A DNA stretch of 64,000 nucleotides, taken from NCBI GenBank assembly GCA_951217055.1, contig OX578276.1, positions 154,513,482-154,577,481 on the forward strand, read 5' to 3'. Position 1 is the first letter of the stretch; each line of letters begins with the position of its first letter. Under the pieces are notes generated by a model. It ran no database searches. It was given only the letters and a program-made list of their open reading frames with translations, and was not told where the DNA came from. The stretch comes from Gerris lacustris (taxonomy: Eukaryota; Arthropoda; Insecta; Hemiptera; Gerridae). Shown here piece after piece: positions 1 through 64,000 of the stretch. A program made the translations under genes and the position numbers.

Positions 1-1210
1 CCCAATTTGTTTCACGAAGTTTACAACTTTCTAATCATTATTCTGAGCTGGTAAGTAAGTTTTTTTGGGCCGATCAGCATACCGCTGTTCATTGTCATTA
101 CTTACGTTATAAGTACATATTTTTTTAATATATGTCTTAAAATTATAGTTTTACTCTAGTACATTCTTTACATCTTTTCCAAATTTAATATTCTGGCCAC
201 TAGATGCCTAGATACTGTATTGTGAAAAGTTATTTTGTCTGGTGTCGTCTAGTTCTATTTCTTTCTCTACTGGTTTTCCCTGTTCCCCAGTTTCCTCTCT
301 TTCCTTCCTTCCTTTGTGGCCGTTTTAAAATATACAGGTGTTACGTTTGTCTTATTTCTTTCTTCCTCCCTTCCTTTCTTTTTTTTTTTTTTTTTCAGAA
401 CAGGGTGGCGCTTATATTCATCACTACTCCAACCCGTACCGTCTGAGTTGGGCATTTTATTTATTTTATTTGTAAGAATCGCAATAGAGCATTACAGAGT
501 GTTTCCTAGATTTACGATTGTTACAATTACCTTTTCTTCCAAGATGCTTCCACAATAGCAAATAAACCAAGGTACGACGAGCAAAACACATAATTCAGAG
601 TAAGAAGTCCACTTTTCTAGCAGTGTGACACTCTACAAGCATAAACCAAGAACAATTTATCAATACAAAGATAATACAGTTTTGCAAAATATAACGAAAT
701 TTCGGGCATCAAGAAAATTTTGTCTCAACTTTAGGTTTCCGAATCTAAAGTTTAAAATTTCTCCTTTACTTATAGTTTCTTTAAAAAAAAAAAAGCGCCA
801 AAAGTTCATTTTTATTTTTTATTCCGGGTCTACCAAACGGGGGGGGGGGGGTCTATTTGCTTATTACCTTACATCGCTACTATGCTTATTAAAATTAATA
901 TACAAGGCAGATATAATTGATTGGTTAAAAAAACTAAACCAAATTGTAATTTTGTACATTATTTTGGAATTTGCCCCCTCAATCCCAAATATTTAGGTGC
1001 CTCCCCTTAATTTTACATAAATTACAACCCTAGAGAATAATATCAGTCAAAGTAAAAACATATTCACAACACATAACTGAACACTTTTATATAACTGAAA
1101 AATTGCAAGAAATACAAATTCAGTATGAGGTAACTTTTTATTTTTTATACACTTTTTTTTTCAAACAAGGTTAGTAATTTTTTTGTTGACTTTAGATTGG
1201 CATTCTGCAT
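1..1210. other. AT-rich stretch without a recognised gene
   Basis: I see no coding signal. The stretch holds a long pyrimidine tract at about 236-400, an A-run near 782 and a run of about 14 G near 840. Short open frames here are low-complexity (poly-F, poly-K) and are not genes. Confidence 0.55.
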
Positions 1211-1213
1211 AGC

Positions 1214-1850
1214 TTAGAGATAATTAAACGCCATTTTTTTTACCCCTCGTCCCAACTCTGTCCCCAGAAAACCACAGCAGTTTCGTCCGGGAAACAAGTT
1301 TAGTGAACAGTTTGTAATAATTAATTTAAGATCTTCGATATATATTAAAAACAATATAGGTCCCAGGGCCGTTCCTTGTGGTACTCCCATGACTACAATA
1401 GTTTGTGCCGTACTAAGGCTTTTTCCTATTCGTACCTTAGGGATCAACCACTAACATAAGACTTGAAAAATTCTAACGCGAACCCTCTGATACCGATATT
1501 ATAACTTATTTTTTATCAATATTTCAACAACCACGCTATTGAAAGCCTTTTGAAAATTGAGGAAAATCCCCATACATTTTTTATTATCATCCAAATTTGA
1601 AACTATAGTATTAGTAACTCAATAAAGTGCGTCCTCCGTATCAATATTATCTCTAAAACCAAACTCTGATTTAGATAAATTTTTCTAGGTAATTTATAAA
1701 TCTTATTTTTATCAGTTTCTCAAAATGTTTAGATAGGCTTGAGAGAAGGGAGATGGGGCGATAGTTATTCATATCCGACTTATCGTTTGATTTATAGAAT
1801 AGAAAAACGTTAATTTACAAAGAAATCTATAACGTATTTAACGCCCTTGG
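1214..1850 (-). pseudogene. Non-LTR retrotransposon reverse transcriptase fragment
   Basis: This is a decayed piece of a LINE reverse transcriptase. Read on the minus strand it gives the RT start motif NYRPISLLSSL near 1740-1765. Next comes a palm segment with FLNFQKAFNSV near 1540-1570, and then GVPQGTALGPILFLIY near 1350-1400. These motifs lie in different frames and are separated by stop codons, so no protein is made. The YADD catalytic box is missing because the fragment ends before it. The motif style fits the Jockey/CR1 group of non-LTR elements, but the clade is an inference. Confidence 0.75.
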
Positions 1851-2227
1851 CCAATGACCGTCGGGGGAGTTCGTTTCCTTTTCCTTTTTATTTTTTTTTT
1901 TTTTGCATTTCGTAAATATATTATTATAATGTTTAATACCTATAATTTACAACAACAAATAAACAAGTATTAACTAATGACAAATAAATGAGTAATCAAT
2001 TATTATCACACAATCAAAATAAATATCTTCAACACAAAGAGTTTAAAAAAATTACATTCTACTCAACACCAATGAAATATTAGCCTATTTACCTATTTAT
2101 TTATTTTAATCTAATCAATAGTATTACAAGATAACACTGCCTACAATAATTAAATGTAGAGTTTTCTGTAATATAATAACAATAAGATTGATTTAAGCTG
2201 TCATTGTATTAAGAGGTAGAAGGGAGA

Positions 2228-2310
2228 ACAGCGAGTAGCGCCAACAGGAGTCGAAGCAACTAGATTCGCAGATCCGGGTTCAACTCCTGGTCACGGCTCC
2301 CACCTCCATC
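2228..2310 (+). repeat. tRNA-derived SINE-like fragment (B box)
   Basis: A perfect RNA polymerase III B box (GGTTCAACTCC) lies at 2277-2287. A loose A-box-like segment lies about 35 bp upstream at 2233-2245. No tRNA cloverleaf can be folded, so this is a SINE head or tRNA pseudogene rather than a tRNA gene. Confidence 0.4.
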
Positions 2311-2579
2311 CACTCTTTCCTTACTACCTCTACTCAACTTTATATTAATACTTACTCTTATCTTATAATAAATTTATAAACTGGACATGCACTGTACAAT
2401 AACAAACAGACATACACATTCACTTGCATCCATACCAACACACATGCACTACTATGTATTATTATGCAAATGAATACGAAAACCTATATTATATTCAATA
2501 AATTAACAGTGCTAGTATAATATATAATAGATGATATTCAACTAGTTAATCAAGTTTGAGGAAAACATAATATTTTATT

Positions 2580-2835
2580 TCTCTCTAATATGATCTGGCG
2601 ATGATAGACTGTAGTCAAGAAACTCTCCAGTGCTTTCCAATCAGTTCCATTTTGAGAATGTAGAGCTTGTTGCGTGGTTACATTATCATGACCGAAGTAC
2701 TGGGCCCTAGCTAGCGCATAGGCACTAATTCAGTAAGGAAGTGGTGCAGATATTCTTTCTCAGGCATGTTACATGCGGGACATAGATAAGAATCCTCTTT
2801 ACTCCAAATATTAAATTTTAATTTCATAACATCTG
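2580..2835 (-). pseudogene. 3' end of a LINE ORF2 (zinc-knuckle tail)
   Basis: On the minus strand this segment reads as the C-terminal Cys/His tail of a non-LTR retrotransposon ORF2. CPACNMPEKEYLHHFL is visible near 2740-2790, in the pattern C-x2-C...H. The reading breaks soon after. It is separated from the RT fragment at 1214-1850 by unrelated sequence, so it may be a different insertion. Confidence 0.5.
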
Positions 2836-2884
2836 CTCTGGCTTTCATAATTTGTTTTACAGAAGAAAATAGTATATTATGTTA

Positions 2885-2995
2885 CTAGGCTGTGAAGTGA
2901 GTGTTTTCTTTACCGTGACAATTACATTTACTGTCTCGCTTCGCTCGACACTAAATATTGCCAAGGTAAAGAAAAAACACTTCACAGTCGTGTAG
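2885..2995. repeat. Short fold-back element (copy 1)
   Basis: Imperfect inverted arms at 2890-2913 and 2964-2987 (CTGTGAAGTG... / ...CACTTCACAG) flank a loop containing CTCGCTTCGCTCGAC. A second copy of the loop and one arm is at about 17140-17232. It is a small palindromic MITE. Confidence 0.6.
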
Positions 2996-2999
2996 CATA

Positions 3000-3535
3000 T
3001 TATGCTATTTTTTCCGTGGTAGCAGACAATGAAAAAACATTAAATATTAATCAATAATCAATATATAATAATAACAAATATTAGTACATACTTAAGACTT
3101 AAAAAAAGAAACCTTAAAAAGAGGTTACACTATAAGAAAAGATATTGACATCTAGCGGATTTCAATCGTACTAGAAGCATTTCTACAAAGATTGCAGCGC
3201 TAAATCGGAAGTTTTGATAACTACCAGCACGAAAGAAAAGATTTTTTTACGGCCTAGGACGAAAAATTGGATTTTATCTATGTTTTTAGGCTCTAAAATA
3301 ACTATTTCACAGCCAACTACGGAAAAGGGTAGATTAATAAGGTAGTTACTGGAAAGTGGGAACGATAGACAATGATAGAGAGGATGACTGGAGCTATTTC
3401 TAGCAGATAGTAGCAACTCATTATTTTCATCAGTTTTCATCTTAATTAATAATAGTTTGGAGAGTTGATTCCAACAACGTGTCACCTCACATTCCACATT
3501 GTGCTTTGACAACAACTTTAACCACTCGTCATATC
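3000..3535. other. No recognised feature
   Basis: This is AT-rich sequence. The single 110-codon open frame on the minus strand (3183-3515) matches no family I recognise and has no start context or splice context that supports it. Confidence 0.4.
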
Positions 3536-3941
3536 AGCTAATCTTATTCTTTATTACTGCCTGGGGGTCGCCATGTTGGCTTTGACACGTTCATATCGTG
3601 CTCCGTGTTTTTTGTTAGTTAAACTTAATGAAACTACCTGAACGTTTAAAACTGAGTGCATTTTTAGTGGATTAACATAGTGAATTATTCATCAAAGCTT
3701 GAACTGACAAGTTAAGACAGTTATTAATATTTGAAATAGTCAGTTATTGGAAGTAGAAATACATAGTGCGAAATTATTTAGGTTATGATTTGAAGGATTT
3801 AAACATAACTTATTAGTTATTTCCTAGAATATGCTATAAAACGACCTTGAAAAGGTTTCGAGAAGAGTCTCCGAGAGCAGCACTATCCAGCCACAAAGTT
3901 TCTTATAACCACCACTAGATCACCTAGCGGCAATTCCTGGA

Positions 3942-4742
3942 ATGAAGAAAAGTGTTGTGGAGGTGGAAACATCTAAGAGACCGAGATTAGACAACTCCCC
4001 GGATAACAACACGCAGAAGTCTCCGGCGCGGAAGAAGGCTTTAATAATGGACCGGGCAACATTCGCTGACCTTCTCGACGAGAAACTAAAACCTCTAGCG
4101 ACAAAAGAAGATGTTGATCTCCTCCACGAAAAAATAGAAGCTGTGTTAATAGAAAACAAAGCAATAAAGGAAGACCTCGCACTTGTGAAGGCGGACAACT
4201 CTATTCTTCTTAAGAGAATAGAATCTCTAGAAAATCGCGGAAGAAGATAAATTTAAATTTCTGGGGTCTCCAGTGCAGTTCCTACAAACTATTTTGATGC
4301 CGTGAAAACATTCTGCAAAGAAAAATTGCATATTAGGGACAAAATATTTATTAATAGAGCCCATCCTGATGGACCCATAGATAATCCAAGAATTCCTATC
4401 AAGGCTCACATCCCTTGTGATTACGCCATAAAAAAAATATTATCGAGCTGCTACAAGCTGGCCGGAACATCTTTCAGCGTACAAAGAGACTTCAGTAAAA
4501 AAGTACGTGAAAAAAGAATTCGTTTATTGGCAATGGGTAAAGAAATAAAGCAAAGAAGTAACTGCAATGTCAAAGTGTTGGTGGATCAGTTAATCATCGA
4601 TAGATATAGATTCGATATGACAGATGATTTCCAATTGTCCTATAAAAATGAATGCGGCATTGCAAAAATATTAGAACTAACCAAGGTTGATTTAACGACA
4701 CTCTTACAGGATATCAACAGTCAAAAATTCAATGGGGAGTGA
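3942..4742 (+). pseudogene. LINE ORF1 (coiled-coil RNA-binding protein), two stops
   Basis: This is the ORF1 protein of a non-LTR retrotransposon, which binds element RNA. It starts at the ATG at 3942. A basic N-terminus is followed by a charged coiled-coil segment (about residues 30-100, ending SLENRGRR). After this the same frame carries two TAA stops (4248-4256) and then continues openly to 4742 as the RNA-binding C-terminal half. That half holds TFCKEKLHIRDKIFINRAH and DFSKKVREKRIRLL, typical of the L1/Transposase_22-like fold. Only these two stops break the frame, so the copy is not very old. No frameshift is needed to join the halves. Confidence 0.75.
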
Positions 4743-4759
4743 CATTTGCAGAAGGATTC

Positions 4760-5510
4760 TATAGTGAATGGAACGGTAGACGTTGTTTACTGAAATTGTA
4801 ATGGGTTTAATAATTTTCAAGATTACGCTAAAGAATTATTCGGAAAAGATATAATCTGCTTAAGTGAAACATGGAGGACTGATAATATTAAGCTAGTCGG
4901 ACCCTGGAAATAACACCACGTTGTATCATCACCGGCCATCAATGAAAAATCCCGAGGTCGAGCCAGCGGTGGACTCACTATTATAACGAGCCCAACTATT
5001 AATCTCACCGTTCTGGATTCCAATGAATACTGTATTTTCGTTAAAATTAAAGTAGGAAGAAATGTTGTAATTTTAGGCTTAGTATATTTAAAACCAAAAT
5101 TAGAATTAGAATATATTTATGATATTTTAGACCAAGATCAAAATTACTTAAATCTAAATTCTACTAAACTTTCATTTAATAATCAGAAATTATTAGCACA
5201 ACTACGTACGTGTGGGCTAGATAGTATTAAAATAACCCTAAGAGGCATTTTGTATAGAATCAAAACAAATGAAATATGCACTATTTGTAGCATGATGGAA
5301 TTGGAGACCCTAAGTCACATATTTTTAAGATGTCCTATATACAAAGCACAGAGAGATGTATTACTTCCTAGCGAATTTTTATCGTCTAAATGGAGAGATG
5401 AAACAAATATAGCATCGATTTTAGGAAATATGAATAATGAAAATTTAAAGAAAGCATATTTTTTTATAATCAACATCCTTAAAATTAGGTCATTTATTTT
5501 CAACCAGTAA
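4760..5510 (+). pseudogene. LINE ORF2, endonuclease start joined to C-terminal Cys motif
   Basis: The 5' part (about 4765-5130) reads as the start of an AP-type endonuclease. It shows an asparagine-rich WNCNG-like motif whose first codon is now a stop, then DIICLSETW near 4850-4872. The 3' part (about 5150-5510) is the ORF2 C-terminal tail with ICTICSMMELETLSHIFL, a C-x2-C...H zinc-knuckle motif. The rest of the endonuclease and the whole reverse transcriptase are absent. It is clearly non-functional. Confidence 0.7.
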
Positions 5511-5645
5511 CCTAAAATTGAAAAATAGTCATTTCAATTCACGTAAATGTGATGTAAATGTTTGCGCAAGTGTGTGTATGGGTGTATGTTCGTATGTGAA
5601 TGTGTATATGTATGTATGTATGTGTGTGCATGTATAAGTATATTA

Positions 5646-6249
5646 TTTTACCTCCAGCGGGGAGAAAAAGTGAACTTTCCTCCCTAGTTTACAGGGAGGG
5701 AAGTTACTCATTGCAGTGGTCGGGTTAATCAGGGAGTAATGAAAAATAAAGGAATCATGAACTCTCATGATTCCCTCCAGTGTTGCCCTAGATAAAGCAC
5801 AAGTAAATAAGGTTGGTGGTAATACACATTTCATTTGCTAACTTTTGTTTAATGTCGAAATCTATAATGTCATCTTCACACATGTCATGTAACCTCTACA
5901 ACGGTTGCCATAGTGATTCATCATTAAAAGAAACAAAACGGGTTAAAAGTGGAAACATAATTTCTAAATGTAGATTAACTAATCCATATTCAAATACATC
6001 AGTTGTCAACGCCATTCAATACACGACTCAGCTTCCAGCTGATTCTCCCATTTAATTTTAGCATTGAAATTCAAATAATTATTATCTATAATTTAATTCT
6101 AAAGTGATTAAACTTATTTAGAGAAATGTTAATATTATATCTAACTATATTTTAAAAAAAATAAATATAAACCTATGTATTTTATGTTGAATAACGTAAT
6201 TTAAAATTAAAATCTTTCCATATTTTTTTTCTCCCTTCTGGAGGTAAAA
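5646..6249. mobile_element. Putative MITE with ~24-bp inverted ends
   Basis: TTTTACCTCCAG followed by a GGGAGAAAAA segment at 5646-5669 is mirrored at 6226-6249 (CTCCCTTCTGGAGGTAAAA). No coding motif is seen inside; the 80-codon frame at 5813-6055 has no recognisable domain. A target duplication is not obvious, so the family is unassigned. Confidence 0.55.
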
Positions 6250-6281
6250 TCTTGTACATACCTTGGGAGTAAAAATCACTT

Positions 6282-6382
6282 GCACCCTCGCGATAATTAA
6301 CTCCCTCGGATCCGCCTCGAGAGTGAACGTTATGGTTCCCTCGGCTTCGCCTCAGGAACCAACTTCATCGCTCAGGGTGCAT
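6282..6382. repeat. GC-rich fold-back
   Basis: TGCACCCTCGCGAT at about 6281 pairs imperfectly with ATCGCTCAGGGTGCA at about 6368, around an interior with alternating CCTCGG/CGCCTC motifs. It stands out as GC-rich in an AT-rich surrounding. Confidence 0.45.
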
Positions 6383-6581
6383 CACTTACTTTCCTCCCTT
6401 GGTGCGTAAATAACTATTTAATATCCGGTCAAGTATTATTTATTTCATAGATTATATCAGAGATATACATCATTTTTTAAATTTATATTTCTCAGTTGTA
6501 TTCTTTTTCCTTTCTTATATTAGGTAGAATGTAGAATAACACCTTTATATTTGATCTTATCTTATCATTTAAGTTTAATTT

Positions 6582-6736
6582 TGTTGTAAATTATACTAAA
6601 ACCCTCATAACACTTATTTAACTAACTTAACCTGGTTATGTAGAGATCTCTAGAGTATAGTGCGTGTGATGGAGGTGTGTGTTTGTCTCGTGTCGTTTTT
6701 ATGTTTTAATGTTTGTTAAATATACCTTTATTGGAC
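6582..6736 (+). repeat. 5' LTR of Gypsy element, 3'-truncated
   Basis: It matches 12706-12860 with one substitution (GTGCGTG versus GTGTGTG). It then stops 29 bp before the LTR end and continues into unrelated leader sequence, which suggests a deletion across U5 and the primer-binding site. Confidence 0.85.
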
Positions 6737-6843
6737 AGAAGTGGGATTAGAGCAAGGATTATTGATATTAGTGATTAGTAAATCGTCATTTTTTTAAAAA
6801 ATATCTGTGTTTGTAAAGTTATGTAATCACGTGGTCGCGGAGG

Positions 6844-7989
6844 TTGGCGTTCCTGCGGTCTTCCCGGCTTCGGCGGCGAAATATTGTTGAACAACCCCAG
6901 CAAGAAATAAATCAATCAGATGGAGAAGATGATTTTATAAGTATACATGGAGATGAGGAGGAAACACCAGATCCGTATACCGTTATTGTTGGTAACAATT
7001 CGTACCAAGCGCAAGCAGTAGAAACTCAAAACAAACTTTTAGAAGTCCTAGTTGAACAAAATCGAATTTTCATTCAAAAATTGGATATTTCAAGTCCGAA
7101 TACATCGAAAAGTGATAATAATTATCATATTGTTTCTGATTTTAACAAAAATTTATCGCCGTTTACGGGCAATGAATCTACTGTGGAAGCATCTACGTGG
7201 CTTTCTCACATAATGGGTTAGCCAGTCTACACTCGTGGCCTCCCTCAGTTAAATTAGAGGCAGCAAGGACCTGCTGCAAAAAAAAACTGGTTCATAAGCC
7301 GTAAGTTAAAAACTTGGTCTGATTTTGAAAATGCTTTTATTAAAACATTTATTGGAGAAACCCACACTTTAAGTTTGTTTAAAAAAATTAATGCCAGAGT
7401 TCAGAATAAAAATGACACAGTTTACGAATATTTTCATGACAAAGTTCGTTTATGTACTGACCTTGATTTATCATTTATCGAAACGAAAGAAGCAATTATA
7501 GAAGGGTTATGGTCCCGTGACCTTGCCCAACACTTGTTAAGTGTTCCTGTTCATGACTTAGATGATCTTTTAGAGGCTGTAAGAACTTATAATCGAATAG
7601 ATGGAAATAGATCAGAACGAATCAAGAAAAATATTAATTGTACAGCTTTGACTGCTAACCAAAACGTTAGAATTGGTCAGACGACTAAACTGTCTGCATT
7701 AAGTAGTACTGCTACACCTAGAACTATTACTGGAAGTACTACTACACCTAGAAATATTACTACAGGTACTGCTACACCTAAAACTATAACTACAGGTGCA
7801 ACTGCAACTATTAGATGTTACAACTGTAATGAATTAGATCATTTAGCTAAGAATTGCCCGAAACCTCTGAGAGAAAGAGGATCGTGCTATAGATGCGGTT
7901 CGAAATCACACACGGTCAAATCATGCCCGGATAAGAGAGACGCCTCGACTAACTTATTGCATCATAATCCACTTATGTTGAAACATTAA
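6844..7989 (+). pseudogene. Gypsy gag (capsid/nucleocapsid), frameshifted
   Basis: This is a retrotransposon gag region. It opens without a clear ATG (an in-frame TTG is at 6844). A linker-rich N-terminus leads into a capsid-like helical region (about 7140-7620; EYFHDKVRLC and LDDLLEAVRTYN visible), and it ends in two CCHC zinc knuckles (CYNCNELDHLAKNC and CYRCGSKSHTVKSC, about 7815-7930). Around 7221-7375 the frame is lost, so at least two indels break it. Between capsid and knuckles is a threonine-rich array of about 14-residue repeats (7690-7800). It lies upstream of the protease-integrase frame of the same element. Confidence 0.8.
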
Positions 7990-8060
7990 GTAATCCAGCT
8001 CCATCTTACAAAATTGAAGCATCATTTCAGCTCAACACTTTTTAAAAGGTATCCCTAAAT

Positions 8061-9599
8061 CCTATTTTAGACACAGGGAGCCCTATTTCCTTAATCTATG
8101 AATCTTTGATACCTAATGAAGCTGTTAACCCTTATGAAGAAAATAATGATTTTCATGATATCAATAATTCTAAGCTTCATGTTATTGGTAAATTTAAAAC
8201 TAAATTGTTTCTTGATAATAATTTAGAGACAGAAGTAGAATTTTATGTTGTACCAAATGAGACGATGGTATATTCTTGTCTTATAGGTAGAGATTTTATT
8301 GTGAGAAATAACTTAAGAATAACTTTTGATAAAAATTTATCTGTTTCTGTTGAAAGAATGTTTGATGACGAAAATTTTATTTTTCTTATTGATGAAACCT
8401 GTCTCGAATCAAAATCAAATGATAATTTGGAGATTGAATTCAACCAAAACTTAAATGTTAATGTAAAAAATAAATTTATTAAGCAGGACCAAGATAAAGG
8501 TATCTGTGAAATTAGATCATTACTTGAACAATCTGAACATAAGTTTTTTGAAATGAGAAATGGCCTTGTGTATAGAAAGTATGATGACAAATCTTTATTT
8601 TACGTTCCTTCCTGTATGGAACACAGTGTTATCAAACTATACCATGACGAAATCGGTCATGTTGGGGAAGCTAAAACTTGTGAGTTGATATTGAGAACAT
8701 ATTGGTTCCCTAAACTAAGATTTAAAGTAAAACAATATATTAGTAATTGTCTAAAATGTATTAGTTTTTCACCTGTATCAGGTAAACCTGAGGGTAAATT
8801 ACACCCTATACCTAAAGGTTCTTTACCTTTTCAAACCCTCCATATTGATCATTATGGCCCTTTAGAAAAAACTCAACATAAATATAAACATATATTAGTA
8901 ATTATAGATGCATTTACGAAATTCGTAAAATTATTTCCTTGTGCTTCAACTGACACTAAAACTGTTATTAAACATTTTAAATCTTATTTTCAAATTTACA
9001 GTAAACCTTTAAAAATTATATCAGGTAGAGGTAGCTGTTTTACTTCTAATGATTTTGAACAGTTTATGACTGATAATGAAATTTGTCATGTTGTGATTGG
9101 TTCTGGAGTTGCGCGTGCTAATGGGCAAGTTGAAGTTGTCAATAAAACTATTAACAATATGTTATGTAAATTATCTGATGAACCCAAACATTGGGATCAA
9201 GTTTTAAATAAAGTAGAATTTTCTATTAATAACAAGGTTAATCATTGCACTGGTGAAACAATTAGTATGTTGTTGTTTGGTATCCACCAAAATGGTTCTA
9301 TTTGTGATAACTTACGCAATTATCTTGATACTGAAAATGATTCCACAAGAGATTTAAATGTAATTAGAGATAAAGCTGTTATTAACATTTCTAAAAATCA
9401 AAATTATGTAAAACAAAATTATGATAAAAAACATAAGAATTCTGTTAAATATGATAAAGGTGATTACGTTATGATTGCAAATACTGATGTGACTCCTGGT
9501 GTTAACAAGAAATTAATTCCAAAATACAGAGGTCCATATGTGGTGACTGCTGTATTACATCATGATAGATATCGTCGGCATACAAGAGAAACCGGCTAA
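8061..9599 (+). pseudogene. Gypsy protease-integrase fusion without RT; integrase broken
   Basis: The open frame begins with an aspartic protease (active site ILDTGSPIS at about 8064-8090; closing motif LIGRDF near 8281-8298). It passes without a break into integrase: a zinc-binding HHCC domain (HDEIGH...CLKC, about 8644-8757) and the catalytic core. RT and RNase H, about 1.5 kb or more in relatives, are missing although the frame is kept. In the DDE core the first Asp is present (HIDHYG) and the Glu is present (GQVEVVNKT). The second Asp is replaced by Gly (ISGRGSC, about 9020), so the enzyme should be inactive. The C-terminus is cut by the DNA element inserted at 9573 and ends in foreign codons at 9599. 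Confidence 0.85.
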
Positions 9600-11823
9600 G
9601 TCCATTTTTTGTCATTTCGAGATATTTACATCACCAGTTCACATTTTTTTTACTCTATCTTACAGTGTAAGTAGTTTAGTCCAGAAGGTTATATTTAACA
9701 GGTTATCTAATATTTTTAGTTTTCACAAGTCCCATTTTGTAGAATTGTTTATCAGGTGAAATCACCTTAGTCCACCAGTGGACTTATTCAGTTTCTCCAG
9801 TAGAATCGATGTTACTAGTGTGGACTTAGTTGATTTTACCTGTCAACAACAATGATTAAGTCAAATTATTATTATTATTATTATTATTTATTTATAAGCT
9901 TATTTTATTTGAAGAGGCCATTGAACACAATGACCACAACTGCACGGAGGACGAAAGTGATAAAAGCCACTTGAGAAAGCGGTGAAAAACTTCAAAGTCT
10001 ACGGGTTGGAAGAGGAGTATCAAAAAACAGAAGATGAAGATGGGTCTGGACTACTACAGCACCAAAGGTGCAAGGATGTCTGCAAAGTTGCCTAAATCTG
10101 CTCCAATTACTGTCATAAATGCATTCATATATTCTCAGATGATGACAGGAACAAGCTTTGCTCTTTCTACCGGGAATCTTCTTATGAAAGGCAAAAGGAT
10201 TTTATCTTACTGAATGTGAAGTCAACCCCTACTCAGCGTAGAAGACCAAGAAAGTAATCTGGTACTACTCTGAGGGCCAGTTGTAAAAAGTATTATTTTC
10301 CTAAGGATGGTCAAAGGATCCAGGTGTGTAACAAATGTTTCTTGAAAACTTTGTGTATTTCCAGTGCTCCTGTCTTAGAAGCGTTTCAGGAAATAAACGA
10401 ATTTGGTCACAAAAAGGACAAGAAAAGGGCTTCAACAGAAAAAAAACAAAAAAAAAATGTATAAGTATAACCTGCGATTTGCAAAGTGTACTACTAACAC
10501 CGTCATCTTCTGTTAGTCTCCTCTATTATTCGCGAAAGATTAATTAACTTGTACAATTTTACAATTTATGAGGCAGATCAACCCAACGATGCTCACTGTT
10601 ATTTTTGGACCGAACTTAATGGTAAACGTGGGAGTTCCAAAATAGCAACAGGTCTGGCTTTCTATATCTGCTCATTAAAACTAGAAGTAAAACACTTCAC
10701 AATATTTAGAGAGCAGAAGTTTTTTGAAACTGGGCTCACTTTCATGGATGTGGATTCTATCCACAGTGCAATTGAAAAGGCAAAGAGGCTTGTCGACATT
10801 CTCAGCGTGCTTGAGTTGCAAAATGTATTCCAAATGGCGAAGTCAAGGAAGGGAAAGAAGTCATATAATACACGGGAGTTAATTTACAGCGATTTCCTAG
10901 ATCTTAAAGAACTTGTCAGGAACACGGTGTCTAATAGAACGAAAGACGAAAATGGCAACATAATAAATTGGTTAAAAATCAAATGCCTCAAATTTGAAAA
11001 AAGGACAACCTGACATCATCCAATACAGGTATGGTTGCGCAGATGAGGAGTTCGATAAGATAATAATTTCAAAGCTGGGAAGGAGATCCCAACAATCCGC
11101 ACCGGGCGATCATTCGATACCGCGGTTATATATCAAGAAATCTCCTATCCCAGTGCAAAAGAAAAATTATCTGCTTCAGTTGTGTAGAAAAAATATTCCT
11201 CAACAACTGCATCCCTGGTTTTAAGGTTTACCTACATCTTCCAACACCAGGGACACTGGTGGTCCCTGGTGTTAGTGAAGAAGATGTGGAATGTTTTTTG
11301 TACATATTTAAACTTACCTAATAATTATTACATTTGTTTATAAAGTTATTTGTAATTATTCAACTTGTTGCCTTAATACTTCTTAACCACTACTAAAATT
11401 AATGATTCCTAATGTAGAATAAGGGCTGGAGAAATTAATTCAAGTCACATCATATAATTTTCATATTCTGTATTAATGTTGATTAAATAATGTAATTTAA
11501 AATGAACAAGTCACACAAAGATACAACTTTATACTGCTTTTACTGCAGGTGAAACAAGATAAGTCCATGTTAACAGGAGAAAACTAATAAGTCCATGATT
11601 TGCTTCCAAAAAGTATTTTTTACAGAAAACCACATGCGATTAAATATACATTTGATTAGGTGGTCTAAGTCTATACATTGTGGGTTACCTTTACAAAAAT
11701 TATGATGGTCTTATGACATTCCTAGTAATAGAAAAATAAAGCAAATAGGCTAACAAAACTTTCCATGTCGATTATCTCAGAACTAGTATTTTGGACTTAG
11801 TCGATTTCCCTTGTATGCCGACG
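9573..11823 (+). mobile_element. DUF7869-encoding DNA element with inverted ends and ATAT duplication
   Basis: A 2251-bp insertion in the Gypsy integrase. The outermost 14 bp (CGTCGGCATACAAG) are perfectly inverted at the right end. The similarity continues inward (GAAACCGGCTAAGTCCA at left; GAAATCGACTAAGTCCA as the complement at right). It is flanked by ATAT (9569-9572 and 11824-11827); because ATAT is symmetrical, a 2-bp AT duplication is equally possible. Removing the insertion restores the integrase reading frame across the junction, which fixes the boundaries. Subterminal copies of the CTWAGTCCA motif occur near 9770, 9785, 9825, 11563 and 11607. It carries decayed coding sequence. Confidence 0.85.
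9911..11224 (+). pseudogene. DUF7869-type protein remnant
   Basis: This is a decayed gene in three frames. The N-terminal part has a Cys/His-rich segment and then VCNKCFLKTLCIS (about 10325-10365), the conserved block before the DUF7869 core in insect proteins of this type. The longest piece (10549-11013) holds the core (NFTIYEADQPN, GLTFMDVDSIHSAIEKAK, NWLKIKCLKFEK), and 10994-11224 holds the tail (PIPVQKKNYLLQLC). The acidic middle of the core appears deleted at about 10735, between TIFRE and KFFETG. Its biochemical role is not known to me; a transposase role is inferred only from its lying between inverted ends. I am fairly sure of the family and unsure of the function. Confidence 0.7.
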
Positions 11824-11827
11824 ATAT

Positions 11828-12705
11828 GTTGTTACTGATATTGAGGGGTTTCAAGTTACACAATTACCTTATGAAGGAGTTGTAGCCTCATCAAGGATGA
11901 AACCTTGGTTAAATAATTCTCATGATTCGGTGTTAACCGATGACCAAGATAATTAAATCATTAATATTTACCTGAATTGATTATTATTGTTTCCCTATTT
12001 TGACTTAATTTTCTCTGATTTTATTTTATTTTACCAATTGTGTCTAATTATTTTTCTGATGATGACTTCTTATGTTACTTAATTTATGGCCTTATGACAA
12101 TTATTGTGAATTTTATAATCTTTAATTTATGTTACTATGGTATGCTTAAATTTTATGTTCTCTTATGTTGTTCACATGATTTATGGTTATGTATTGATAT
12201 CCATTTATGATATTTTAAACTTTTTTATTTATATTACAATTTATGTACTAAATAATTTTGATACATACTTCCTTAATTATACTTATATAAATACATACTT
12301 TAGAATGATCTTACCTTACTTAATGTGATGATTAATTACACTGGACATGATATTGATATAGGTACTGATAATTTATAATTAATGTATACTTACTTATTAT
12401 TGATTATATTAATGATTGCATGTTTCAAACTTAAATAATTAAAGTTGTTAAATATTGAAATTACAATGCTATTACTTGAGAAATGTTTTAAGATAATAAG
12501 TCAATATGGACTAGTAAAATTTAATTTTAATTTTATTTACTATTTTCAGTTCCAATTTTATTTCTTACATGTATCTTTAAATATTGGAAATTTTAATTAT
12601 ATTTTATTTGTCTATTTTCGTTAATTTTATTTAAATTTTGATATTTTTTTTTTTTTACAAATTACTCAATGATTGAGGACAATCATTAGGTCAGAATGGC
12701 CGAAC
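11828..12705 (+). pseudogene. Gypsy integrase C-terminus, 3' untranslated region and polypurine region
   Basis: From 11828 to about 11958 the integrase C-terminal frame interrupted at 9568 resumes and ends at a stop. From 11960 to 12705 the sequence is very AT-rich with no gene I can support; this is the element's 3' region leading to the 3' LTR. Confidence 0.75.
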
Positions 12706-12889
12706 TGTTGTAAATTATACTAAAACCCTCATAACACTTATTTAACTAACTTAACCTGGTTATGTAGAGATCTCTAGAGTATAGTGTGTGTGATGGAGGT
12801 GTGTGTTTGTCTCGTGTCGTTTTTATGTTTTAATGTTTGTTAAATATACCTTTATTGGACTAAATATGTGTTTTATTCTTTACGCAACA
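12706..12889 (+). repeat. 3' LTR of Gypsy element
   Basis: 184 bp beginning TGTTG and ending CAACA, followed by the target duplication ATTT. It is complete, unlike the 5' LTR. Confidence 0.9.
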
Positions 12890-13871
12890 ATTTGATGTAT
12901 CATTTTATTTTATCTTTTAATTTAAAGTGTATAATTTGTGTAAGTGACGCTCGTTGTATAAAACTGTTCCAGTTTTAAAAACAAATATAAATTATTATTA
13001 TTACTGCCTTGGCTATATTATTGAGTAACCGATTATTTTCCAATTGAGACAATGCACGATCTATATATTTGATACGTAGCCGATATTATGTGTAATGATA
13101 TGAACTTTACAAAATAATTAGGAGTATAAGATTGTAAATTGAAAATTCTTTTAAGAAAGTAATTTTGCAATTTCTCTACTTCATCATATTGCATCCAGCC
13201 CCACACTTGAGCCCCATATTACATAACGGATCGAGATGGTACAATTGGATTGGTTGCATGGTACAATTTAACCTTGGTACTAAAATCCAAGTTTTTTTTT
13301 ACCACAAAATATTAGCGGCATTGCTGAGAGCTAGTTTTGCAGAGCTGAGTTTTTTTATTAAGATGCGATTTAAAGTTCAGGGTAAACGTTAAGGTCACAC
13401 CTAAATAATTATAACTTTTGACAATTTCTATTTGAATTCCATTTTTCATTTTTTTCTAGCTTTCCTCCATGAAGTTTGAATATAACAATTTTAAATTTAG
13501 TTAGGTTTACCAAAATACACTATTCCTTACAATATCTTCCAAAATTGTGTATTATTCTTCTAAGGGTAATATGTTATCAGCTATTATGACTATATCGCCA
13601 GCATAAGCAAGTAATTAAACTTTAAGACCAGCTATATTTATACCACCGTCAAGCACATCATAGAGATCATTAATAAATAGACAGAATAATAAGGGACTTA
13701 AAATACAACCTTGTTTCACTCCTGAGGAAATATCGATTTCTTCCGTTAGGCCATTTTTCATCCAAACAGAAGCTGTTGAGTTCGTAAATAAAGTTTTAAT
13801 AATCATTTTTTAAATTTTCGTCGAGATGCCTAACTTTGACAGTTTAAGGAAAAGTGCTTTTCTGTCAATTC

Positions 13872-13954
13872 GATCAAATGCAGCTTTAGAGCTGCATTTG
13901 ATCAAAAAAGTCTGCCTTCTTCGTCAACCTTAGGGTTGACGAAGAAGGCAGACT
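13872..13954. repeat. Two adjacent perfect short hairpins
   Basis: Arms of 13 bp at 13872-13884 and 13891-13903 (6-bp loop), then arms of 21 bp at 13909-13929 and 13934-13954 (4-bp loop TTAG). Both are perfect and interrupt the LINE reverse transcriptase. Confidence 0.85.
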
Positions 13955-15580
13955 CTATTGTCGGTCTTGCATAGTTTCCACTTCCGCTGTATGATATTTG
14001 TCAGTGTGAATATTTGATCGAGAGTTGAGTAGTTTTTCCTAAACCCTGCTTGAAATTCTTTTCGAACGTTCATGTTCTCTGCCCATTTTATTAGTCTATT
14101 TTGTAAAAAGACCGGTGAAGAAATTGGCGATACAGTCAATAAATGACAAACCTCGGAAAACTCATATAAGGGATTATGTCCCCACCAGGAGCTTTATTTG
14201 CTTTGCACTTAGCCAATACTTCATTAAGTTCACTACTAGTAAACGTGGAATCAAGTTTGAAGTTTTCCAGGTAGAGTTCATGAGTTTCAATTATACAACC
14301 GTCCATCGTTGGATTCAATATTTAATAGTGATTTAAAATATCATATTTATCCGGATCACAATTTGGTATTGCATAAAGTTTTTTTCTTTCTGAATCTATT
14401 TATGATAGTCCAGAAATGTTTTGTATTTTCTATTGATTTTAGACTTTCAATTAAATTTAAACAATATTAAATATATTTTTATTTTTTTCACAAGTTAATT
14501 TGTACTCGATATTAGCATTTAGATGAAGATTTCTTATAAACGAGGTGCTTTTTTCCCCACACAGTCTCAGTAATTGAAATGATTTTCTCCGTAGACGGTA
14601 ACATGTAACATCAAACCTCTTTTAACCCCAGTTCTGCCAAGTTTTTTGACATTTTCATGTCTTGGCTATGCTACATAAACTCGAAAATCATTATAAAAAA
14701 AAGGCACCAAAGAGAGTTACACTGCTACCAGGAAGAAAGTTTGTTGCAGGAGGTAGTTCGTAGTAGCATAGTATTTAGTTTAGAGAGTTGTAGACAGAGC
14801 CTCCGCTATATATTATATTACTTCTTAATAAACTGGAGAAAAATAATTTTGTACTGATTTTAACTTTCCTTTATTGAATTTAAACTTTCCGTAGTATGCA
14901 TACTAGCAATAACAAAATAAAAAAATCATAAATAATTTACTACCACCCCCTTCGCTGTAGACTTTAGTCCATTTTTCTGAGTTTATAATTTCCTTAAATT
15001 TAGAATAATCATTTTATGTTTTTTTTATTTCCAATATCATCTGTAGAATCATGCTTGCTTTTATCCATGAGATTTTTATCACTTAAAATTAAATTTCCTA
15101 AAATCGTGAAATCGTCTGTAATATAATTGTAGTAAATAGCTAGTGTGAATTCATATTTACTTCTTTTAAAAAACATAGTGTCAATGCAAGACTCACAGCA
15201 AACAGACTTTCTTTTACACCCATATAAATAATCGATAAAATTTGTATTCCTGTAATACAGTCAAATATGTTTGACCGTTTAAATCTAAATTATTTTCCAT
15301 GATATCAATACTAGTATCTCCGATAACTATTTGATTTTATGTGTTTGAAATTCCCAAAAAAATATCTAAACTGTCAATGAATTATGTCTCCATAGTATCA
15401 CTAATCGATCCATATATTCCTGCAACTATTGAATCATCTTTGTTATCGATATTGTTAATTACAATTAAGTGAGCTGCAATTATTATACACCACTCTAATG
15501 TAAGTGACAACACCGTCGCATTTGTTGTTTTTAGTAGGCTTTATTACTCTTATTTTGTTATAACCTGACAAATTATAACC

Positions 15581-15615
15581 ATCTGTATTATCTAACCAGG
15601 TTAGATAATACAGAT
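15581..15615. repeat. Perfect short hairpin
   Basis: 17-bp perfect arms (ATCTGTATTATCTAACC and its complement) separated by one base. Confidence 0.9.
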
Positions 15616-16639
15616 ATGTAACTTGATTATTTATAAAATTTGATTAAATCATAGTTAATTAAATTATGTAAATATGGTTTACATCAGCGTTTCCCAACCC
15701 TATGGTTGCGACCCAAATGGGGTCGTGGCCAAATATTTTAGGGTGGCCAAAATTTTTTGTAATTATAGAAAAAAAAAAACAAAAAAAAACATAAAATATA
15801 AATAAGTTCAATAGAATTAAAATTTGTAAACTATTTTAACAAAGTAAAAATAATAAATTGATGTATATAAATTCACAACGATAAAGGAATGTTATTGGGA
15901 AAAGACAAAAACAAATACTTGAATCATTGATAAAAATAAAGTGACAAAATAAGGGGTATTGCAACGAGGAGTAATAGCATTTCCTAAAATCTTGAATTTA
16001 TTTTCATTATACTTCCGACAAAGAGGCATCAGCTCACCAACATAAATTCAGGAAGGCGCTTTATAATATAATAATAAAAATGGGAACCTCGGAACTTTTC
16101 CTCACTTAGAAGGAGGAAGCAGCATTGGGCGTGGTCAAGTGGTCAGTCCTTGGATCAGTCCTTACCTGTAGTGGTGCCACCCGGAAAATCAAAATTTTTC
16201 GCCATCTAGAACCCAGTTTGTTGAGTAAGCAAACATTTTTTAAAAAAACCGCAATAAATCGACAATGATCCTGATCGAGTTGAAATTTGGCACGAATATA
16301 CCTCTGTATGACAAACAAGCCCACCAAATTTCATTTTGATATTGGCCGCTATTTTGAAGTTATCAACTTTTGATTTTTTAAACATTAACGGTTAATAATA
16401 CCGAAAGTATAAATAGGTTTTTGACGTATAGCATATCGTTGGAACCGGAAAAAAATAAGGAACAAATATTAAAAACCCCGATGAAATTCCACTAATTAGT
16501 TTAAAAGGTATAAGCGAATATAATTATTTATTACTGCGATAATTTTGATGACGTCAAAGTTTGTTTACATCTGTCAAAATACCGCCAAGCTTCAAATAAT
16601 TAAATATAAAATCACAGGGAAGTACTTGCGTCCAAGTAC

Positions 16640-16740
16640 TTTTTAGGGTTTTGTAGAAGATTAAGCTTGCCCGTTATGTAATTATGATTTTATTCTTCGA
16701 TCTCAAGGGTCCGGGTTCGATCCCCGGGGGGGTCACAATG
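16640..16740 (+). repeat. tRNA-like B-box segment, shared with 60395-60475
   Basis: GGTCCGGGTTCGATCCCC near 16708-16728 contains a B box and folds into a T-arm-like stem. The 5' acceptor strand of a tRNA cannot be found. The same block and its flanks recur in the opposite orientation at 60395-60520. Confidence 0.5.
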
Positions 16741-17139
16741 TTTTTCATCAGTAATATCGTCTAGATAAATTACATTTTTTCAGAACATTTTCATCGCTCC
16801 ACCATAAGGAATAACCATAAATTATTTCGAAATTTTAGGACCACCCGTTATATAGTGGTTGGGGAGGGGGGACATTTTTAGGGGTATATTTTGACTTATA
16901 AAATTAATAAAGAATGAACAATTTAAAAAAGCGAATATATATTTGAATCCTACTCTTCACCAGCTTTCATATGATACCCAACTCAAAATTTTTAAAAAAT
17001 AAAATTTTTGGCGCACTTCAAATTTTCGCGCCCAAAATTGGCAATTTTTTAAAATTTGGGTTGAACTCCCGGAATTTTCATCGCCCTACAATAAGGCATT
17101 AGCATGAATTATTTCGAAATTTTAGGACCAGCCGAAGTA

Positions 17140-17232
17140 TAGTCAGTGAAGTAGTGTAGTGGTCTCGCTTCGCTCGACAGTAAATGTAATTGCCGCGGTA
17201 AAGAAAAAACTCACTTCACAGCCTAGTAACAT
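17140..17232. repeat. Short fold-back element (copy 2, partial)
   Basis: It shares the CTCGCTTCGCTCGACAGTAA loop and the GGTAAAGAAAAAAC...CACTTCACAG arm with 2885-2995. Confidence 0.6.
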
Positions 17233-18289
17233 AACATTTTTTGAAGAATGATAATAAATCAGTTTGTTCAAAACGGTCACCCATCCAAGTACTGACCACG
17301 CCCAATGCTGCTTCCTCCCAGTTTAGTGGCCTCTGAAGTGAGGAAAAGTTCCGAGGTACCCTGTACCCGATTTTTTTTATTTCATTTATTTAATTATTTG
17401 AATTTTTTCAGTATTTGAACAGATGTAAACAAACTGGCGTTTAACAGAAGTATCGCACTAATTAATAATTATATTCACTTAAACTAATCATTGGAATTTC
17501 ATCTTTTTTTGTATATATTTGATTTGTTCTTAATTTTTACCGGTTCTAACGATATTCTACTAGTTAAAAACGTATTTATACTTTCGGAATTATTAACCGT
17601 TAAAGTTTCAAAAATTGATCATTTCAAAATGGTGGCCAATATCAAAATAATTTTTAGTGGATTTGTTTATCATACAGAGAGAGAAATTTATAACAAATTT
17701 CGACTCGATCGGACCAATTTTCGATTTTTAATATTTTTGACAGCAAACTGGGTTGAAGATGGCGGAAAATGTTGATTTTCTGGGTGGCACAACTAGAAGT
17801 AAGGACTGATTTCTCTGCCAAGTTTCAACTTTTTAGGTAAAATATCCTGGTACGATGATAACTGATAACACACATACTGACGTCATGCTGAAAAAAACCA
17901 CTCAGGAGGTTTTAAAAGCCCCCAAAACAGATAATTCAGTTGAAATCTCGAAAAAAAAAATTGGGTGAAATAAAAACAATACTTTTCCTACCATAGGTGA
18001 GGAAAAGTAATAAACTGTTATAAAATATAAACAAACCAAGCAATGCCATTAACCAAATTAAGATGATGAGTTAGCGTGTTGTTTTATAATCAGTTTACAG
18101 TCCCTCTTTCCTAATTCAGTAACGATTTTAGTAGCATTCAGGCTTTAGGCAGGCGCCAAGTATATCCCTGAAATCTTTAGGGTATGCAATATGCAATACA
18201 CCATATTCCAGATAGGGTCGCGAAAATATAGAGGATACATTTTTAGGGTCGCAGCATCAAAAAGGTCGGGAAACGCTGGTTTACATTAC

Positions 18290-18389
18290 CTTAACACTCA
18301 TGTAGGCTCCAATACAAGTTAATATACATCCCATAGTCAGTTCAGATATTATGGCAGGTCTCATCACTTCATTCATTACTTTGACAAAA
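18290..18389 (-). CDS. Odorant receptor exon 5 (transmembrane segment 5)
   Basis: Minus-strand exon of an insect odorant receptor, a 7-transmembrane ligand-gated channel of olfactory neurons. The 100-nt exon follows a TAG acceptor and ends at the donor GTAATG. Its first base completes the split codon left by exon 4. It reads RFVKVMNEVMRPAIIS followed by the hydrophobic stretch LTMGCILTCIGAYMSV, the usual position of transmembrane segment 5. The codon at its end is complete (phase 0), unlike the other junctions. The hAT element at 15685-18278 is inserted 11 bp into the following intron, leaving the donor intact. The final exons, about a third of the protein, were not found further left and may lie outside the window. 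Confidence 0.75.
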
Positions 18390-18674
18390 CTACAAAAAAT
18401 ACTCATAAAATGTATTCATTTTGTTCAAATCGTTTTTTCAGTTAATCATGTCATCCTAATTAGGCCTAAAATTGATATATCTACACACATATATCATTAA
18501 TTATGAATAATTAGTCAGGTCCAATTTTTTAAATGTTTCAATTAAACAAAAATTTTTACAAACCTGTTATTCTTTTACACATTGAATAATGAAATAAGTC
18601 AAACAGAATAATAATATTTATAATATTGCAGTAAATAACGATTCGAACACAGTGCGTCATGGTGACGCATTTTA

Positions 18675-19177
18675 AGGCCACCCTACACGATCAATCTGAT
18701 TGTCAATCTGACGTAGGATTGACAATCTGATTGAACGTGTAGGGGCAAGATTGATGGATTGATGAATGTGATTGACGGATTTCCAGATATTCTGAAATCC
18801 GAGCTTCAATCATGTGAGGTGGTGGGGGATTCTGTGAGTGGCGGGGGATTCTGTCAATCTGACTGACCGTGTAGTGGCTTCATCAATCTTTTCTTCAGTC
18901 CAGTGTGTGCCATCATGGAGGACACTTCCTTCCTTAGGTCTCCCGACTCTCCTTTTTTAAGCACGCCCATGATATGGGTATCAAATTGAAGGGTTTGCTA
19001 AGAAGAATACGAATAAAACCTTGTTTTTTAAAAATGTTTTTACTTGAAATTTATTTAGTTAAGATAGAAGATAGTGATTAGAGAAAGATAATTTTAAAAA
19101 GCAAATTATACATTATCAGTGTATAAAAATAAAATTAATCACAAAGCAGGTATAAAAGAATTTAATAAATTCTATTC
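18675..19177. mobile_element. PIF/Harbinger-like MITE, left half
   Basis: It begins AGGCCACCCTACACGATC after a TTA (18672-18674) and matches, inverted, the right half ending at 33479 before a TTA (33480-33482). A 3-bp TTA duplication is the Harbinger signature. The interior is full of alternating copies of ATTGTCAATCTGATTG. The element was about 880 bp before the Polinton-like palindrome inserted into it. Confidence 0.75.
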
Positions 19178-19777
19178 AGTAGAGATAAAAAGGGGCACCT
19201 GTCCCAATCGCTAATGTGCACCTCAACTAAGGTCAATGACCGAAGCCCCTCTCGACCATCTACAACCCCATATCGCCTCTGCTCTCTGCATCCTCAAGGT
19301 CACTGACCGGACTACTTTTCGTTCACGTATAGGTCCATGCTTTTGTTCTCTCCCCCCCCCCCCCCCCACACAGATATTATTCCCAGAGTCTGTCAAGGTC
19401 ACTTCTCGTGCATTTATTCGATTTCGAGCTCGAGCTTGGTGGCGATAACGTTCTCCTGATTGGACTTTGGAAAAATGGAGGGCGGGCTCTAATTAATCAT
19501 GATAGGTCTTGTTATAAATATTGTGTTGATCTGGAGCTATGAGCACCCCCATATCGCCTCTGCTCTTTGACCCAGATTATAAATTAGTCCCCCTCCCCCA
19601 GGATCTCTCCCCTAGTTGCTGTAATAAAGCGTAATATTTAGAAAGATAATGTTTAATCTTGTTTCTTTTTTGATAGAGCCCCACACTCGCTCTATCATGT
19701 GATGACCAACCATTTTTTTTGTCACCTCCATTGTTTTCCCACCCAATTAGTGAAATATAACTCTACGAATGCAGTTG

Positions 19778-19906
19778 GGTTTGCGGGACGCTATGCCACG
19801 CCAGGGACCCTGCATTGGTAAAGTTATTATTTAAAAAAAGAAGTATATTGAATATGCGTCAACAAATGTTGTTCGGTTTGCGGGACGCTATGCCACGCCA
19901 GGGACC
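19778..19906. repeat. Subterminal paired direct repeats, left arm
   Basis: Two copies of a 32-bp sequence (beginning GGTTTGCGGGACGCTATGCC on this strand), about 97 bp apart. They are flanked by inverted CTACGAATG / CATTCGTAG. It is the mirror image of 32368-32496. Arrays like this near the end of a linear replicon suggest a protein-binding or origin region, which is an inference. Confidence 0.65.
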
Positions 19907-20096
19907 TATTACATTCGTAGAAACATTTTTTATAATTATTATTTTTTTTTTGTTTTACAAATATCAATTTCCAATCCATACAAGTTATGAGCACTTGAAT
20001 TAAAATCATATTTTAAAAACTTTTTATAGCAGTACTGAGACAAGTGAAGCAATAAACATTGGTAGGAAAATAATTTTGACTAAAATATTAAATGTG

Positions 20097-20102
20097 TTTA
20101 TT
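20097..20102 (-). terminator. Poly(A) signal of left-arm polymerase gene
   Basis: AATAAA on the minus strand begins 13 nt beyond the polymerase stop codon. It mirrors 32172-32177. Confidence 0.55.
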
Positions 20103-20114
20103 TGTTAATTAATA

Positions 20115-23100
20115 TCAAATAGCGCTTTCATTATAGCCATGCGCTTTTGTTGAAATTCCATCGCTCATGATAATTCTTTTGTCATCGAACGGAGAAAGAG
20201 AAACTTTATTCACTAAGTATGTTTGCAAGTCATGGTTTTTGGATCTGATTACATTCATTTTGGTAAAAATAGGTTCTTCAGTTTTTAAAACATTAACAAA
20301 ATCTTCAAATGTTATATATCTCTTAACTGCGCTTCGAGCAATCCCTTTAACCTTTTTACATTCTCCATCGCCTTCAGTATCGATTGCATACATTTTAGCC
20401 CTTAACCCAATAAATCTTTTGATAATTTTTCCACCTACTTCATCTTTAAACAATCCCAATACGCCTTTGTTAACAACAGGAAGGCCAACTTCAGGACTGA
20501 GATTTGACGTGTCTAAATAATCCAAGCGATTTAGTCTGTCCTTAAAAACATTTTCAGTCGTTATTTTATAGATGAATGAATCAGTGTCTGTATACATGAG
20601 GGTTAAACGCTCAGGGCCATAATATGGAAGCATGACATCATAATGGTAGTTGTACATCAATTGCTTAGAAACCTCGAGTACACATAGTCCAACAAAGACA
20701 GGTTTGTTGTATACAATGCGTTCTTTAGCGAGATGAATCGCTGCCAAGTTCGGTCCATAAATCGTTCTGTCAAGGAAATTTGGTTTAGCAACCAGTTTCT
20801 CAAGCACCTTCTCATTGGTAACTAAACGTATGTCCATTCTGTTTTTTATCCTTTCTAGAGTTTTTCCGTAGCAGCTATTATTCATGCCTTTAAACAGATC
20901 TTTTTCAAATGAATTTGCAGCCTGTTGACGTAAATTATTATTTAAATCAATGTATGATTTTAACCAACAAGATTGTTTGAACTTCAATGCGCGATGAATC
21001 TTAGTCAGTTTTAAACCATGGCTGAGTGCATTTTTAAGAGACATGTAGTGTACAACATATTGCTTTCGACCCCCTAGATGTGGAATCAGTTTTTTATGTT
21101 TTGATCCGGGTGGACAAATATTTTCAGGCAGGAACGGTAACATATTATGAAGAGGGAATAAATGTTGAGGATAATCAATGTCTACTTCCAGGATATAGCC
21201 ATGATCGTCGTCACTTCTCAGTTTGTCTAAATCTATAGATGAAGGGTCATCTACCCACTGAAAGCCTCCAAATGGCAATGGTTGACTCATAGCCCACCCA
21301 TACTGATTATTGCAGTCCTCATAGGTAATGAAAGATGATGGCTTCCCCGGATCATAGTCGGGCATATATTTGTTGTTTGCATAAGCATATCTGTGCGATA
21401 CTTGACAAAGTCCTCCTCGAATACCATTTTCAACCATCAAAATTTGATCGTAATCTTGAAGAAGTTCCAACTCTACTCTGGTGTATAACAACATGGCATC
21501 CCAAGTCATACCTGGGCAAGTATAGTAATGTGCTGGATCAATCCGGTGAGTTTTCATTATACTGTCTCTGAACGATTCAAACACATCACACAGCAATAAA
21601 ACATCTGATGTGAGGTACAACTTTTCATAATCTGACAGAGTTTTTAGTTTAAAAGTATTCCACACGGTTATCGCGTGAGAATAATCTTCATCACTAATAT
21701 CACTACCTGACAATTTACTAAAGAAAGCAGATTTTGGAGGTAAAGCTATTTCGTTTAGTTTATCCCAGTTGTCAATGTAATCATATGGAAAAACTCCTTT
21801 TCTAGTCATAAGATGTGATTTTTCTGTTCCAAAATACTTTTCAGTTTCCGGGTGGCTAGGTAAGTTTTTAACTAATTTTTCCAAACTCGATGACATGAAT
21901 CTATAGCTATCGATAAATCGAAGTGAGACTTTTCCCACATGTTTGCTGAATGATACGTACTTTTCAGAGTTATTTGGAATCACATCAACTCTTTCACTGT
22001 CACAACCAAGCTGTTTAACAATGAAGTGTGAATCATAGCCGGACAGATTGTGTAGAATCACTGGTATATAGTTGGGGGTTTTACACTTTAGATTACAACT
22101 ATTATGAAGTACTTGACGAAATTTTCCGGTGAGATGTGAATGATCTAAAGTTTTCCAGTCTTCATCACTAAATGGTTTTTTGCACAGCTCACAAATATTT
22201 GTCTCTTCGCAGTATAGTCTTTCTTCTTCTGACAGAGGTTTCATTGGTTCATTTCTAGAGTACAAATTGTTAATTTCCTTAGCAATTTCAATCAGTGTTT
22301 GCATGAACCTTTCCGCAGCATCTACACCTTCATAAATGATTGGCGAGGTTGGTAAATTTAAGTTTAATGTTTTAATATCCTCGGAAATTTTGACAAACAA
22401 TCCAAAGCTCATCGGTTGATGATTCTGGTAAGGTATTGTAAATGAGTGATCGTTGTTTAGATCGCATCCTTCGATTGGCAAGAGAATGCTTTCAAAATCT
22501 GCATATATCACTATTGGTAATTTGATCAGTTTGTTGTAAGAGTTAAATTTTAAGATGGGATTTTTCGAAGGCATCTCAATGACGGTTGGTTTTTCCATTT
22601 GACAAAGTCGCTTGTGATAATTTAATTTTACAATTGCATCCTGTCCATACTGTCCATCGAAGTATGTGAAACATCTTTTACATATTTGAATTGAATCTTT
22701 ATGATTAGTCAACTGCGGACGCACTAATTTATTAAAGTCTTTTATCCACACATAATGCATTTTTGATTCATTATTTAAAACCAACAAATCACGATGGTCA
22801 GTCTTTTCTTCTTTCACAACTTTTAAAGGATATATATTGTGTTTCTGATCAAGTCCGAACACGTTAATGGAAATTTTATTAACTCTCTCGAATATTTTTA
22901 TATCACTCAAAGGTGTAGGAAATGATATATTAGTGAAATCATAGTGATTTTCGAGATTATTGTAACTATTCGGTCTATAAGTATGATGTTCATTATTTAG
23001 CTTTGATAATATACTGTATAGAAAGCATTTATCATCAGTATTTTGAACATTAACGCAAGCCTTTCGATTACTGATTTTATCAGGCAGCGGTATATAACTG

Positions 23101-23801
23101 CTTCCTCTTAGCGGGTTGTACTTATTAATCCTTAAGCGCACACCGTCGACCGCAAGCAAGCTCCATCCACTGCCTTTAAGTTGAGATTCTTCCATTTCAT
23201 CCTTCAGTTTTTTAAATTTGTCTTTTATGATTTCCTCTAGATCTGAAGTTTGAAATATAGCACGATTCCTTGTTTTGAATGATTCATTTCTCGTTTCGCC
23301 AAGAGAGTTTTTAAACGTACACTCAGCTACAATGTTAACTTTAACAGATCTGTGCTCTTGTAAAGAGCTTTTAATGGTTCTTATAAGTTTTTCCTTCACA
23401 TCCAGCAGGTAACAGTCTAAGTCAAAACATTTATCTGATCTAAACAGGAAAGATTTCAACCGGCTATTAAAAGCTGTTTCATAAGGTGCGATTCCCTCGG
23501 CATCGGGGAGAAGAGCCAAAAGTTGATTCTTTGTAGGTTCAATATGTAATCGTTTCTCAGCTACTTTTCCACACACTTCTTCGTGCCTTCTTCCATTATA
23601 TGAGTTGGTAAAGCAATGTCCACACACTTTACAAATGAAATTTTCGCCACATGATGCCTCGTGTCGCTTGTGAAGATACTGGCGCTTAAATTGTTTCCCA
23701 CAGCGATTGCATTTATGTTCTATGACGTGAGCTATAGAACGATGAACGCTTCTAGCCTTGCTCGTCTCAAACTCCTTCATGCATTTGTCGCAAGGATACA
23801 T
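20115..23801 (-). CDS. Protein-primed-type family B DNA polymerase (left arm copy)
   Basis: Intact 1228-codon gene, Polinton-type DNA polymerase, which would replicate a linear element genome. Three zinc fingers lie at residues 4-25 (C-x2-C-x12-H-x4-H), 31-51 and 57-77 (both C-x2-C-x12-H-x3-C). Next is a Polinton-typical N-terminal region, and about residues 536-572 hold an HNH-like zinc segment (CELCKKPF...DHSHLTGKFR). Proofreading exonuclease motifs are YADFES (~435), LHNLSGYDSHF (~582) and YLTSDVLLL (~728). Polymerase motifs are A DCNNQYG (~828), B NNSCYGKT (~973) and C YTDTDS (~1069). All catalytic acids are present. The start is the first ATG after the promoter. The protein is identical to the right-arm copy. 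It is transcribed outward, away from the palindrome centre. Confidence 0.93.
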   Translation of the reverse strand: MYPCDKCMKEFETSKARSVHRSIAHVIEHKCNRCGKQFKRQYLHKRHEASCGENFICKVCGHCFTNSYNGRRHEEVCGKVAEKRLHIEPTKNQLLALLPDAEGIAPYETAFNSRLKSFLFRSDKCFDLDCYLLDVKEKLIRTIKSSLQEHRSVKVNIVAECTFKNSLGETRNESFKTRNRAIFQTSDLEEIIKDKFKKLKDEMEESQLKGSGWSLLAVDGVRLRINKYNPLRGSSYIPLPDKISNRKACVNVQNTDDKCFLYSILSKLNNEHHTYRPNSYNNLENHYDFTNISFPTPLSDIKIFERVNKISINVFGLDQKHNIYPLKVVKEEKTDHRDLLVLNNESKMHYVWIKDFNKLVRPQLTNHKDSIQICKRCFTYFDGQYGQDAIVKLNYHKRLCQMEKPTVIEMPSKNPILKFNSYNKLIKLPIVIYADFESILLPIEGCDLNNDHSFTIPYQNHQPMSFGLFVKISEDIKTLNLNLPTSPIIYEGVDAAERFMQTLIEIAKEINNLYSRNEPMKPLSEEERLYCEETNICELCKKPFSDEDWKTLDHSHLTGKFRQVLHNSCNLKCKTPNYIPVILHNLSGYDSHFIVKQLGCDSERVDVIPNNSEKYVSFSKHVGKVSLRFIDSYRFMSSSLEKLVKNLPSHPETEKYFGTEKSHLMTRKGVFPYDYIDNWDKLNEIALPPKSAFFSKLSGSDISDEDYSHAITVWNTFKLKTLSDYEKLYLTSDVLLLCDVFESFRDSIMKTHRIDPAHYYTCPGMTWDAMLLYTRVELELLQDYDQILMVENGIRGGLCQVSHRYAYANNKYMPDYDPGKPSSFITYEDCNNQYGWAMSQPLPFGGFQWVDDPSSIDLDKLRSDDDHGYILEVDIDYPQHLFPLHNMLPFLPENICPPGSKHKKLIPHLGGRKQYVVHYMSLKNALSHGLKLTKIHRALKFKQSCWLKSYIDLNNNLRQQAANSFEKDLFKGMNNSCYGKTLERIKNRMDIRLVTNEKVLEKLVAKPNFLDRTIYGPNLAAIHLAKERIVYNKPVFVGLCVLEVSKQLMYNYHYDVMLPYYGPERLTLMYTDTDSFIYKITTENVFKDRLNRLDYLDTSNLSPEVGLPVVNKGVLGLFKDEVGGKIIKRFIGLRAKMYAIDTEGDGECKKVKGIARSAVKRYITFEDFVNVLKTEEPIFTKMNVIRSKNHDLQTYLVNKVSLSPFDDKRIIMSDGISTKAHGYNESAI

Positions 23802-23842
23802 CTTACAAATATGAATAGTAGGTTACTCACGTAAATCCTCTT

Positions 23843-23906
23843 GATCCTTCCGCTGCTACAGCTTGAGCACGACTGAATAGAACTGGGTTGCAAGCGTGCT
23901 TATATA
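23843..23906 (-). promoter_or_regulatory. TATA/Inr/DPE core promoter of left-arm polymerase
   Basis: Minus strand: TATATAAG at 23906-23899, initiator TCAGTC with A+1 at 23874 (TATA starts at -32), and GGATC matching the downstream promoter element at +28 to +32. It mirrors 28368-28431. Confidence 0.7.
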
Positions 23907-24779
23907 GACTATTAACAGGCTATCCAATCGAACAAATAAATTATTTACAGTTCTACCAATAGTTAATATTTTTTTGTTGAGAAATAACACTCCACACAAG
24001 AGAATAATAAAGGATTTAAGATCCGCACTCTTCGCGTTCAAATGAGCAAATGAGAGTTTTCCCACGCTCCTATATTTATATAACTCACTGTTCACTAATA
24101 ATAATATTATTTTAATTCAAACTACACTGTCGAGACTTTACAAACTTTAATACCGAATAGTTTTTGTAACTATTAAATGACTGATAGCAAAGAGCAAGCC
24201 TAACCAGGGTCTAGAAGGAGCCTGGAGATAGCACTCCTTCTAGTCGAAGTCCCCCGCTTTGTTGACGCAGTGGTGCTGCAATGGGAGGCAGGACAATCCG
24301 TACACCTCCTATCCCAACACTAAAGCCTCTTGAGCCAACTAGGCTGGGAGAGTCCTTTCACTGAGTATTGACACCCAGTAAGCGAAACTCCCGCCTGCAG
24401 GCGTATTTATTCGGTTTCCCCGAGAGAGGAGCATGCGCATTGTAATATCAAGGTCAAAAGACAGAGGAAATTGTCGTATAGTTATGTAATCAAGATCATA
24501 ATTGAAACATCACCCACAGAAATTGCAATACATGATCACTCATTCAGAATTAGTATGTCTGTGGTTTACTCACTTTGCAGACAAACCCTACAAAATTCAG
24601 CGTGTTCAAAGAGTAAAAAAGAAACTTGATTTGAATTTCTATGATTATCAGAATAGAATCTACGGTTATTATATTAGAAAAGTGTACACATATATGCAAA
24701 TTTTCATTAAGAGGAGAATTTTTTACTATTCAAAGCTTAGTCAGTCAGTATCGTCCATATGTTAGGATTCCTAAGGACA

Positions 24780-25760
24780 TAAAAAGGCCATTACTTTTTA
24801 AAGCTCAATCATTTAAGACCCCACACGAATTTATGGGGGGGGGGGGGGAGGGGGATGTCAGGGGGTAATAAAAACTTGAGGTTTATACACACTTGAAAGA
24901 AAAATATGGCTCTATTTTTAATATTAATATCTCATAATCCAATGATTTACTTTAAAATTGATCAAAATTCGTATTTTAACCAATATTTCCCTTCTAAGGG
25001 CATAAAAGGGCATGTATCTCGGAAACGGATAGAGATATCGAAAAAATAACAAAATTTCGATGAGCACTTCGTGCCAATCGAGCCCACATTACTTGTTAAA
25101 GCTCAATCATTTAAGACCCCACACGAATTTATGGGAGGGGGGGGGGGATGTCAGGGGGTAATAAAAACTTGAGGTTTATACACACTTGAAAGAAAAATAT
25201 GGCTCTATTTTTAATATTAATATCTCATAATCCAATGATTTACTTTAAAATTGATCAAAATTCGTATTTTAACCAATATTTCCCTTCTAAGGGCATAAAA
25301 GGGCATGTATCTCGGAAACGGATAGAGATATCGAAAAAATAACAAAATTACCCACATTACTTTTTAAAGCTCAATCATTTAAGACCCCACACGAATTTAT
25401 GGGGGGGGGGGGTTGTCAGAGGGGTGATAAAATACTCGGAACGGACAGAGATATCGAAAAAATAACAAAATTTTGTGGGGTCGAGCCCCAATTATGTTTG
25501 GAAGCTGAATTATTTACCACCCATTCGATTTTTTTATGGGCAGGGGGGGGGGGGGAGTTACCAAATTTCGAAGATATCATCCTAGTTTGCCCATGGCTTG
25601 CGCTATTTAAGTCCGATTTCTCTTTAAGTCTCATTTCAAGACCCATTATCCTTACAAAATCAACATTTTACGAGTTATACCCTTGGAACGAGGGGGGGGG
25701 GAGAAGCCAAATATTGACTTTTTGACCCTACGAACTGCACATTTAAGATAAATTGGGCAG
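24780..25760. repeat. Tandem repeats with long G-runs, left arm centre
   Basis: Units of about 270-300 bp each contain CCCACACGAATTTATGGG followed by a run of 9-15 G (anchors at 24833, 25131 and 25399). A more diverged unit lies near 25500-25560 and another G-run at about 25693. The right arm has matching units but different spacing. Confidence 0.85.
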
Positions 25761-26058
25761 TTTCACGAGCTATTTTACCCATTTCCTACCGATTTCGTCT
25801 ATTACACAGAATTTCCCCATTCTAGTCTACAATTTTTTTAACAAATTCCCAATTATAAGGCTATAAATCCCAATGAATCGCACATATCTACGCGATTTAT
25901 GTCCGATTTCTCTCATTTCAACACCCATTTTCCCTAGTGATGACCCCTTTAGGGCGTCTTTCAGTCTTTTTTTTTTTTTTTGCCATTTTGGTCCCACAAC
26001 CGGGCCCGGGCCCCACGCCCCACCGCTAGCGCCCTGCGCCCCCCGTTGTCCTCTTGCG

Positions 26059-26092
26059 CAAACTATAAATTGTAACTTTGTGTAAGCGGAAT
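26059..26092. other. Unpaired spacer at the palindrome axis
   Basis: These are the only 34 bp of the element without an inverted partner (AT-rich, containing AACTATAAATTGTAAC). The arms join on both sides through TTGCG / CGCAA with two mismatches, then a GC-rich stem (26020-26050 with 26101-26131). Confidence 0.8.
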
Positions 26093-26449
26093 CGCAAGGC
26101 GACAACGGGGGGTGCAGGGCGCTAGCGGTGGGGCGTGGGGCCCGGGCCCGGTTGTGGGACCAAAATGGCAAAAAAAAAAATAGACTGAAAGACGCCCTAA
26201 AGGGGTCATCACTAGGGAAAATGGGTGTTGAAATGAGAGAAATCGGACATAAATCGCGTAGATATGTGCGATTCATTGGGATTTATAGCCTTATAATTGG
26301 GAATTTGTTAAAAAAATTGTAGACTAGAATGGGGAAATTCTGTGTAATAGACGAAATCGGTAGGAAATGGGTAAAATAGCTCGTGAAACTGCCCAATTTA
26401 TCTTAAATGTGCAGTTCGTAGGGTCAAAAAGTCAATATTTGGCTTCTCC

Positions 26450-27490
26450 CCCCCCCCCCCCCCCCCCTCGTTCCAAGGGTATAACTCGTAAAATGTTGAT
26501 TTTGTAAGGATAATGGGTCTTGAAATGAGACTTAAAGAGAAATCGGACTTAAATAGCGCAAGCCATGGGCAAACTAGGATGATATCTTCGAAATTTGGTA
26601 ACTCCCCCCCCCCCCCCTGCCCATAAAAAAATCGAGTGGGTGGTAAATAATTCAGCTTCCAAACATAATTGGGGCTCGACCCCACAAAATGTTGTTATTT
26701 TTTCGATATCTCTGTCCGTTCCGAGTATTTTATCACCCCTCTGACAACCCCCCCCCCCCCCACCCATAAATTCGTGTGGGGTCTTAAATGATTGAGCTTT
26801 AAAAAGTAATGTGGGCTCGATTGGCACGAAGTGCTTATCGAAATTTTGTTATTTTTTCGATATCTCTATCCGTTTCTGAGATACATGCCCTTTTATGCCC
26901 TTAGAAGGGAAATATTGGTTAAAATACGAATTTTGATCAATTTTAAAGTAAATCATTGGATTATGAGATATTAATATTAAAAATAGAGCCATATTTTTCT
27001 TTCAAGTGTGTATAAACCTCAAGTTTTTATTACCCCCTGACATCCCCCTCCCCCCCCCCCCCCATAAATTCGTGTGGGGTCTTAAATGATTGAGCTTTAA
27101 AAAGTAATGTGGGCTCGATTGGCACGAAGTGCTTATCGAAATTTTGTTATTTTTTCGATATCTCTATCCGTTTCCGAGATACATGGCCTTTTATGCCCTT
27201 AGAAGGGAAATATTGGTTAAAATACGAATTTTGATCAATTTTAAAGTAAATCATTGGATTATGAGATATTAATATTGAAAATAGAGCCATATTTTTCTTT
27301 CAAGTGTGTATAAGCCTCAAGTTTTTATTACCCCCCTGACATCCCCCTTACCCCCCCCCCCCCCATAAATTCGTGTGGGGTCTTAAATGATTAAGCTTTA
27401 AAAAGTAATGTGGGCTCGATTGGCACGAAGTGCTTATCGAAATTTTGTTATTTTTTTGATATGTCTGACCGTTTCCAAGATATCGGCCTT
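26450..27490. repeat. Tandem repeats with long C-runs, right arm centre
   Basis: Mirror of the left-arm repeats; anchors of CCCATAAATTCGTGTGGGG at 26763, 27061 and 27363 (spacing about 300 bp). Relative to the left arm it holds an extra block near 27395-27485 and a longer junction near 26815-26845, so the two arms are physically distinct sequences. Confidence 0.85.
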
Positions 27491-28367
27491 TTTATGTCCT
27501 TAGGAATCCTAACATATGGACGATACTGACTGACTAAGCTTTGAATAGTAAAAAATTCTCCTCTTAATGAAAATTTGCATATATGTGTACACTTTTCTAA
27601 TATAATAACCGTAGATTCTATTCTGATAATCATAGAAATTCAAATCAAGTTTCTTTTTTACTCTTTGAACACGCTGAATTTTGTAGGGTTTGTCTGCAAA
27701 GTGAGTAAACCACAGACATACTAATTCTGAATGAGTGATCATGTATTGCAATTTCTGTGGGTGATGTTTCAATTATGATCTTGATTACATAACTATACGA
27801 CAATTTCCTCTGTCTTTTGACCTTGATATTACAATGCGCATGCTCCTCTCTCGGGGAAACCGAATAAATACGCCTGCAGGCGGGAGTTTCGCTTACTGGG
27901 TGTCAATACTCAGTGAAAGGACTCTCCCAGCCTAGTTGGCTCAAGAGGCTTTAGTGTTGGGATAGGAGGTGTACGGATTGTCCTGCCTCCCATTGCAGCA
28001 CCACTGCGTCAACAAAGCGGGGGACTTCGACTAGAAGGAGTGCTATCTCCAGGCTCCTTCTAGACCCTGGTTAGGCTTGCTCTTTGCTATCAGTCATTTA
28101 ATAGTTACAAAAACTATTCGGTATTAAAGTTTGTAAAGTCTCGACAGTGTAGTTTGAATTAAAATAATATTATTATTAGTGAACAGTGAGTTATATAAAT
28201 ATAGGAGCGTGGGAAAACTCTCATTTGCTCATTTGAACGCGAAGAGTGCGGATCTTAAATCCTTTATTATTCTCTTGTGTGGAGTGTTATTTCTCAACAA
28301 AAAAATATTAACTATTGGTAGAACTGTAAATAATTTATTTGTTCGATTGGATAGCCTGTTAATAGTC

Positions 28368-28431
28368 TATATAAGCACGCTTGCAACCCAGTTCTATTCA
28401 GTCGTGCTCAAGCTGTAGCAGCGGAAGGATC
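28368..28431 (+). promoter_or_regulatory. TATA/Inr/DPE core promoter of right-arm polymerase
   Basis: TATATAAG at 28368-28375, initiator TCAGTC at 28398-28403 with A+1 at 28400, and GGATC at 28427-28431 exactly at +28 to +32. All three arthropod core elements are in register, and the polymerase ATG follows 73 bp downstream of +1. A GTGAGT donor-like sequence lies at 28444, but the space to the ATG is too short for an intron. Confidence 0.7.
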
Positions 28432-28472
28432 AAGAGGATTTACGTGAGTAACCTACTATTCATATTTGTAAG

Positions 28473-31400
28473 ATGTATCCTTGCGACAAATGCATGAAGG
28501 AGTTTGAGACGAGCAAGGCTAGAAGCGTTCATCGTTCTATAGCTCACGTCATAGAACATAAATGCAATCGCTGTGGGAAACAATTTAAGCGCCAGTATCT
28601 TCACAAGCGACACGAGGCATCATGTGGCGAAAATTTCATTTGTAAAGTGTGTGGACATTGCTTTACCAACTCATATAATGGAAGAAGGCACGAAGAAGTG
28701 TGTGGAAAAGTAGCTGAGAAACGATTACATATTGAACCTACAAAGAATCAACTTTTGGCTCTTCTCCCCGATGCCGAGGGAATCGCACCTTATGAAACAG
28801 CTTTTAATAGCCGGTTGAAATCTTTCCTGTTTAGATCAGATAAATGTTTTGACTTAGACTGTTACCTGCTGGATGTGAAGGAAAAACTTATAAGAACCAT
28901 TAAAAGCTCTTTACAAGAGCACAGATCTGTTAAAGTTAACATTGTAGCTGAGTGTACGTTTAAAAACTCTCTTGGCGAAACGAGAAATGAATCATTCAAA
29001 ACAAGGAATCGTGCTATATTTCAAACTTCAGATCTAGAGGAAATCATAAAAGACAAATTTAAAAAACTGAAGGATGAAATGGAAGAATCTCAACTTAAAG
29101 GCAGTGGATGGAGCTTGCTTGCGGTCGACGGTGTGCGCTTAAGGATTAATAAGTACAACCCGCTAAGAGGAAGCAGTTATATACCGCTGCCTGATAAAAT
29201 CAGTAATCGAAAGGCTTGCGTTAATGTTCAAAATACTGATGATAAATGCTTTCTATACAGTATATTATCAAAGCTAAATAATGAACATCATACTTATAGA
29301 CCGAATAGTTACAATAATCTCGAAAATCACTATGATTTCACTAATATATCATTTCCTACACCTTTGAGTGATATAAAAATATTCGAGAGAGTTAATAAAA
29401 TTTCCATTAACGTGTTCGGACTTGATCAGAAACACAATATATATCCTTTAAAAGTTGTGAAAGAAGAAAAGACTGACCATCGTGATTTGTTGGTTTTAAA
29501 TAATGAATCAAAAATGCATTATGTGTGGATAAAAGACTTTAATAAATTAGTGCGTCCGCAGTTGACTAATCATAAAGATTCAATTCAAATATGTAAAAGA
29601 TGTTTCACATACTTCGATGGACAGTATGGACAGGATGCAATTGTAAAATTAAATTATCACAAGCGACTTTGTCAAATGGAAAAACCAACCGTCATTGAGA
29701 TGCCTTCGAAAAATCCCATCTTAAAATTTAACTCTTACAACAAACTGATCAAATTACCAATAGTGATATATGCAGATTTTGAAAGCATTCTCTTGCCAAT
29801 CGAAGGATGCGATCTAAACAACGATCACTCATTTACAATACCTTACCAGAATCATCAACCGATGAGCTTTGGATTGTTTGTCAAAATTTCCGAGGATATT
29901 AAAACATTAAACTTAAATTTACCAACCTCGCCAATCATTTATGAAGGTGTAGATGCTGCGGAAAGGTTCATGCAAACACTGATTGAAATTGCTAAGGAAA
30001 TTAACAATTTGTACTCTAGAAATGAACCAATGAAACCTCTGTCAGAAGAAGAAAGACTATACTGCGAAGAGACAAATATTTGTGAGCTGTGCAAAAAACC
30101 ATTTAGTGATGAAGACTGGAAAACTTTAGATCATTCACATCTCACCGGAAAATTTCGTCAAGTACTTCATAATAGTTGTAATCTAAAGTGTAAAACCCCC
30201 AACTATATACCAGTGATTCTACACAATCTGTCCGGCTATGATTCACACTTCATTGTTAAACAGCTTGGTTGTGACAGTGAAAGAGTTGATGTGATTCCAA
30301 ATAACTCTGAAAAGTACGTATCATTCAGCAAACATGTGGGAAAAGTCTCACTTCGATTTATCGATAGCTATAGATTCATGTCATCGAGTTTGGAAAAATT
30401 AGTTAAAAACTTACCTAGCCACCCGGAAACTGAAAAGTATTTTGGAACAGAAAAATCACATCTTATGACTAGAAAAGGAGTTTTTCCATATGATTACATT
30501 GACAACTGGGATAAACTAAACGAAATAGCTTTACCTCCAAAATCTGCTTTCTTTAGTAAATTGTCAGGTAGTGATATTAGTGATGAAGATTATTCTCACG
30601 CGATAACCGTGTGGAATACTTTTAAACTAAAAACTCTGTCAGATTATGAAAAGTTGTACCTCACATCAGATGTTTTATTGCTGTGTGATGTGTTTGAATC
30701 GTTCAGAGACAGTATAATGAAAACTCACCGGATTGATCCAGCACATTACTATACTTGCCCAGGTATGACTTGGGATGCCATGTTGTTATACACCAGAGTA
30801 GAGTTGGAACTTCTTCAAGATTACGATCAAATTTTGATGGTTGAAAATGGTATTCGAGGAGGACTTTGTCAAGTATCGCACAGATATGCTTATGCAAACA
30901 ACAAATATATGCCCGACTATGATCCGGGGAAGCCATCATCTTTCATTACCTATGAGGACTGCAATAATCAGTATGGGTGGGCTATGAGTCAACCATTGCC
31001 ATTTGGAGGCTTTCAGTGGGTAGATGACCCTTCATCTATAGATTTAGACAAACTGAGAAGTGACGACGATCATGGCTATATCCTGGAAGTAGACATTGAT
31101 TATCCTCAACATTTATTCCCTCTTCATAATATGTTACCGTTCCTGCCTGAAAATATTTGTCCACCCGGATCAAAACATAAAAAACTGATTCCACATCTAG
31201 GGGGTCGAAAGCAATATGTTGTACACTACATGTCTCTTAAAAATGCACTCAGCCATGGTTTAAAACTGACTAAGATTCATCGCGCATTGAAGTTCAAACA
31301 ATCTTGTTGGTTAAAATCATACATTGATTTAAATAATAATTTACGTCAACAGGCTGCAAATTCATTTGAAAAAGATCTGTTTAAAGGCATGAATAATAGC

Positions 31401-32159
31401 TGCTACGGAAAAACTCTAGAAAGGATAAAAAACAGAATGGACATACGTTTAGTTACCAATGAGAAGGTGCTTGAGAAACTGGTTGCTAAACCAAATTTCC
31501 TTGACAGAACGATTTATGGACCGAACTTGGCAGCGATTCATCTCGCTAAAGAACGCATTGTATACAACAAACCTGTCTTTGTTGGACTATGTGTACTCGA
31601 GGTTTCTAAGCAATTGATGTACAACTACCATTATGATGTCATGCTTCCATATTATGGCCCTGAGCGTTTAACCCTCATGTATACAGACACTGATTCATTC
31701 ATCTATAAAATAACGACTGAAAATGTTTTTAAGGACAGACTAAATCGCTTGGATTATTTAGACACGTCAAATCTCAGTCCTGAAGTTGGCCTTCCTGTTG
31801 TTAACAAAGGCGTATTGGGATTGTTTAAAGATGAAGTAGGTGGAAAAATTATCAAAAGATTTATTGGGTTAAGGGCTAAAATGTATGCAATCGATACTGA
31901 AGGCGATGGAGAATGTAAAAAGGTTAAAGGGATTGCTCGAAGCGCAGTTAAGAGATATATAACATTTGAAGATTTTGTTAATGTTTTAAAAACTGAAGAA
32001 CCTATTTTTACCAAAATGAATGTAATCAGATCCAAAAACCATGACTTGCAAACATACTTAGTGAATAAAGTTTCTCTTTCTCCGTTCGATGACAAAAGAA
32101 TTATCATGAGCGATGGAATTTCAACAAAAGCGCATGGCTATAATGAAAGCGCTATTTGA
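28473..32159 (+). CDS. Protein-primed-type family B DNA polymerase (right arm copy)
   Basis: Second intact copy of the 1228-residue Polinton-type polymerase, the mirror image of 20115-23801, with the same protein sequence throughout. The same three N-terminal zinc fingers, HNH-like segment, three exonuclease motifs and motifs A, B and C are present, so both copies keep full coding capacity. The usual Polinton polymerase is about 1000-1200 residues, so this is full length. It is preceded by a promoter with TATA, initiator and DPE in register, and followed by AATAAA 13 nt after the stop. Complete protein identity of the two copies argues for a very recent origin of the palindrome or continuing conversion between arms. 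Confidence 0.93.
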   Translation: MYPCDKCMKEFETSKARSVHRSIAHVIEHKCNRCGKQFKRQYLHKRHEASCGENFICKVCGHCFTNSYNGRRHEEVCGKVAEKRLHIEPTKNQLLALLPDAEGIAPYETAFNSRLKSFLFRSDKCFDLDCYLLDVKEKLIRTIKSSLQEHRSVKVNIVAECTFKNSLGETRNESFKTRNRAIFQTSDLEEIIKDKFKKLKDEMEESQLKGSGWSLLAVDGVRLRINKYNPLRGSSYIPLPDKISNRKACVNVQNTDDKCFLYSILSKLNNEHHTYRPNSYNNLENHYDFTNISFPTPLSDIKIFERVNKISINVFGLDQKHNIYPLKVVKEEKTDHRDLLVLNNESKMHYVWIKDFNKLVRPQLTNHKDSIQICKRCFTYFDGQYGQDAIVKLNYHKRLCQMEKPTVIEMPSKNPILKFNSYNKLIKLPIVIYADFESILLPIEGCDLNNDHSFTIPYQNHQPMSFGLFVKISEDIKTLNLNLPTSPIIYEGVDAAERFMQTLIEIAKEINNLYSRNEPMKPLSEEERLYCEETNICELCKKPFSDEDWKTLDHSHLTGKFRQVLHNSCNLKCKTPNYIPVILHNLSGYDSHFIVKQLGCDSERVDVIPNNSEKYVSFSKHVGKVSLRFIDSYRFMSSSLEKLVKNLPSHPETEKYFGTEKSHLMTRKGVFPYDYIDNWDKLNEIALPPKSAFFSKLSGSDISDEDYSHAITVWNTFKLKTLSDYEKLYLTSDVLLLCDVFESFRDSIMKTHRIDPAHYYTCPGMTWDAMLLYTRVELELLQDYDQILMVENGIRGGLCQVSHRYAYANNKYMPDYDPGKPSSFITYEDCNNQYGWAMSQPLPFGGFQWVDDPSSIDLDKLRSDDDHGYILEVDIDYPQHLFPLHNMLPFLPENICPPGSKHKKLIPHLGGRKQYVVHYMSLKNALSHGLKLTKIHRALKFKQSCWLKSYIDLNNNLRQQAANSFEKDLFKGMNNSCYGKTLERIKNRMDIRLVTNEKVLEKLVAKPNFLDRTIYGPNLAAIHLAKERIVYNKPVFVGLCVLEVSKQLMYNYHYDVMLPYYGPERLTLMYTDTDSFIYKITTENVFKDRLNRLDYLDTSNLSPEVGLPVVNKGVLGLFKDEVGGKIIKRFIGLRAKMYAIDTEGDGECKKVKGIARSAVKRYITFEDFVNVLKTEEPIFTKMNVIRSKNHDLQTYLVNKVSLSPFDDKRIIMSDGISTKAHGYNESAI

Positions 32160-32171
32160 TATTAATTAACA

Positions 32172-32177
32172 AATAAA
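32172..32177 (+). terminator. Poly(A) signal of right-arm polymerase gene
   Basis: AATAAA 13 nt after the stop codon, in AT-rich sequence. Confidence 0.55.
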
Positions 32178-32367
32178 CACATTTAATATTTTAGTCAAAA
32201 TTATTTTCCTACCAATGTTTATTGCTTCACTTGTCTCAGTACTGCTATAAAAAGTTTTTAAAATATGATTTTAATTTAAGTGCTCATAACTTGTATGGAT
32301 TGGAAATTGATATTTGTAAAACAAAAAAAAAATAATAATTATAAAAAATGTTTCTACGAATGTAATA

Positions 32368-32496
32368 GGTCCCTGGCGTGGCATAGCGTCCCGCAAACCG
32401 AACAACATTTGATGACGCATATTCAATATACTTCTTTTTTTAAATAATAACTTTACCAATGCAGGGTCCCTGGCGTGGCATAGCGTCCCGCAAACC
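32368..32496. repeat. Subterminal paired direct repeats, right arm
   Basis: Two 32-bp copies starting GGTCCCTGGCGTGGCATAGC, at 32368-32399 and 32465-32496, enclosed by CTACGAATG (32354) and CATTCGTAG (32503). Further out are a GATAGAGC/GCTCTATC hairpin (32578-32602) and two copies of GCAGAGGCGATATGGGG (about 32710 and 32990). Confidence 0.65.
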
Positions 32497-33099
32497 CAAC
32501 TGCATTCGTAGAGTTATATTTCACTAATTGGGTGGGAAAACAATGGAGGTGACAAAAAAAATGGTTGGTCATCACATGATAGAGCGAGTGTGGGGCTCTA
32601 TCAAAAAAGAAACAAGATTAAACATTATCTTTCTAAATATTACGCTTTATTACAGCAACTAGGGGAGAGATCCTGGGGGAGGGGGACTAATTTATAATCT
32701 GGGTCAAAGAGCAGAGGCGATATGGGGGTGCTCATAGCTCCAGATCAACACAATATTTATAACAAGACCTATCATGATTAATTAGAGCCCGCCCTCCATT
32801 TTTCCAAAGTCCAATCAGGAGAACGTTATCGCCACCAAGCTCGAGCTCGAAATCGAATAAATGCACGAGAAGTGACCTTGACAGACTCTGGGAATAATAT
32901 CTGTGTGGGGGGGGGGGGGGGAGAACAAAAGCATGGACCTATACGTGAACGAAAAGTAGTCCGGTCAGTGACCTTGAGGATGCAGAGAGCAGAGGCGATA
33001 TGGGGTTGTAGATGGTCGAGAGGGGCTTCGGTCATTGACCTTAGTTGAGGTGCACATTAGCGATTGGGACAGGTGCCCCTTTTTATCTCTACTCTATTC

Positions 33100-33479
33100 A
33101 GGTACATATTTATAAGCAATTGAATATTAAAACATTAAAAAAATAGGTAAAAGTGAATTGTACAGTGCTGTTTACAGAATTAAAGTACGAAATTATTTTT
33201 TTTGCCCTAGAATTTTAAACGGCCGCTTCGCTGTGCTCCACTCATTTTCTGAAGAAAAATAACCCTGCTGCATATAGACCAGCTAGATGTCCAAATCGAA
33301 TTATAAAATTCAATGGCAATGACACCGTACAATTCACTTTAGCCAAAACATATTATAAAATGATTGTCAATCTGATTGAACGTGTAGGGTCCCTTGTGAT
33401 TGAAGGCAGGATTGTCAATCTACTTCAATCTGATTGATTCAATCAGATTGACAATCAGATTGATCGTGTAGGGTGGCCT
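33100..33479. mobile_element. PIF/Harbinger-like MITE, right half
   Basis: It ends GATCGTGTAGGGTGGCCT followed by TTA, the inverse of the left half at 18675. It carries several GATTGTCAATCTGATTG-type motifs in both orientations. Confidence 0.75.
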
Positions 33480-33743
33480 TTATGATATGCGTTACCATGA
33501 GCAACATTTCAAAGATGAATTGTCCTTTCTGTGGCTGCATGACTATATTTATTTTATTCATTTTTATAAACAATAAACATTTCAAAAACGAGTCTGGTGC
33601 AATTTTTTGCATATCTCAGTCAAGGCTAACATAAATAAATGGAACAAATCTGTTTCAAGGAAGTTTTTTTTTTCTTTTACGCCGCAATCAAGGGAATATT
33701 ATAATAATTATAAAATATACAAATATAGTATAAAATCACTGAC

Positions 33744-33935
33744 CGCATAATATCAGCATGTAAGTTGACGGAGCGACTTAAGTTGGAAGGTGCAGATCTG
33801 AGATAACGTTCGAGAACGGAAATATTAGCAACACACAGCATCGTGAAACATATTAGCATGTTGAAGGTTATTACAAAAATACCCATAGGCCAAATCAAGT
33901 AAAAATACTGAAATGCCAATGCCAGGAAATAATAC
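33744..33935 (-). CDS. Odorant receptor exon 4 (transmembrane segment 4)
   Basis: 192-nt minus-strand exon bounded by a TAG acceptor and the donor GTCAGT. It starts by completing a split codon and ends with two bases of the next one (phase 2), matching exons 3 and 5. It encodes AFQYFYLIWPMGIFVI and more hydrophobic sequence (transmembrane segment 4), then a conserved loop with VLERYL and NLHADIM. This style is typical of the insect 7tm_6 odorant receptor family. No stop is present. The exon lies 651 bp from the right end of the palindromic element, so the following intron of about 15.4 kb is almost entirely that insertion. Confidence 0.85.
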
Positions 33936-34157
33936 CTAAAAATAAAATACTATTAGATTAGTATTAAACCATTATTATTGAACTACTTTTTTAGTTCTTC
34001 TCACAAAATGTTCTATTATTTCCATTGGTAAACCTCTTTTAACCTAGTATTTTTTTATTTAGAGTAGAGTTTACATAGTAAGCAGTCTAGGTACTGTTTC
34101 CATTTCCAAACGTTTATAAGAAAAAATAAAAAATTCAATTTACTGTAAAACAACCGG

Positions 34158-34200
34158 TTCTATTTTGCACTAACTCGTTAGTGGTTAGTGCAAAATAGAA
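34158..34200. repeat. Perfect short hairpin
   Basis: 17-bp perfect arms (TTCTATTTTGCACTAAC and its complement) with a 9-base loop. The rest of 33940-34840 holds a poly-T tract at about 34438-34455 and nothing else I can identify. Confidence 0.85.
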
Positions 34201-34839
34201 AACACACGCAGGCGCACACAGGGGGGCAAATCAGTTTGCAGACTGTCAGCGGGATGTCTGTGGAGGCTGTCTTCAGTGAGGCTGTCTCCCTAACGAGTCA
34301 GTCAAAACAAACATAAAGAAGCTAAAATTGAAAAGCGTTTTTTTGATATTTTGTTTGGACTAGTTAGAATAGTGTGATCCTACGTTTGCAGCTATCATTT
34401 GCTGCGTAATACGTCAAACACTGAAAAATTACTGATTTTTTTTTTTTTTTTTTTTCAGTTGTTAGCATATAACTCGTAAACTATGCGTTTTTCGATATCT
34501 GTCCTTATTACTACATATAAATAAAATATAATTTACAAAACATTGTCTAACTGAAGTCTGATACGTCTAATAGTATCCGAGATATGTCTTTTTCAAAAAA
34601 AAGGCTTGGGCTCGACCATCCGAATTGTTTACTTGCAGAAAAGTGGAAGAGGAGAACAAGTTGGTCCACACCCTCTCCAACCGTATCACGATATCGTAGC
34701 ATGTGCTCTTGTCGAGGGCGGTTCGGTTAATGGCGTATCTTCTATCGCTTTCTCTTCTGTATGTTCTCAGAGGTTCAATTTTTTATTACTTTCCTCTTAG
34801 TTTCCTTGATTATATTTTATTTCATTTCTGTACTTTAAT

Positions 34840-35052
34840 GGACTATGTCTGTACCAGTAAAGGACCAACCCAATAAAGGAACTATCCTATTTTAAGAGGA
34901 CCTCAATAAATAAATTACCCTGTGAAGGGCTATCCCGAAAAGGCCTATAGACTGCCAGGTAAGGTCCAATAAAGAAACTATCCTTTGTTAAGAGGACCCA
35001 ATAAATAAATTACCCTGTGAAGGACTATCCAGTAATAACCTATACACTACCA
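34840..35052. repeat. Tandem duplication of a ~115-bp unit
   Basis: AAGGACCAACCCAATAAAGG-type units repeat at about 34858 and 34960, with TAAATAAATTACCCTGTGAA in both. A continuation of the unit appears at 37031 after the insertion 35053-37030. Confidence 0.65.
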
Positions 35053-35817
35053 GGTAGAGGTTGGTCGAAAATTGCGTAACAATGAAAAATAACCTGTTAT
35101 GGTAAGGTAATCGTTACTCAGATAACCTAATATTGAAGAATACCTGTTATCTAGTAACTCTAGTCTAATTCATAAATATTCAGACTGGCGGCGGTGATTG
35201 GTACTATAGTAGTTCCAGCTCTAGTAGTTCATAAGTAATCCGCCTTGCGGTGGCGGCTCGGCATCGATAACAACTGAGGTATTAGGTTTCCACGAAGCGT
35301 TATGTTGTAACTTTAACTGAAGAACGGTACCAATAACTCCTGAGGTATTAGGTTTTAATGAAGCGTTATATTATAACTATAACTCTTCATTAAGTTACAT
35401 TATCAATTCAGTTCTGTTCTTCATTTCCGTTACCATTCCCTCTACTGTTAAGTTATGTTATTTCAATGTAAATAGTGTTATTACAAAACAAAAACGGCAA
35501 AGATTTGCAAGCTTGTTTTAGGGTAGAGGAACTCGGTTGGGACTTGGGACCTTGCTGGGAGCCGTCATCGCTTCTATCTCTGACGTGGACCCTGTGGCAA
35601 ACTTGTAAGGTAACACCTCAGCTCACATTCTCTTCCCCTCACCCTCAGATCCAGGCTTACGCTTCAGCTTAAATCCTTGCTTGTTGATCCTTGTAAGGCT
35701 TGAGAATTTTAAATAGATTAGATCTTTACAGCGAGCCTACTCATCGGATTTCAAAGTATTAATATTTTCATTATAGATAAGCGCCAATGTTTTTAGAATC
35801 TTCTACTATAAAATTAG

Positions 35818-36799
35818 CCCTAGAATGGCACCGGGGGTCTGTATGACCCCAAGTAAAAGAGCTTAAGCGCAGATCTTATTTCTGTGAATCACAGATGTTT
35901 TTTTCCTTTGTTTAAATACTCTTTACCTTCCTGCCCCCCTATTTCACCAATCAAAGGTATCAGATTCTGTATAATCTTTGAACAGTGAGCATGTCAAGTG
36001 TTTCTGGGGTCTAGCTGACCCCACGGTGTAGTTACCCACCAACTTTTTTCAGCCAACACTAATTTATAGTTGCTCTAATCAACCCTCCATCAAGATGATT
36101 CTATCGATCCTGATACAGGCAACCTTTGAAATCATCATAAGCTATAATAAAACTAAATGTGGGACAGATTCGTTTGACCACAGGTGTCCACAGCGGTTTT
36201 TCTTTGGTATATGCTTGTTCAGGCAGGTGTCAACGCAGCTATTCTTCATTGTATGGCCAACTGGCCAAAGAAACTACCGCGGAAGGATTTTATTTTTGAA
36301 TTAGGCTTCTCCCTAGTCAAATCATGAAGGAAAGGATTAAAAGACAAGAATGCTATGCAGTGATTGCCATGGTGCTATTTGTGATGAGCATCGGTCCTAC
36401 AAATGCTTAGAATGGTAAAAGCTTCACTGAGGACATTTTGTATAATTTTGAGATTTTTTGTCTTTTATTAGTTTCTTTTTATAAAAAAAATAGTAGGACA
36501 TTTGTTAGCTTGCCATTTTTATGCTAGATTTTAATTTTTAAAACCAGCTTTGTTAAAACAAAAAGTTACTTTTTTTCATACCTTGCTTCATTATTAGCAT
36601 TAGTTTATAAGTCAATACAATTTTTAAAATTTTATTTTTCTTTCTTCTGTTCATTGTATTGGCCCTGTAGATTAAAATTAATATTTTTATATTACAATAA
36701 TATTTCACGCGTTTCAGGATAGAGCGGAAAACCTAGGTAGGGTCTTATAGACCCCACGGTGTCTGATTAGAATGTGGAAATAACGGTGTCATTCTAGGG
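35818..36799 (+). mobile_element. piggyBac-like element remnant
   Basis: The ends are CCCTAGAATGGCACCG and GGTGTCATTCTAGGG with subterminal GGGGTC/GACCCC motifs, flanked by TTAG on both sides (35814-35817 and 36800-36803). piggyBac normally duplicates TTAA. The interior is a short decayed piece of the transposase. Confidence 0.8.
36095..36340 (+). pseudogene. piggyBac transposase fragment
   Basis: It reads ISYNKTKCGTDSFDHRC, which corresponds to the conserved segment around the last catalytic Asp of piggyBac-type transposases (usual form YN.TK.GVD..D). Then CPQRFFFGICLFRQV corresponds to the following helices. The frame continues past a stop at 36305 with related sequence. The first catalytic aspartates are missing, so it is a dead fragment. 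Confidence 0.65.
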
Positions 36800-37195
36800 T
36801 TAGTAGACATTTTATCTGTGTAGTAGTTTTTAATAATAATAATATAAAACAAATACATATTTAATTAACAACGTCAATTCTATTTTTATTTTATTTTATT
36901 ATTTCTTTTAGCTCATTGAGACGGATTGAGAACCTATTACCCAAATAACCTATTAAAAACCCTGTTATCGTTCGAAACGGAAACGTGATGACCAGTTACC
37001 GTCAAATAACGGTTATTACCTACCTCTACCACCAGTAAAGGACCAACCCTATAAAGGAACTACCGTGCTTCTTCATTAGACATTCCAAGCATGCTAGTTG
37101 AAAATTAAATGTAATTTAAAAGTAGTACTAGGACTAATATCAAGAAACACATAGTTTATAAGTAATATGACAACTAAAGATAGTTTATAGTACAT

Positions 37196-37318
37196 TACGC
37201 GTCGAGTGCGGAAAGTAGCATTTTGCATGCGAGTGTGGAGTTTGCACCTGAGCGACAGCGAGGGTTGTAAAACCATACCAGCAATGCAAAATGCCGTTTT
37301 CGCACGAGTTGCGTACCG
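37196..37318. repeat. Palindromic MITE-like element
   Basis: ACGCGTCGAGTGCGGAAAGT...GCATTTTGCAT is mirrored imperfectly by ATGCAAAATGCCGTTTTCGC...GTTGCGTA. The open frame over it (37094-37360, minus) is a shadow. Confidence 0.6.
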
Positions 37319-37755
37319 TACTTTATCTACGATTGTTAGATTTAAATTATAAATACACAAAAAAATAAACTTGCTGTATGTAAGTTCGTATCTCTCTCTT
37401 GATAAAGATGGGATTAATTCTTGAGTTGTATTTTTTGCCGACTTAATTATTTCTGGAGGAGTATTATTCTCCTCATTTTCGTCAAAGTCACTTGATTCAC
37501 TTATTGTTTTTCACTAAAAACTCGATATAAACAGTTATTTTAATAAAATAACTGCAAATTAGTTTTGTTAAATGTAAACAAACTTGCTAATCGTGCGTAA
37601 AGCTGAAGAATTCCTCTTCTTTGTCTCGATGTGTGCTTTTTGCTGGTTGGGGGTGAAAACTACCCTTGTACCTATGAGAAAAATGCGAAAGTTTCTGATT
37701 TACGTATTTTAAAGATTCAATTTATGTTCAAATATGTTGGATCAAGACCCTTTAA

Positions 37756-37838
37756 AGTTTTTTATGAAATTTATTTTAAATTTATGAAATTTATTTTAAA
37801 TTTATGAAATTTATTTTAAATTTATGAAATTTAATTAC
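37756..37838. repeat. 20-bp tandem repeat, about four copies
   Basis: The unit TTTATGAAATTTATTTTAAA is repeated head to tail with almost no change. Confidence 0.9.
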
Positions 37839-38282
37839 TTTTATACCCTTAACATTTTTTAAAAACTACCCCTTCATGCCCGAAAAAATAGGAATAAAAG
37901 TTTTTAGCAGCTTAAAATGTTCTTTTGGTGCATTGACAATGTATTACATCTCTTTTGTTATTCATTAGAAAACTTACGACTAATTAAAAAGATGTAACCC
38001 TTAAAAACTACCCCTTTATAATAAAATTATGGTTGAAGGCTTGAGATGTTTTTAATGGCATACCTATGAAAAATTTTAAACTTTTTATAGGTTTTCAAAT
38101 GGTCTATGATTATATTGCAACTTTTTAACCCTCAAAAAACCCTTATGGAAGACCTACCCCTTATGGAGGAATTGCGTAAAAAAAATATGTTACAGGATGA
38201 TATAATTCATTTTGTTTTTAATTTATCCGAATTTATTTTTAATTTATTAAATCAATTCAAAACAAAAACAAAATTATATACA

Positions 38283-38720
38283 TTATAATACATCATTATC
38301 ATCACTGTCTTCGGCCTCGCCTTGATCCAATATTGGAGGACAGTTGTTACAATTATCGCAAGAACATGAACTACATGTGGCATTGCAAAAAAGTCCAACT
38401 TTTCTGCAACCACAAGTTGCGCCGCATCCTTTTTTGCGATTGCACAATTTCATTTTAAGTAGTTCATCTGGTGCAGGCTTTCTTTGCATTTTAATTTTTG
38501 CAATGTGATTGCGGTGTTTTGTATTAATTGTTCCTCAACTCTCATCCATCCCCAATTGGTTTGATCAATATTTTTTTATTACCGAGCCAAATCTGAGTTT
38601 GTGAATAAACTCTTTTGAAGTGTTCTTTTAAGGAACCAACCGTGGGGACTAAGGAGGATAATTTAACAGCAGATTTTTGGTTTGGTGTCGCATTTATGAA
38701 TGATTCCTAGCGCATCTGCT
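38283..38720 (-). pseudogene. C-terminal Cys-rich domain of a transposon protein
   Basis: The last 68 codons are cysteine-rich (CNRKKGCGATCGCRKVGLFC, then CSSCSCDNCNNC). This is a C-terminal module I know from repetitive, transposon-encoded insect proteins, usually preceded by a Gly-Trp-rich segment. Upstream on the same strand (38520-38720) weak traces of that region appear in other frames. The name and role of the parent protein are not known to me. It is a fragment and not expressed alone, as far as can be judged. Confidence 0.5.
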
Positions 38721-39149
38721 CAAGATACACTGAAAAGTCTGAAGCAATCTTCTAATATATTCTTGATTTACATCTGATTTGCCAATTGTGATATTATCTA
38801 CTAAGACGACGAAAAGGAAGTGTAGACGCAGCACCAGAAAATATCCAGCTATTACACACAAAACTCATTCAAATTCATGTGTATATTACATTCCTGCGTT
38901 TAAACATTAATTCTAGAAATACAATATTATGATGTGCTATGAACTTTGAATTGTATTTGTATTAATAAAAACAAAGGAGTCCCCTATTTATTTGACTATT
39001 TTTAAGATTTTTTAACTAGTAAACGTTAAAATAGATAAATAATATGTAGTTTTTACTAAATACACCTCATAATAATATAAATGTTAATAAAATGTAGGAA
39101 CGCGATATTGAAAAATTAATCAAATAATCTATTAGCACACTTACATTGT

Positions 39150-39563
39150 AAATTGATTAACAAAAATAGCCTGTTACGTGTACTTAAGGGTCAGCAGGGA
39201 AATACAAGGGATGCCTTAAATAAATTTTTGTTTAATCATAGGAAAACTCCACATTCGGTTACAGGAATGTCCCCAGCTGAACTTTTTATTGGACGGAAGC
39301 TACGATCTAGGTTAGACCTCCTGATAAAAAGGGGTGGGGAGGAAAGTCATGGCCGAAATGTAAACGAAAGAGGCAAGGAATTTCCAATAGGGGCAGCAGT
39401 AGCCATTAGGTGTTATGATGGGCAAAATAAATGGGAGTTTGGTAAAGTTAGTAAACGAGACGGTATACTGCACTATCTGGTGGAGGTGGAAGGTAAAGGT
39501 AAACTCCAGCGCAGACATGTCGACCAGTTAAGAAGAGTTGGGGAAAGACTAGTAAGCGATTAA
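39150..39563 (+). pseudogene. Gypsy integrase C-terminus and start of 3' LTR
   Basis: The 136-codon frame carries FNHRKTPHSVTGMSPAELF and IGRKLRSRLDLL, the classic end of the integrase core in Gypsy polyproteins, then a basic chromatin-binding tail. The catalytic core is absent. A purine tract (AGGGGGAAGG) ends at 39568 and is followed by TGTTATATC, probably the start of this element's 3' LTR, which is cut off by the Penelope-like element. It is a different family from both other Gypsy copies in the window. Confidence 0.7.
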
Positions 39564-39748
39564 GGGGGAAGGTGTTATATCAGAGAAATGTCATGTGTCA
39601 AATATATCAATGTAATGTTTAGTTTTAGTTATTGTGAGTAAAAATATAAAATATTAATCTTATTGTAAATGAATGATAATAAATATTTGGAAATACTCGT
39701 AACTAAGAATTATTATAAGGTAATTGAAACAAGAAAATTAAAATACAA

Positions 39749-39876
39749 TTAAAAATTGGTGATAATATTATGGTAACAGATGCTTAGGTTATTGGTGTCA
39801 GTTCTGAAGTTAACAGTGTTGTTAGTTTTAGATATGTAATACATTTCAAGAACATTTCGTCGCCGGTAATTAGGTT
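39749..39876 (-). pseudogene. Penelope-like element, C-terminal end (separated part)
   Basis: Minus-strand continuation of the GIY-YIG endonuclease tail that is cut at 43881 by the Gypsy insertion. The frame continues to a stop at 39749-39751 and includes MYYISKTNNTVNFRTDT, typical of the C-terminus of Penelope-like proteins. Confidence 0.75.
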
Positions 39877-39988
39877 TGTAGTGTCAGTTCTATTTATAAC
39901 TTGTTTTGTTTTGAATCTGTCAAATGTCAAATAAATATTAAGAACTCGTTAGTTCGTTTATGTGATACATGGTCTTATTGTTCCTTCA
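39877..39988 (+). repeat. 5' LTR of CsRn1-type element
   Basis: It begins TGTAGTGTCAG and ends TGTTCCTTCA, and contains AATAAA. It matches the 3' LTR apart from one T. Confidence 0.92.
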
Positions 39989-39989
39989 T

Positions 39990-40000
39990 TGGTGACCCCG
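39990..40000 (+). promoter_or_regulatory. Primer-binding site (tRNA-Trp type)
   Basis: TGGTGACCCCG directly follows the 5' LTR and fits a tRNA-Trp primer, the primer used by the CsRn1 clade. Confidence 0.8.
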
Positions 40001-40013
40001 AACTAAGGACATC

Positions 40014-40817
40014 ATGTCTACAGTTAATGAAACTTCGTCGGAAGAACATTCGAGTGCAACGCATACATCTGAAATTTCCCGGGTTGCAATCAAACTTCCT
40101 CCGCTCTGGAAAGCTGACCCGGAGATGTGGTTCGTAAGCGTCGAGGCCCAATTTGCTGCTGCCAGAATTACAACAGAGGATACTCGATATAACTACATTC
40201 TGGCCGCTCTCGACGGCGATATAATCTCAAGACTCCGGGATGTTATCCTCAGTGTGCCGTTAAGTAACAAATACACATATTTAAAGCAAGCTTAAATTAA
40301 GCGCTTCGCCCTGTCCGAAGAAGATCGATTGGCCCGGCTACTAAAAGGGGTAGACCTTGGTGACAGAAAGCCCTCAGAGCTGCTTATACAGCTGCAGGGT
40401 TTAGCGGGTGGTACAACTGTAGATTCTAGGGTTTTAAGACAATTGTGGCTGCGGGCGCTGCCAAATAATGCCCGTACTATACTGGCCGCAAGCAAGGAAC
40501 CACTGGAATCACTAGCTACCATCGCCGATGCAGTAGTCGCTACTCTAGAGCCGGAGATATGCAGCACTAGCGCAGAATCTTTACAAGCTTCAGTGGCACC
40601 AAACCAAGATGACATCGCCCGATTGCAAAGCCAGGTCTGCGAGCTTACCAGGGCAGTAGAGACATTATCTAGAAATTCTAGTTATCGGTCGCGTAAGGAC
40701 GTAAGGGATTCTGGTAGACTGGGGCAGAAAAAAGTAACCTACTGCTGGTTCCACAAAAGGTTTGGTAAGACAGCCCGCCGGTGCCAAAGCCCTTGCTCAT
40801 ACAACGCGGGAAACTAG
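40014..40817 (+). pseudogene. CsRn1-type gag, one in-frame stop
   Basis: The gag frame starts at the ATG at 40014. It holds a capsid-like region beginning KLPPLWKADPEMWFVSVEAQ, the usual opening of CsRn1-group gag, and then IKRFALSEEDRLARLL. A single TAA at 40293-40295 interrupts it; the frame is otherwise continuous to 40817. The C-terminus has a single Cys/His cluster (YCWFHKRFGKTARRCQSPC), as expected for this clade, which has an atypical zinc finger. The end overlaps the protease frame by about 37 nt in the -1 register, suggesting frameshift expression in the parent element. Confidence 0.8.
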
Positions 40818-41165
40818 CGGACCTGCATGTCAACGCGACAGGCATAGCGGGTCAATCTACCAGTCGCTTGTTTGTCAATGACAAAAAGTCAGGAGTTAGT
40901 TTTCTTATCGACACGGGTGCGGATGTTTCGGTTTTGCCACCAACACAATCCGACCTGCAGCGACAATCGAGTACTCGGCTAGTAGCCGCTAACGGGCAAT
41001 AGGATGGTTAAGCTCGACTGTCGCTGCAGTCTCAAGGCCCATTATTGGAGCAGATCTTCTCAATTTTTTTGGACTCTTAGTTGATATAAAGGGAAAACGA
41101 CTTATTAACTACACATTCTTACGCTCCTTACCATGCTGTGAAACTTTATCTTCGGAGCCTAGTGT
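40781..41165 (+). pseudogene. CsRn1-type protease region, frameshifted
   Basis: Retroviral-type aspartic protease with active site FLIDTGADVSVLPP (about 40905-40945). The frame ends at 41002. The downstream part, including the [13 protein letters not shown] segment at about 41047-41085 that matches the protease C-terminal motif, is in the frame used by RT, so an indel lies between. Confidence 0.8.
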
Positions 41166-41169
41166 TAGC

Positions 41170-43740
41170 ATGGTAAGTAAGACAACGCGTTATCACAAAA
41201 TATTAAATCAGTTCAAGGAACTTACAAAACCGCTTCTAGTTACTGCTATTCCGCGGCATGACATCACGCACCACATAGTAACTAAAGGTCCACCCGTGCA
41301 CGCTAAAGCTCGTCGTTTGTCGCCAGAAAAGCTAGCTCTGGCAAAGAAAGAGTTCGAGTATCTCGTCAAACAAGGAATCTGTCGACCTTCAAAAAGTCCT
41401 TATGCGAGTCCACTTCACATGGTTCCCAAAAAGAACGGAGAATGGAGACCTTGTGGTGATTATAGGGCCCTCAATAGCTCCGCGGTACCAGATCGCTACC
41501 CGGTTCCTCACATTCAAGACTTTGCCAACAATCTTGACGGTAAAACAGTGTTCTCTACCATCGATCTCGTCAAAGCCTATCACCAAATTCCAGTGGAACC
41601 AATGGACATCGAAAAAACTGCCATTATCACCCCGTTCGGCTTGTACGAGTTCCTACGAATGACTTTCGGTCTCCGCAATGCCGCCCAATCGTTCCAACGT
41701 TTCGTCCAAAGAATAGTACAGGGCCTGGACTTTTGTTATGCTTATCTGGACGACATCTTAGTTGCATCCCGGAATCCAGAAGAACATGAAATCCATCTTC
41801 AACAGCTATTCCAGAGACTACAGAATTACGGTGTAGTGATAAATGTGAGTAAATGCGTTTTTGGCCAGCCAGAAATCAACTTCCTGGGACATACAATTTC
41901 AGCAAAAAGAACCACACCACCACCAAGCAAAGTAGCAGCTATTAACAACTTCCCAGAACCAACATCAATAAAAGCACTAAGGAGGTTCTTAGGCATGGTC
42001 AACTTTTACAGAAGATTCATGAAAGAAGCAGCTGAGGTGCAGTTACCCCTACTCGAATATCTGAAGGGCTCAAAGAAAGACGGGAAGATACAGCTGTCTA
42101 AGGAAGCTGTTTTTGCTTTCAACAAGCTTAAAAGAATGCTAGCAGACCGCACTCTCCTAGTTCATCCATCTTCTACCACGCCTATCTCAGTTGCGGTAGA
42201 TGCCTCGGACCAGGCCATCGGGGGAGTGGCACAGCAGTTTGTGAATGGCCAGTGGCAACCACTGAGTTTCTTTTCTCAAAAGTTAAGCAAGGCTCAGAGA
42301 TCCTACAGTGCTTATGATAGGGAATTGCTGGCGGCTTATCTGTCAATAAGGCATTTCCGGTACCTCATAGAAGGACGAGTGTTCACACTGTATAAAGACC
42401 ATAAACCACTAACCTTTGCACTGAAACAGAAACCAGAAAAATGCTCCCCTCGGCAGCTACGGCATTTAAACTTCATTGCACAATTTACCACAGACCTGCG
42501 TCACATAGCTGGCAAGGACAATATCGTGGCTGATACTCTTTCACGTGTAGCAGAAATTTCAACCCCAATAAGTTTGGATTTAGACCAATTAGCTGTGAGG
42601 CAGAGGAATAGCAAGGAAGTACAACAGCTGGTTGAGGGCCACGGTAGCCTTAAGTTAGTTCCTATCAAGTTCACGTCTATAAAACACCCAGTGTACTGTG
42701 ACACCTCGACTGGTTCTCCAAGGATCTTTCTGACGGAAGAGTTTAGGCGCCTTGCGTTCAACACTCTTCATGGCATGTCTCACCCTGGAATTCGAGCAAT
42801 AAACAAACTAATGAAGCGCCACTACATCTGGCCGGGTATGGCTCGAGACTGCACCAAGTGGTCTCGGGAGTGCATAAGCTGTCAGCGGGCCAAAATTCAG
42901 CAACACACCAAGCTCGCACCGAGCACATTTCGAACGCCCGATGAAAGGTTCGCGCATGTTCACATAGATCTCGTGGGGCCATGACCTCCATCAGAAGGGT
43001 TCCGTTACTGCCTCACTTGCGTGGATCGCTTCACCAGATGGCCGGAAGTAATCCCCTTGCCAAACATTGAAGCAGAGACGGTGGCAAAGGCGTTTTATAC
43101 AGGATGGGTCGCAAGATTTGGCTCACCACTATATGTGACATCCGACCAGGGAAGACAGTTTGAGTCGTGTTTATTTAGGTCATTAGCCAGACTCATGGGA
43201 ATAAAAAGGATCCGCACTACAGCCTACCACCCGCAAGCCAACGGGATGGTCGAGAGGTTCCACAGAACGCTGAAGGCAGCTATCAAGTGTCATTCCTCCC
43301 CAAGGTGGACCGAGGTACTCCCAACCGTCCTCTTAGGACTGCGTAGCACGGTGAAGGAAGACATCGGAGCAACAGTTGCCGAGATGACTTACGGTACCAC
43401 GCTACGGATACCGGGAACCTTCTATCATACACCACCTTCCGAGTACCCTAGTGGATACGTAGTGAAACTATCTCAGGATATGGCCTCATTGGCACCTCCC
43501 CGTCCAGCCCATCATGGATCAACAACAGGGTTCGTCAGTCCATCACTTGCTACCTGCCCTTTTGTGTTCCTCAGAAGAGACGCAGTCAAGGCACCACTCC
43601 AGCCACCATATGATGGACCACATAAGGTTGTCTCCAGGGCACCTAGCAATTATAAAATCTTAGTCAAGGGAAAGGAGCAAGTGGTCGCCTTAAACAGGTT
43701 GAAGCCAGCCTTCATCGAGGTTCCCCTCGAAAACACCTGA
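41170..43740 (+). pseudogene. CsRn1-type pol: reverse transcriptase, RNase H, integrase (one stop)
   Basis: [22 protein letters not shown], then the catalytic box [11 protein letters not shown] (about 41735-41765). RNase [13 protein letters not shown] and [10 protein letters not shown] (about 42190-42335). Integrase zinc domain: [15 protein letters not shown] and CISCQRAK (about 42780-42895). Integrase core acids: HIDLVG, YVTSDQGRQF and ANGMVERFH, all intact. A TGA at 42982-42984, between the first Asp and the rest of the core, is the only stop, and the frame continues to 43740. A chromodomain is not evident. The copy is dead through point lesions but young, as its LTRs are nearly identical. 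Confidence 0.88.
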
Positions 43741-43767
43741 TATCGTTGGCACTAGGGGGGGGAGCTC

Positions 43768-43880
43768 TGTAGTGTCAGTTCTATTTATAACTTGTTTTGT
43801 TTTGAATCTGTCAAATGTCAAATAAATATTAAGAACTCGTTAGTTCGTTTTATGTGATACATGGTCTTATTGTTCCTTCA
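43768..43880 (+). repeat. 3' LTR of CsRn1-type element
   Basis: 113 bp, follows the polypurine tract at about 43751-43763, ends TTCCTTCA. Confidence 0.92.
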
Positions 43881-45815
43881 GGTTCTTGAGCTAATATTGT
43901 GGGATTAATAAAATCAAATTTGTGACTAGTAGAATGAAAATGGTTGGTAAGGGCAGTAGGATTGGGATAGTTGGGTCTAAGACTGTATTCATGTTGATAT
44001 AATCTTCTATGTAGGAATTGGCAAGTTTGACCTATATAGGATGAGTCACAATCTAAACAATTAATTTTATATATGACATCAGATTTATCTTTAAGGGGAG
44101 TTGGGTCTTTCAGTCTGGAGAATAGTGTTTTGACGGTGTTAGTGGGTTTGAAAGAAATTTTAGTTGTGGGGGATTGTAATATTTTTTTGACCTTGTCAGA
44201 AAGACCTTTGACATAAGTAAGTGAGCAAAATTTGGTGGACGTATTTACAAGGGGGGTATCAGGGGCTGGAGAGTTGACATTGTTTCTAGAGTTAATAATC
44301 AGATTAATAATGTTTTGGGGATAATTGTTCTGTTTGAGATTATGTTTAAATTGACCAATATTTTTGTCATGGAAAGAATGATCACTGAGGGTGAGAATTC
44401 GGCTAAGGAGAGATCTAGCAAAGTTAAATTTTTGAGTGTAAGGATGGTGAGAGAAATAATTTAGAACTCTTCCTGAATTTTGTGGCTTGCGGTACCAATC
44501 AGTTATAATAGAGTTGTCGGGTTTGCGAATAATAAGCATGTCAAGAAACGGTATCCGATTATTGACTTCAGTTTCAAAAGTGAATTTTAGCCTGGGGTGG
44601 AAAGAATTGAAGGCATAAACAACCGTTTGAATATAATTTTCAGGAATTGCCGTAATCATATCGTCAACGTACTTAAAAATGAATGGCAGGTTAAAAGGTA
44701 ATTTGGGTTAAGAGTCTTCAATGAGTTTGGTAAGTATGATGTCAGCTAATATAGGACCCAAGCTAGAACCCATAGCTGTACCAAATATTTGAGAATAAAA
44801 TTGGTTGTTATAAGTGAAATAACCGTTGTTAAAACAAAGTTCAAGGCATTCAATGAATTTAGTTTTTGAGATGGTGGTGTGGTATTGAAGGGAATTCCAT
44901 TTTTCATTGACAATATCAACAGGAATATTAGTGAACAGAGAGGATACGTCCAGAGAGACAAGAATATGTTGATCGGGAATAATAGTGGCACAGATTTTTT
45001 ATTTAAATTCAAAAGAATCTTTAATGTTGTAAGTAGGGTCAGATATAGTTTGTAATAAAGTGGTTATGTATTTGGACAATTTGTAGGTAGGAGAGTTGAC
45101 ATAAGAGATAATGGGTCTGAGGGGATTGTTAGGTTTGTGGGTTTTGACTAGTCCGTAAATTTTAGGAGGCGAAGGAGCATTGTTAATCAGATTAAATTTA
45201 GTCTTATTATCGATAAATTTGAGTTTAAACAGGGACATTATAAGGGTTTTAGTTTTTTTATTGATGGTATTGGTCGGATTGTGTTTAAGTTTTTTGTAGG
45301 TTGTGATATCAGAAACTAAAGAATGCATTTTGTGGTCATATTCTTCTTTTTCAATGGCAACAGTTTGTTTGGATTTATCTGAAGATGTAATTAAAATATT
45401 GGGGTTATCTTTAAGGAAGTTATTAGCATTAATAAAAGTTTTATTTAAAAATGTGTCAGTTTCTGAACAATGATTATTCTTATTATTTTTAGTGCTAATA
45501 AGATGATTGGTAATAACATTGACACATTGGGCTCTTTTATTATCAATGAGGTTAGGATCTTCATCTTCAGTATTAGAAGTTAGGGCAACTTCAATGTCGG
45601 AAATAAGTTTGGGAATAGGTAGATGATTACGGGGGAGAGGAAGGGAAAATTTTGGTCCTAAGGATAAAATATTAGCAACATTTTCGGGGATATCAGTTTT
45701 GGTTAAGTTTACGAACCATTGACTGTCACCAATAACCTTTACATTATGGGTCTGTTTTAAAAGTTGGGACAACTTTTTGGTTTGGATATTTCTAGTAGCA
45801 TTAAAAAGTTTATCT
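43881..45815 (-). pseudogene. Penelope-like element: RT and GIY-YIG endonuclease
   Basis: One minus-strand frame runs from 45901 to 43881 with two in-frame TAA stops (near 45000 and 44708). The 5' part has the N-terminal Penelope RT region (APSPPKIYGLVKTHKPNNPLRPIIS when its two halves are read together at about 45170-45110). The palm follows with SLDVSSLFTNIP and GTAMGSSLGPILAD, and the catalytic YVDD lies at about 44655-44670. The linker and GIY-YIG nuclease follow (VIYKINCLDCDSSYIGQTC, about 44030-44080). The last part of the nuclease is displaced to 39749-39876 by the CsRn1-type Gypsy insertion. The N-terminus fades into a TA repeat. Confidence 0.85.
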
Positions 45816-45816
45816 G

Positions 45817-45817
<1 letters not shown>

Positions 45818-45875
<58 letters not shown>
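45818..45875. repeat. (TA)n microsatellite at Penelope 5' edge
   Basis: 58 bp of alternating TA, directly abutting the 5' end of the Penelope-like coding region. Confidence 0.95.
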
Positions 45876-45876
<1 letters not shown>

Positions 45877-46309
45877 CAAAAAATCGCTCAAAAGCATGCA
45901 TTTTTTGAGCTAAAAATGAGCATTTTTAGGCGCCAATAAAACATAAAGTATTGACTTTACAAAAAATTCTTATAGAACATTTTTTTGTTTAGAATTTGTC
46001 CGTGTATCGAATCTTGAAGTTGTTTTTTATTAAAAAAAAAACTCCACCCCCAAGAAGGGGAGGGGGCAGTCACCCCTGGGGTAAAAGCACACATCGGCAC
46101 TATATAACTTTTGTTTCTTGGGCTAAATCCTATCTACAGTTCAAATTTTACATCAATCCATCTCATCCGAAAAAATTGGGAGCCAAAAAGCTTCATTGAC
46201 TGGACTATATACCGATCCTGCATTACCCCAATTATAACTTATTAAGTGAATTTACTAATTAAGAAAAAACTACTGAATACGTTAAAGCATATGTAAAATA
46301 TTACTGAAC

Positions 46310-46561
46310 CTTGTCGGATCAATGAAGCTGTACAGATTGAACATAATTTTACTGTCATTACTACTGAGAAACAAACAATGGAGAGTTTCCATTACAATAT
46401 CAATGGACAGCATGATAAGTGTCAAAATAGTTAGCACTTTAGTAATATTAGCAGCTTTACTGAATTCCTCTCTATGTGATTCCTCTTTAGTCATATTCTC
46501 AATTGTTATTCTCTCAAGTTCATTGATCAGCCAGCCAATCTTCTTTGAATTGTAGAAAAAC
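46310..46561 (-). CDS. Odorant receptor exon 3 (transmembrane segment 3)
   Basis: 252-nt minus-strand exon between a TTTATCAG acceptor and the donor GTTCAG. It starts by completing a split codon and ends with two bases of the next, the same phase as exons 2 and 4. It encodes FFYNSKKIGWLINELERI, the conserved segment after transmembrane segment 2. A polar linker of about 25 residues follows, then TILTLIMLSIDIVMETLHCL as transmembrane segment 3. No stop. The intron that follows (12.4 kb, to 33936) holds the Penelope, CsRn1 and piggyBac material. Confidence 0.85.
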
Positions 46562-46731
46562 CTGATAAAGAAAGAAAACACTTACGTTTATTTAGTTTCG
46601 TGGTAATTTGTGTCGCACACACCTTCCTCATGTAATATCGCGTATACTTCATGGGTGTTATGCTTTTGAAGCCCATTAGTGACTAATTTATTAAAAAAAT
46701 AAAGACAACCGGAATAGTACAAGGTCGAAAA

Positions 46732-47067
46732 TTGTTGCATTGTAAAAAGGAACAGTTTAATAACCCCGAAGCCAATCGAACAGTTAGAAATAAGTGGGTG
46801 TGCAAGTGCATTTTTACCAACAGGTCGTATGAACTTATCTATTGCCCTGACGTCAAATTGGTCAACAGGGTTTCAATAGCTGAGCTTCTAGACTATTTAA
46901 AAGATCAAGGAGTAATATCTTTGGAACAAATCGTCTCCAAAAACAGTTGCGAGGTGAGGGAGACGATTCACTTATATATAAAAAGTGGCTTTGACTCCCC
47001 TTCCCCTCTGTCATTCGTCAATTCAGGTTATTTGCGCCTTAGGGTGCAGGTTGTAACCTTAAGGTAG
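46732..47067 (+). other. Unrecognised open frame
   Basis: 111 codons with fairly even composition (WVCKCIFTNRSYELIYCPDV, LDYLKDQGVISLEQIV). I recognise no domain. It lies in a receptor intron on the opposite strand, starts from a TTG and runs into the MITE at 47062. It could be a fragment of an unfamiliar transposon protein or chance. Confidence 0.25.
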
Positions 47068-48361
47068 CCACAGACGTCGTTCTTTTTTGGCAGTTTTAAC
47101 CTCAAGGGTAAAACTGTACGTGTAAACACGAACAACGCGTCATATTTCTTTGCTTTTTAAGTTTCATCGCACACCTATTACCCCGCAGTTTTCAACCACT
47201 TCCCGTCTTTCAATCTTCCCCAAATTTTGCACATGAAAACAATTAAGGTAAGGAATACAGAAAAAAAAGTTGAAATTAAGACCAATTTTCAAAAAAAAAA
47301 ATGTTTATTAATTATTAACAGATTCTTTCGTTGCGGAACTATCTACTCCTTGTAATTTTATTATCGTGTCTTTATAAGCTTTATTTTATTATCTCTATCA
47401 GAATACTCAGTAGATTTAACTTTCCAAAGGCACGGATGGCTCCAAACAATTCTATGAACTCAATTATAAATTGTTTGCTATAACTCCTTAGGTCTGTCAT
47501 TGTGAAAACAACAACAGCATTTTTATGAAGTACAAAACACAAAATTATTCAAAAATAAAATCACTTGCGGTTAATCGAAGACAGAGTCGACACTGACAAA
47601 ACCCATCCTTTTAAACCCTTAAATGCTAATTGTAATTGGATGGCTGATATTACTAAACCTTCGTCGATTCGACTAACATACACGGAAAATACATTTTTTG
47701 GGTTGAAACTGCACTTTTATAAAGAGAAAACTATTAAGAACTCAATATTAAATCTTTTAGTGAGATATACAAACATTTGATGACAAATAACTTAGTAGGA
47801 ACATCAGAACAATATGAAATTGAGTGAACATTAATGTACCAGGTCCAATGCCCGAGGCCAAAAGCCCTAGGCCCTTTGCCCCTTACCCCAGGCCCATTTT
47901 ACCAGGCTATAGCCTCATTCGACGACCAAAATTCCCTACGTCTATTACTAAACGTTAGTCGAATCGACGAAGTAGCTTTGACGGGAATTTGCCAGAAAAG
48001 GAGTCTATGCTCAAAAGGACTACTACCGCTACACTAGCAGATGTATTACTAACCAGTGCAAGCACTGCAGAAGGACGGGGTACCCATAACCATCGCATAC
48101 GGGTGTAAAAGGTTAAGGGTCAAACTGTGCTCGTCGATTCGACTACCATTAGCATTTAAGGGTTAACTACGTCGTCACACTCAAGAGCCGACTTGAAACG
48201 GACACGTTTTGAAAACGGACGGTTAAAATCATGCTGCAGCAGATATTTTTGAACACCGGCAAGAAGGACGTTTTTTTTAGCAACACACACCGACCGTTTA
48301 ACCCGTACAGTTTTACCCATTCCGTTAAAACTGCCAAGAAATCTACCTACAGATGCTACCT
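47062..48361. mobile_element. PIF/Harbinger-like MITE with nested piggyBac-like MITE
   Basis: The ends are AGGTAGCCACAGACG and ...CAGATGCTACCT, with longer mirrored blocks inside (TTGGCAGTTTTAAC and GGGTAAAACTGTACG). It is flanked by TTA (47059-47061 and 48362-48364). No transposase. Confidence 0.65.
47615..48162. mobile_element. piggyBac-like MITE (TTAA flanks)
   Basis: ACCCTTAAATGCTAAT and its inverse ATTAGCATTTAAGGG, between TTAA at 47611-47614 and 48163-48166. Inside, the palindromic motif CGTCGATTCGACTA occurs three times. Confidence 0.5.
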
Positions 48362-48364
48362 TTA

Positions 48365-49785
48365 TTATTAAGCATATACGCTATTATATTATGAAATAAG
48401 TTTTTCTTCCCCCCCCCCCCCCCCATTTAAGCATAGGGATATCTATTGAAGTGGCGGCGCGCCCATTTTTTATTTGCTCTTTTTCCAATAAAAAAATATA
48501 AACAAATTTAGTTGAAAGGCCCCAAAATTTAAACAAAAAAGGTTGGATCCGCTGCGGAGAGCGCGGTAGCTACCTAACTCAAAGGCATCCTCTAGCTAGA
48601 AGATACGGTGACGGTATTTATGAGGAGGGACGCTACACAATAGACCAGTGGCGGTGCGTACTTAAGGGCACCAACTTATTGAGAAAAAAAAATTAAATAA
48701 AAAAAAATATCTTTATTTTATTTGATTTATTTAGAAAAGAAAAACTATTTAGTTGTCAACACAAATAAATACGTACATTATATGGTAGGTATTATTTGGT
48801 AGATATATATAGTTTTAGTGTTCATAGAGTACAATCGTATGTAGTACATAGATCCAGATCGTTAAAAATAAGCAGTAGAAAAGCATAGCATATAGCGAGA
48901 AATCTCGCGGGGGTAGGAGGTATGAGGCCAAGGTTATTAGCGCGGCAAGCCGGGCAAAACATTAATACCTAAGGTTATGCCCGAGCGGTGGGCCAAGGGG
49001 TAGGGCATGTTGAGTGCGGAACATCCCCTAAGCGCGGCTAGAATCGCGGAAATATGAAGGGGTCTTGGGCTAAGCCCGAACCCTCGCGCCGAGCAAGATG
49101 GTAGAATAGAGGTTTTACTGGGCCTGAAAACTAGTTTATTCTCTCTACTAGATAGCACTGGTGGGATAGATAAAATATATTATATACTTTTCCCATTTTT
49201 TTTGCAATTATAAATTAAATTTATAATATTTTTATTATAAAATATATTGAACAAACCACGTCTGATGCTAAATTTAAAACAATAATGCAAATTATAAAAT
49301 GATAAAACAGTCTAACTGAAGTTTGTGTAACGTAAGTTCTCGATAACATTTTACGAATTTTTTGGGTATATAGTTAAACATTTTCTTTTTTTATACATTC
49401 TCATATTACTGATGATTAATTGATCATGAGATCAAATGCAGCATCAATTAGCTGTTTTCCACATGTAAAGAAATCTCGTACCATCATAACTTTGCCGATA
49501 TTTATGAGGACCTACTAGAGCATCACACTCAGTGTCGTAATCGTATCTGCAATAGACATCCCTATGCTTACTAATTTTGCGTTTGTCAACCTGCTTTGCT
49601 AGTTTCCTAAGTATAATATTTAATTATTTTATGCAGATTAGATCTGAGTGTCTGTGGAACAAGTGTCTTTTAATTTATATTATAAGGTAGTAGAACTAGA
49701 CACGGCATTGGCATTGGATAAGAATGACCTTAACCACCTCACCCTCCATTAGATGAGCCTCCCCGCCCCAAAAAAATGATAAAAT
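48365..49785. other. Repeat-rich intron sequence, no gene
   Basis: Poly-C run at about 48410-48424; two same-direction AGTGGCGG(C/T)GCG blocks at 48452 and 48648, possibly hAT MITE ends; a GC-rich block at 48905-49115 that contrasts with its surroundings. The open frame on the minus strand in that block (48937-49158) has no recognised domain. Confidence 0.45.
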
Positions 49786-50690
49786 AAAAATACGTGTGGT
49801 GTCGCGGGACACCTGGTAGCAACCAAGTTCCTTACATTTTTCATTAAATATAAATGATAAAATCATACTGATAGGTACGTATACGTTGCTAACTACTCAC
49901 ACATGGCAGAATTAAGAGACAAAATTAATAGTTACTAACTGTTAGCACCTAGCGGAGTTAAGGCAAAATTATAAGAAACAAGAAGCATTATTTGATTCAT
50001 TAAAGCAAGTATCTTACAATAAATATGTATTGAATATTGAGAAAAAAGTTAATCATGATGAGTTTATAGTTAAAGAGTATGTTTGTAGTATATAGCCTGA
50101 GGGAAAAGAACTGTTTTCTACCTACCCGGCCTACTAATTTAAAATATTAAAAAATATATCTCTTCCTTACTCAAAAACGCCTGCTTTTTCGTTCATCAAT
50201 TGTACTTTAGACGATGTGTAAGAAGTTTTATTAAATTCTTTACGTTAGAACGTAAGATATCGGAAAAATAAAAACGTTGTTTTTCTTATTTTAAATGTTT
50301 AGGCCCGCTTTATTAAATTTAGCGAACTTTGTCATTTCATAGCAGTGTCGGTGTTCATTTATCTAAAAAAAATCTATATAAAAAATTTGTTTGTCTCATT
50401 AAATAGATTATGTTTTTCCCGTCCTAAAATTCCAATTTTAAATTTGAAGCTTACGTTTACGCGAGCGTTGCGTGTGAACTCTTGGGCGGATAACGTTGTC
50501 CAACAAACTCAGCCTGGGCATTGGTAAAATGAACATGTGTACTAAATTTCAACTCACTCGGTCATCTTTTACTCAAGTTATCGTCATCGGTAGTTTTCGT
50601 GACGCTTGGTTTTGTGGCGGTGATTTTGGTCGTTTTTTTTTATTCACTCCCGGGCTCCAGAATGTGCCATAAGGAACTTCGATCAAAAAA
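49786..50690. repeat. Interspersed repeat family B, copy 1
   Basis: It starts TACGTGTGGTGTCGCGGGAC, ends near CTCCCGGGCTCCAGAATGTG and carries GCGTTGCGTGTGAAC...GATAACGTTGTCCAACAAAC. Near-full-length copies occur at 52378-53030 and 57718-58510, and a 3' part at 56460-56740. No protein is recognised. Confidence 0.8.
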
Positions 50691-50857
50691 AGAAAAAAAA
50701 AAACTGCAATAACTTAATAACATGGGACTTACAAGAACTTAAATAATATGCAGATTACCTACTACTTAACGGACGTCCAACTGCGTAATTCAATTACTTA
50801 AAATAATAAATAGTAATTATTTATTATGACTATAAATAGTAATTTTACTTTATTTAC

Positions 50858-51100
50858 CACAAAGTTTTGATTATGCTGAGGATACCAAATACAGACATAG
50901 CCAGTGTATTTCCAAAGGTTACAATGTCTTCTTCAGTGCGGCACAGAAAAGAAATCATTCCAACTACTGTATAAGCTGAGATTGATAACGTACAAATAAT
51001 TCTCATTGCAAGTATCGATCCTTCCTTAGACCAAATACCTACAAATCTCAGAAGAATTCTCGTCACATTGAGTACCTTCCTTTGATCGTTTCTTGCTAAC
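50858..51100 (-). CDS. Odorant receptor exon 2 (transmembrane segments 1-2)
   Basis: 243-nt minus-strand exon between a TATACAG acceptor and the donor GTAAAT, phase 2 at both ends. It encodes LARNDQRKVLNVTRILLRFV then GIWSKEGSIL, the conserved beginning of insect odorant receptors. Two hydrophobic spans follow (MRIICTLSISAYTVVGMISF and NTLAMSVFGILSIIK), matching transmembrane segments 1 and 2. There are no stops. The next exon at 46561 continues the protein in the expected order. Loss of olfactory function cannot be judged without the last exons. Confidence 0.85.
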
Positions 51101-51179
51101 CTGTATAAACATAAAAATAAGAATTTAGCCTGAAATTTATATTTTACTATAAAGGAAATAATAACTTAAAATTCTTAAA

Positions 51180-51945
51180 TATACCCTATCAGACATTAAG
51201 CAATAATACCACTATTCACGGACTTTTGCCCGGATCCAACAAAATAGAATCCTATGTAAACAGCATGCTTGAGCTCCGTAATCTAATAACCCAACGTGAC
51301 AAAATAAAGGCTAAGGAATAAAAATTATTTTATTATCTGTTATCAATAAAAAGATATTAGAATCAGCGACAGCCATGAGTGATATCAATGTAAGAAGTTT
51401 CTCTGGCACACGGTTACAAAGTACAGGATGGGCTGTTACCTTCAAGAGAATGGTATCTATGAGCCATTCAACGATAAAAAAAAATTAATACATCTGAAGG
51501 ATATATATTAGTTACAAAAATTCTTATGTTTGACGGGGAACTAATAACAAAACTAAACAAACTAGAGATTACGAGCAGGAAACTTCCAAATATCACCTGG
51601 AATGTGGCAAGACTCGGTATGCAGTACAGGAGCATAATCCAGGACGTGACTTAATCCTTACGTAAACCAGAGCCAACCTATAGAAATAAGGAATTCGGTA
51701 AAAAAACAAAAACATTATCAATTAGAAGATAAAAGCAGAATATACAAAGACTTTAGAACCGTATCCTCGTATATAACAAATGGCTCGGATAAAAGGTACG
51801 ACAGGGTATTTATAGATGAAGTTATTCTGATGCATGCTGGCTGTATTGGATTTGTTTCTGATCTTGCAAATTCGATTGAAGTTATCCTACTTGGAGATGT
51901 GAATGAAATAACTTATATTGAAAGAACTTCTCTCTCTTCAACTTG
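51180..51945 (+). pseudogene. Endogenous RNA-virus element: superfamily 1 helicase fragment
   Basis: A decayed non-retroviral viral fragment. 51797-51935 reads YDRVFIDEVILMHAGCIGF then ILLGDVNEITYIERTS. This is the DE-box (Walker B) and the following GD..Q-type motif of superfamily 1 helicases of alpha-like positive-strand RNA viruses (virga-, nege- and kita-like group). The usual Gln in the second motif is replaced by Glu. Upstream, 51500-51620 reads GYILVTKILMFDGELITKL, which fits the region just before the Walker A loop. The Walker A loop itself is garbled near 51610-51640. Several stops and frame changes are present, so it is non-coding. No methyltransferase or polymerase part is seen. 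Virus family assignment is tentative. Confidence 0.55.
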
Positions 51946-51954
51946 GTCTAATAT

Positions 51955-52260
51955 TCGTCATAAACAGCTTGGGTTTCCGGTGGAATCCGGGTCACGAAGG
52001 GGTTGAAATCCGACGTATCGCTTCCACTACTGGAAGCATCTTCAGGGGTGTGGTGCATCGTGATGGTGACTCGAAGCAAAACACAGGATATACAGACGAC
52101 TGGAGAGAAGAACGGCGTATTTATACTGGCTTCTTAGACCGTAGATTGTACCTGAATTTTCTGCGAGATTACATCATCCCCACAAAGGATCACCCCGAGT
52201 AAAGGAATTCCCGGAAAATCCAGGTACAATCTACGATGCTTCCGGTAGTGGAAGCAAAGA
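51955..52260. repeat. Fold-back segment, probably Penelope-associated
   Basis: CGCTTCCACTACTGGAAGCATC at about 52019 is mirrored at about 52235, and CGTAGATTGTACCTG at 52139 is mirrored at about 52222. The open frame here (51918-52202) is probably not a gene. Confidence 0.45.
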
Positions 52261-52345
52261 TTGAAAGACGGGAAGTGGTTCAAAATTGGAGTAATAGGTG
52301 TGCGATGAAACTTACAAAGCAAAGTAATATAAGACTAGTATAATA
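52250..52345. repeat. Single copy of the ~150-bp tandem repeat unit
   Basis: GGGAAGTGGTTCAAAATTGG and AGGTGTGCGATGAAACTT match the unit arrayed at 62345-62935. Another single copy lies inverted at about 47158-47240. Confidence 0.75.
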
Positions 52346-52377
52346 AAAATAAAAACTCAGGAATAAATAAACAATAA

Positions 52378-53030
52378 AAAATACGTGTGGTGTCGCGGGA
52401 CATCTGGTAGGAACGAAGTTCCTTACATTTTTCATTAAATATAAACTATAAAATCACACTGCTAAGTACGTATACGTTGCTAACTACTTATACATGGTGA
52501 AGTTAGAAAAGAGGTAAAATTAAAAGTAACAAACTGTTTGCACCTAGCAAAGTTAAGGAAAAATTAGAAGAAAATCATTATTTGTATCATTAAAGCAAGC
52601 GTCTTACTATAAATATATATTGAATATAAGAAAAAAGGTTGATCATGATGAGTTTATTATAGTTAAAGAGTTTGTTTGTTAAAGGATGTTGGATTGAGAT
52701 AGGACTGTTTTCTACCTACCCGGCCTATTAATTTAAAATATTATAAAATATACCTCTTCCCTATTCTAAAGCTTCTGATTGTATCAGGTTGAAAATTTAC
52801 ATGCCTGTTTCGATTGTACTTTAGACAATGTGTAAGAAGTTTTATTAAAATCGTTATACGTTAGAACGGAAGATATCGGTAAAAACGTTGTTTTCTTTAT
52901 ACTAAACATTTAGGTCCACTTTAATCAATTTAGCGATCTTTATCACTTCATAACAGTGTCAGTATTCGTTTTAATAGAAAAAATATTCATAAAAATTGTT
53001 TGTCTCATTAAATAGACGCAGTTAGATTTT
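52378..53030. repeat. Interspersed repeat family B, copy 2
   Basis: It starts TACGTGTGGTGTCGCGGGAC and follows copy 1 to the TTGTCTCATTAAATAGA segment near 53005, then diverges. Confidence 0.8.
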
Positions 53031-53432
53031 TTCTTGGATTAAGTACCCTGATGTATTATAATAATATACCTAATATATTGAAATAAGCGTCATCATAGAT
53101 CAATTTTATTTTTAACAAGACCGTGATTATGTTTTCTTATATTTACAAAACCAAGTGACATTTTGACATATATAACAAAAATAATTCATTGGTTGTTTTG
53201 ACGGAGATTTTGTGGTACTTAGAAAAAATCATATTGTAAATGAAACACAATAATTTTTAAAAATCAGTTTATTGTCTACCACAAGAATTTAAAAATACAA
53301 ATATATAGACCGGTTTCGACTGGTTTAGATAATATAAAAATTAAAACAAAAAGTTATTCTTTCTAAAACACTGCCATCTTCAGTTGACTGATTTATAAAG
53401 ACTGCGTTGATTTTCTAATTTAAACTAGGAAC

Positions 53433-54240
53433 TTAGGGTAATGTGTGGGTGGGGATATAACGGTATAGGGTTTAAACGGTATAAGGAAGAGTGTAAGGGT
53501 ATTCGGGTTGGATTCAGGTATAGGTAGGGTATAGCTACCTTAATTCATTACACCCCAAGATTAAATTCACCGTCAAAATCGAACAAAATAATTCTATAAA
53601 CTACCTAGATTTAACCATTTATAAAAATAACAATAAACACAATTTCAAAGTCTACCGTAAACCTACTTATTCCGATATCATAATCAATAATAATTCCAAC
53701 TCTTGTAAAAAACATAAACTAGCAGCGTTCCATAGTATGATACACCGTGCCCTTACAATCCCCATGAATGAAACCGACTACAATAACGAGATCAACATAA
53801 TAAAAATAATAGCAAAAAATAACGGTTATCCAAGTCATATAATCAATAAACTCATCAACAAAAAACTAACACACCATGCTATCAACTTAGGAACCAAATT
53901 AAACAGGATTTCAGAAAATAATTTTTGCTGGATTAGTCTACCCTACGTAGGCAAAATCTCGGAAATAATAGCTCAAATAATAGAAAACGACGACACAATT
54001 AAATAATCAATATTAATAATTCAGTTTTAGTTAAACCAAATATTAATGTACAACAGTTGTAGATACCTATATTTTAGTTTCATATTTTTATCTGTACTTG
54101 AATTTTATTATTTTATGTTAAACCATAGTTTAAGCTAACCCTCCTATACCTGAATCCAACCCGAAGACCCTTACACTCTTCCTTATACCGTTTAAACCCT
54201 ATACCGTTATATCCCCACCCACACATTACCCTAAGTTCTT
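53433..54240 (+). mobile_element. Penelope-like fragment between ~95-bp inverted repeats
   Basis: 53437-53515 (TAGGGTAATGTGTGGGTGGG...) is mirrored at 54140-54235 (...CCCACCCACACATTACCCTA). Between them, 53545-54005 encodes the end of an RT plus linker: NSINYLDLTIYKNNNKHNFK, KVYRKPTYSDIIIN and HKLAAFHSMIHRALTIPM, as in Penelope-like proteins. The catalytic box and nuclease are missing. A GACCGGTTTCGACTGGTTT segment precedes it at about 53309. Confidence 0.65.
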
Positions 54241-55740
54241 AAAAACTACACGTCCAATTTTAATGAAATTTGGGTGGTAGATCATAATTAGCCCATTGTT
54301 GGTCCCATATAAGTTTCAACCTTCTGCTCTTATTTGTTTATCTTCCAGATGCTCACAAACATACATTTATTTACTGCCATATCTTTAAAAGTAATCATCT
54401 GATTTGTATGAAATTTTTATGGTTTGTCGAAAGTAGCCTGCAGATAACACCTGCCTAATTTCAACTTTCTGGTAAATTAATATGTCTTATACTATAAAGC
54501 CGCATGGCTACTGACTCACTGACTGACATTAATGTTTACCCACTTCCAGAAGAGCTAGAGACTTGCGGTTTGCGCCATTCGACGCGCAACGTCCATATTG
54601 TGAACAAAAATAGCTATAAAAAGTTCACTTTTCCCCCTTCTTCCCCCCTTAAAAAAATAATAAAGGGCGACTTGATTTTTAAGCTGGTTAGGGGGCTTAT
54701 TGCGGCTAAACGGTAAGTCGTATTAGAAAATGGATAGCACAAGTGGTAACTGATTTTAAAAGATCTACAACTTTAGTCCTATGAGTGTTTGTCGTATCAT
54801 CATCGGTTACCTTAGATGGTGATAATTTTGTTATATTTTGGGTACTTAATATTGTTATTTTTTTCCATTTTTGTCTTTGATTGGCCATAGTTTTTATAAT
54901 AGTTGGCCGATTTTATTTCTGATTGCGGCGATTGAATCTCACACTAATGCTCTTTAAATTGAGTATATTTTATTTCATTAGTTCATCCTACTTGGTGAGA
55001 ACATGAGAGTAAACTTTTTCCCATGTGCCGTGTCACGTGATCACTTTTTTTGATTTTTAATATTGTGTCGCATATCATTTTAAAGGCCTTGATATGTACA
55101 TTAAAGCGATTTTATTTGTTGATTTTTTAAAAATGTTGTACATGTACTTTAGTACCGATTTATAATTTTGTTGTAGGTTAAAGGATTTAAATACTTTTTT
55201 GATATTAGGTTTTTTATTTATATGTATTTATTAGTTAAATGAATGCCCTTTTGTATTGTTTGTTTTTTAAAAATATAATTTTGGTACCTCAGAGTACAGG
55301 GGTAAAAATGTTAAAGTTAATCTTTAATAATTGATGTATATAGTTCAAAAGCTCATTCATAGTAGATTAATTTTTGTTATATTCTATTTTGTGTTATTTT
55401 TTGTTTTGAGGGGGGTAAAACAAAAAAAACTTTTTATACAATGGTTTCTACGATTTGGTTGCAGTTTTATATTTGTTTATTAAATTAATTATATGTGCAA
55501 TGTGCGCTAACTTTTGGTGCTTGTTGGAGGCTTTATTTCTCCAACAAATGTTTAAATTTCTTCAACTTTATTAAATATTTACTGGAACAGTGCCGCGCCG
55601 TTCCAACTTTTTGATTATTTTTATCGAGCTATTTTTCTTAATTCGGTATTTTCTTTGCGAGGAAGCTATGTGCCACATTAATTGGCAGAGTATTTTTAAA
55701 TTCTTTTGGTAGACAATAAACTGATTTTTACTTTCTCATA
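54241..55740. other. AT-rich, no recognised gene
   Basis: I find only degenerate repeat-like text (AATTTTAATGAAATTTGG near 54255). Open frames are short and unsupported. Confidence 0.45.
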
Positions 55741-55744
55741 TAAA

Positions 55745-56250
55745 GAGAAAGTATTGTGATGGCGCGAAAATTCGATTTTGAGATTTTGATGGATTTACAC
55801 GTTTTGAGGTCCCCTGAGTCCAAAAAAGTGGTTTTTAAAAAATGTCTGTCTGTCGTCTGTCGTCTGTCGTCTGTCTGTCGTCTGTCTGTCGTCTGTGCAG
55901 ACGCCTGGAGCCCAAACTACTGGGCCGATTTTGACGAAATTTGGCATACATGTTCAGAAAAATCATACCCCGAGGCGAAATCGAGAAATGAATTTTAGCT
56001 CTAAATTTGGGGGCGCTACCCCCCAAAAACTCTGAAAAAACATGAAAAAAAATTATTTCTCGAAAACGGTTCCGACGATTTTGATTAAAAAATTCTAAAA
56101 TGTAGTCCATTTGAATACGAATCCAACGATATAAGCCGTTTTCCCGGGAAAAATCTAGTTCCTGAGATATTAGCTTAAAACGCGGACGGAGAGAGCCCGG
56201 GTTCGATTCCCCGACCAGGAGAAGTTATTTTTATGATAAATTTTGATGAA
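55745..56250. repeat. Dispersed repeat with TCTGTCG microsatellite and B-box tail
   Basis: 55843-55896 is an irregular TCTGTCGTCTG array. The flank ACTGGGCCGATTTTGACGAA is typical of dispersed repeats. A tRNA-like GGGTTCGATTCCCC lies at 56200-56213. The frames over it are shadows. Confidence 0.5.
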
Positions 56251-56459
56251 ATGTTCAATAATATTTAAATGTACATTTGAAAACTAATAAATGGAAACAC
56301 TGGGCTAAGTAATTATAAACTCATATATGAGAAAGTTTGTCTGAGTTGTCTCGGACCGATTTTTTAAAAAAATTATTGTGTTTTCATTTACAATATGATA
56401 ACAAAAATAAACAAAACAATTCAAGTAACAGGCTTCCTTAATAACACTTTTTCCCACGT

Positions 56460-56740
56460 AAGATTTTTGAAGCTTACGTTTACGCGAGCGTTGCGCGTGA
56501 ACGCTTGGGCGGATAACGTTGTCCAACGAACTTAGCCTGGGCATTGGTAAAATGAAGATGTGTACCAAATTTCATCTAACCCGGTGAGATTTTACTCAAG
56601 TTATCGTCATCTGTAGATTTCGTGACGGGTGACGGTGATTTTGTGACGGTAATTTTGTGACGGTGATTTTGTGACGGTGATTTTGGTCGTTTTTTCGGAT
56701 TCACTCCCGGGCTCCAGAACGTGCCATAAGGAACTTCGTT
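56460..56740. repeat. Interspersed repeat family B, partial copy
   Basis: It shares GCTTACGTTTACGCGAGCG through CTCCCGGGCTCCAGAACGTG with copy 1, and contains a short internal array of GTGACGGTGATTTT units (56620-56680). Confidence 0.75.
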
Positions 56741-56978
56741 CCAAAAACTTGTGCGGAATTGGGAGTAACTACTGACTGAAGTTGTCCTGAGCAAGGAGAC
56801 CATATTAATCCAGGGGCCCCAACCAAACAACGAAAGAAACTCAATTGGGCAGCTAGAGCAAGGGAACACATTAGTAGTAAGAGTTCATAAAATCCTTATA
56901 AACTTATGATCCTACTTTATTAATTTAAAAAATAGATTAGTATAAAAAGCTTAGTTATTATTAAGTACGAAAACTTAC

Positions 56979-57007
56979 CGATAAAATATTTTCCTTATAG
57001 CCTCCAT
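56979..57007 (-). CDS. Odorant receptor exon 1 (start codon)
   Basis: A short minus-strand exon with ATG at 57007-57005, reading MEAIRKIFY plus two bases of the next codon, then a consensus donor GTAAGT at 56978. The split codon is completed by the first base of exon 2 and gives Arg, so the phase matches exactly. A short amphipathic N-terminus before the first transmembrane segment is normal for insect odorant receptors. The upstream sequence (57008-57090) would be the 5' untranslated region; no clear core promoter is seen. It is supported by phase, donor and position rather than by homology. Confidence 0.6.
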
Positions 57008-57426
57008 ATCAACATATACTTGGGAATGGAAAATTACGATAAACGAAACACAGCTGAATCCGTCTGAAGTAAAATGCATGAATCATTTGATATTATACTA
57101 CGACAAATAATAATTGAAATTTTAATATTTAATAGAAAATTATTATTTAGTATCTTCTATATTATTCATCTATCCTTCTATATAATTGGAAAAGTTTTGT
57201 CCAAACTTGAGTAAGAAAGAGAAGGGTATACTGAGGGGTGGTGCGCCCGAAGTAGTAAAGCCTTCAGCTAACGGCCACGAAGCGAGTAGTGGGCGGAGCC
57301 TCCCTAAAAAATTAAATTAATAAAATATAATATTTAATCGGGACTGAACAAACTTCACTAAATATAGGGAAATTTGGTCCGGTTTTAACACGTGAAAACA
57401 CGTCACACCGTTTCGACCCTTTTATG

Positions 57427-57458
<32 letters not shown>
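57427..57458. repeat. Poly-A run
   Basis: 32 consecutive A, upstream of the receptor start. It may be the tail of a retroposed sequence, but no body is recognised before it. Confidence 0.9.
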
Positions 57459-57460
<2 letters not shown>

Positions 57461-57717
57461 AGGTTCATTTCTATGTAAGAGTATATTATTTTGATATGCG
57501 GGTAAGGTAAAAGTAACAAATTATGTTACGAGATATTCAAGTACAGAGAATCCTTTTGTTTAACCTCCTGTCAACTTGTTTATACAAACTTATATTATAT
57601 TCAAGAGTTTTATATCATTTTTATTAATAGGTTTTGTTAGAGTTTTCTTTCCTGAAAAAACAAATACTCAAAAACCAGGGAGAAAAATAAAAGGATAACC
57701 TGGAAAATATTTTAAAA

Positions 57718-58510
57718 ATACGTGTGGTGTCGCGGGAGACCCGGTAGGAAAGACGTTCCTTCCGCTTTTTATTAAATATAAATTATAAAATCATACGGCT
57801 AAGTTATACGATACTAACTACATATAAATGGCAGAGTTAGAAAAGAGACAACATGTAAAGTAATCGAAGTTAAGACAAAATTAAGAGAAAAGTATTTTTT
57901 TATCATTGAAGCGAACGTCTTGCAATAAATTATAATGAATTGTATATCTAAAAAATCATTATGAGTTTATAGTTAAAGCAGATGGTTGTAGTAGCGGAAC
58001 ATGACTGTTCCCTCAGACTCCACCTGCATATTACTCCATTTAAAATATTATAAAATATATCACTTTACTACACAAAAACATCTGCTTGTATGAGGTTGAA
58101 ATTTTACATGCCTGTTTCAATTGTACTTTACACGATGTGTATGAATCATTATTAAAAGCGTTACGTTAGAACTTAAGATATCGGTAAAAGCGTTGTTTTC
58201 TCTATTTTAAAGGTTTAGGCTCTTTAACACTTCATAGCGGTTTCGGTGTTTGCTTTTACAAAAAAAAAAAAAAAAAAAAAAAAAAAATTAAAAAAGTTGT
58301 TTGTCTCATTAAATAGATGAAGTGAGAATTTTTTCCCGTCCTAAAATTCCAATTGTACATTTGAAGTTTACGTTGACGCGAGCGTTGCGCGCAAACGCTT
58401 GGATGGATAACCATGCCCAACGAACTCGTCCTGGACATTGGTAAATTAACATGTGTACCGAATTTTAATTAAATCGGTCATCTTTTAGTCATGTTATCGT
58501 CATCGGTAAA
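57718..58510. repeat. Interspersed repeat family B, copy 3
   Basis: It starts TACGTGTGGTGTCGCGGGAG and follows copy 1 through GCGAGCGTTGCGCGCAAACG. It includes an A-run at 58260-58287. Confidence 0.8.
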
Positions 58511-58808
58511 TTTCGTTTGTATATTTAAGAATTATATTATAAAGATAATTGTATATAATAGCTGAAATATAATTACAGGTTAGAAGATGTCCTAAAGGAA
58601 GGGATCAAATATCACCTTAACTATGATTTTTTTTTGTTTTTTTTGTTTTTAAATAAACAACTTTGTAGACAACAATGATTTATTTATTTAATTATAATAC
58701 ATATTATTAAGAATCAATTTTACCGCATCATTTTATTTACGCAAATAAACGCCAAAAATATTGTCATGTTTTCTTTTTCCTATTAATACCTTGTAGTGTG
58801 TGCCCTTA

Positions 58809-59394
58809 AGTGGCCTACACGCACATGGGAACTTGGTTCGCCGAACTTGGTTCGTACGAAGCAAGTTCCTATGTGTGTAGATGTAAACGAACCAAGTTCG
58901 TGACGAACTTGGTCTTCCATCGGGTTGGAAAACATTTGTTCGGTTCGCCGGCAGAGCGAACCAGGTTCGCCTGTGTGTAGAGGACACGAACCGATGCTCG
59001 TAATTTTATCAGAAACGACACCCTGGCTCTACACCTCCTACTTATTTGTTTCTTTTTACTTTTTTTAACACTGATTTTTTATCGCTGTTTTTTTTCCCCT
59101 TGTTTTTCAAAGCTTTTTCTTTTAACTCTGTTTTAAAACTGTTTTTAACGCTTTCTTGTTCTTGTGTCTTTTAACGCTGTTTTTTTTTTCCTCTGTGTTT
59201 TTCTAAAGCTGTTTCTTTTAACTCAGTTTGTAACTCAGTGTTTTTAACGCTTTCTTTTAACGTTTTTTCCGCTCAGTTCAGAGGGAAACTGACGATTAGG
59301 ACGAACCGTTGTTCGTGTCCCTCTCTACTGTGTGTAGAGAGCGGACCCCACGAACTTGGTTCGGCGAACCAAGTTCTCATGTGTGTAGGCCGCT
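58809..59394. mobile_element. PIF/Harbinger-like MITE rich in GAACTTGGTTCG motifs
   Basis: The ends are AGTGGCCTACACGCACATG and CATGTGTGTAGGCCGCT, flanked by TTA (58806-58808 and 59395-59397). Many copies of CGAACTTGGTTCG and its inverse lie near both ends. The interior is T-rich without coding motifs; the overlapping frames are shadows. Confidence 0.75.
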
Positions 59395-59399
59395 TTAGC

Positions 59400-60229
59400 C
59401 GGCCGCCATTGTCACCTATGCCAATACCATACTTACCATACTTACCTTTCCTAGCTAGCCAACTGAGACGCCAGTTGTCGTGTCGGCCTCGGCCAATCGC
59501 CTTCTCTATTCCTTTATCATACACCAGATCAGAGAGCTTTATTTATTTGTGTAATTGTCAATTTTCCACGGCTCATCCAGAATATACTCCTGACGATCAA
59601 CGAAAAACTCTCCAGACGATCAACAGAATTTTGTTTTATTTTTTTTTTTTTTACAATATAATATAGGAATACTCCTTAGCTAAGGTACCTTTTTTTGAAT
59701 TTTTTATATAAGTTGTACTTACACCTTTTTTTTCGTCGGATAGAAAAGCTAATAATTGCTTTTACTTTATTTTTATTTTATCTACGGGGAATAATTTTTG
59801 TATAATACTTTGATTTTAATTTGTTTATGTATTATAAGCGATCTAAGAGAACTTTTGCTTGAATATCAGTTTTATCACTATCATTTTTTTCGTTATTTTT
59901 ATTGATTAGGGTTTTGTAGATACTTCTCAAAACCCTTATGCCGATGGTGATGTGTCCGTCTGTCCGTCGCTCTTTGGTTCATAGGGCCCGAACCGTTTAA
60001 GCCAAAGTGCTGAAATTTGAAAAACTGGTGCAACTTTTTGACCCAACCACAGGAAAATTATATAGAAGTTCAAACTTTGATATGCGCATGCGCAATTCGA
60101 AAAAATGTGATAAACGTAAAAATTTTAATTTTTTTTAATTTTTGAGTGGGGTATCCAATGACAGCTGCTGAAGAGTAGGACACAAATATATATATGCTTT
60201 TTTAAATTTTGCATTCCTTATTGGTTAAA
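59400..60229. other. No recognised gene
   Basis: AT-rich; a GTCCGTCTGTCCGTCGCTC block at about 59946 resembles the dispersed repeat at 55745. Nothing else is supported. Confidence 0.4.
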
Positions 60230-60525
60230 AAAATCAAAATATACCCAAAAAAAATCCCTCCCCCAACCACTATATAACGGCTGGTCCTAAAATTTCGAAA
60301 TAATTCATGGTTATACCTTTTGGTGGGGCGATGCAAATTTCCTGAAATATGTAATTTATCTTGTCTTTATTACTGATAAAAAACATTGTGACCCCCCGGG
60401 GGATCGAACCCGGGACCCTTGAGTTCGAAGACAAAAAAATCATAATTACATAACGGGTATGCTTACTCATCTACAAAACCCTAAAAAGTACTTGGACGCA
60501 AGTACTTCCCTGTGATTTTTAATGT
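60230..60525 (-). repeat. tRNA-like B-box repeat, inverted copy of 16610-16880
   Basis: GGGGGATCGAACCCGGGACC and CCTAAAAAGTACTTGGACGC on this strand are the complement of the block around 16640-16740. The flanks also match (TAATTCATGGTTAT; CTATATAACGGCTGGTCCTA). Confidence 0.7.
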
Positions 60526-62340
60526 GTAACATTTGGTTTCAACATTCTTCATCAACGTACTATTTCTACTACAGGTACCTTCCACCAAGTTCCCACCTTC
60601 CCTTTTTTACTCCTTCCATAACACTAAATTCATATTATTATTGTACCAACGGTAATTATCATTTCTTTTTTATAATATATGATACTTGAGAAAACATGTT
60701 ATTTCTTTTTTGTCTAATCCTTATTCTACCTTTTTAAATTACAGTCATACCTTAGATTGTTTATTACTTATAATTTTATCAATCAGCCCCTATTTATTTT
60801 TAGGCAGTGGAAAGATCGGGCTTGCATTTTCGCAACCCTCTTTTCATTACCAACATTTAATGTGACATTATATCTAAAATTATCCTGTTCATCCAAGTGA
60901 TACCATGGATATAATGATATTCAGGAGTTCAGCAAGGTTCTTCTCTTTATCCTGACAGTAGGAAAGTGAACAACTACTAAACTTGCTGGAATCCAACTCT
61001 CTACCACCACCCACAGGAGATTTCACCATCTGCCACCGCACTTCACCTAATCTCACCTCTACACTCTCCAATCAGATATTCCTTTTAATTTATCTATATA
61101 CCTACTTTGGCCTTATGCTATATCTAATCTGCTATTTAAATATATTTTTTTCAAACCTACAGTCCGCTCAATTTTTATTATTACTATTTTATATTATACC
61201 CAATCGTGCTCAGGTCAAGCCAAGAGCTCCCTGGCACTAACAGCCGTACCATCCTTTACTGGAACAAACTCATGGCAATTTGGGCCCTCCCCCCCCCCCC
61301 TCTATTAGCCTATTTAAGATACTCAGATAAATAAAATTAATTTTAATTTGCAGTTCATGACAAACTGAACCAGAAATAAAAATTTCACACTTCTACCCAT
61401 AGCAGTTCATAAGATATATGAGCCTAAAGTTTTATTTCGTCACTGACTGACAGACTCACTCACTCACCATAATTCTAAGGCACTTCTAATAATCCTAGAA
61501 ATTTGAAATTTTGTATAGAGGTAGAGTATATTGTACAAATAAAGGAAAAATGAAAAAAATCTGGTTCTTTGTCTCTTTCAAGGCGCTAATAGAAAAACCA
61601 CCTATTCAAAATATTGTAAAAACTTGTAAACAGCGCCACTGCAGCTAACCTAGTAGAGAACTTTAAAATGTTAAGGTGATTTGACAGTATTGATTAACTG
61701 TTATCTAAATGTGTAAATATATTTACGCCAGATAATTTCGGTGGAACCAGTGAACCACGGTGAAGAACCAGTTAAGTCCTCATAACTTAACTTTTCAGGA
61801 GAGTAGTTTGAAAGTTTGACCAGTTGCCAGTTGCCTAAAACCGGTTATTGAGAGCACATGGACTATTATCACGTACAACATTTTTTTTTATCTTAAATTT
61901 TGTCATGATAGAATAATTTAATGGATAAACTCATTACAACGGTTTTTAGAGGAGATACCTTAATTTGCAACGTAGACTTGCCTACTTCTTCACGTAATGA
62001 TGATATTTAATTGTTTATAGGTATAGTGCAAAAAGGCAGTAATCAATGAAATAATCTTTTATTTATAACAATTTACAATAATTACAAAATCTTTGATCTA
62101 CTTCTTTTTATTTTTTTACATCTCTGCGACAATTTAATACTTATCTTCGGAATAATTACAAAATTACAATAGAAAAAAATACACCAAAAAATAAAAATGT
62201 ATCAAAATTTGATATGAGAAATTAAATAAAGCAAATTGAAATTGTAATGGACATGTAAATAAAATCTAATTTCAAAATGAGAATTAAAATAATTAATATA
62301 AAAATGCCATTTTTCAAAACTGGTCTTATTTTCATTTTTT
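60526..62340. other. Intergenic AT-rich DNA, no recognised gene
   Basis: Contains a poly-C run at about 61290-61300 and scattered low-complexity stretches. Two overlapping open frames near 60889-61240 show no domain. Confidence 0.4.
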
Positions 62341-62344
62341 TTTT

Positions 62345-62935
62345 TTTTCTGTATTGTTCACCTTAGTTGCATCTATGTAAAAAATTTGGGGAAGATTGAA
62401 TGAAGGTAAGTGGTTCAACATTGGGGTAATAGGTGTGCGATGAAACTTGAAAAGCAAATAAATTTGACGCCATTTTTTTTTTTTTTTTTTTTTGGTTTCT
62501 GTATTCTTTACCTTAGTTGTATCTATGTGACAAAATTTAGGGAAGATTAAATAACGGTAAGTGGTTCAAAATTGGGGTAATAGGTGTGCGATGAAACTTG
62601 AAAAGCAAATAAATTTGACGCCATTTTTATTTTTATTTTTTTATTTTTGGTTTCTGTATTCTTCACCTTAGTTGTATCTATGTGCAAAATTTGGGAAAGA
62701 TTGAATGACGGTAAGTGGTTCAAAATTGGGGTAATAGGTGTGCGATGAAACTTGAAAAGCAAATAAATTTGACGCCATTTTTATTTAATTTTTTTTTTTT
62801 TTTGGTTTCTGTATTGTTCGCCTAAGTTGTATCTATGTGCAAAATTTGAGGAAGATTGAATCACGGGAAGTGGTTCAAAATTGGGGAAACGGAAATGTGC
62901 GATGAAACTTACAAAGCAAAGTAATATAAGACCAG
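62345..62935. repeat. Tandem array of a ~150-bp unit, four copies
   Basis: Each unit contains GGTGTGCGATGAAACTT (at 62432, 62583, 62737 and, as a variant, about 62894; spacing 151-157 bp) and a GGTTTCTGTATT start after a poly-T. Units are slightly diverged. Confidence 0.85.
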
Positions 62936-62944
62936 TAAAAAATC

Positions 62945-63595
62945 GGGTACGGGGATCCTCGGAACTTTTCCTTCAGAGGCCACTAAAGAGGCTCTCCTGT
63001 AGTAAGCGCATTGGACGTGGTCAGTACTTTTCCACTTTTCCGGTTCCAACGATATGCTATAAGTCAAAAACCTAGTTACACTTTCGGTATTATTAACCGT
63101 CAAAGTTTAAAAATTCACAAAATTGATAACTTCAAAATGGCGGCCAATATCAAAATGAAATTTTGTGGGCATGTTTGTCATACAGAGAGGTACATTCGTG
63201 CTAAATTTCAACTCGATCAGGACCATTCTCATTTAAAAAAAATTTAAAATCGTAAAATTAAAAATCAAAATCGAAAAATTTATTATGATTTTTTTTAAAT
63301 ATATGCTGACTCAGAAAACTGGGTTTTAGATGGCGGAAAAATTTGTATTTTCCGGGCGGCATCACTAAAGGAAAGGAATGATTTTTCTGCCAAGTTTCAA
63401 CTCTCCAGGTTAAATACTTTGGGTGCTACGATGATAACACACACCCTACACACATACAGACGTCATGCTGAAAACCTCTCAGGAGGTCTTAAAAACACCC
63501 AAAACGGATTATAATTCCGTTGAAATCTCGAAAACAAAATGGTTGGTGAAAACAATACTTTTCCTACTATAAGTAGTGAGAAAAAGTAAAAACAT
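62945..63595. repeat. Dispersed repeat, copy 3 (see 16084-18010)
   Basis: It runs from CCTCGGAACTTTTCC to GTGAGAAAAAGT and includes ATGGCGGCCAATATCAAAAT and GACGTCATGCTGAAA, as in the two inverted copies inside the hAT element. Confidence 0.75.
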
Positions 63596-63683
63596 GTTGG
63601 TTGTTGTTATTATTGTTCATCGTCAAGATTAATAATTACGTAAGTATTTATAATTAAATAAAAATCGTGAAAAGCGGAATCTA

Positions 63684-63989
63684 TTAAGGGAAGTAAATTA
63701 ATGATATCTCGTTTTTTAACAGCACTGTGGGCAACGGGAAGTTTGAAATGACATTAAGTGGAAATTGGTTACATGGTTTTCCTCGACGTTGAAAATTTAC
63801 TGTTTTAAATTCTTTAGTTTCATCTAAGGAAAATTTAAAATGAATTCTGTTATACTTTAAAGAAGTATATTGCAACCACTGAATAGGGTTCCAAAGGAAT
63901 CTCTCTCCAGTTCCACTTGTTTTTTTAAAAATAAAGGGTCCATATGTTTTATTTAAACAACTGAAATTATAAAAGTCATTCAGTTCCAT
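63684..63989 (-). pseudogene. DUF7869-type protein fragment
   Basis: 101 codons on the minus strand, beginning MELNDFYNFSCL and including IQWLQYTSLKYNRIHFKFS, ETKEF and NFQRRGKP. This matches the pattern of the DUF7869 C-terminal part seen at 10860-11100 (NWLKIKCLKFEK followed by a YRY...EEFDK segment). There are no inverted ends in view, because the fragment touches the window edge. It is a second, more diverged member rather than a copy of the element at 9573. Confidence 0.5.
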
Positions 63990-64000
63990 TTTTATTACGT

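Follow-up and report, generated by a model that had tools for sequence, protein, structure and literature searches.

Polintons, or Mavericks, are defined by a polymerase and an integrase, usually together with capsid genes. According to excerpts of PMC8097293, they have a protein-primed-type family B polymerase, AGT/ACT ends, and 6-bp target duplications, all of which recur in the element described here. The same excerpts give 46 to 1,447 bp for the terminal inverted repeats of intact vertebrate Mavericks, and two opposed gene modules as their general layout. Therefore, the single gene orientation that a first-pass annotation of our DNA ascribed to Polintons is not general. Adintoviruses are animal Polinton-like viruses with a PolB akin to that of the element. 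A hairpin plasmid derived from pGKL1, attributed to Kikuchi and colleagues in 1985, is reportedly a deleted protein-primed replicon with both hairpin and inverted-dimer forms; it is said to be a cytoplasmic, nonintegrated yeast plasmid, whereas the element is known here in integrated form only. We know of no bidnavirus that occurs as an integrated palindrome. The bidnavirus polymerase is related to that of the element (excerpts of PMC11071308). In excerpts of PMC6863802, one end of the pELF1-type hybrid linear plasmid is presumed to be a hairpin and the other to bear a terminal protein, an arrangement that the hairpin form proposed below would resemble. However, pELF1 is a 143-kb bacterial plasmid unrelated to the element. 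Our searches of open-access papers turned up no Polinton relative of a palindromic, polymerase-only form.

The window, the whole 64-kb stretch of DNA analyzed, has no undetermined bases (N). The 13.9-kb block at 19178 to 33093 is a near-perfect palindromic mobile element with two copies of a polymerase gene. Its features are as follows.

19172 to 19177, no strand: left target-site duplication, CTATTC, the same six bases as at 33094 to 33099
19178 to 26058, plus strand: left arm, from the AGT end to the palindrome center, by inverted-repeat comparison
20115 to 23801, minus strand: left polymerase copy, intact, 1228 aa, family B, predicted to be protein-primed; protein identical to the right copy
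24785 to 25550, no strand: 298-bp-type tandem repeats and G runs of the left arm (repeat families D2 and D3)
25990 to 26165, no strand: GC-rich stem of about 60 bp with its loop at the palindrome center; axis intact at 14 places in the genome
26059 to 26092, no strand: asymmetric spacer (loop) of 34 nt at the axis
26093 to 33093, plus strand: right arm, from the center to the ACT end, by inverted-repeat comparison
26724 to 27620, no strand: 298-bp-type tandem repeats of the right arm (repeat family D1)
28473 to 32159, plus strand: right polymerase copy, intact, 1228 aa, family B, predicted to be protein-primed, from its ORF, kinship, and structure model
33094 to 33099, no strand: right target-site duplication, CTATTC, matching the left six bases

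Aligning the arms with each other (6,898 and 7,018 nt) reproduced the two inverted arms of about 6.9 to 7.0 kb and the 34-bp spacer of the first-pass annotation. The inverted arms at 19353 to 24802 and 27472 to 32921 (5,450 nt) are 100% complementary after rounding, and the outermost pair (19178 to 19364 and 32907 to 33093) is 99% complementary. The innermost pair (25971 to 26058 and 26093 to 26180) is separated by 34 nt. The outer 5,612 nt of the arms are 99.9% identical, with two substitutions and one 3-bp indel. The arms match less well over the axis-proximal 1.3 kb or so, where the 298-bp tandem repeats and the runs of G/C lie: there are 15 substitutions and 9 indels, and the asymmetric spacer itself accounts for another 13 substitutions. 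The termini, AGTAGAG...CTCTACT, start exactly at 19178 and finish exactly at 33093. The 6-bp direct repeat CTATTC on either side is a target duplication, which the first-pass annotation did not mention. The inverted ends make up almost the entire element (6.9 to 7.0 kb), in contrast to the Maverick repeats, for which the range compared is for vertebrates only (excerpts of PMC8097293).

Each arm carries one intact 1228-residue family B polymerase, as first described, and these two ORFs are the only ones of at least 200 aa within the element. The polymerase is 44% identical to PolB of the Ladona dragonfly adintovirus, and its structure model resembles adintovirus PolB. Its best-scoring named relatives are from Halyomorpha halys and Rhodnius prolixus, both true bugs. 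The best PDB matches are phi29 polymerase, and the best viral-model matches are densovirus-labeled and adintovirus polymerases. The sequence, the predicted structure, and the catalytic residues, located by known motifs, predict a protein-primed type. Internal stops are absent from the frame in all nine gene copies compared (seven sites), and dN/dS between lineages is about 0.11. By these sequence comparisons, purifying selection is acting on the polymerase.

Unlike Polintons, the element has no recognizable integrase, capsid, packaging ATPase, or protease gene in ORF and domain scans. No retroviral-type integrase (rve domain) was recognized, the frames of at least 200 aa being polymerase only. 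Domain scans likewise recognized neither capsid or other virion genes, in contrast to adintoviruses, nor parvovirus-type structural and NS genes, in contrast to bidnaviruses. An integrase hidden in small frames was ruled out: none of the 18 other stop-to-stop frames of at least 60 codons in the right arm had a Pfam match, and their sole subthreshold score (E of 0.1) was far under its cutoff. A complete Polinton with long ends was ruled out as well, as the scans recognized no second domain. Outside the element, the genome holds many Polinton-type integrases, together with capsid and ATPase genes; no full-length Polinton bearing the element's own ends was found in the assembly. An integrase supplied in trans by the ordinary Polintons of this genome is plausible.

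We searched the assembly that contains the window (937 Mb) for the same kind of ends and the palindromic form, the check proposed in the first-pass annotation, and found them at other sites. There were at least five inverted polymerase pairs, the window included, among 39 matches (38 of 566 candidates scored), and the four outside the window were read as palindromes. Mirrored inner arms are present at 10 insertion sites, the window and nine others (38 of 38 candidates scored), five of which have the polymerase. The 231-bp axis occurs 14 times intact and twice as a half (16 of 16 candidates scored). Six-base-pair direct duplications flank nine of the 12 end pairs read, including all five polymerase-bearing palindromes; one of the nine falls within a TA repeat and is hence not diagnostic. 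The end pairs at C2:12.25, C1:98.6, and C11:48.8 have no duplication, and the one at C1:98.6 was discounted as an element, its flanks being inverted copies of one another. The ends, duplications, and recurrence bear out the earlier proposal of a Polinton-derived, polymerase-only unit that is palindromic and mobile in that form.

The palindromes at five sites are free of gaps (the window, C1:122, C11:27, C2:18.7, and C3:43). Four related loci contain 200-N gaps (C1:153, C3:13.66, C1:91.7, and C2:113). Of these, C1:91.7 is apparently two adjoining palindromes with the gap between them and was counted once, and the C1:153 and C3:13.66 copies, one-armed and on large contigs, end at the gap, one of them exactly within the axis loop. 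Only one arm was matched at C10:28.78, C5:4.89, C9:2.19, and C1:160.9, also on large contigs; these copies may be either single-armed or cut by a gap. A scan with the polymerase protein found no free viral relatives, and a 44-sequence alignment gave two loci, both nonpalindromic.

The arms of each polymerase-bearing copy are nearly equal, with 2 mismatches in 5,612 positions in the window and 1 in 5,229, 1 in 5,653, 1 in 5,878, and 3 in 5,805 in the others. Compared with the window, these four others have 20, 262, 293, and 295 differing sites, and the base is identical on both arms at 19, 262, 292, and 295 of them, respectively. C1:122 and C11 are separated by 48 differences, 47 of them symmetric; 7 precede arm position 4369 and the other 41 follow it. 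A recombination breakpoint thus appears to be located alike on both arms. C11 and C1:122 have no differences in one 1.2-kb piece; therefore, arm equality carries information only in stretches that vary between copies. Stem and loop are identical in the seven axes read, and the axis hairpin folds with a z of -18. Because the center sequence is common to the copies, the palindrome seems to be inherited and not rebuilt each time, and yet the arms are repeatedly equalized. Snap-back may have been the origin of the palindrome. However, a one-off snap-back that produced this copy, as first proposed, is contradicted by a center that is conserved between lineages.

We suggest that this is an inserted Polinton-derived element whose likely mode of replication is protein-primed, via a fold-back hairpin of about 7 kb, one arm correcting or rewriting the other (probability roughly 0.57). 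In this scenario, priming by the polymerase at the AGT ends, which are identical, would lead to displacement of one single strand. Its self-complementarity would make this strand fold back immediately into a hairpin, with the conserved stem of about 60 bp and the 34-nt loop as the closed end. We infer this fold-back stage from the arm comparisons. While the hairpin lasts, mismatch repair or synthesis around the loop would make the arms identical, and the product would be inserted by an integrase from the ordinary Polintons.

Long chromosomal palindromes undergo gene conversion. The copies could have been inserted as palindromes and their arms kept equal later by such ordinary inverted-repeat conversion, with no replication hairpin. 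The arm equality of all the polymerase-bearing sites read would follow from this, but we consider it unlikely, because the arms of other members do drift apart (12 mismatches in 5,646 at C3:43 and about 3% at C1:24.26). Furthermore, C11 and C2, which lie at different sites, have almost the same symmetric mosaic; the simplest reading is that the symmetry was there before insertion.

A fresh snap-back from a single-armed parent could instead remake the palindrome at each mobilization, which would fit arms that are equal within copies and unequal between them. Single-armed polymerase relatives do occur, as do the four one-armed matches, within this family itself, on large contigs. The genome also has a second Polinton family, with a 53% polymerase, that is associated with inverted capsid-integrase halves at C7:9.91, C1:97.09 (coordinates alone), and C1:145.99. 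However, independent events should yield different centers, and here the seven axes share one loop and stem, with the axis at 14 places. Both one-armed copies read end at an assembly gap. We regard repeated snap-back as quite improbable. For the second family, we claim no partnership in a split system of a polymerase palindrome and an integrase/capsid palindrome: its polymerase is of the 53% family, the unique spacer at C7:9.91 and C1:145.99 is longer than that of the palindrome family, and the limits of the C1:145.99 copy have neither AGT nor a duplication.

The ends, duplication, and polymerase, all Polinton-like, would also suit a defective Polinton with very long inverted ends that is moved passively, its palindrome having no role in replication, and nonautonomous members exist: the family includes polymerase-less and very small copies, such as the 1.45-kb member at C1:24.26. 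Such a reading is very hard to reconcile with a polymerase that is stop-free and under selection, and with a center conserved although flanking sequence recombines. Fold-back read artifacts exist (PMC12870357) and four related loci contain gaps, but a folded-back read assembled as a palindrome is barely credible. Like a chance repeat, it was rejected because the flanks on the two sides are distinct and unrelated and carry a direct duplication, the arms have private differences, and palindromes without gaps are present at five sites.

The family seems to have been reduced to a polymerase alone and yet to have spread, exploiting symmetry itself. A single end sequence does duty for both ends, and no second start would be needed to convert the displaced strand to duplex DNA. 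The family is a naturally occurring parallel to self-complementary genomes. Arm-versus-arm divergence might serve as a built-in clock to date insertions, as with long terminal repeats, and the family would offer a means of asking if Polintons have a free hairpin stage. We give somewhat less than even odds to a more tentative view: a new mobile replicon, self-complementary and polymerase-only, in which an integrated palindrome alternates with a free hairpin that has a protein cap and a conserved hairpin telomere. The center would then be an exchangeable module, as is suggested by the symmetric mosaics, and a single step of recombination onto it would make any polymerase lineage palindromic in both arms. 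The orientation of the axis loop, which is reversed at C2:18.7, is uninformative, as a palindrome can be inserted in either direction.

Repeat, ORF, and arm-alignment analyses bore out the first-pass annotation of a Polinton-derived palindrome at 19178 to 33093, with its inverted arms, its spacer, and one family B polymerase gene per arm. The centre, or axis, is a GC-rich stem with a 34-nt loop at 26059 to 26092. We then searched the assembly holding the window (937 Mb, 69 contigs; counts are lower bounds). At least 39 matches to the polymerase protein were found (38 of 566 candidates scored), and among them were five inverted polymerase pairs: the window and, named by contig number and position in Mb, C1:91.74, C1:122.34, C11:27.02, and C2:18.70. 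The same palindrome was visible in the stretches read at these four other sites. An axis survey combined two queries, the 231-bp axis itself (16 of 16 candidates scored) and a 979-base stretch lying upstream of the polymerase (38 of 38). It found 14 intact axes, 11 of which had oppositely oriented arms on both sides and made up 10 insertion sites. Those beyond the five pairs were C3:43.37, read in two pieces, with arms 99.5% alike and the polymerase reduced to a remnant, and C1:12.12, C1:127.26, C6:70.94, and C9:6.77, which are known from search matches alone and had no polymerase among the protein matches listed. The remaining three intact axes were on the small contigs C55 and C64 or had no arm match (C9:0.585), and there were two half axes (C3:13.66 and C9:0.58). 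Six one-armed matches lay on large contigs. C1:153 and C3:13.66 end at a 200-N gap, which at C3:13.66 falls inside the axis loop; the one-armed status of C10:28.78, C5:4.89, C9:2.19, and C1:160.9 comes from search matches alone. Such 200-N gaps occurred at four related loci. The element's ends are shared by two further members: a palindrome of 1.45 kb at C1:24.26 and, at C2:113.67, one reduced by deletion to 5.4 kb.

The arms within an insertion are nearly identical. In three 1.2-kb pieces (12, 13, and 13 rows, including one single-armed outgroup, which differs more), the arms of one palindromic insertion differed at 0 to 1 sites, and separate insertions at 0 to 138. In the longest outer alignment, arm-versus-arm mismatches numbered 2 in the window, 1, 1, 1, and 3 in other copies, and 12 at C3:43. 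Where four other copies differed from the window, the same base was on both arms at 19 of 20, 262 of 262, 292 of 293, and 295 of 295 sites. Independent inheritance of the two arms would be expected to leave new changes on one arm only. Judging from these comparisons, the arms are equalised repeatedly. The tandem-repeat zone next to the window axis is less equal, with 9 indels and 15 substitutions in about 1.3 kb.

Loop and stem align base by base across the seven axes read (six sites), and the stem is about 60 bp when folded as DNA (z -18). Along the C1:122 arm towards the axis, identity to the window jumps at arm position ~4370, from about 0.87-0.91 to 0.995; in C11 and C2 the rise comes later (~4600 to 4720) and is less sharp. 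Between C1:122 and C11 there are 7 differing sites ahead of arm position 4369 and 41 beyond it, and 47 of these 48 differences are identical on both arms. Because of these breakpoints and the two-arm symmetry, the axis side appears to have been exchanged among polymerase lineages by recombination, each time on both arms. The shared centre and the symmetric exchanges argue against each palindrome having snapped back anew from a one-armed parent, and favour a stage at which one arm acts as template for the other or corrects it.

The element begins with AGTAGAG at exactly 19178 and ends with CTCTACT at exactly 33093, and a direct duplication, CTATTC, adjoins it on both sides. Such a direct repeat in otherwise unrelated flanks indicates insertion of the whole palindrome in a single piece, and with it an assembly fold-back is a very improbable source. 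Nine of the 12 end pairs read had a perfect 6-bp duplication beside AGT/ACT.

Target duplications at the element ends
Window: CTATTC
C1:91.7: AATGTA
C1:122: ATCGAT
C11:27: CAATAA
C2:18.7: TATAAA
C2:113: GTACGG
C1:24: TCTGTA
C3:43: TATATA (not diagnostic; lies within a TA repeat)
C1:4.14, a single-orientation relative: CCCCTT

The duplication was absent at the other three pairs (C2:12.25, C1:98.6, and C11:48.8). At C1:98606950-98617890 (L040, L041), the flanks of the two element ends are mutual inverted copies, so the neighbouring DNA is itself inverted-duplicated.

The sole Pfam match of the polymerase was a recombination-endonuclease-VII-like stretch at residues 524 to 571. A protein search gave 653 relatives. 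Among the 120 listed, mostly without names, the named ones were insects and spiders by organism name, the best being Halyomorpha halys (51%), with Rhodnius prolixus also among the best; a Ladona dragonfly adintovirus PolB (44%) was listed too. In an alignment of the window protein and 43 relatives (44 sequences), the recognised catalytic-type positions were invariant or nearly so. We take these to be D435 and E437 for the exonuclease, D829, K971, N975, D1072, and D1074 for polymerase activity, and C259 and H349 for a possible OTU protease. A structure model (residues 1 to 1196, pLDDT 87) best matched phi29 DNA polymerase among solved structures, including its complex with the terminal protein, and densovirus-labelled and adintovirus polymerases among viral models. 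From these matches, the polymerase is predicted to be of the protein-primed type. None of the nine gene copies compared (seven sites) had internal stops. The dN/dS ratio was about 0.11 between the two palindromic polymerase lineages (dS 0.24 to 0.28), 0.12 to 0.13 in comparison with the single-armed C9:6.30 copy, and 0.15 to 0.30, with few changes, within lineages.

No integrase was recognised inside the element. Seven other polymerase copies in the genome are 72 to 73% identical to the window's, and none of the three read has inverted arms. Upstream of these polymerases, in the same direction, 225 to 240 codons give weak retroviral-type integrase and chromodomain matches, below curated cut-offs, and are preceded by repeat-rich sequence. 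Their right end, AGTAGGGTATAAAAG..., is in the style of the palindromes' ends. For this integrase, scoring 150 of 1241 candidates gave at least 150 matches in the genome; many contain open frames of 313 to 341 codons, and one sits close to a distant polymerase fragment. At least 95 capsid-gene matches were also present (95 of 290 scored). These counts point to a genome rich in Polintons, which could be integrase suppliers. Across this heavy Polinton/adintovirus load, capsid and integrase matches include several groups of near-identical scores.

Starting from the observed insertion as a palindrome, its recurrence, the equal arms, the conserved centre, and the selected polymerase, we propose the following route. 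The polymerase would prime via a protein at the AGT ends, and strand displacement would follow. The displaced strand may then fold into a hairpin of about 7 kb, closed by the conserved stem-loop; the arms would become equal in this form, and a borrowed integrase may carry out integration. The best published parallels are two. One is a hairpin plasmid, reportedly described by Kikuchi in 1985, that derives from a protein-primed yeast plasmid. The other is pELF1, which has one presumed hairpin end and one presumed protein end (PMC6863802). No description of a palindromic or polymerase-only Polinton appeared among the titles and abstract openings listed from open PubMed Central papers, several lists covering part of the matches (for example 20 of 41 and 20 of 132), or in passages of PMC12721341, PMC8097293, PMC6863802, PMC11071308, PMC4443254, and PMC6431247. 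On this coverage of open papers, the novelty of a palindromic polymerase-only Polinton is provisional.

The double jelly-roll capsid gene of a Polinton, its integrase gene, and genes beside them form inverted duplications at C7:9907500-9917400 (L034) and C1:145991500-146003500 (L035/L036), with arms 100% alike over 4376 bp and 99.85% alike over 4588 bp, respectively. Their unique spacer holds an ATPase, and no polymerase was seen in these copies. A third, at C1:97090166-97099176, is known from coordinates alone. Single-orientation capsid-integrase copies with a polymerase lie, by coordinates, at C1:1.88, C3:58.15, C4:17.48, and C1:12.59. AGT is absent at the limits of the C1:145.99 inverted copy. 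Slightly changed forms of the motif GGTTTGCGGGACGCTATGCCACGCCAGGGACC, which is present twice per arm in the window palindrome (19754 to 19906 and 32368 to 32520), are found again at that copy's outer limit (L035, about 400 to 480).

Elsewhere in the window, two minus-strand frames (269 and 300 aa) at 44001 to 46000 had no match in Pfam or NCBIfam, and this interval has a strong strand skew of G over C (0.38). A probable LTR-type retroelement occupies 39877 to 43880, where 113-bp direct repeats 99% alike flank reverse transcriptase, RNase H, and integrase frames. Another likely LTR element lies at 6582 to 12860, with 155-bp direct repeats 99% alike around an integrase frame (8106 to 9599). A fold-back at 16154 to 17810 has arms about 75% alike, and related pieces lie at 60.1 to 63.6 kb.
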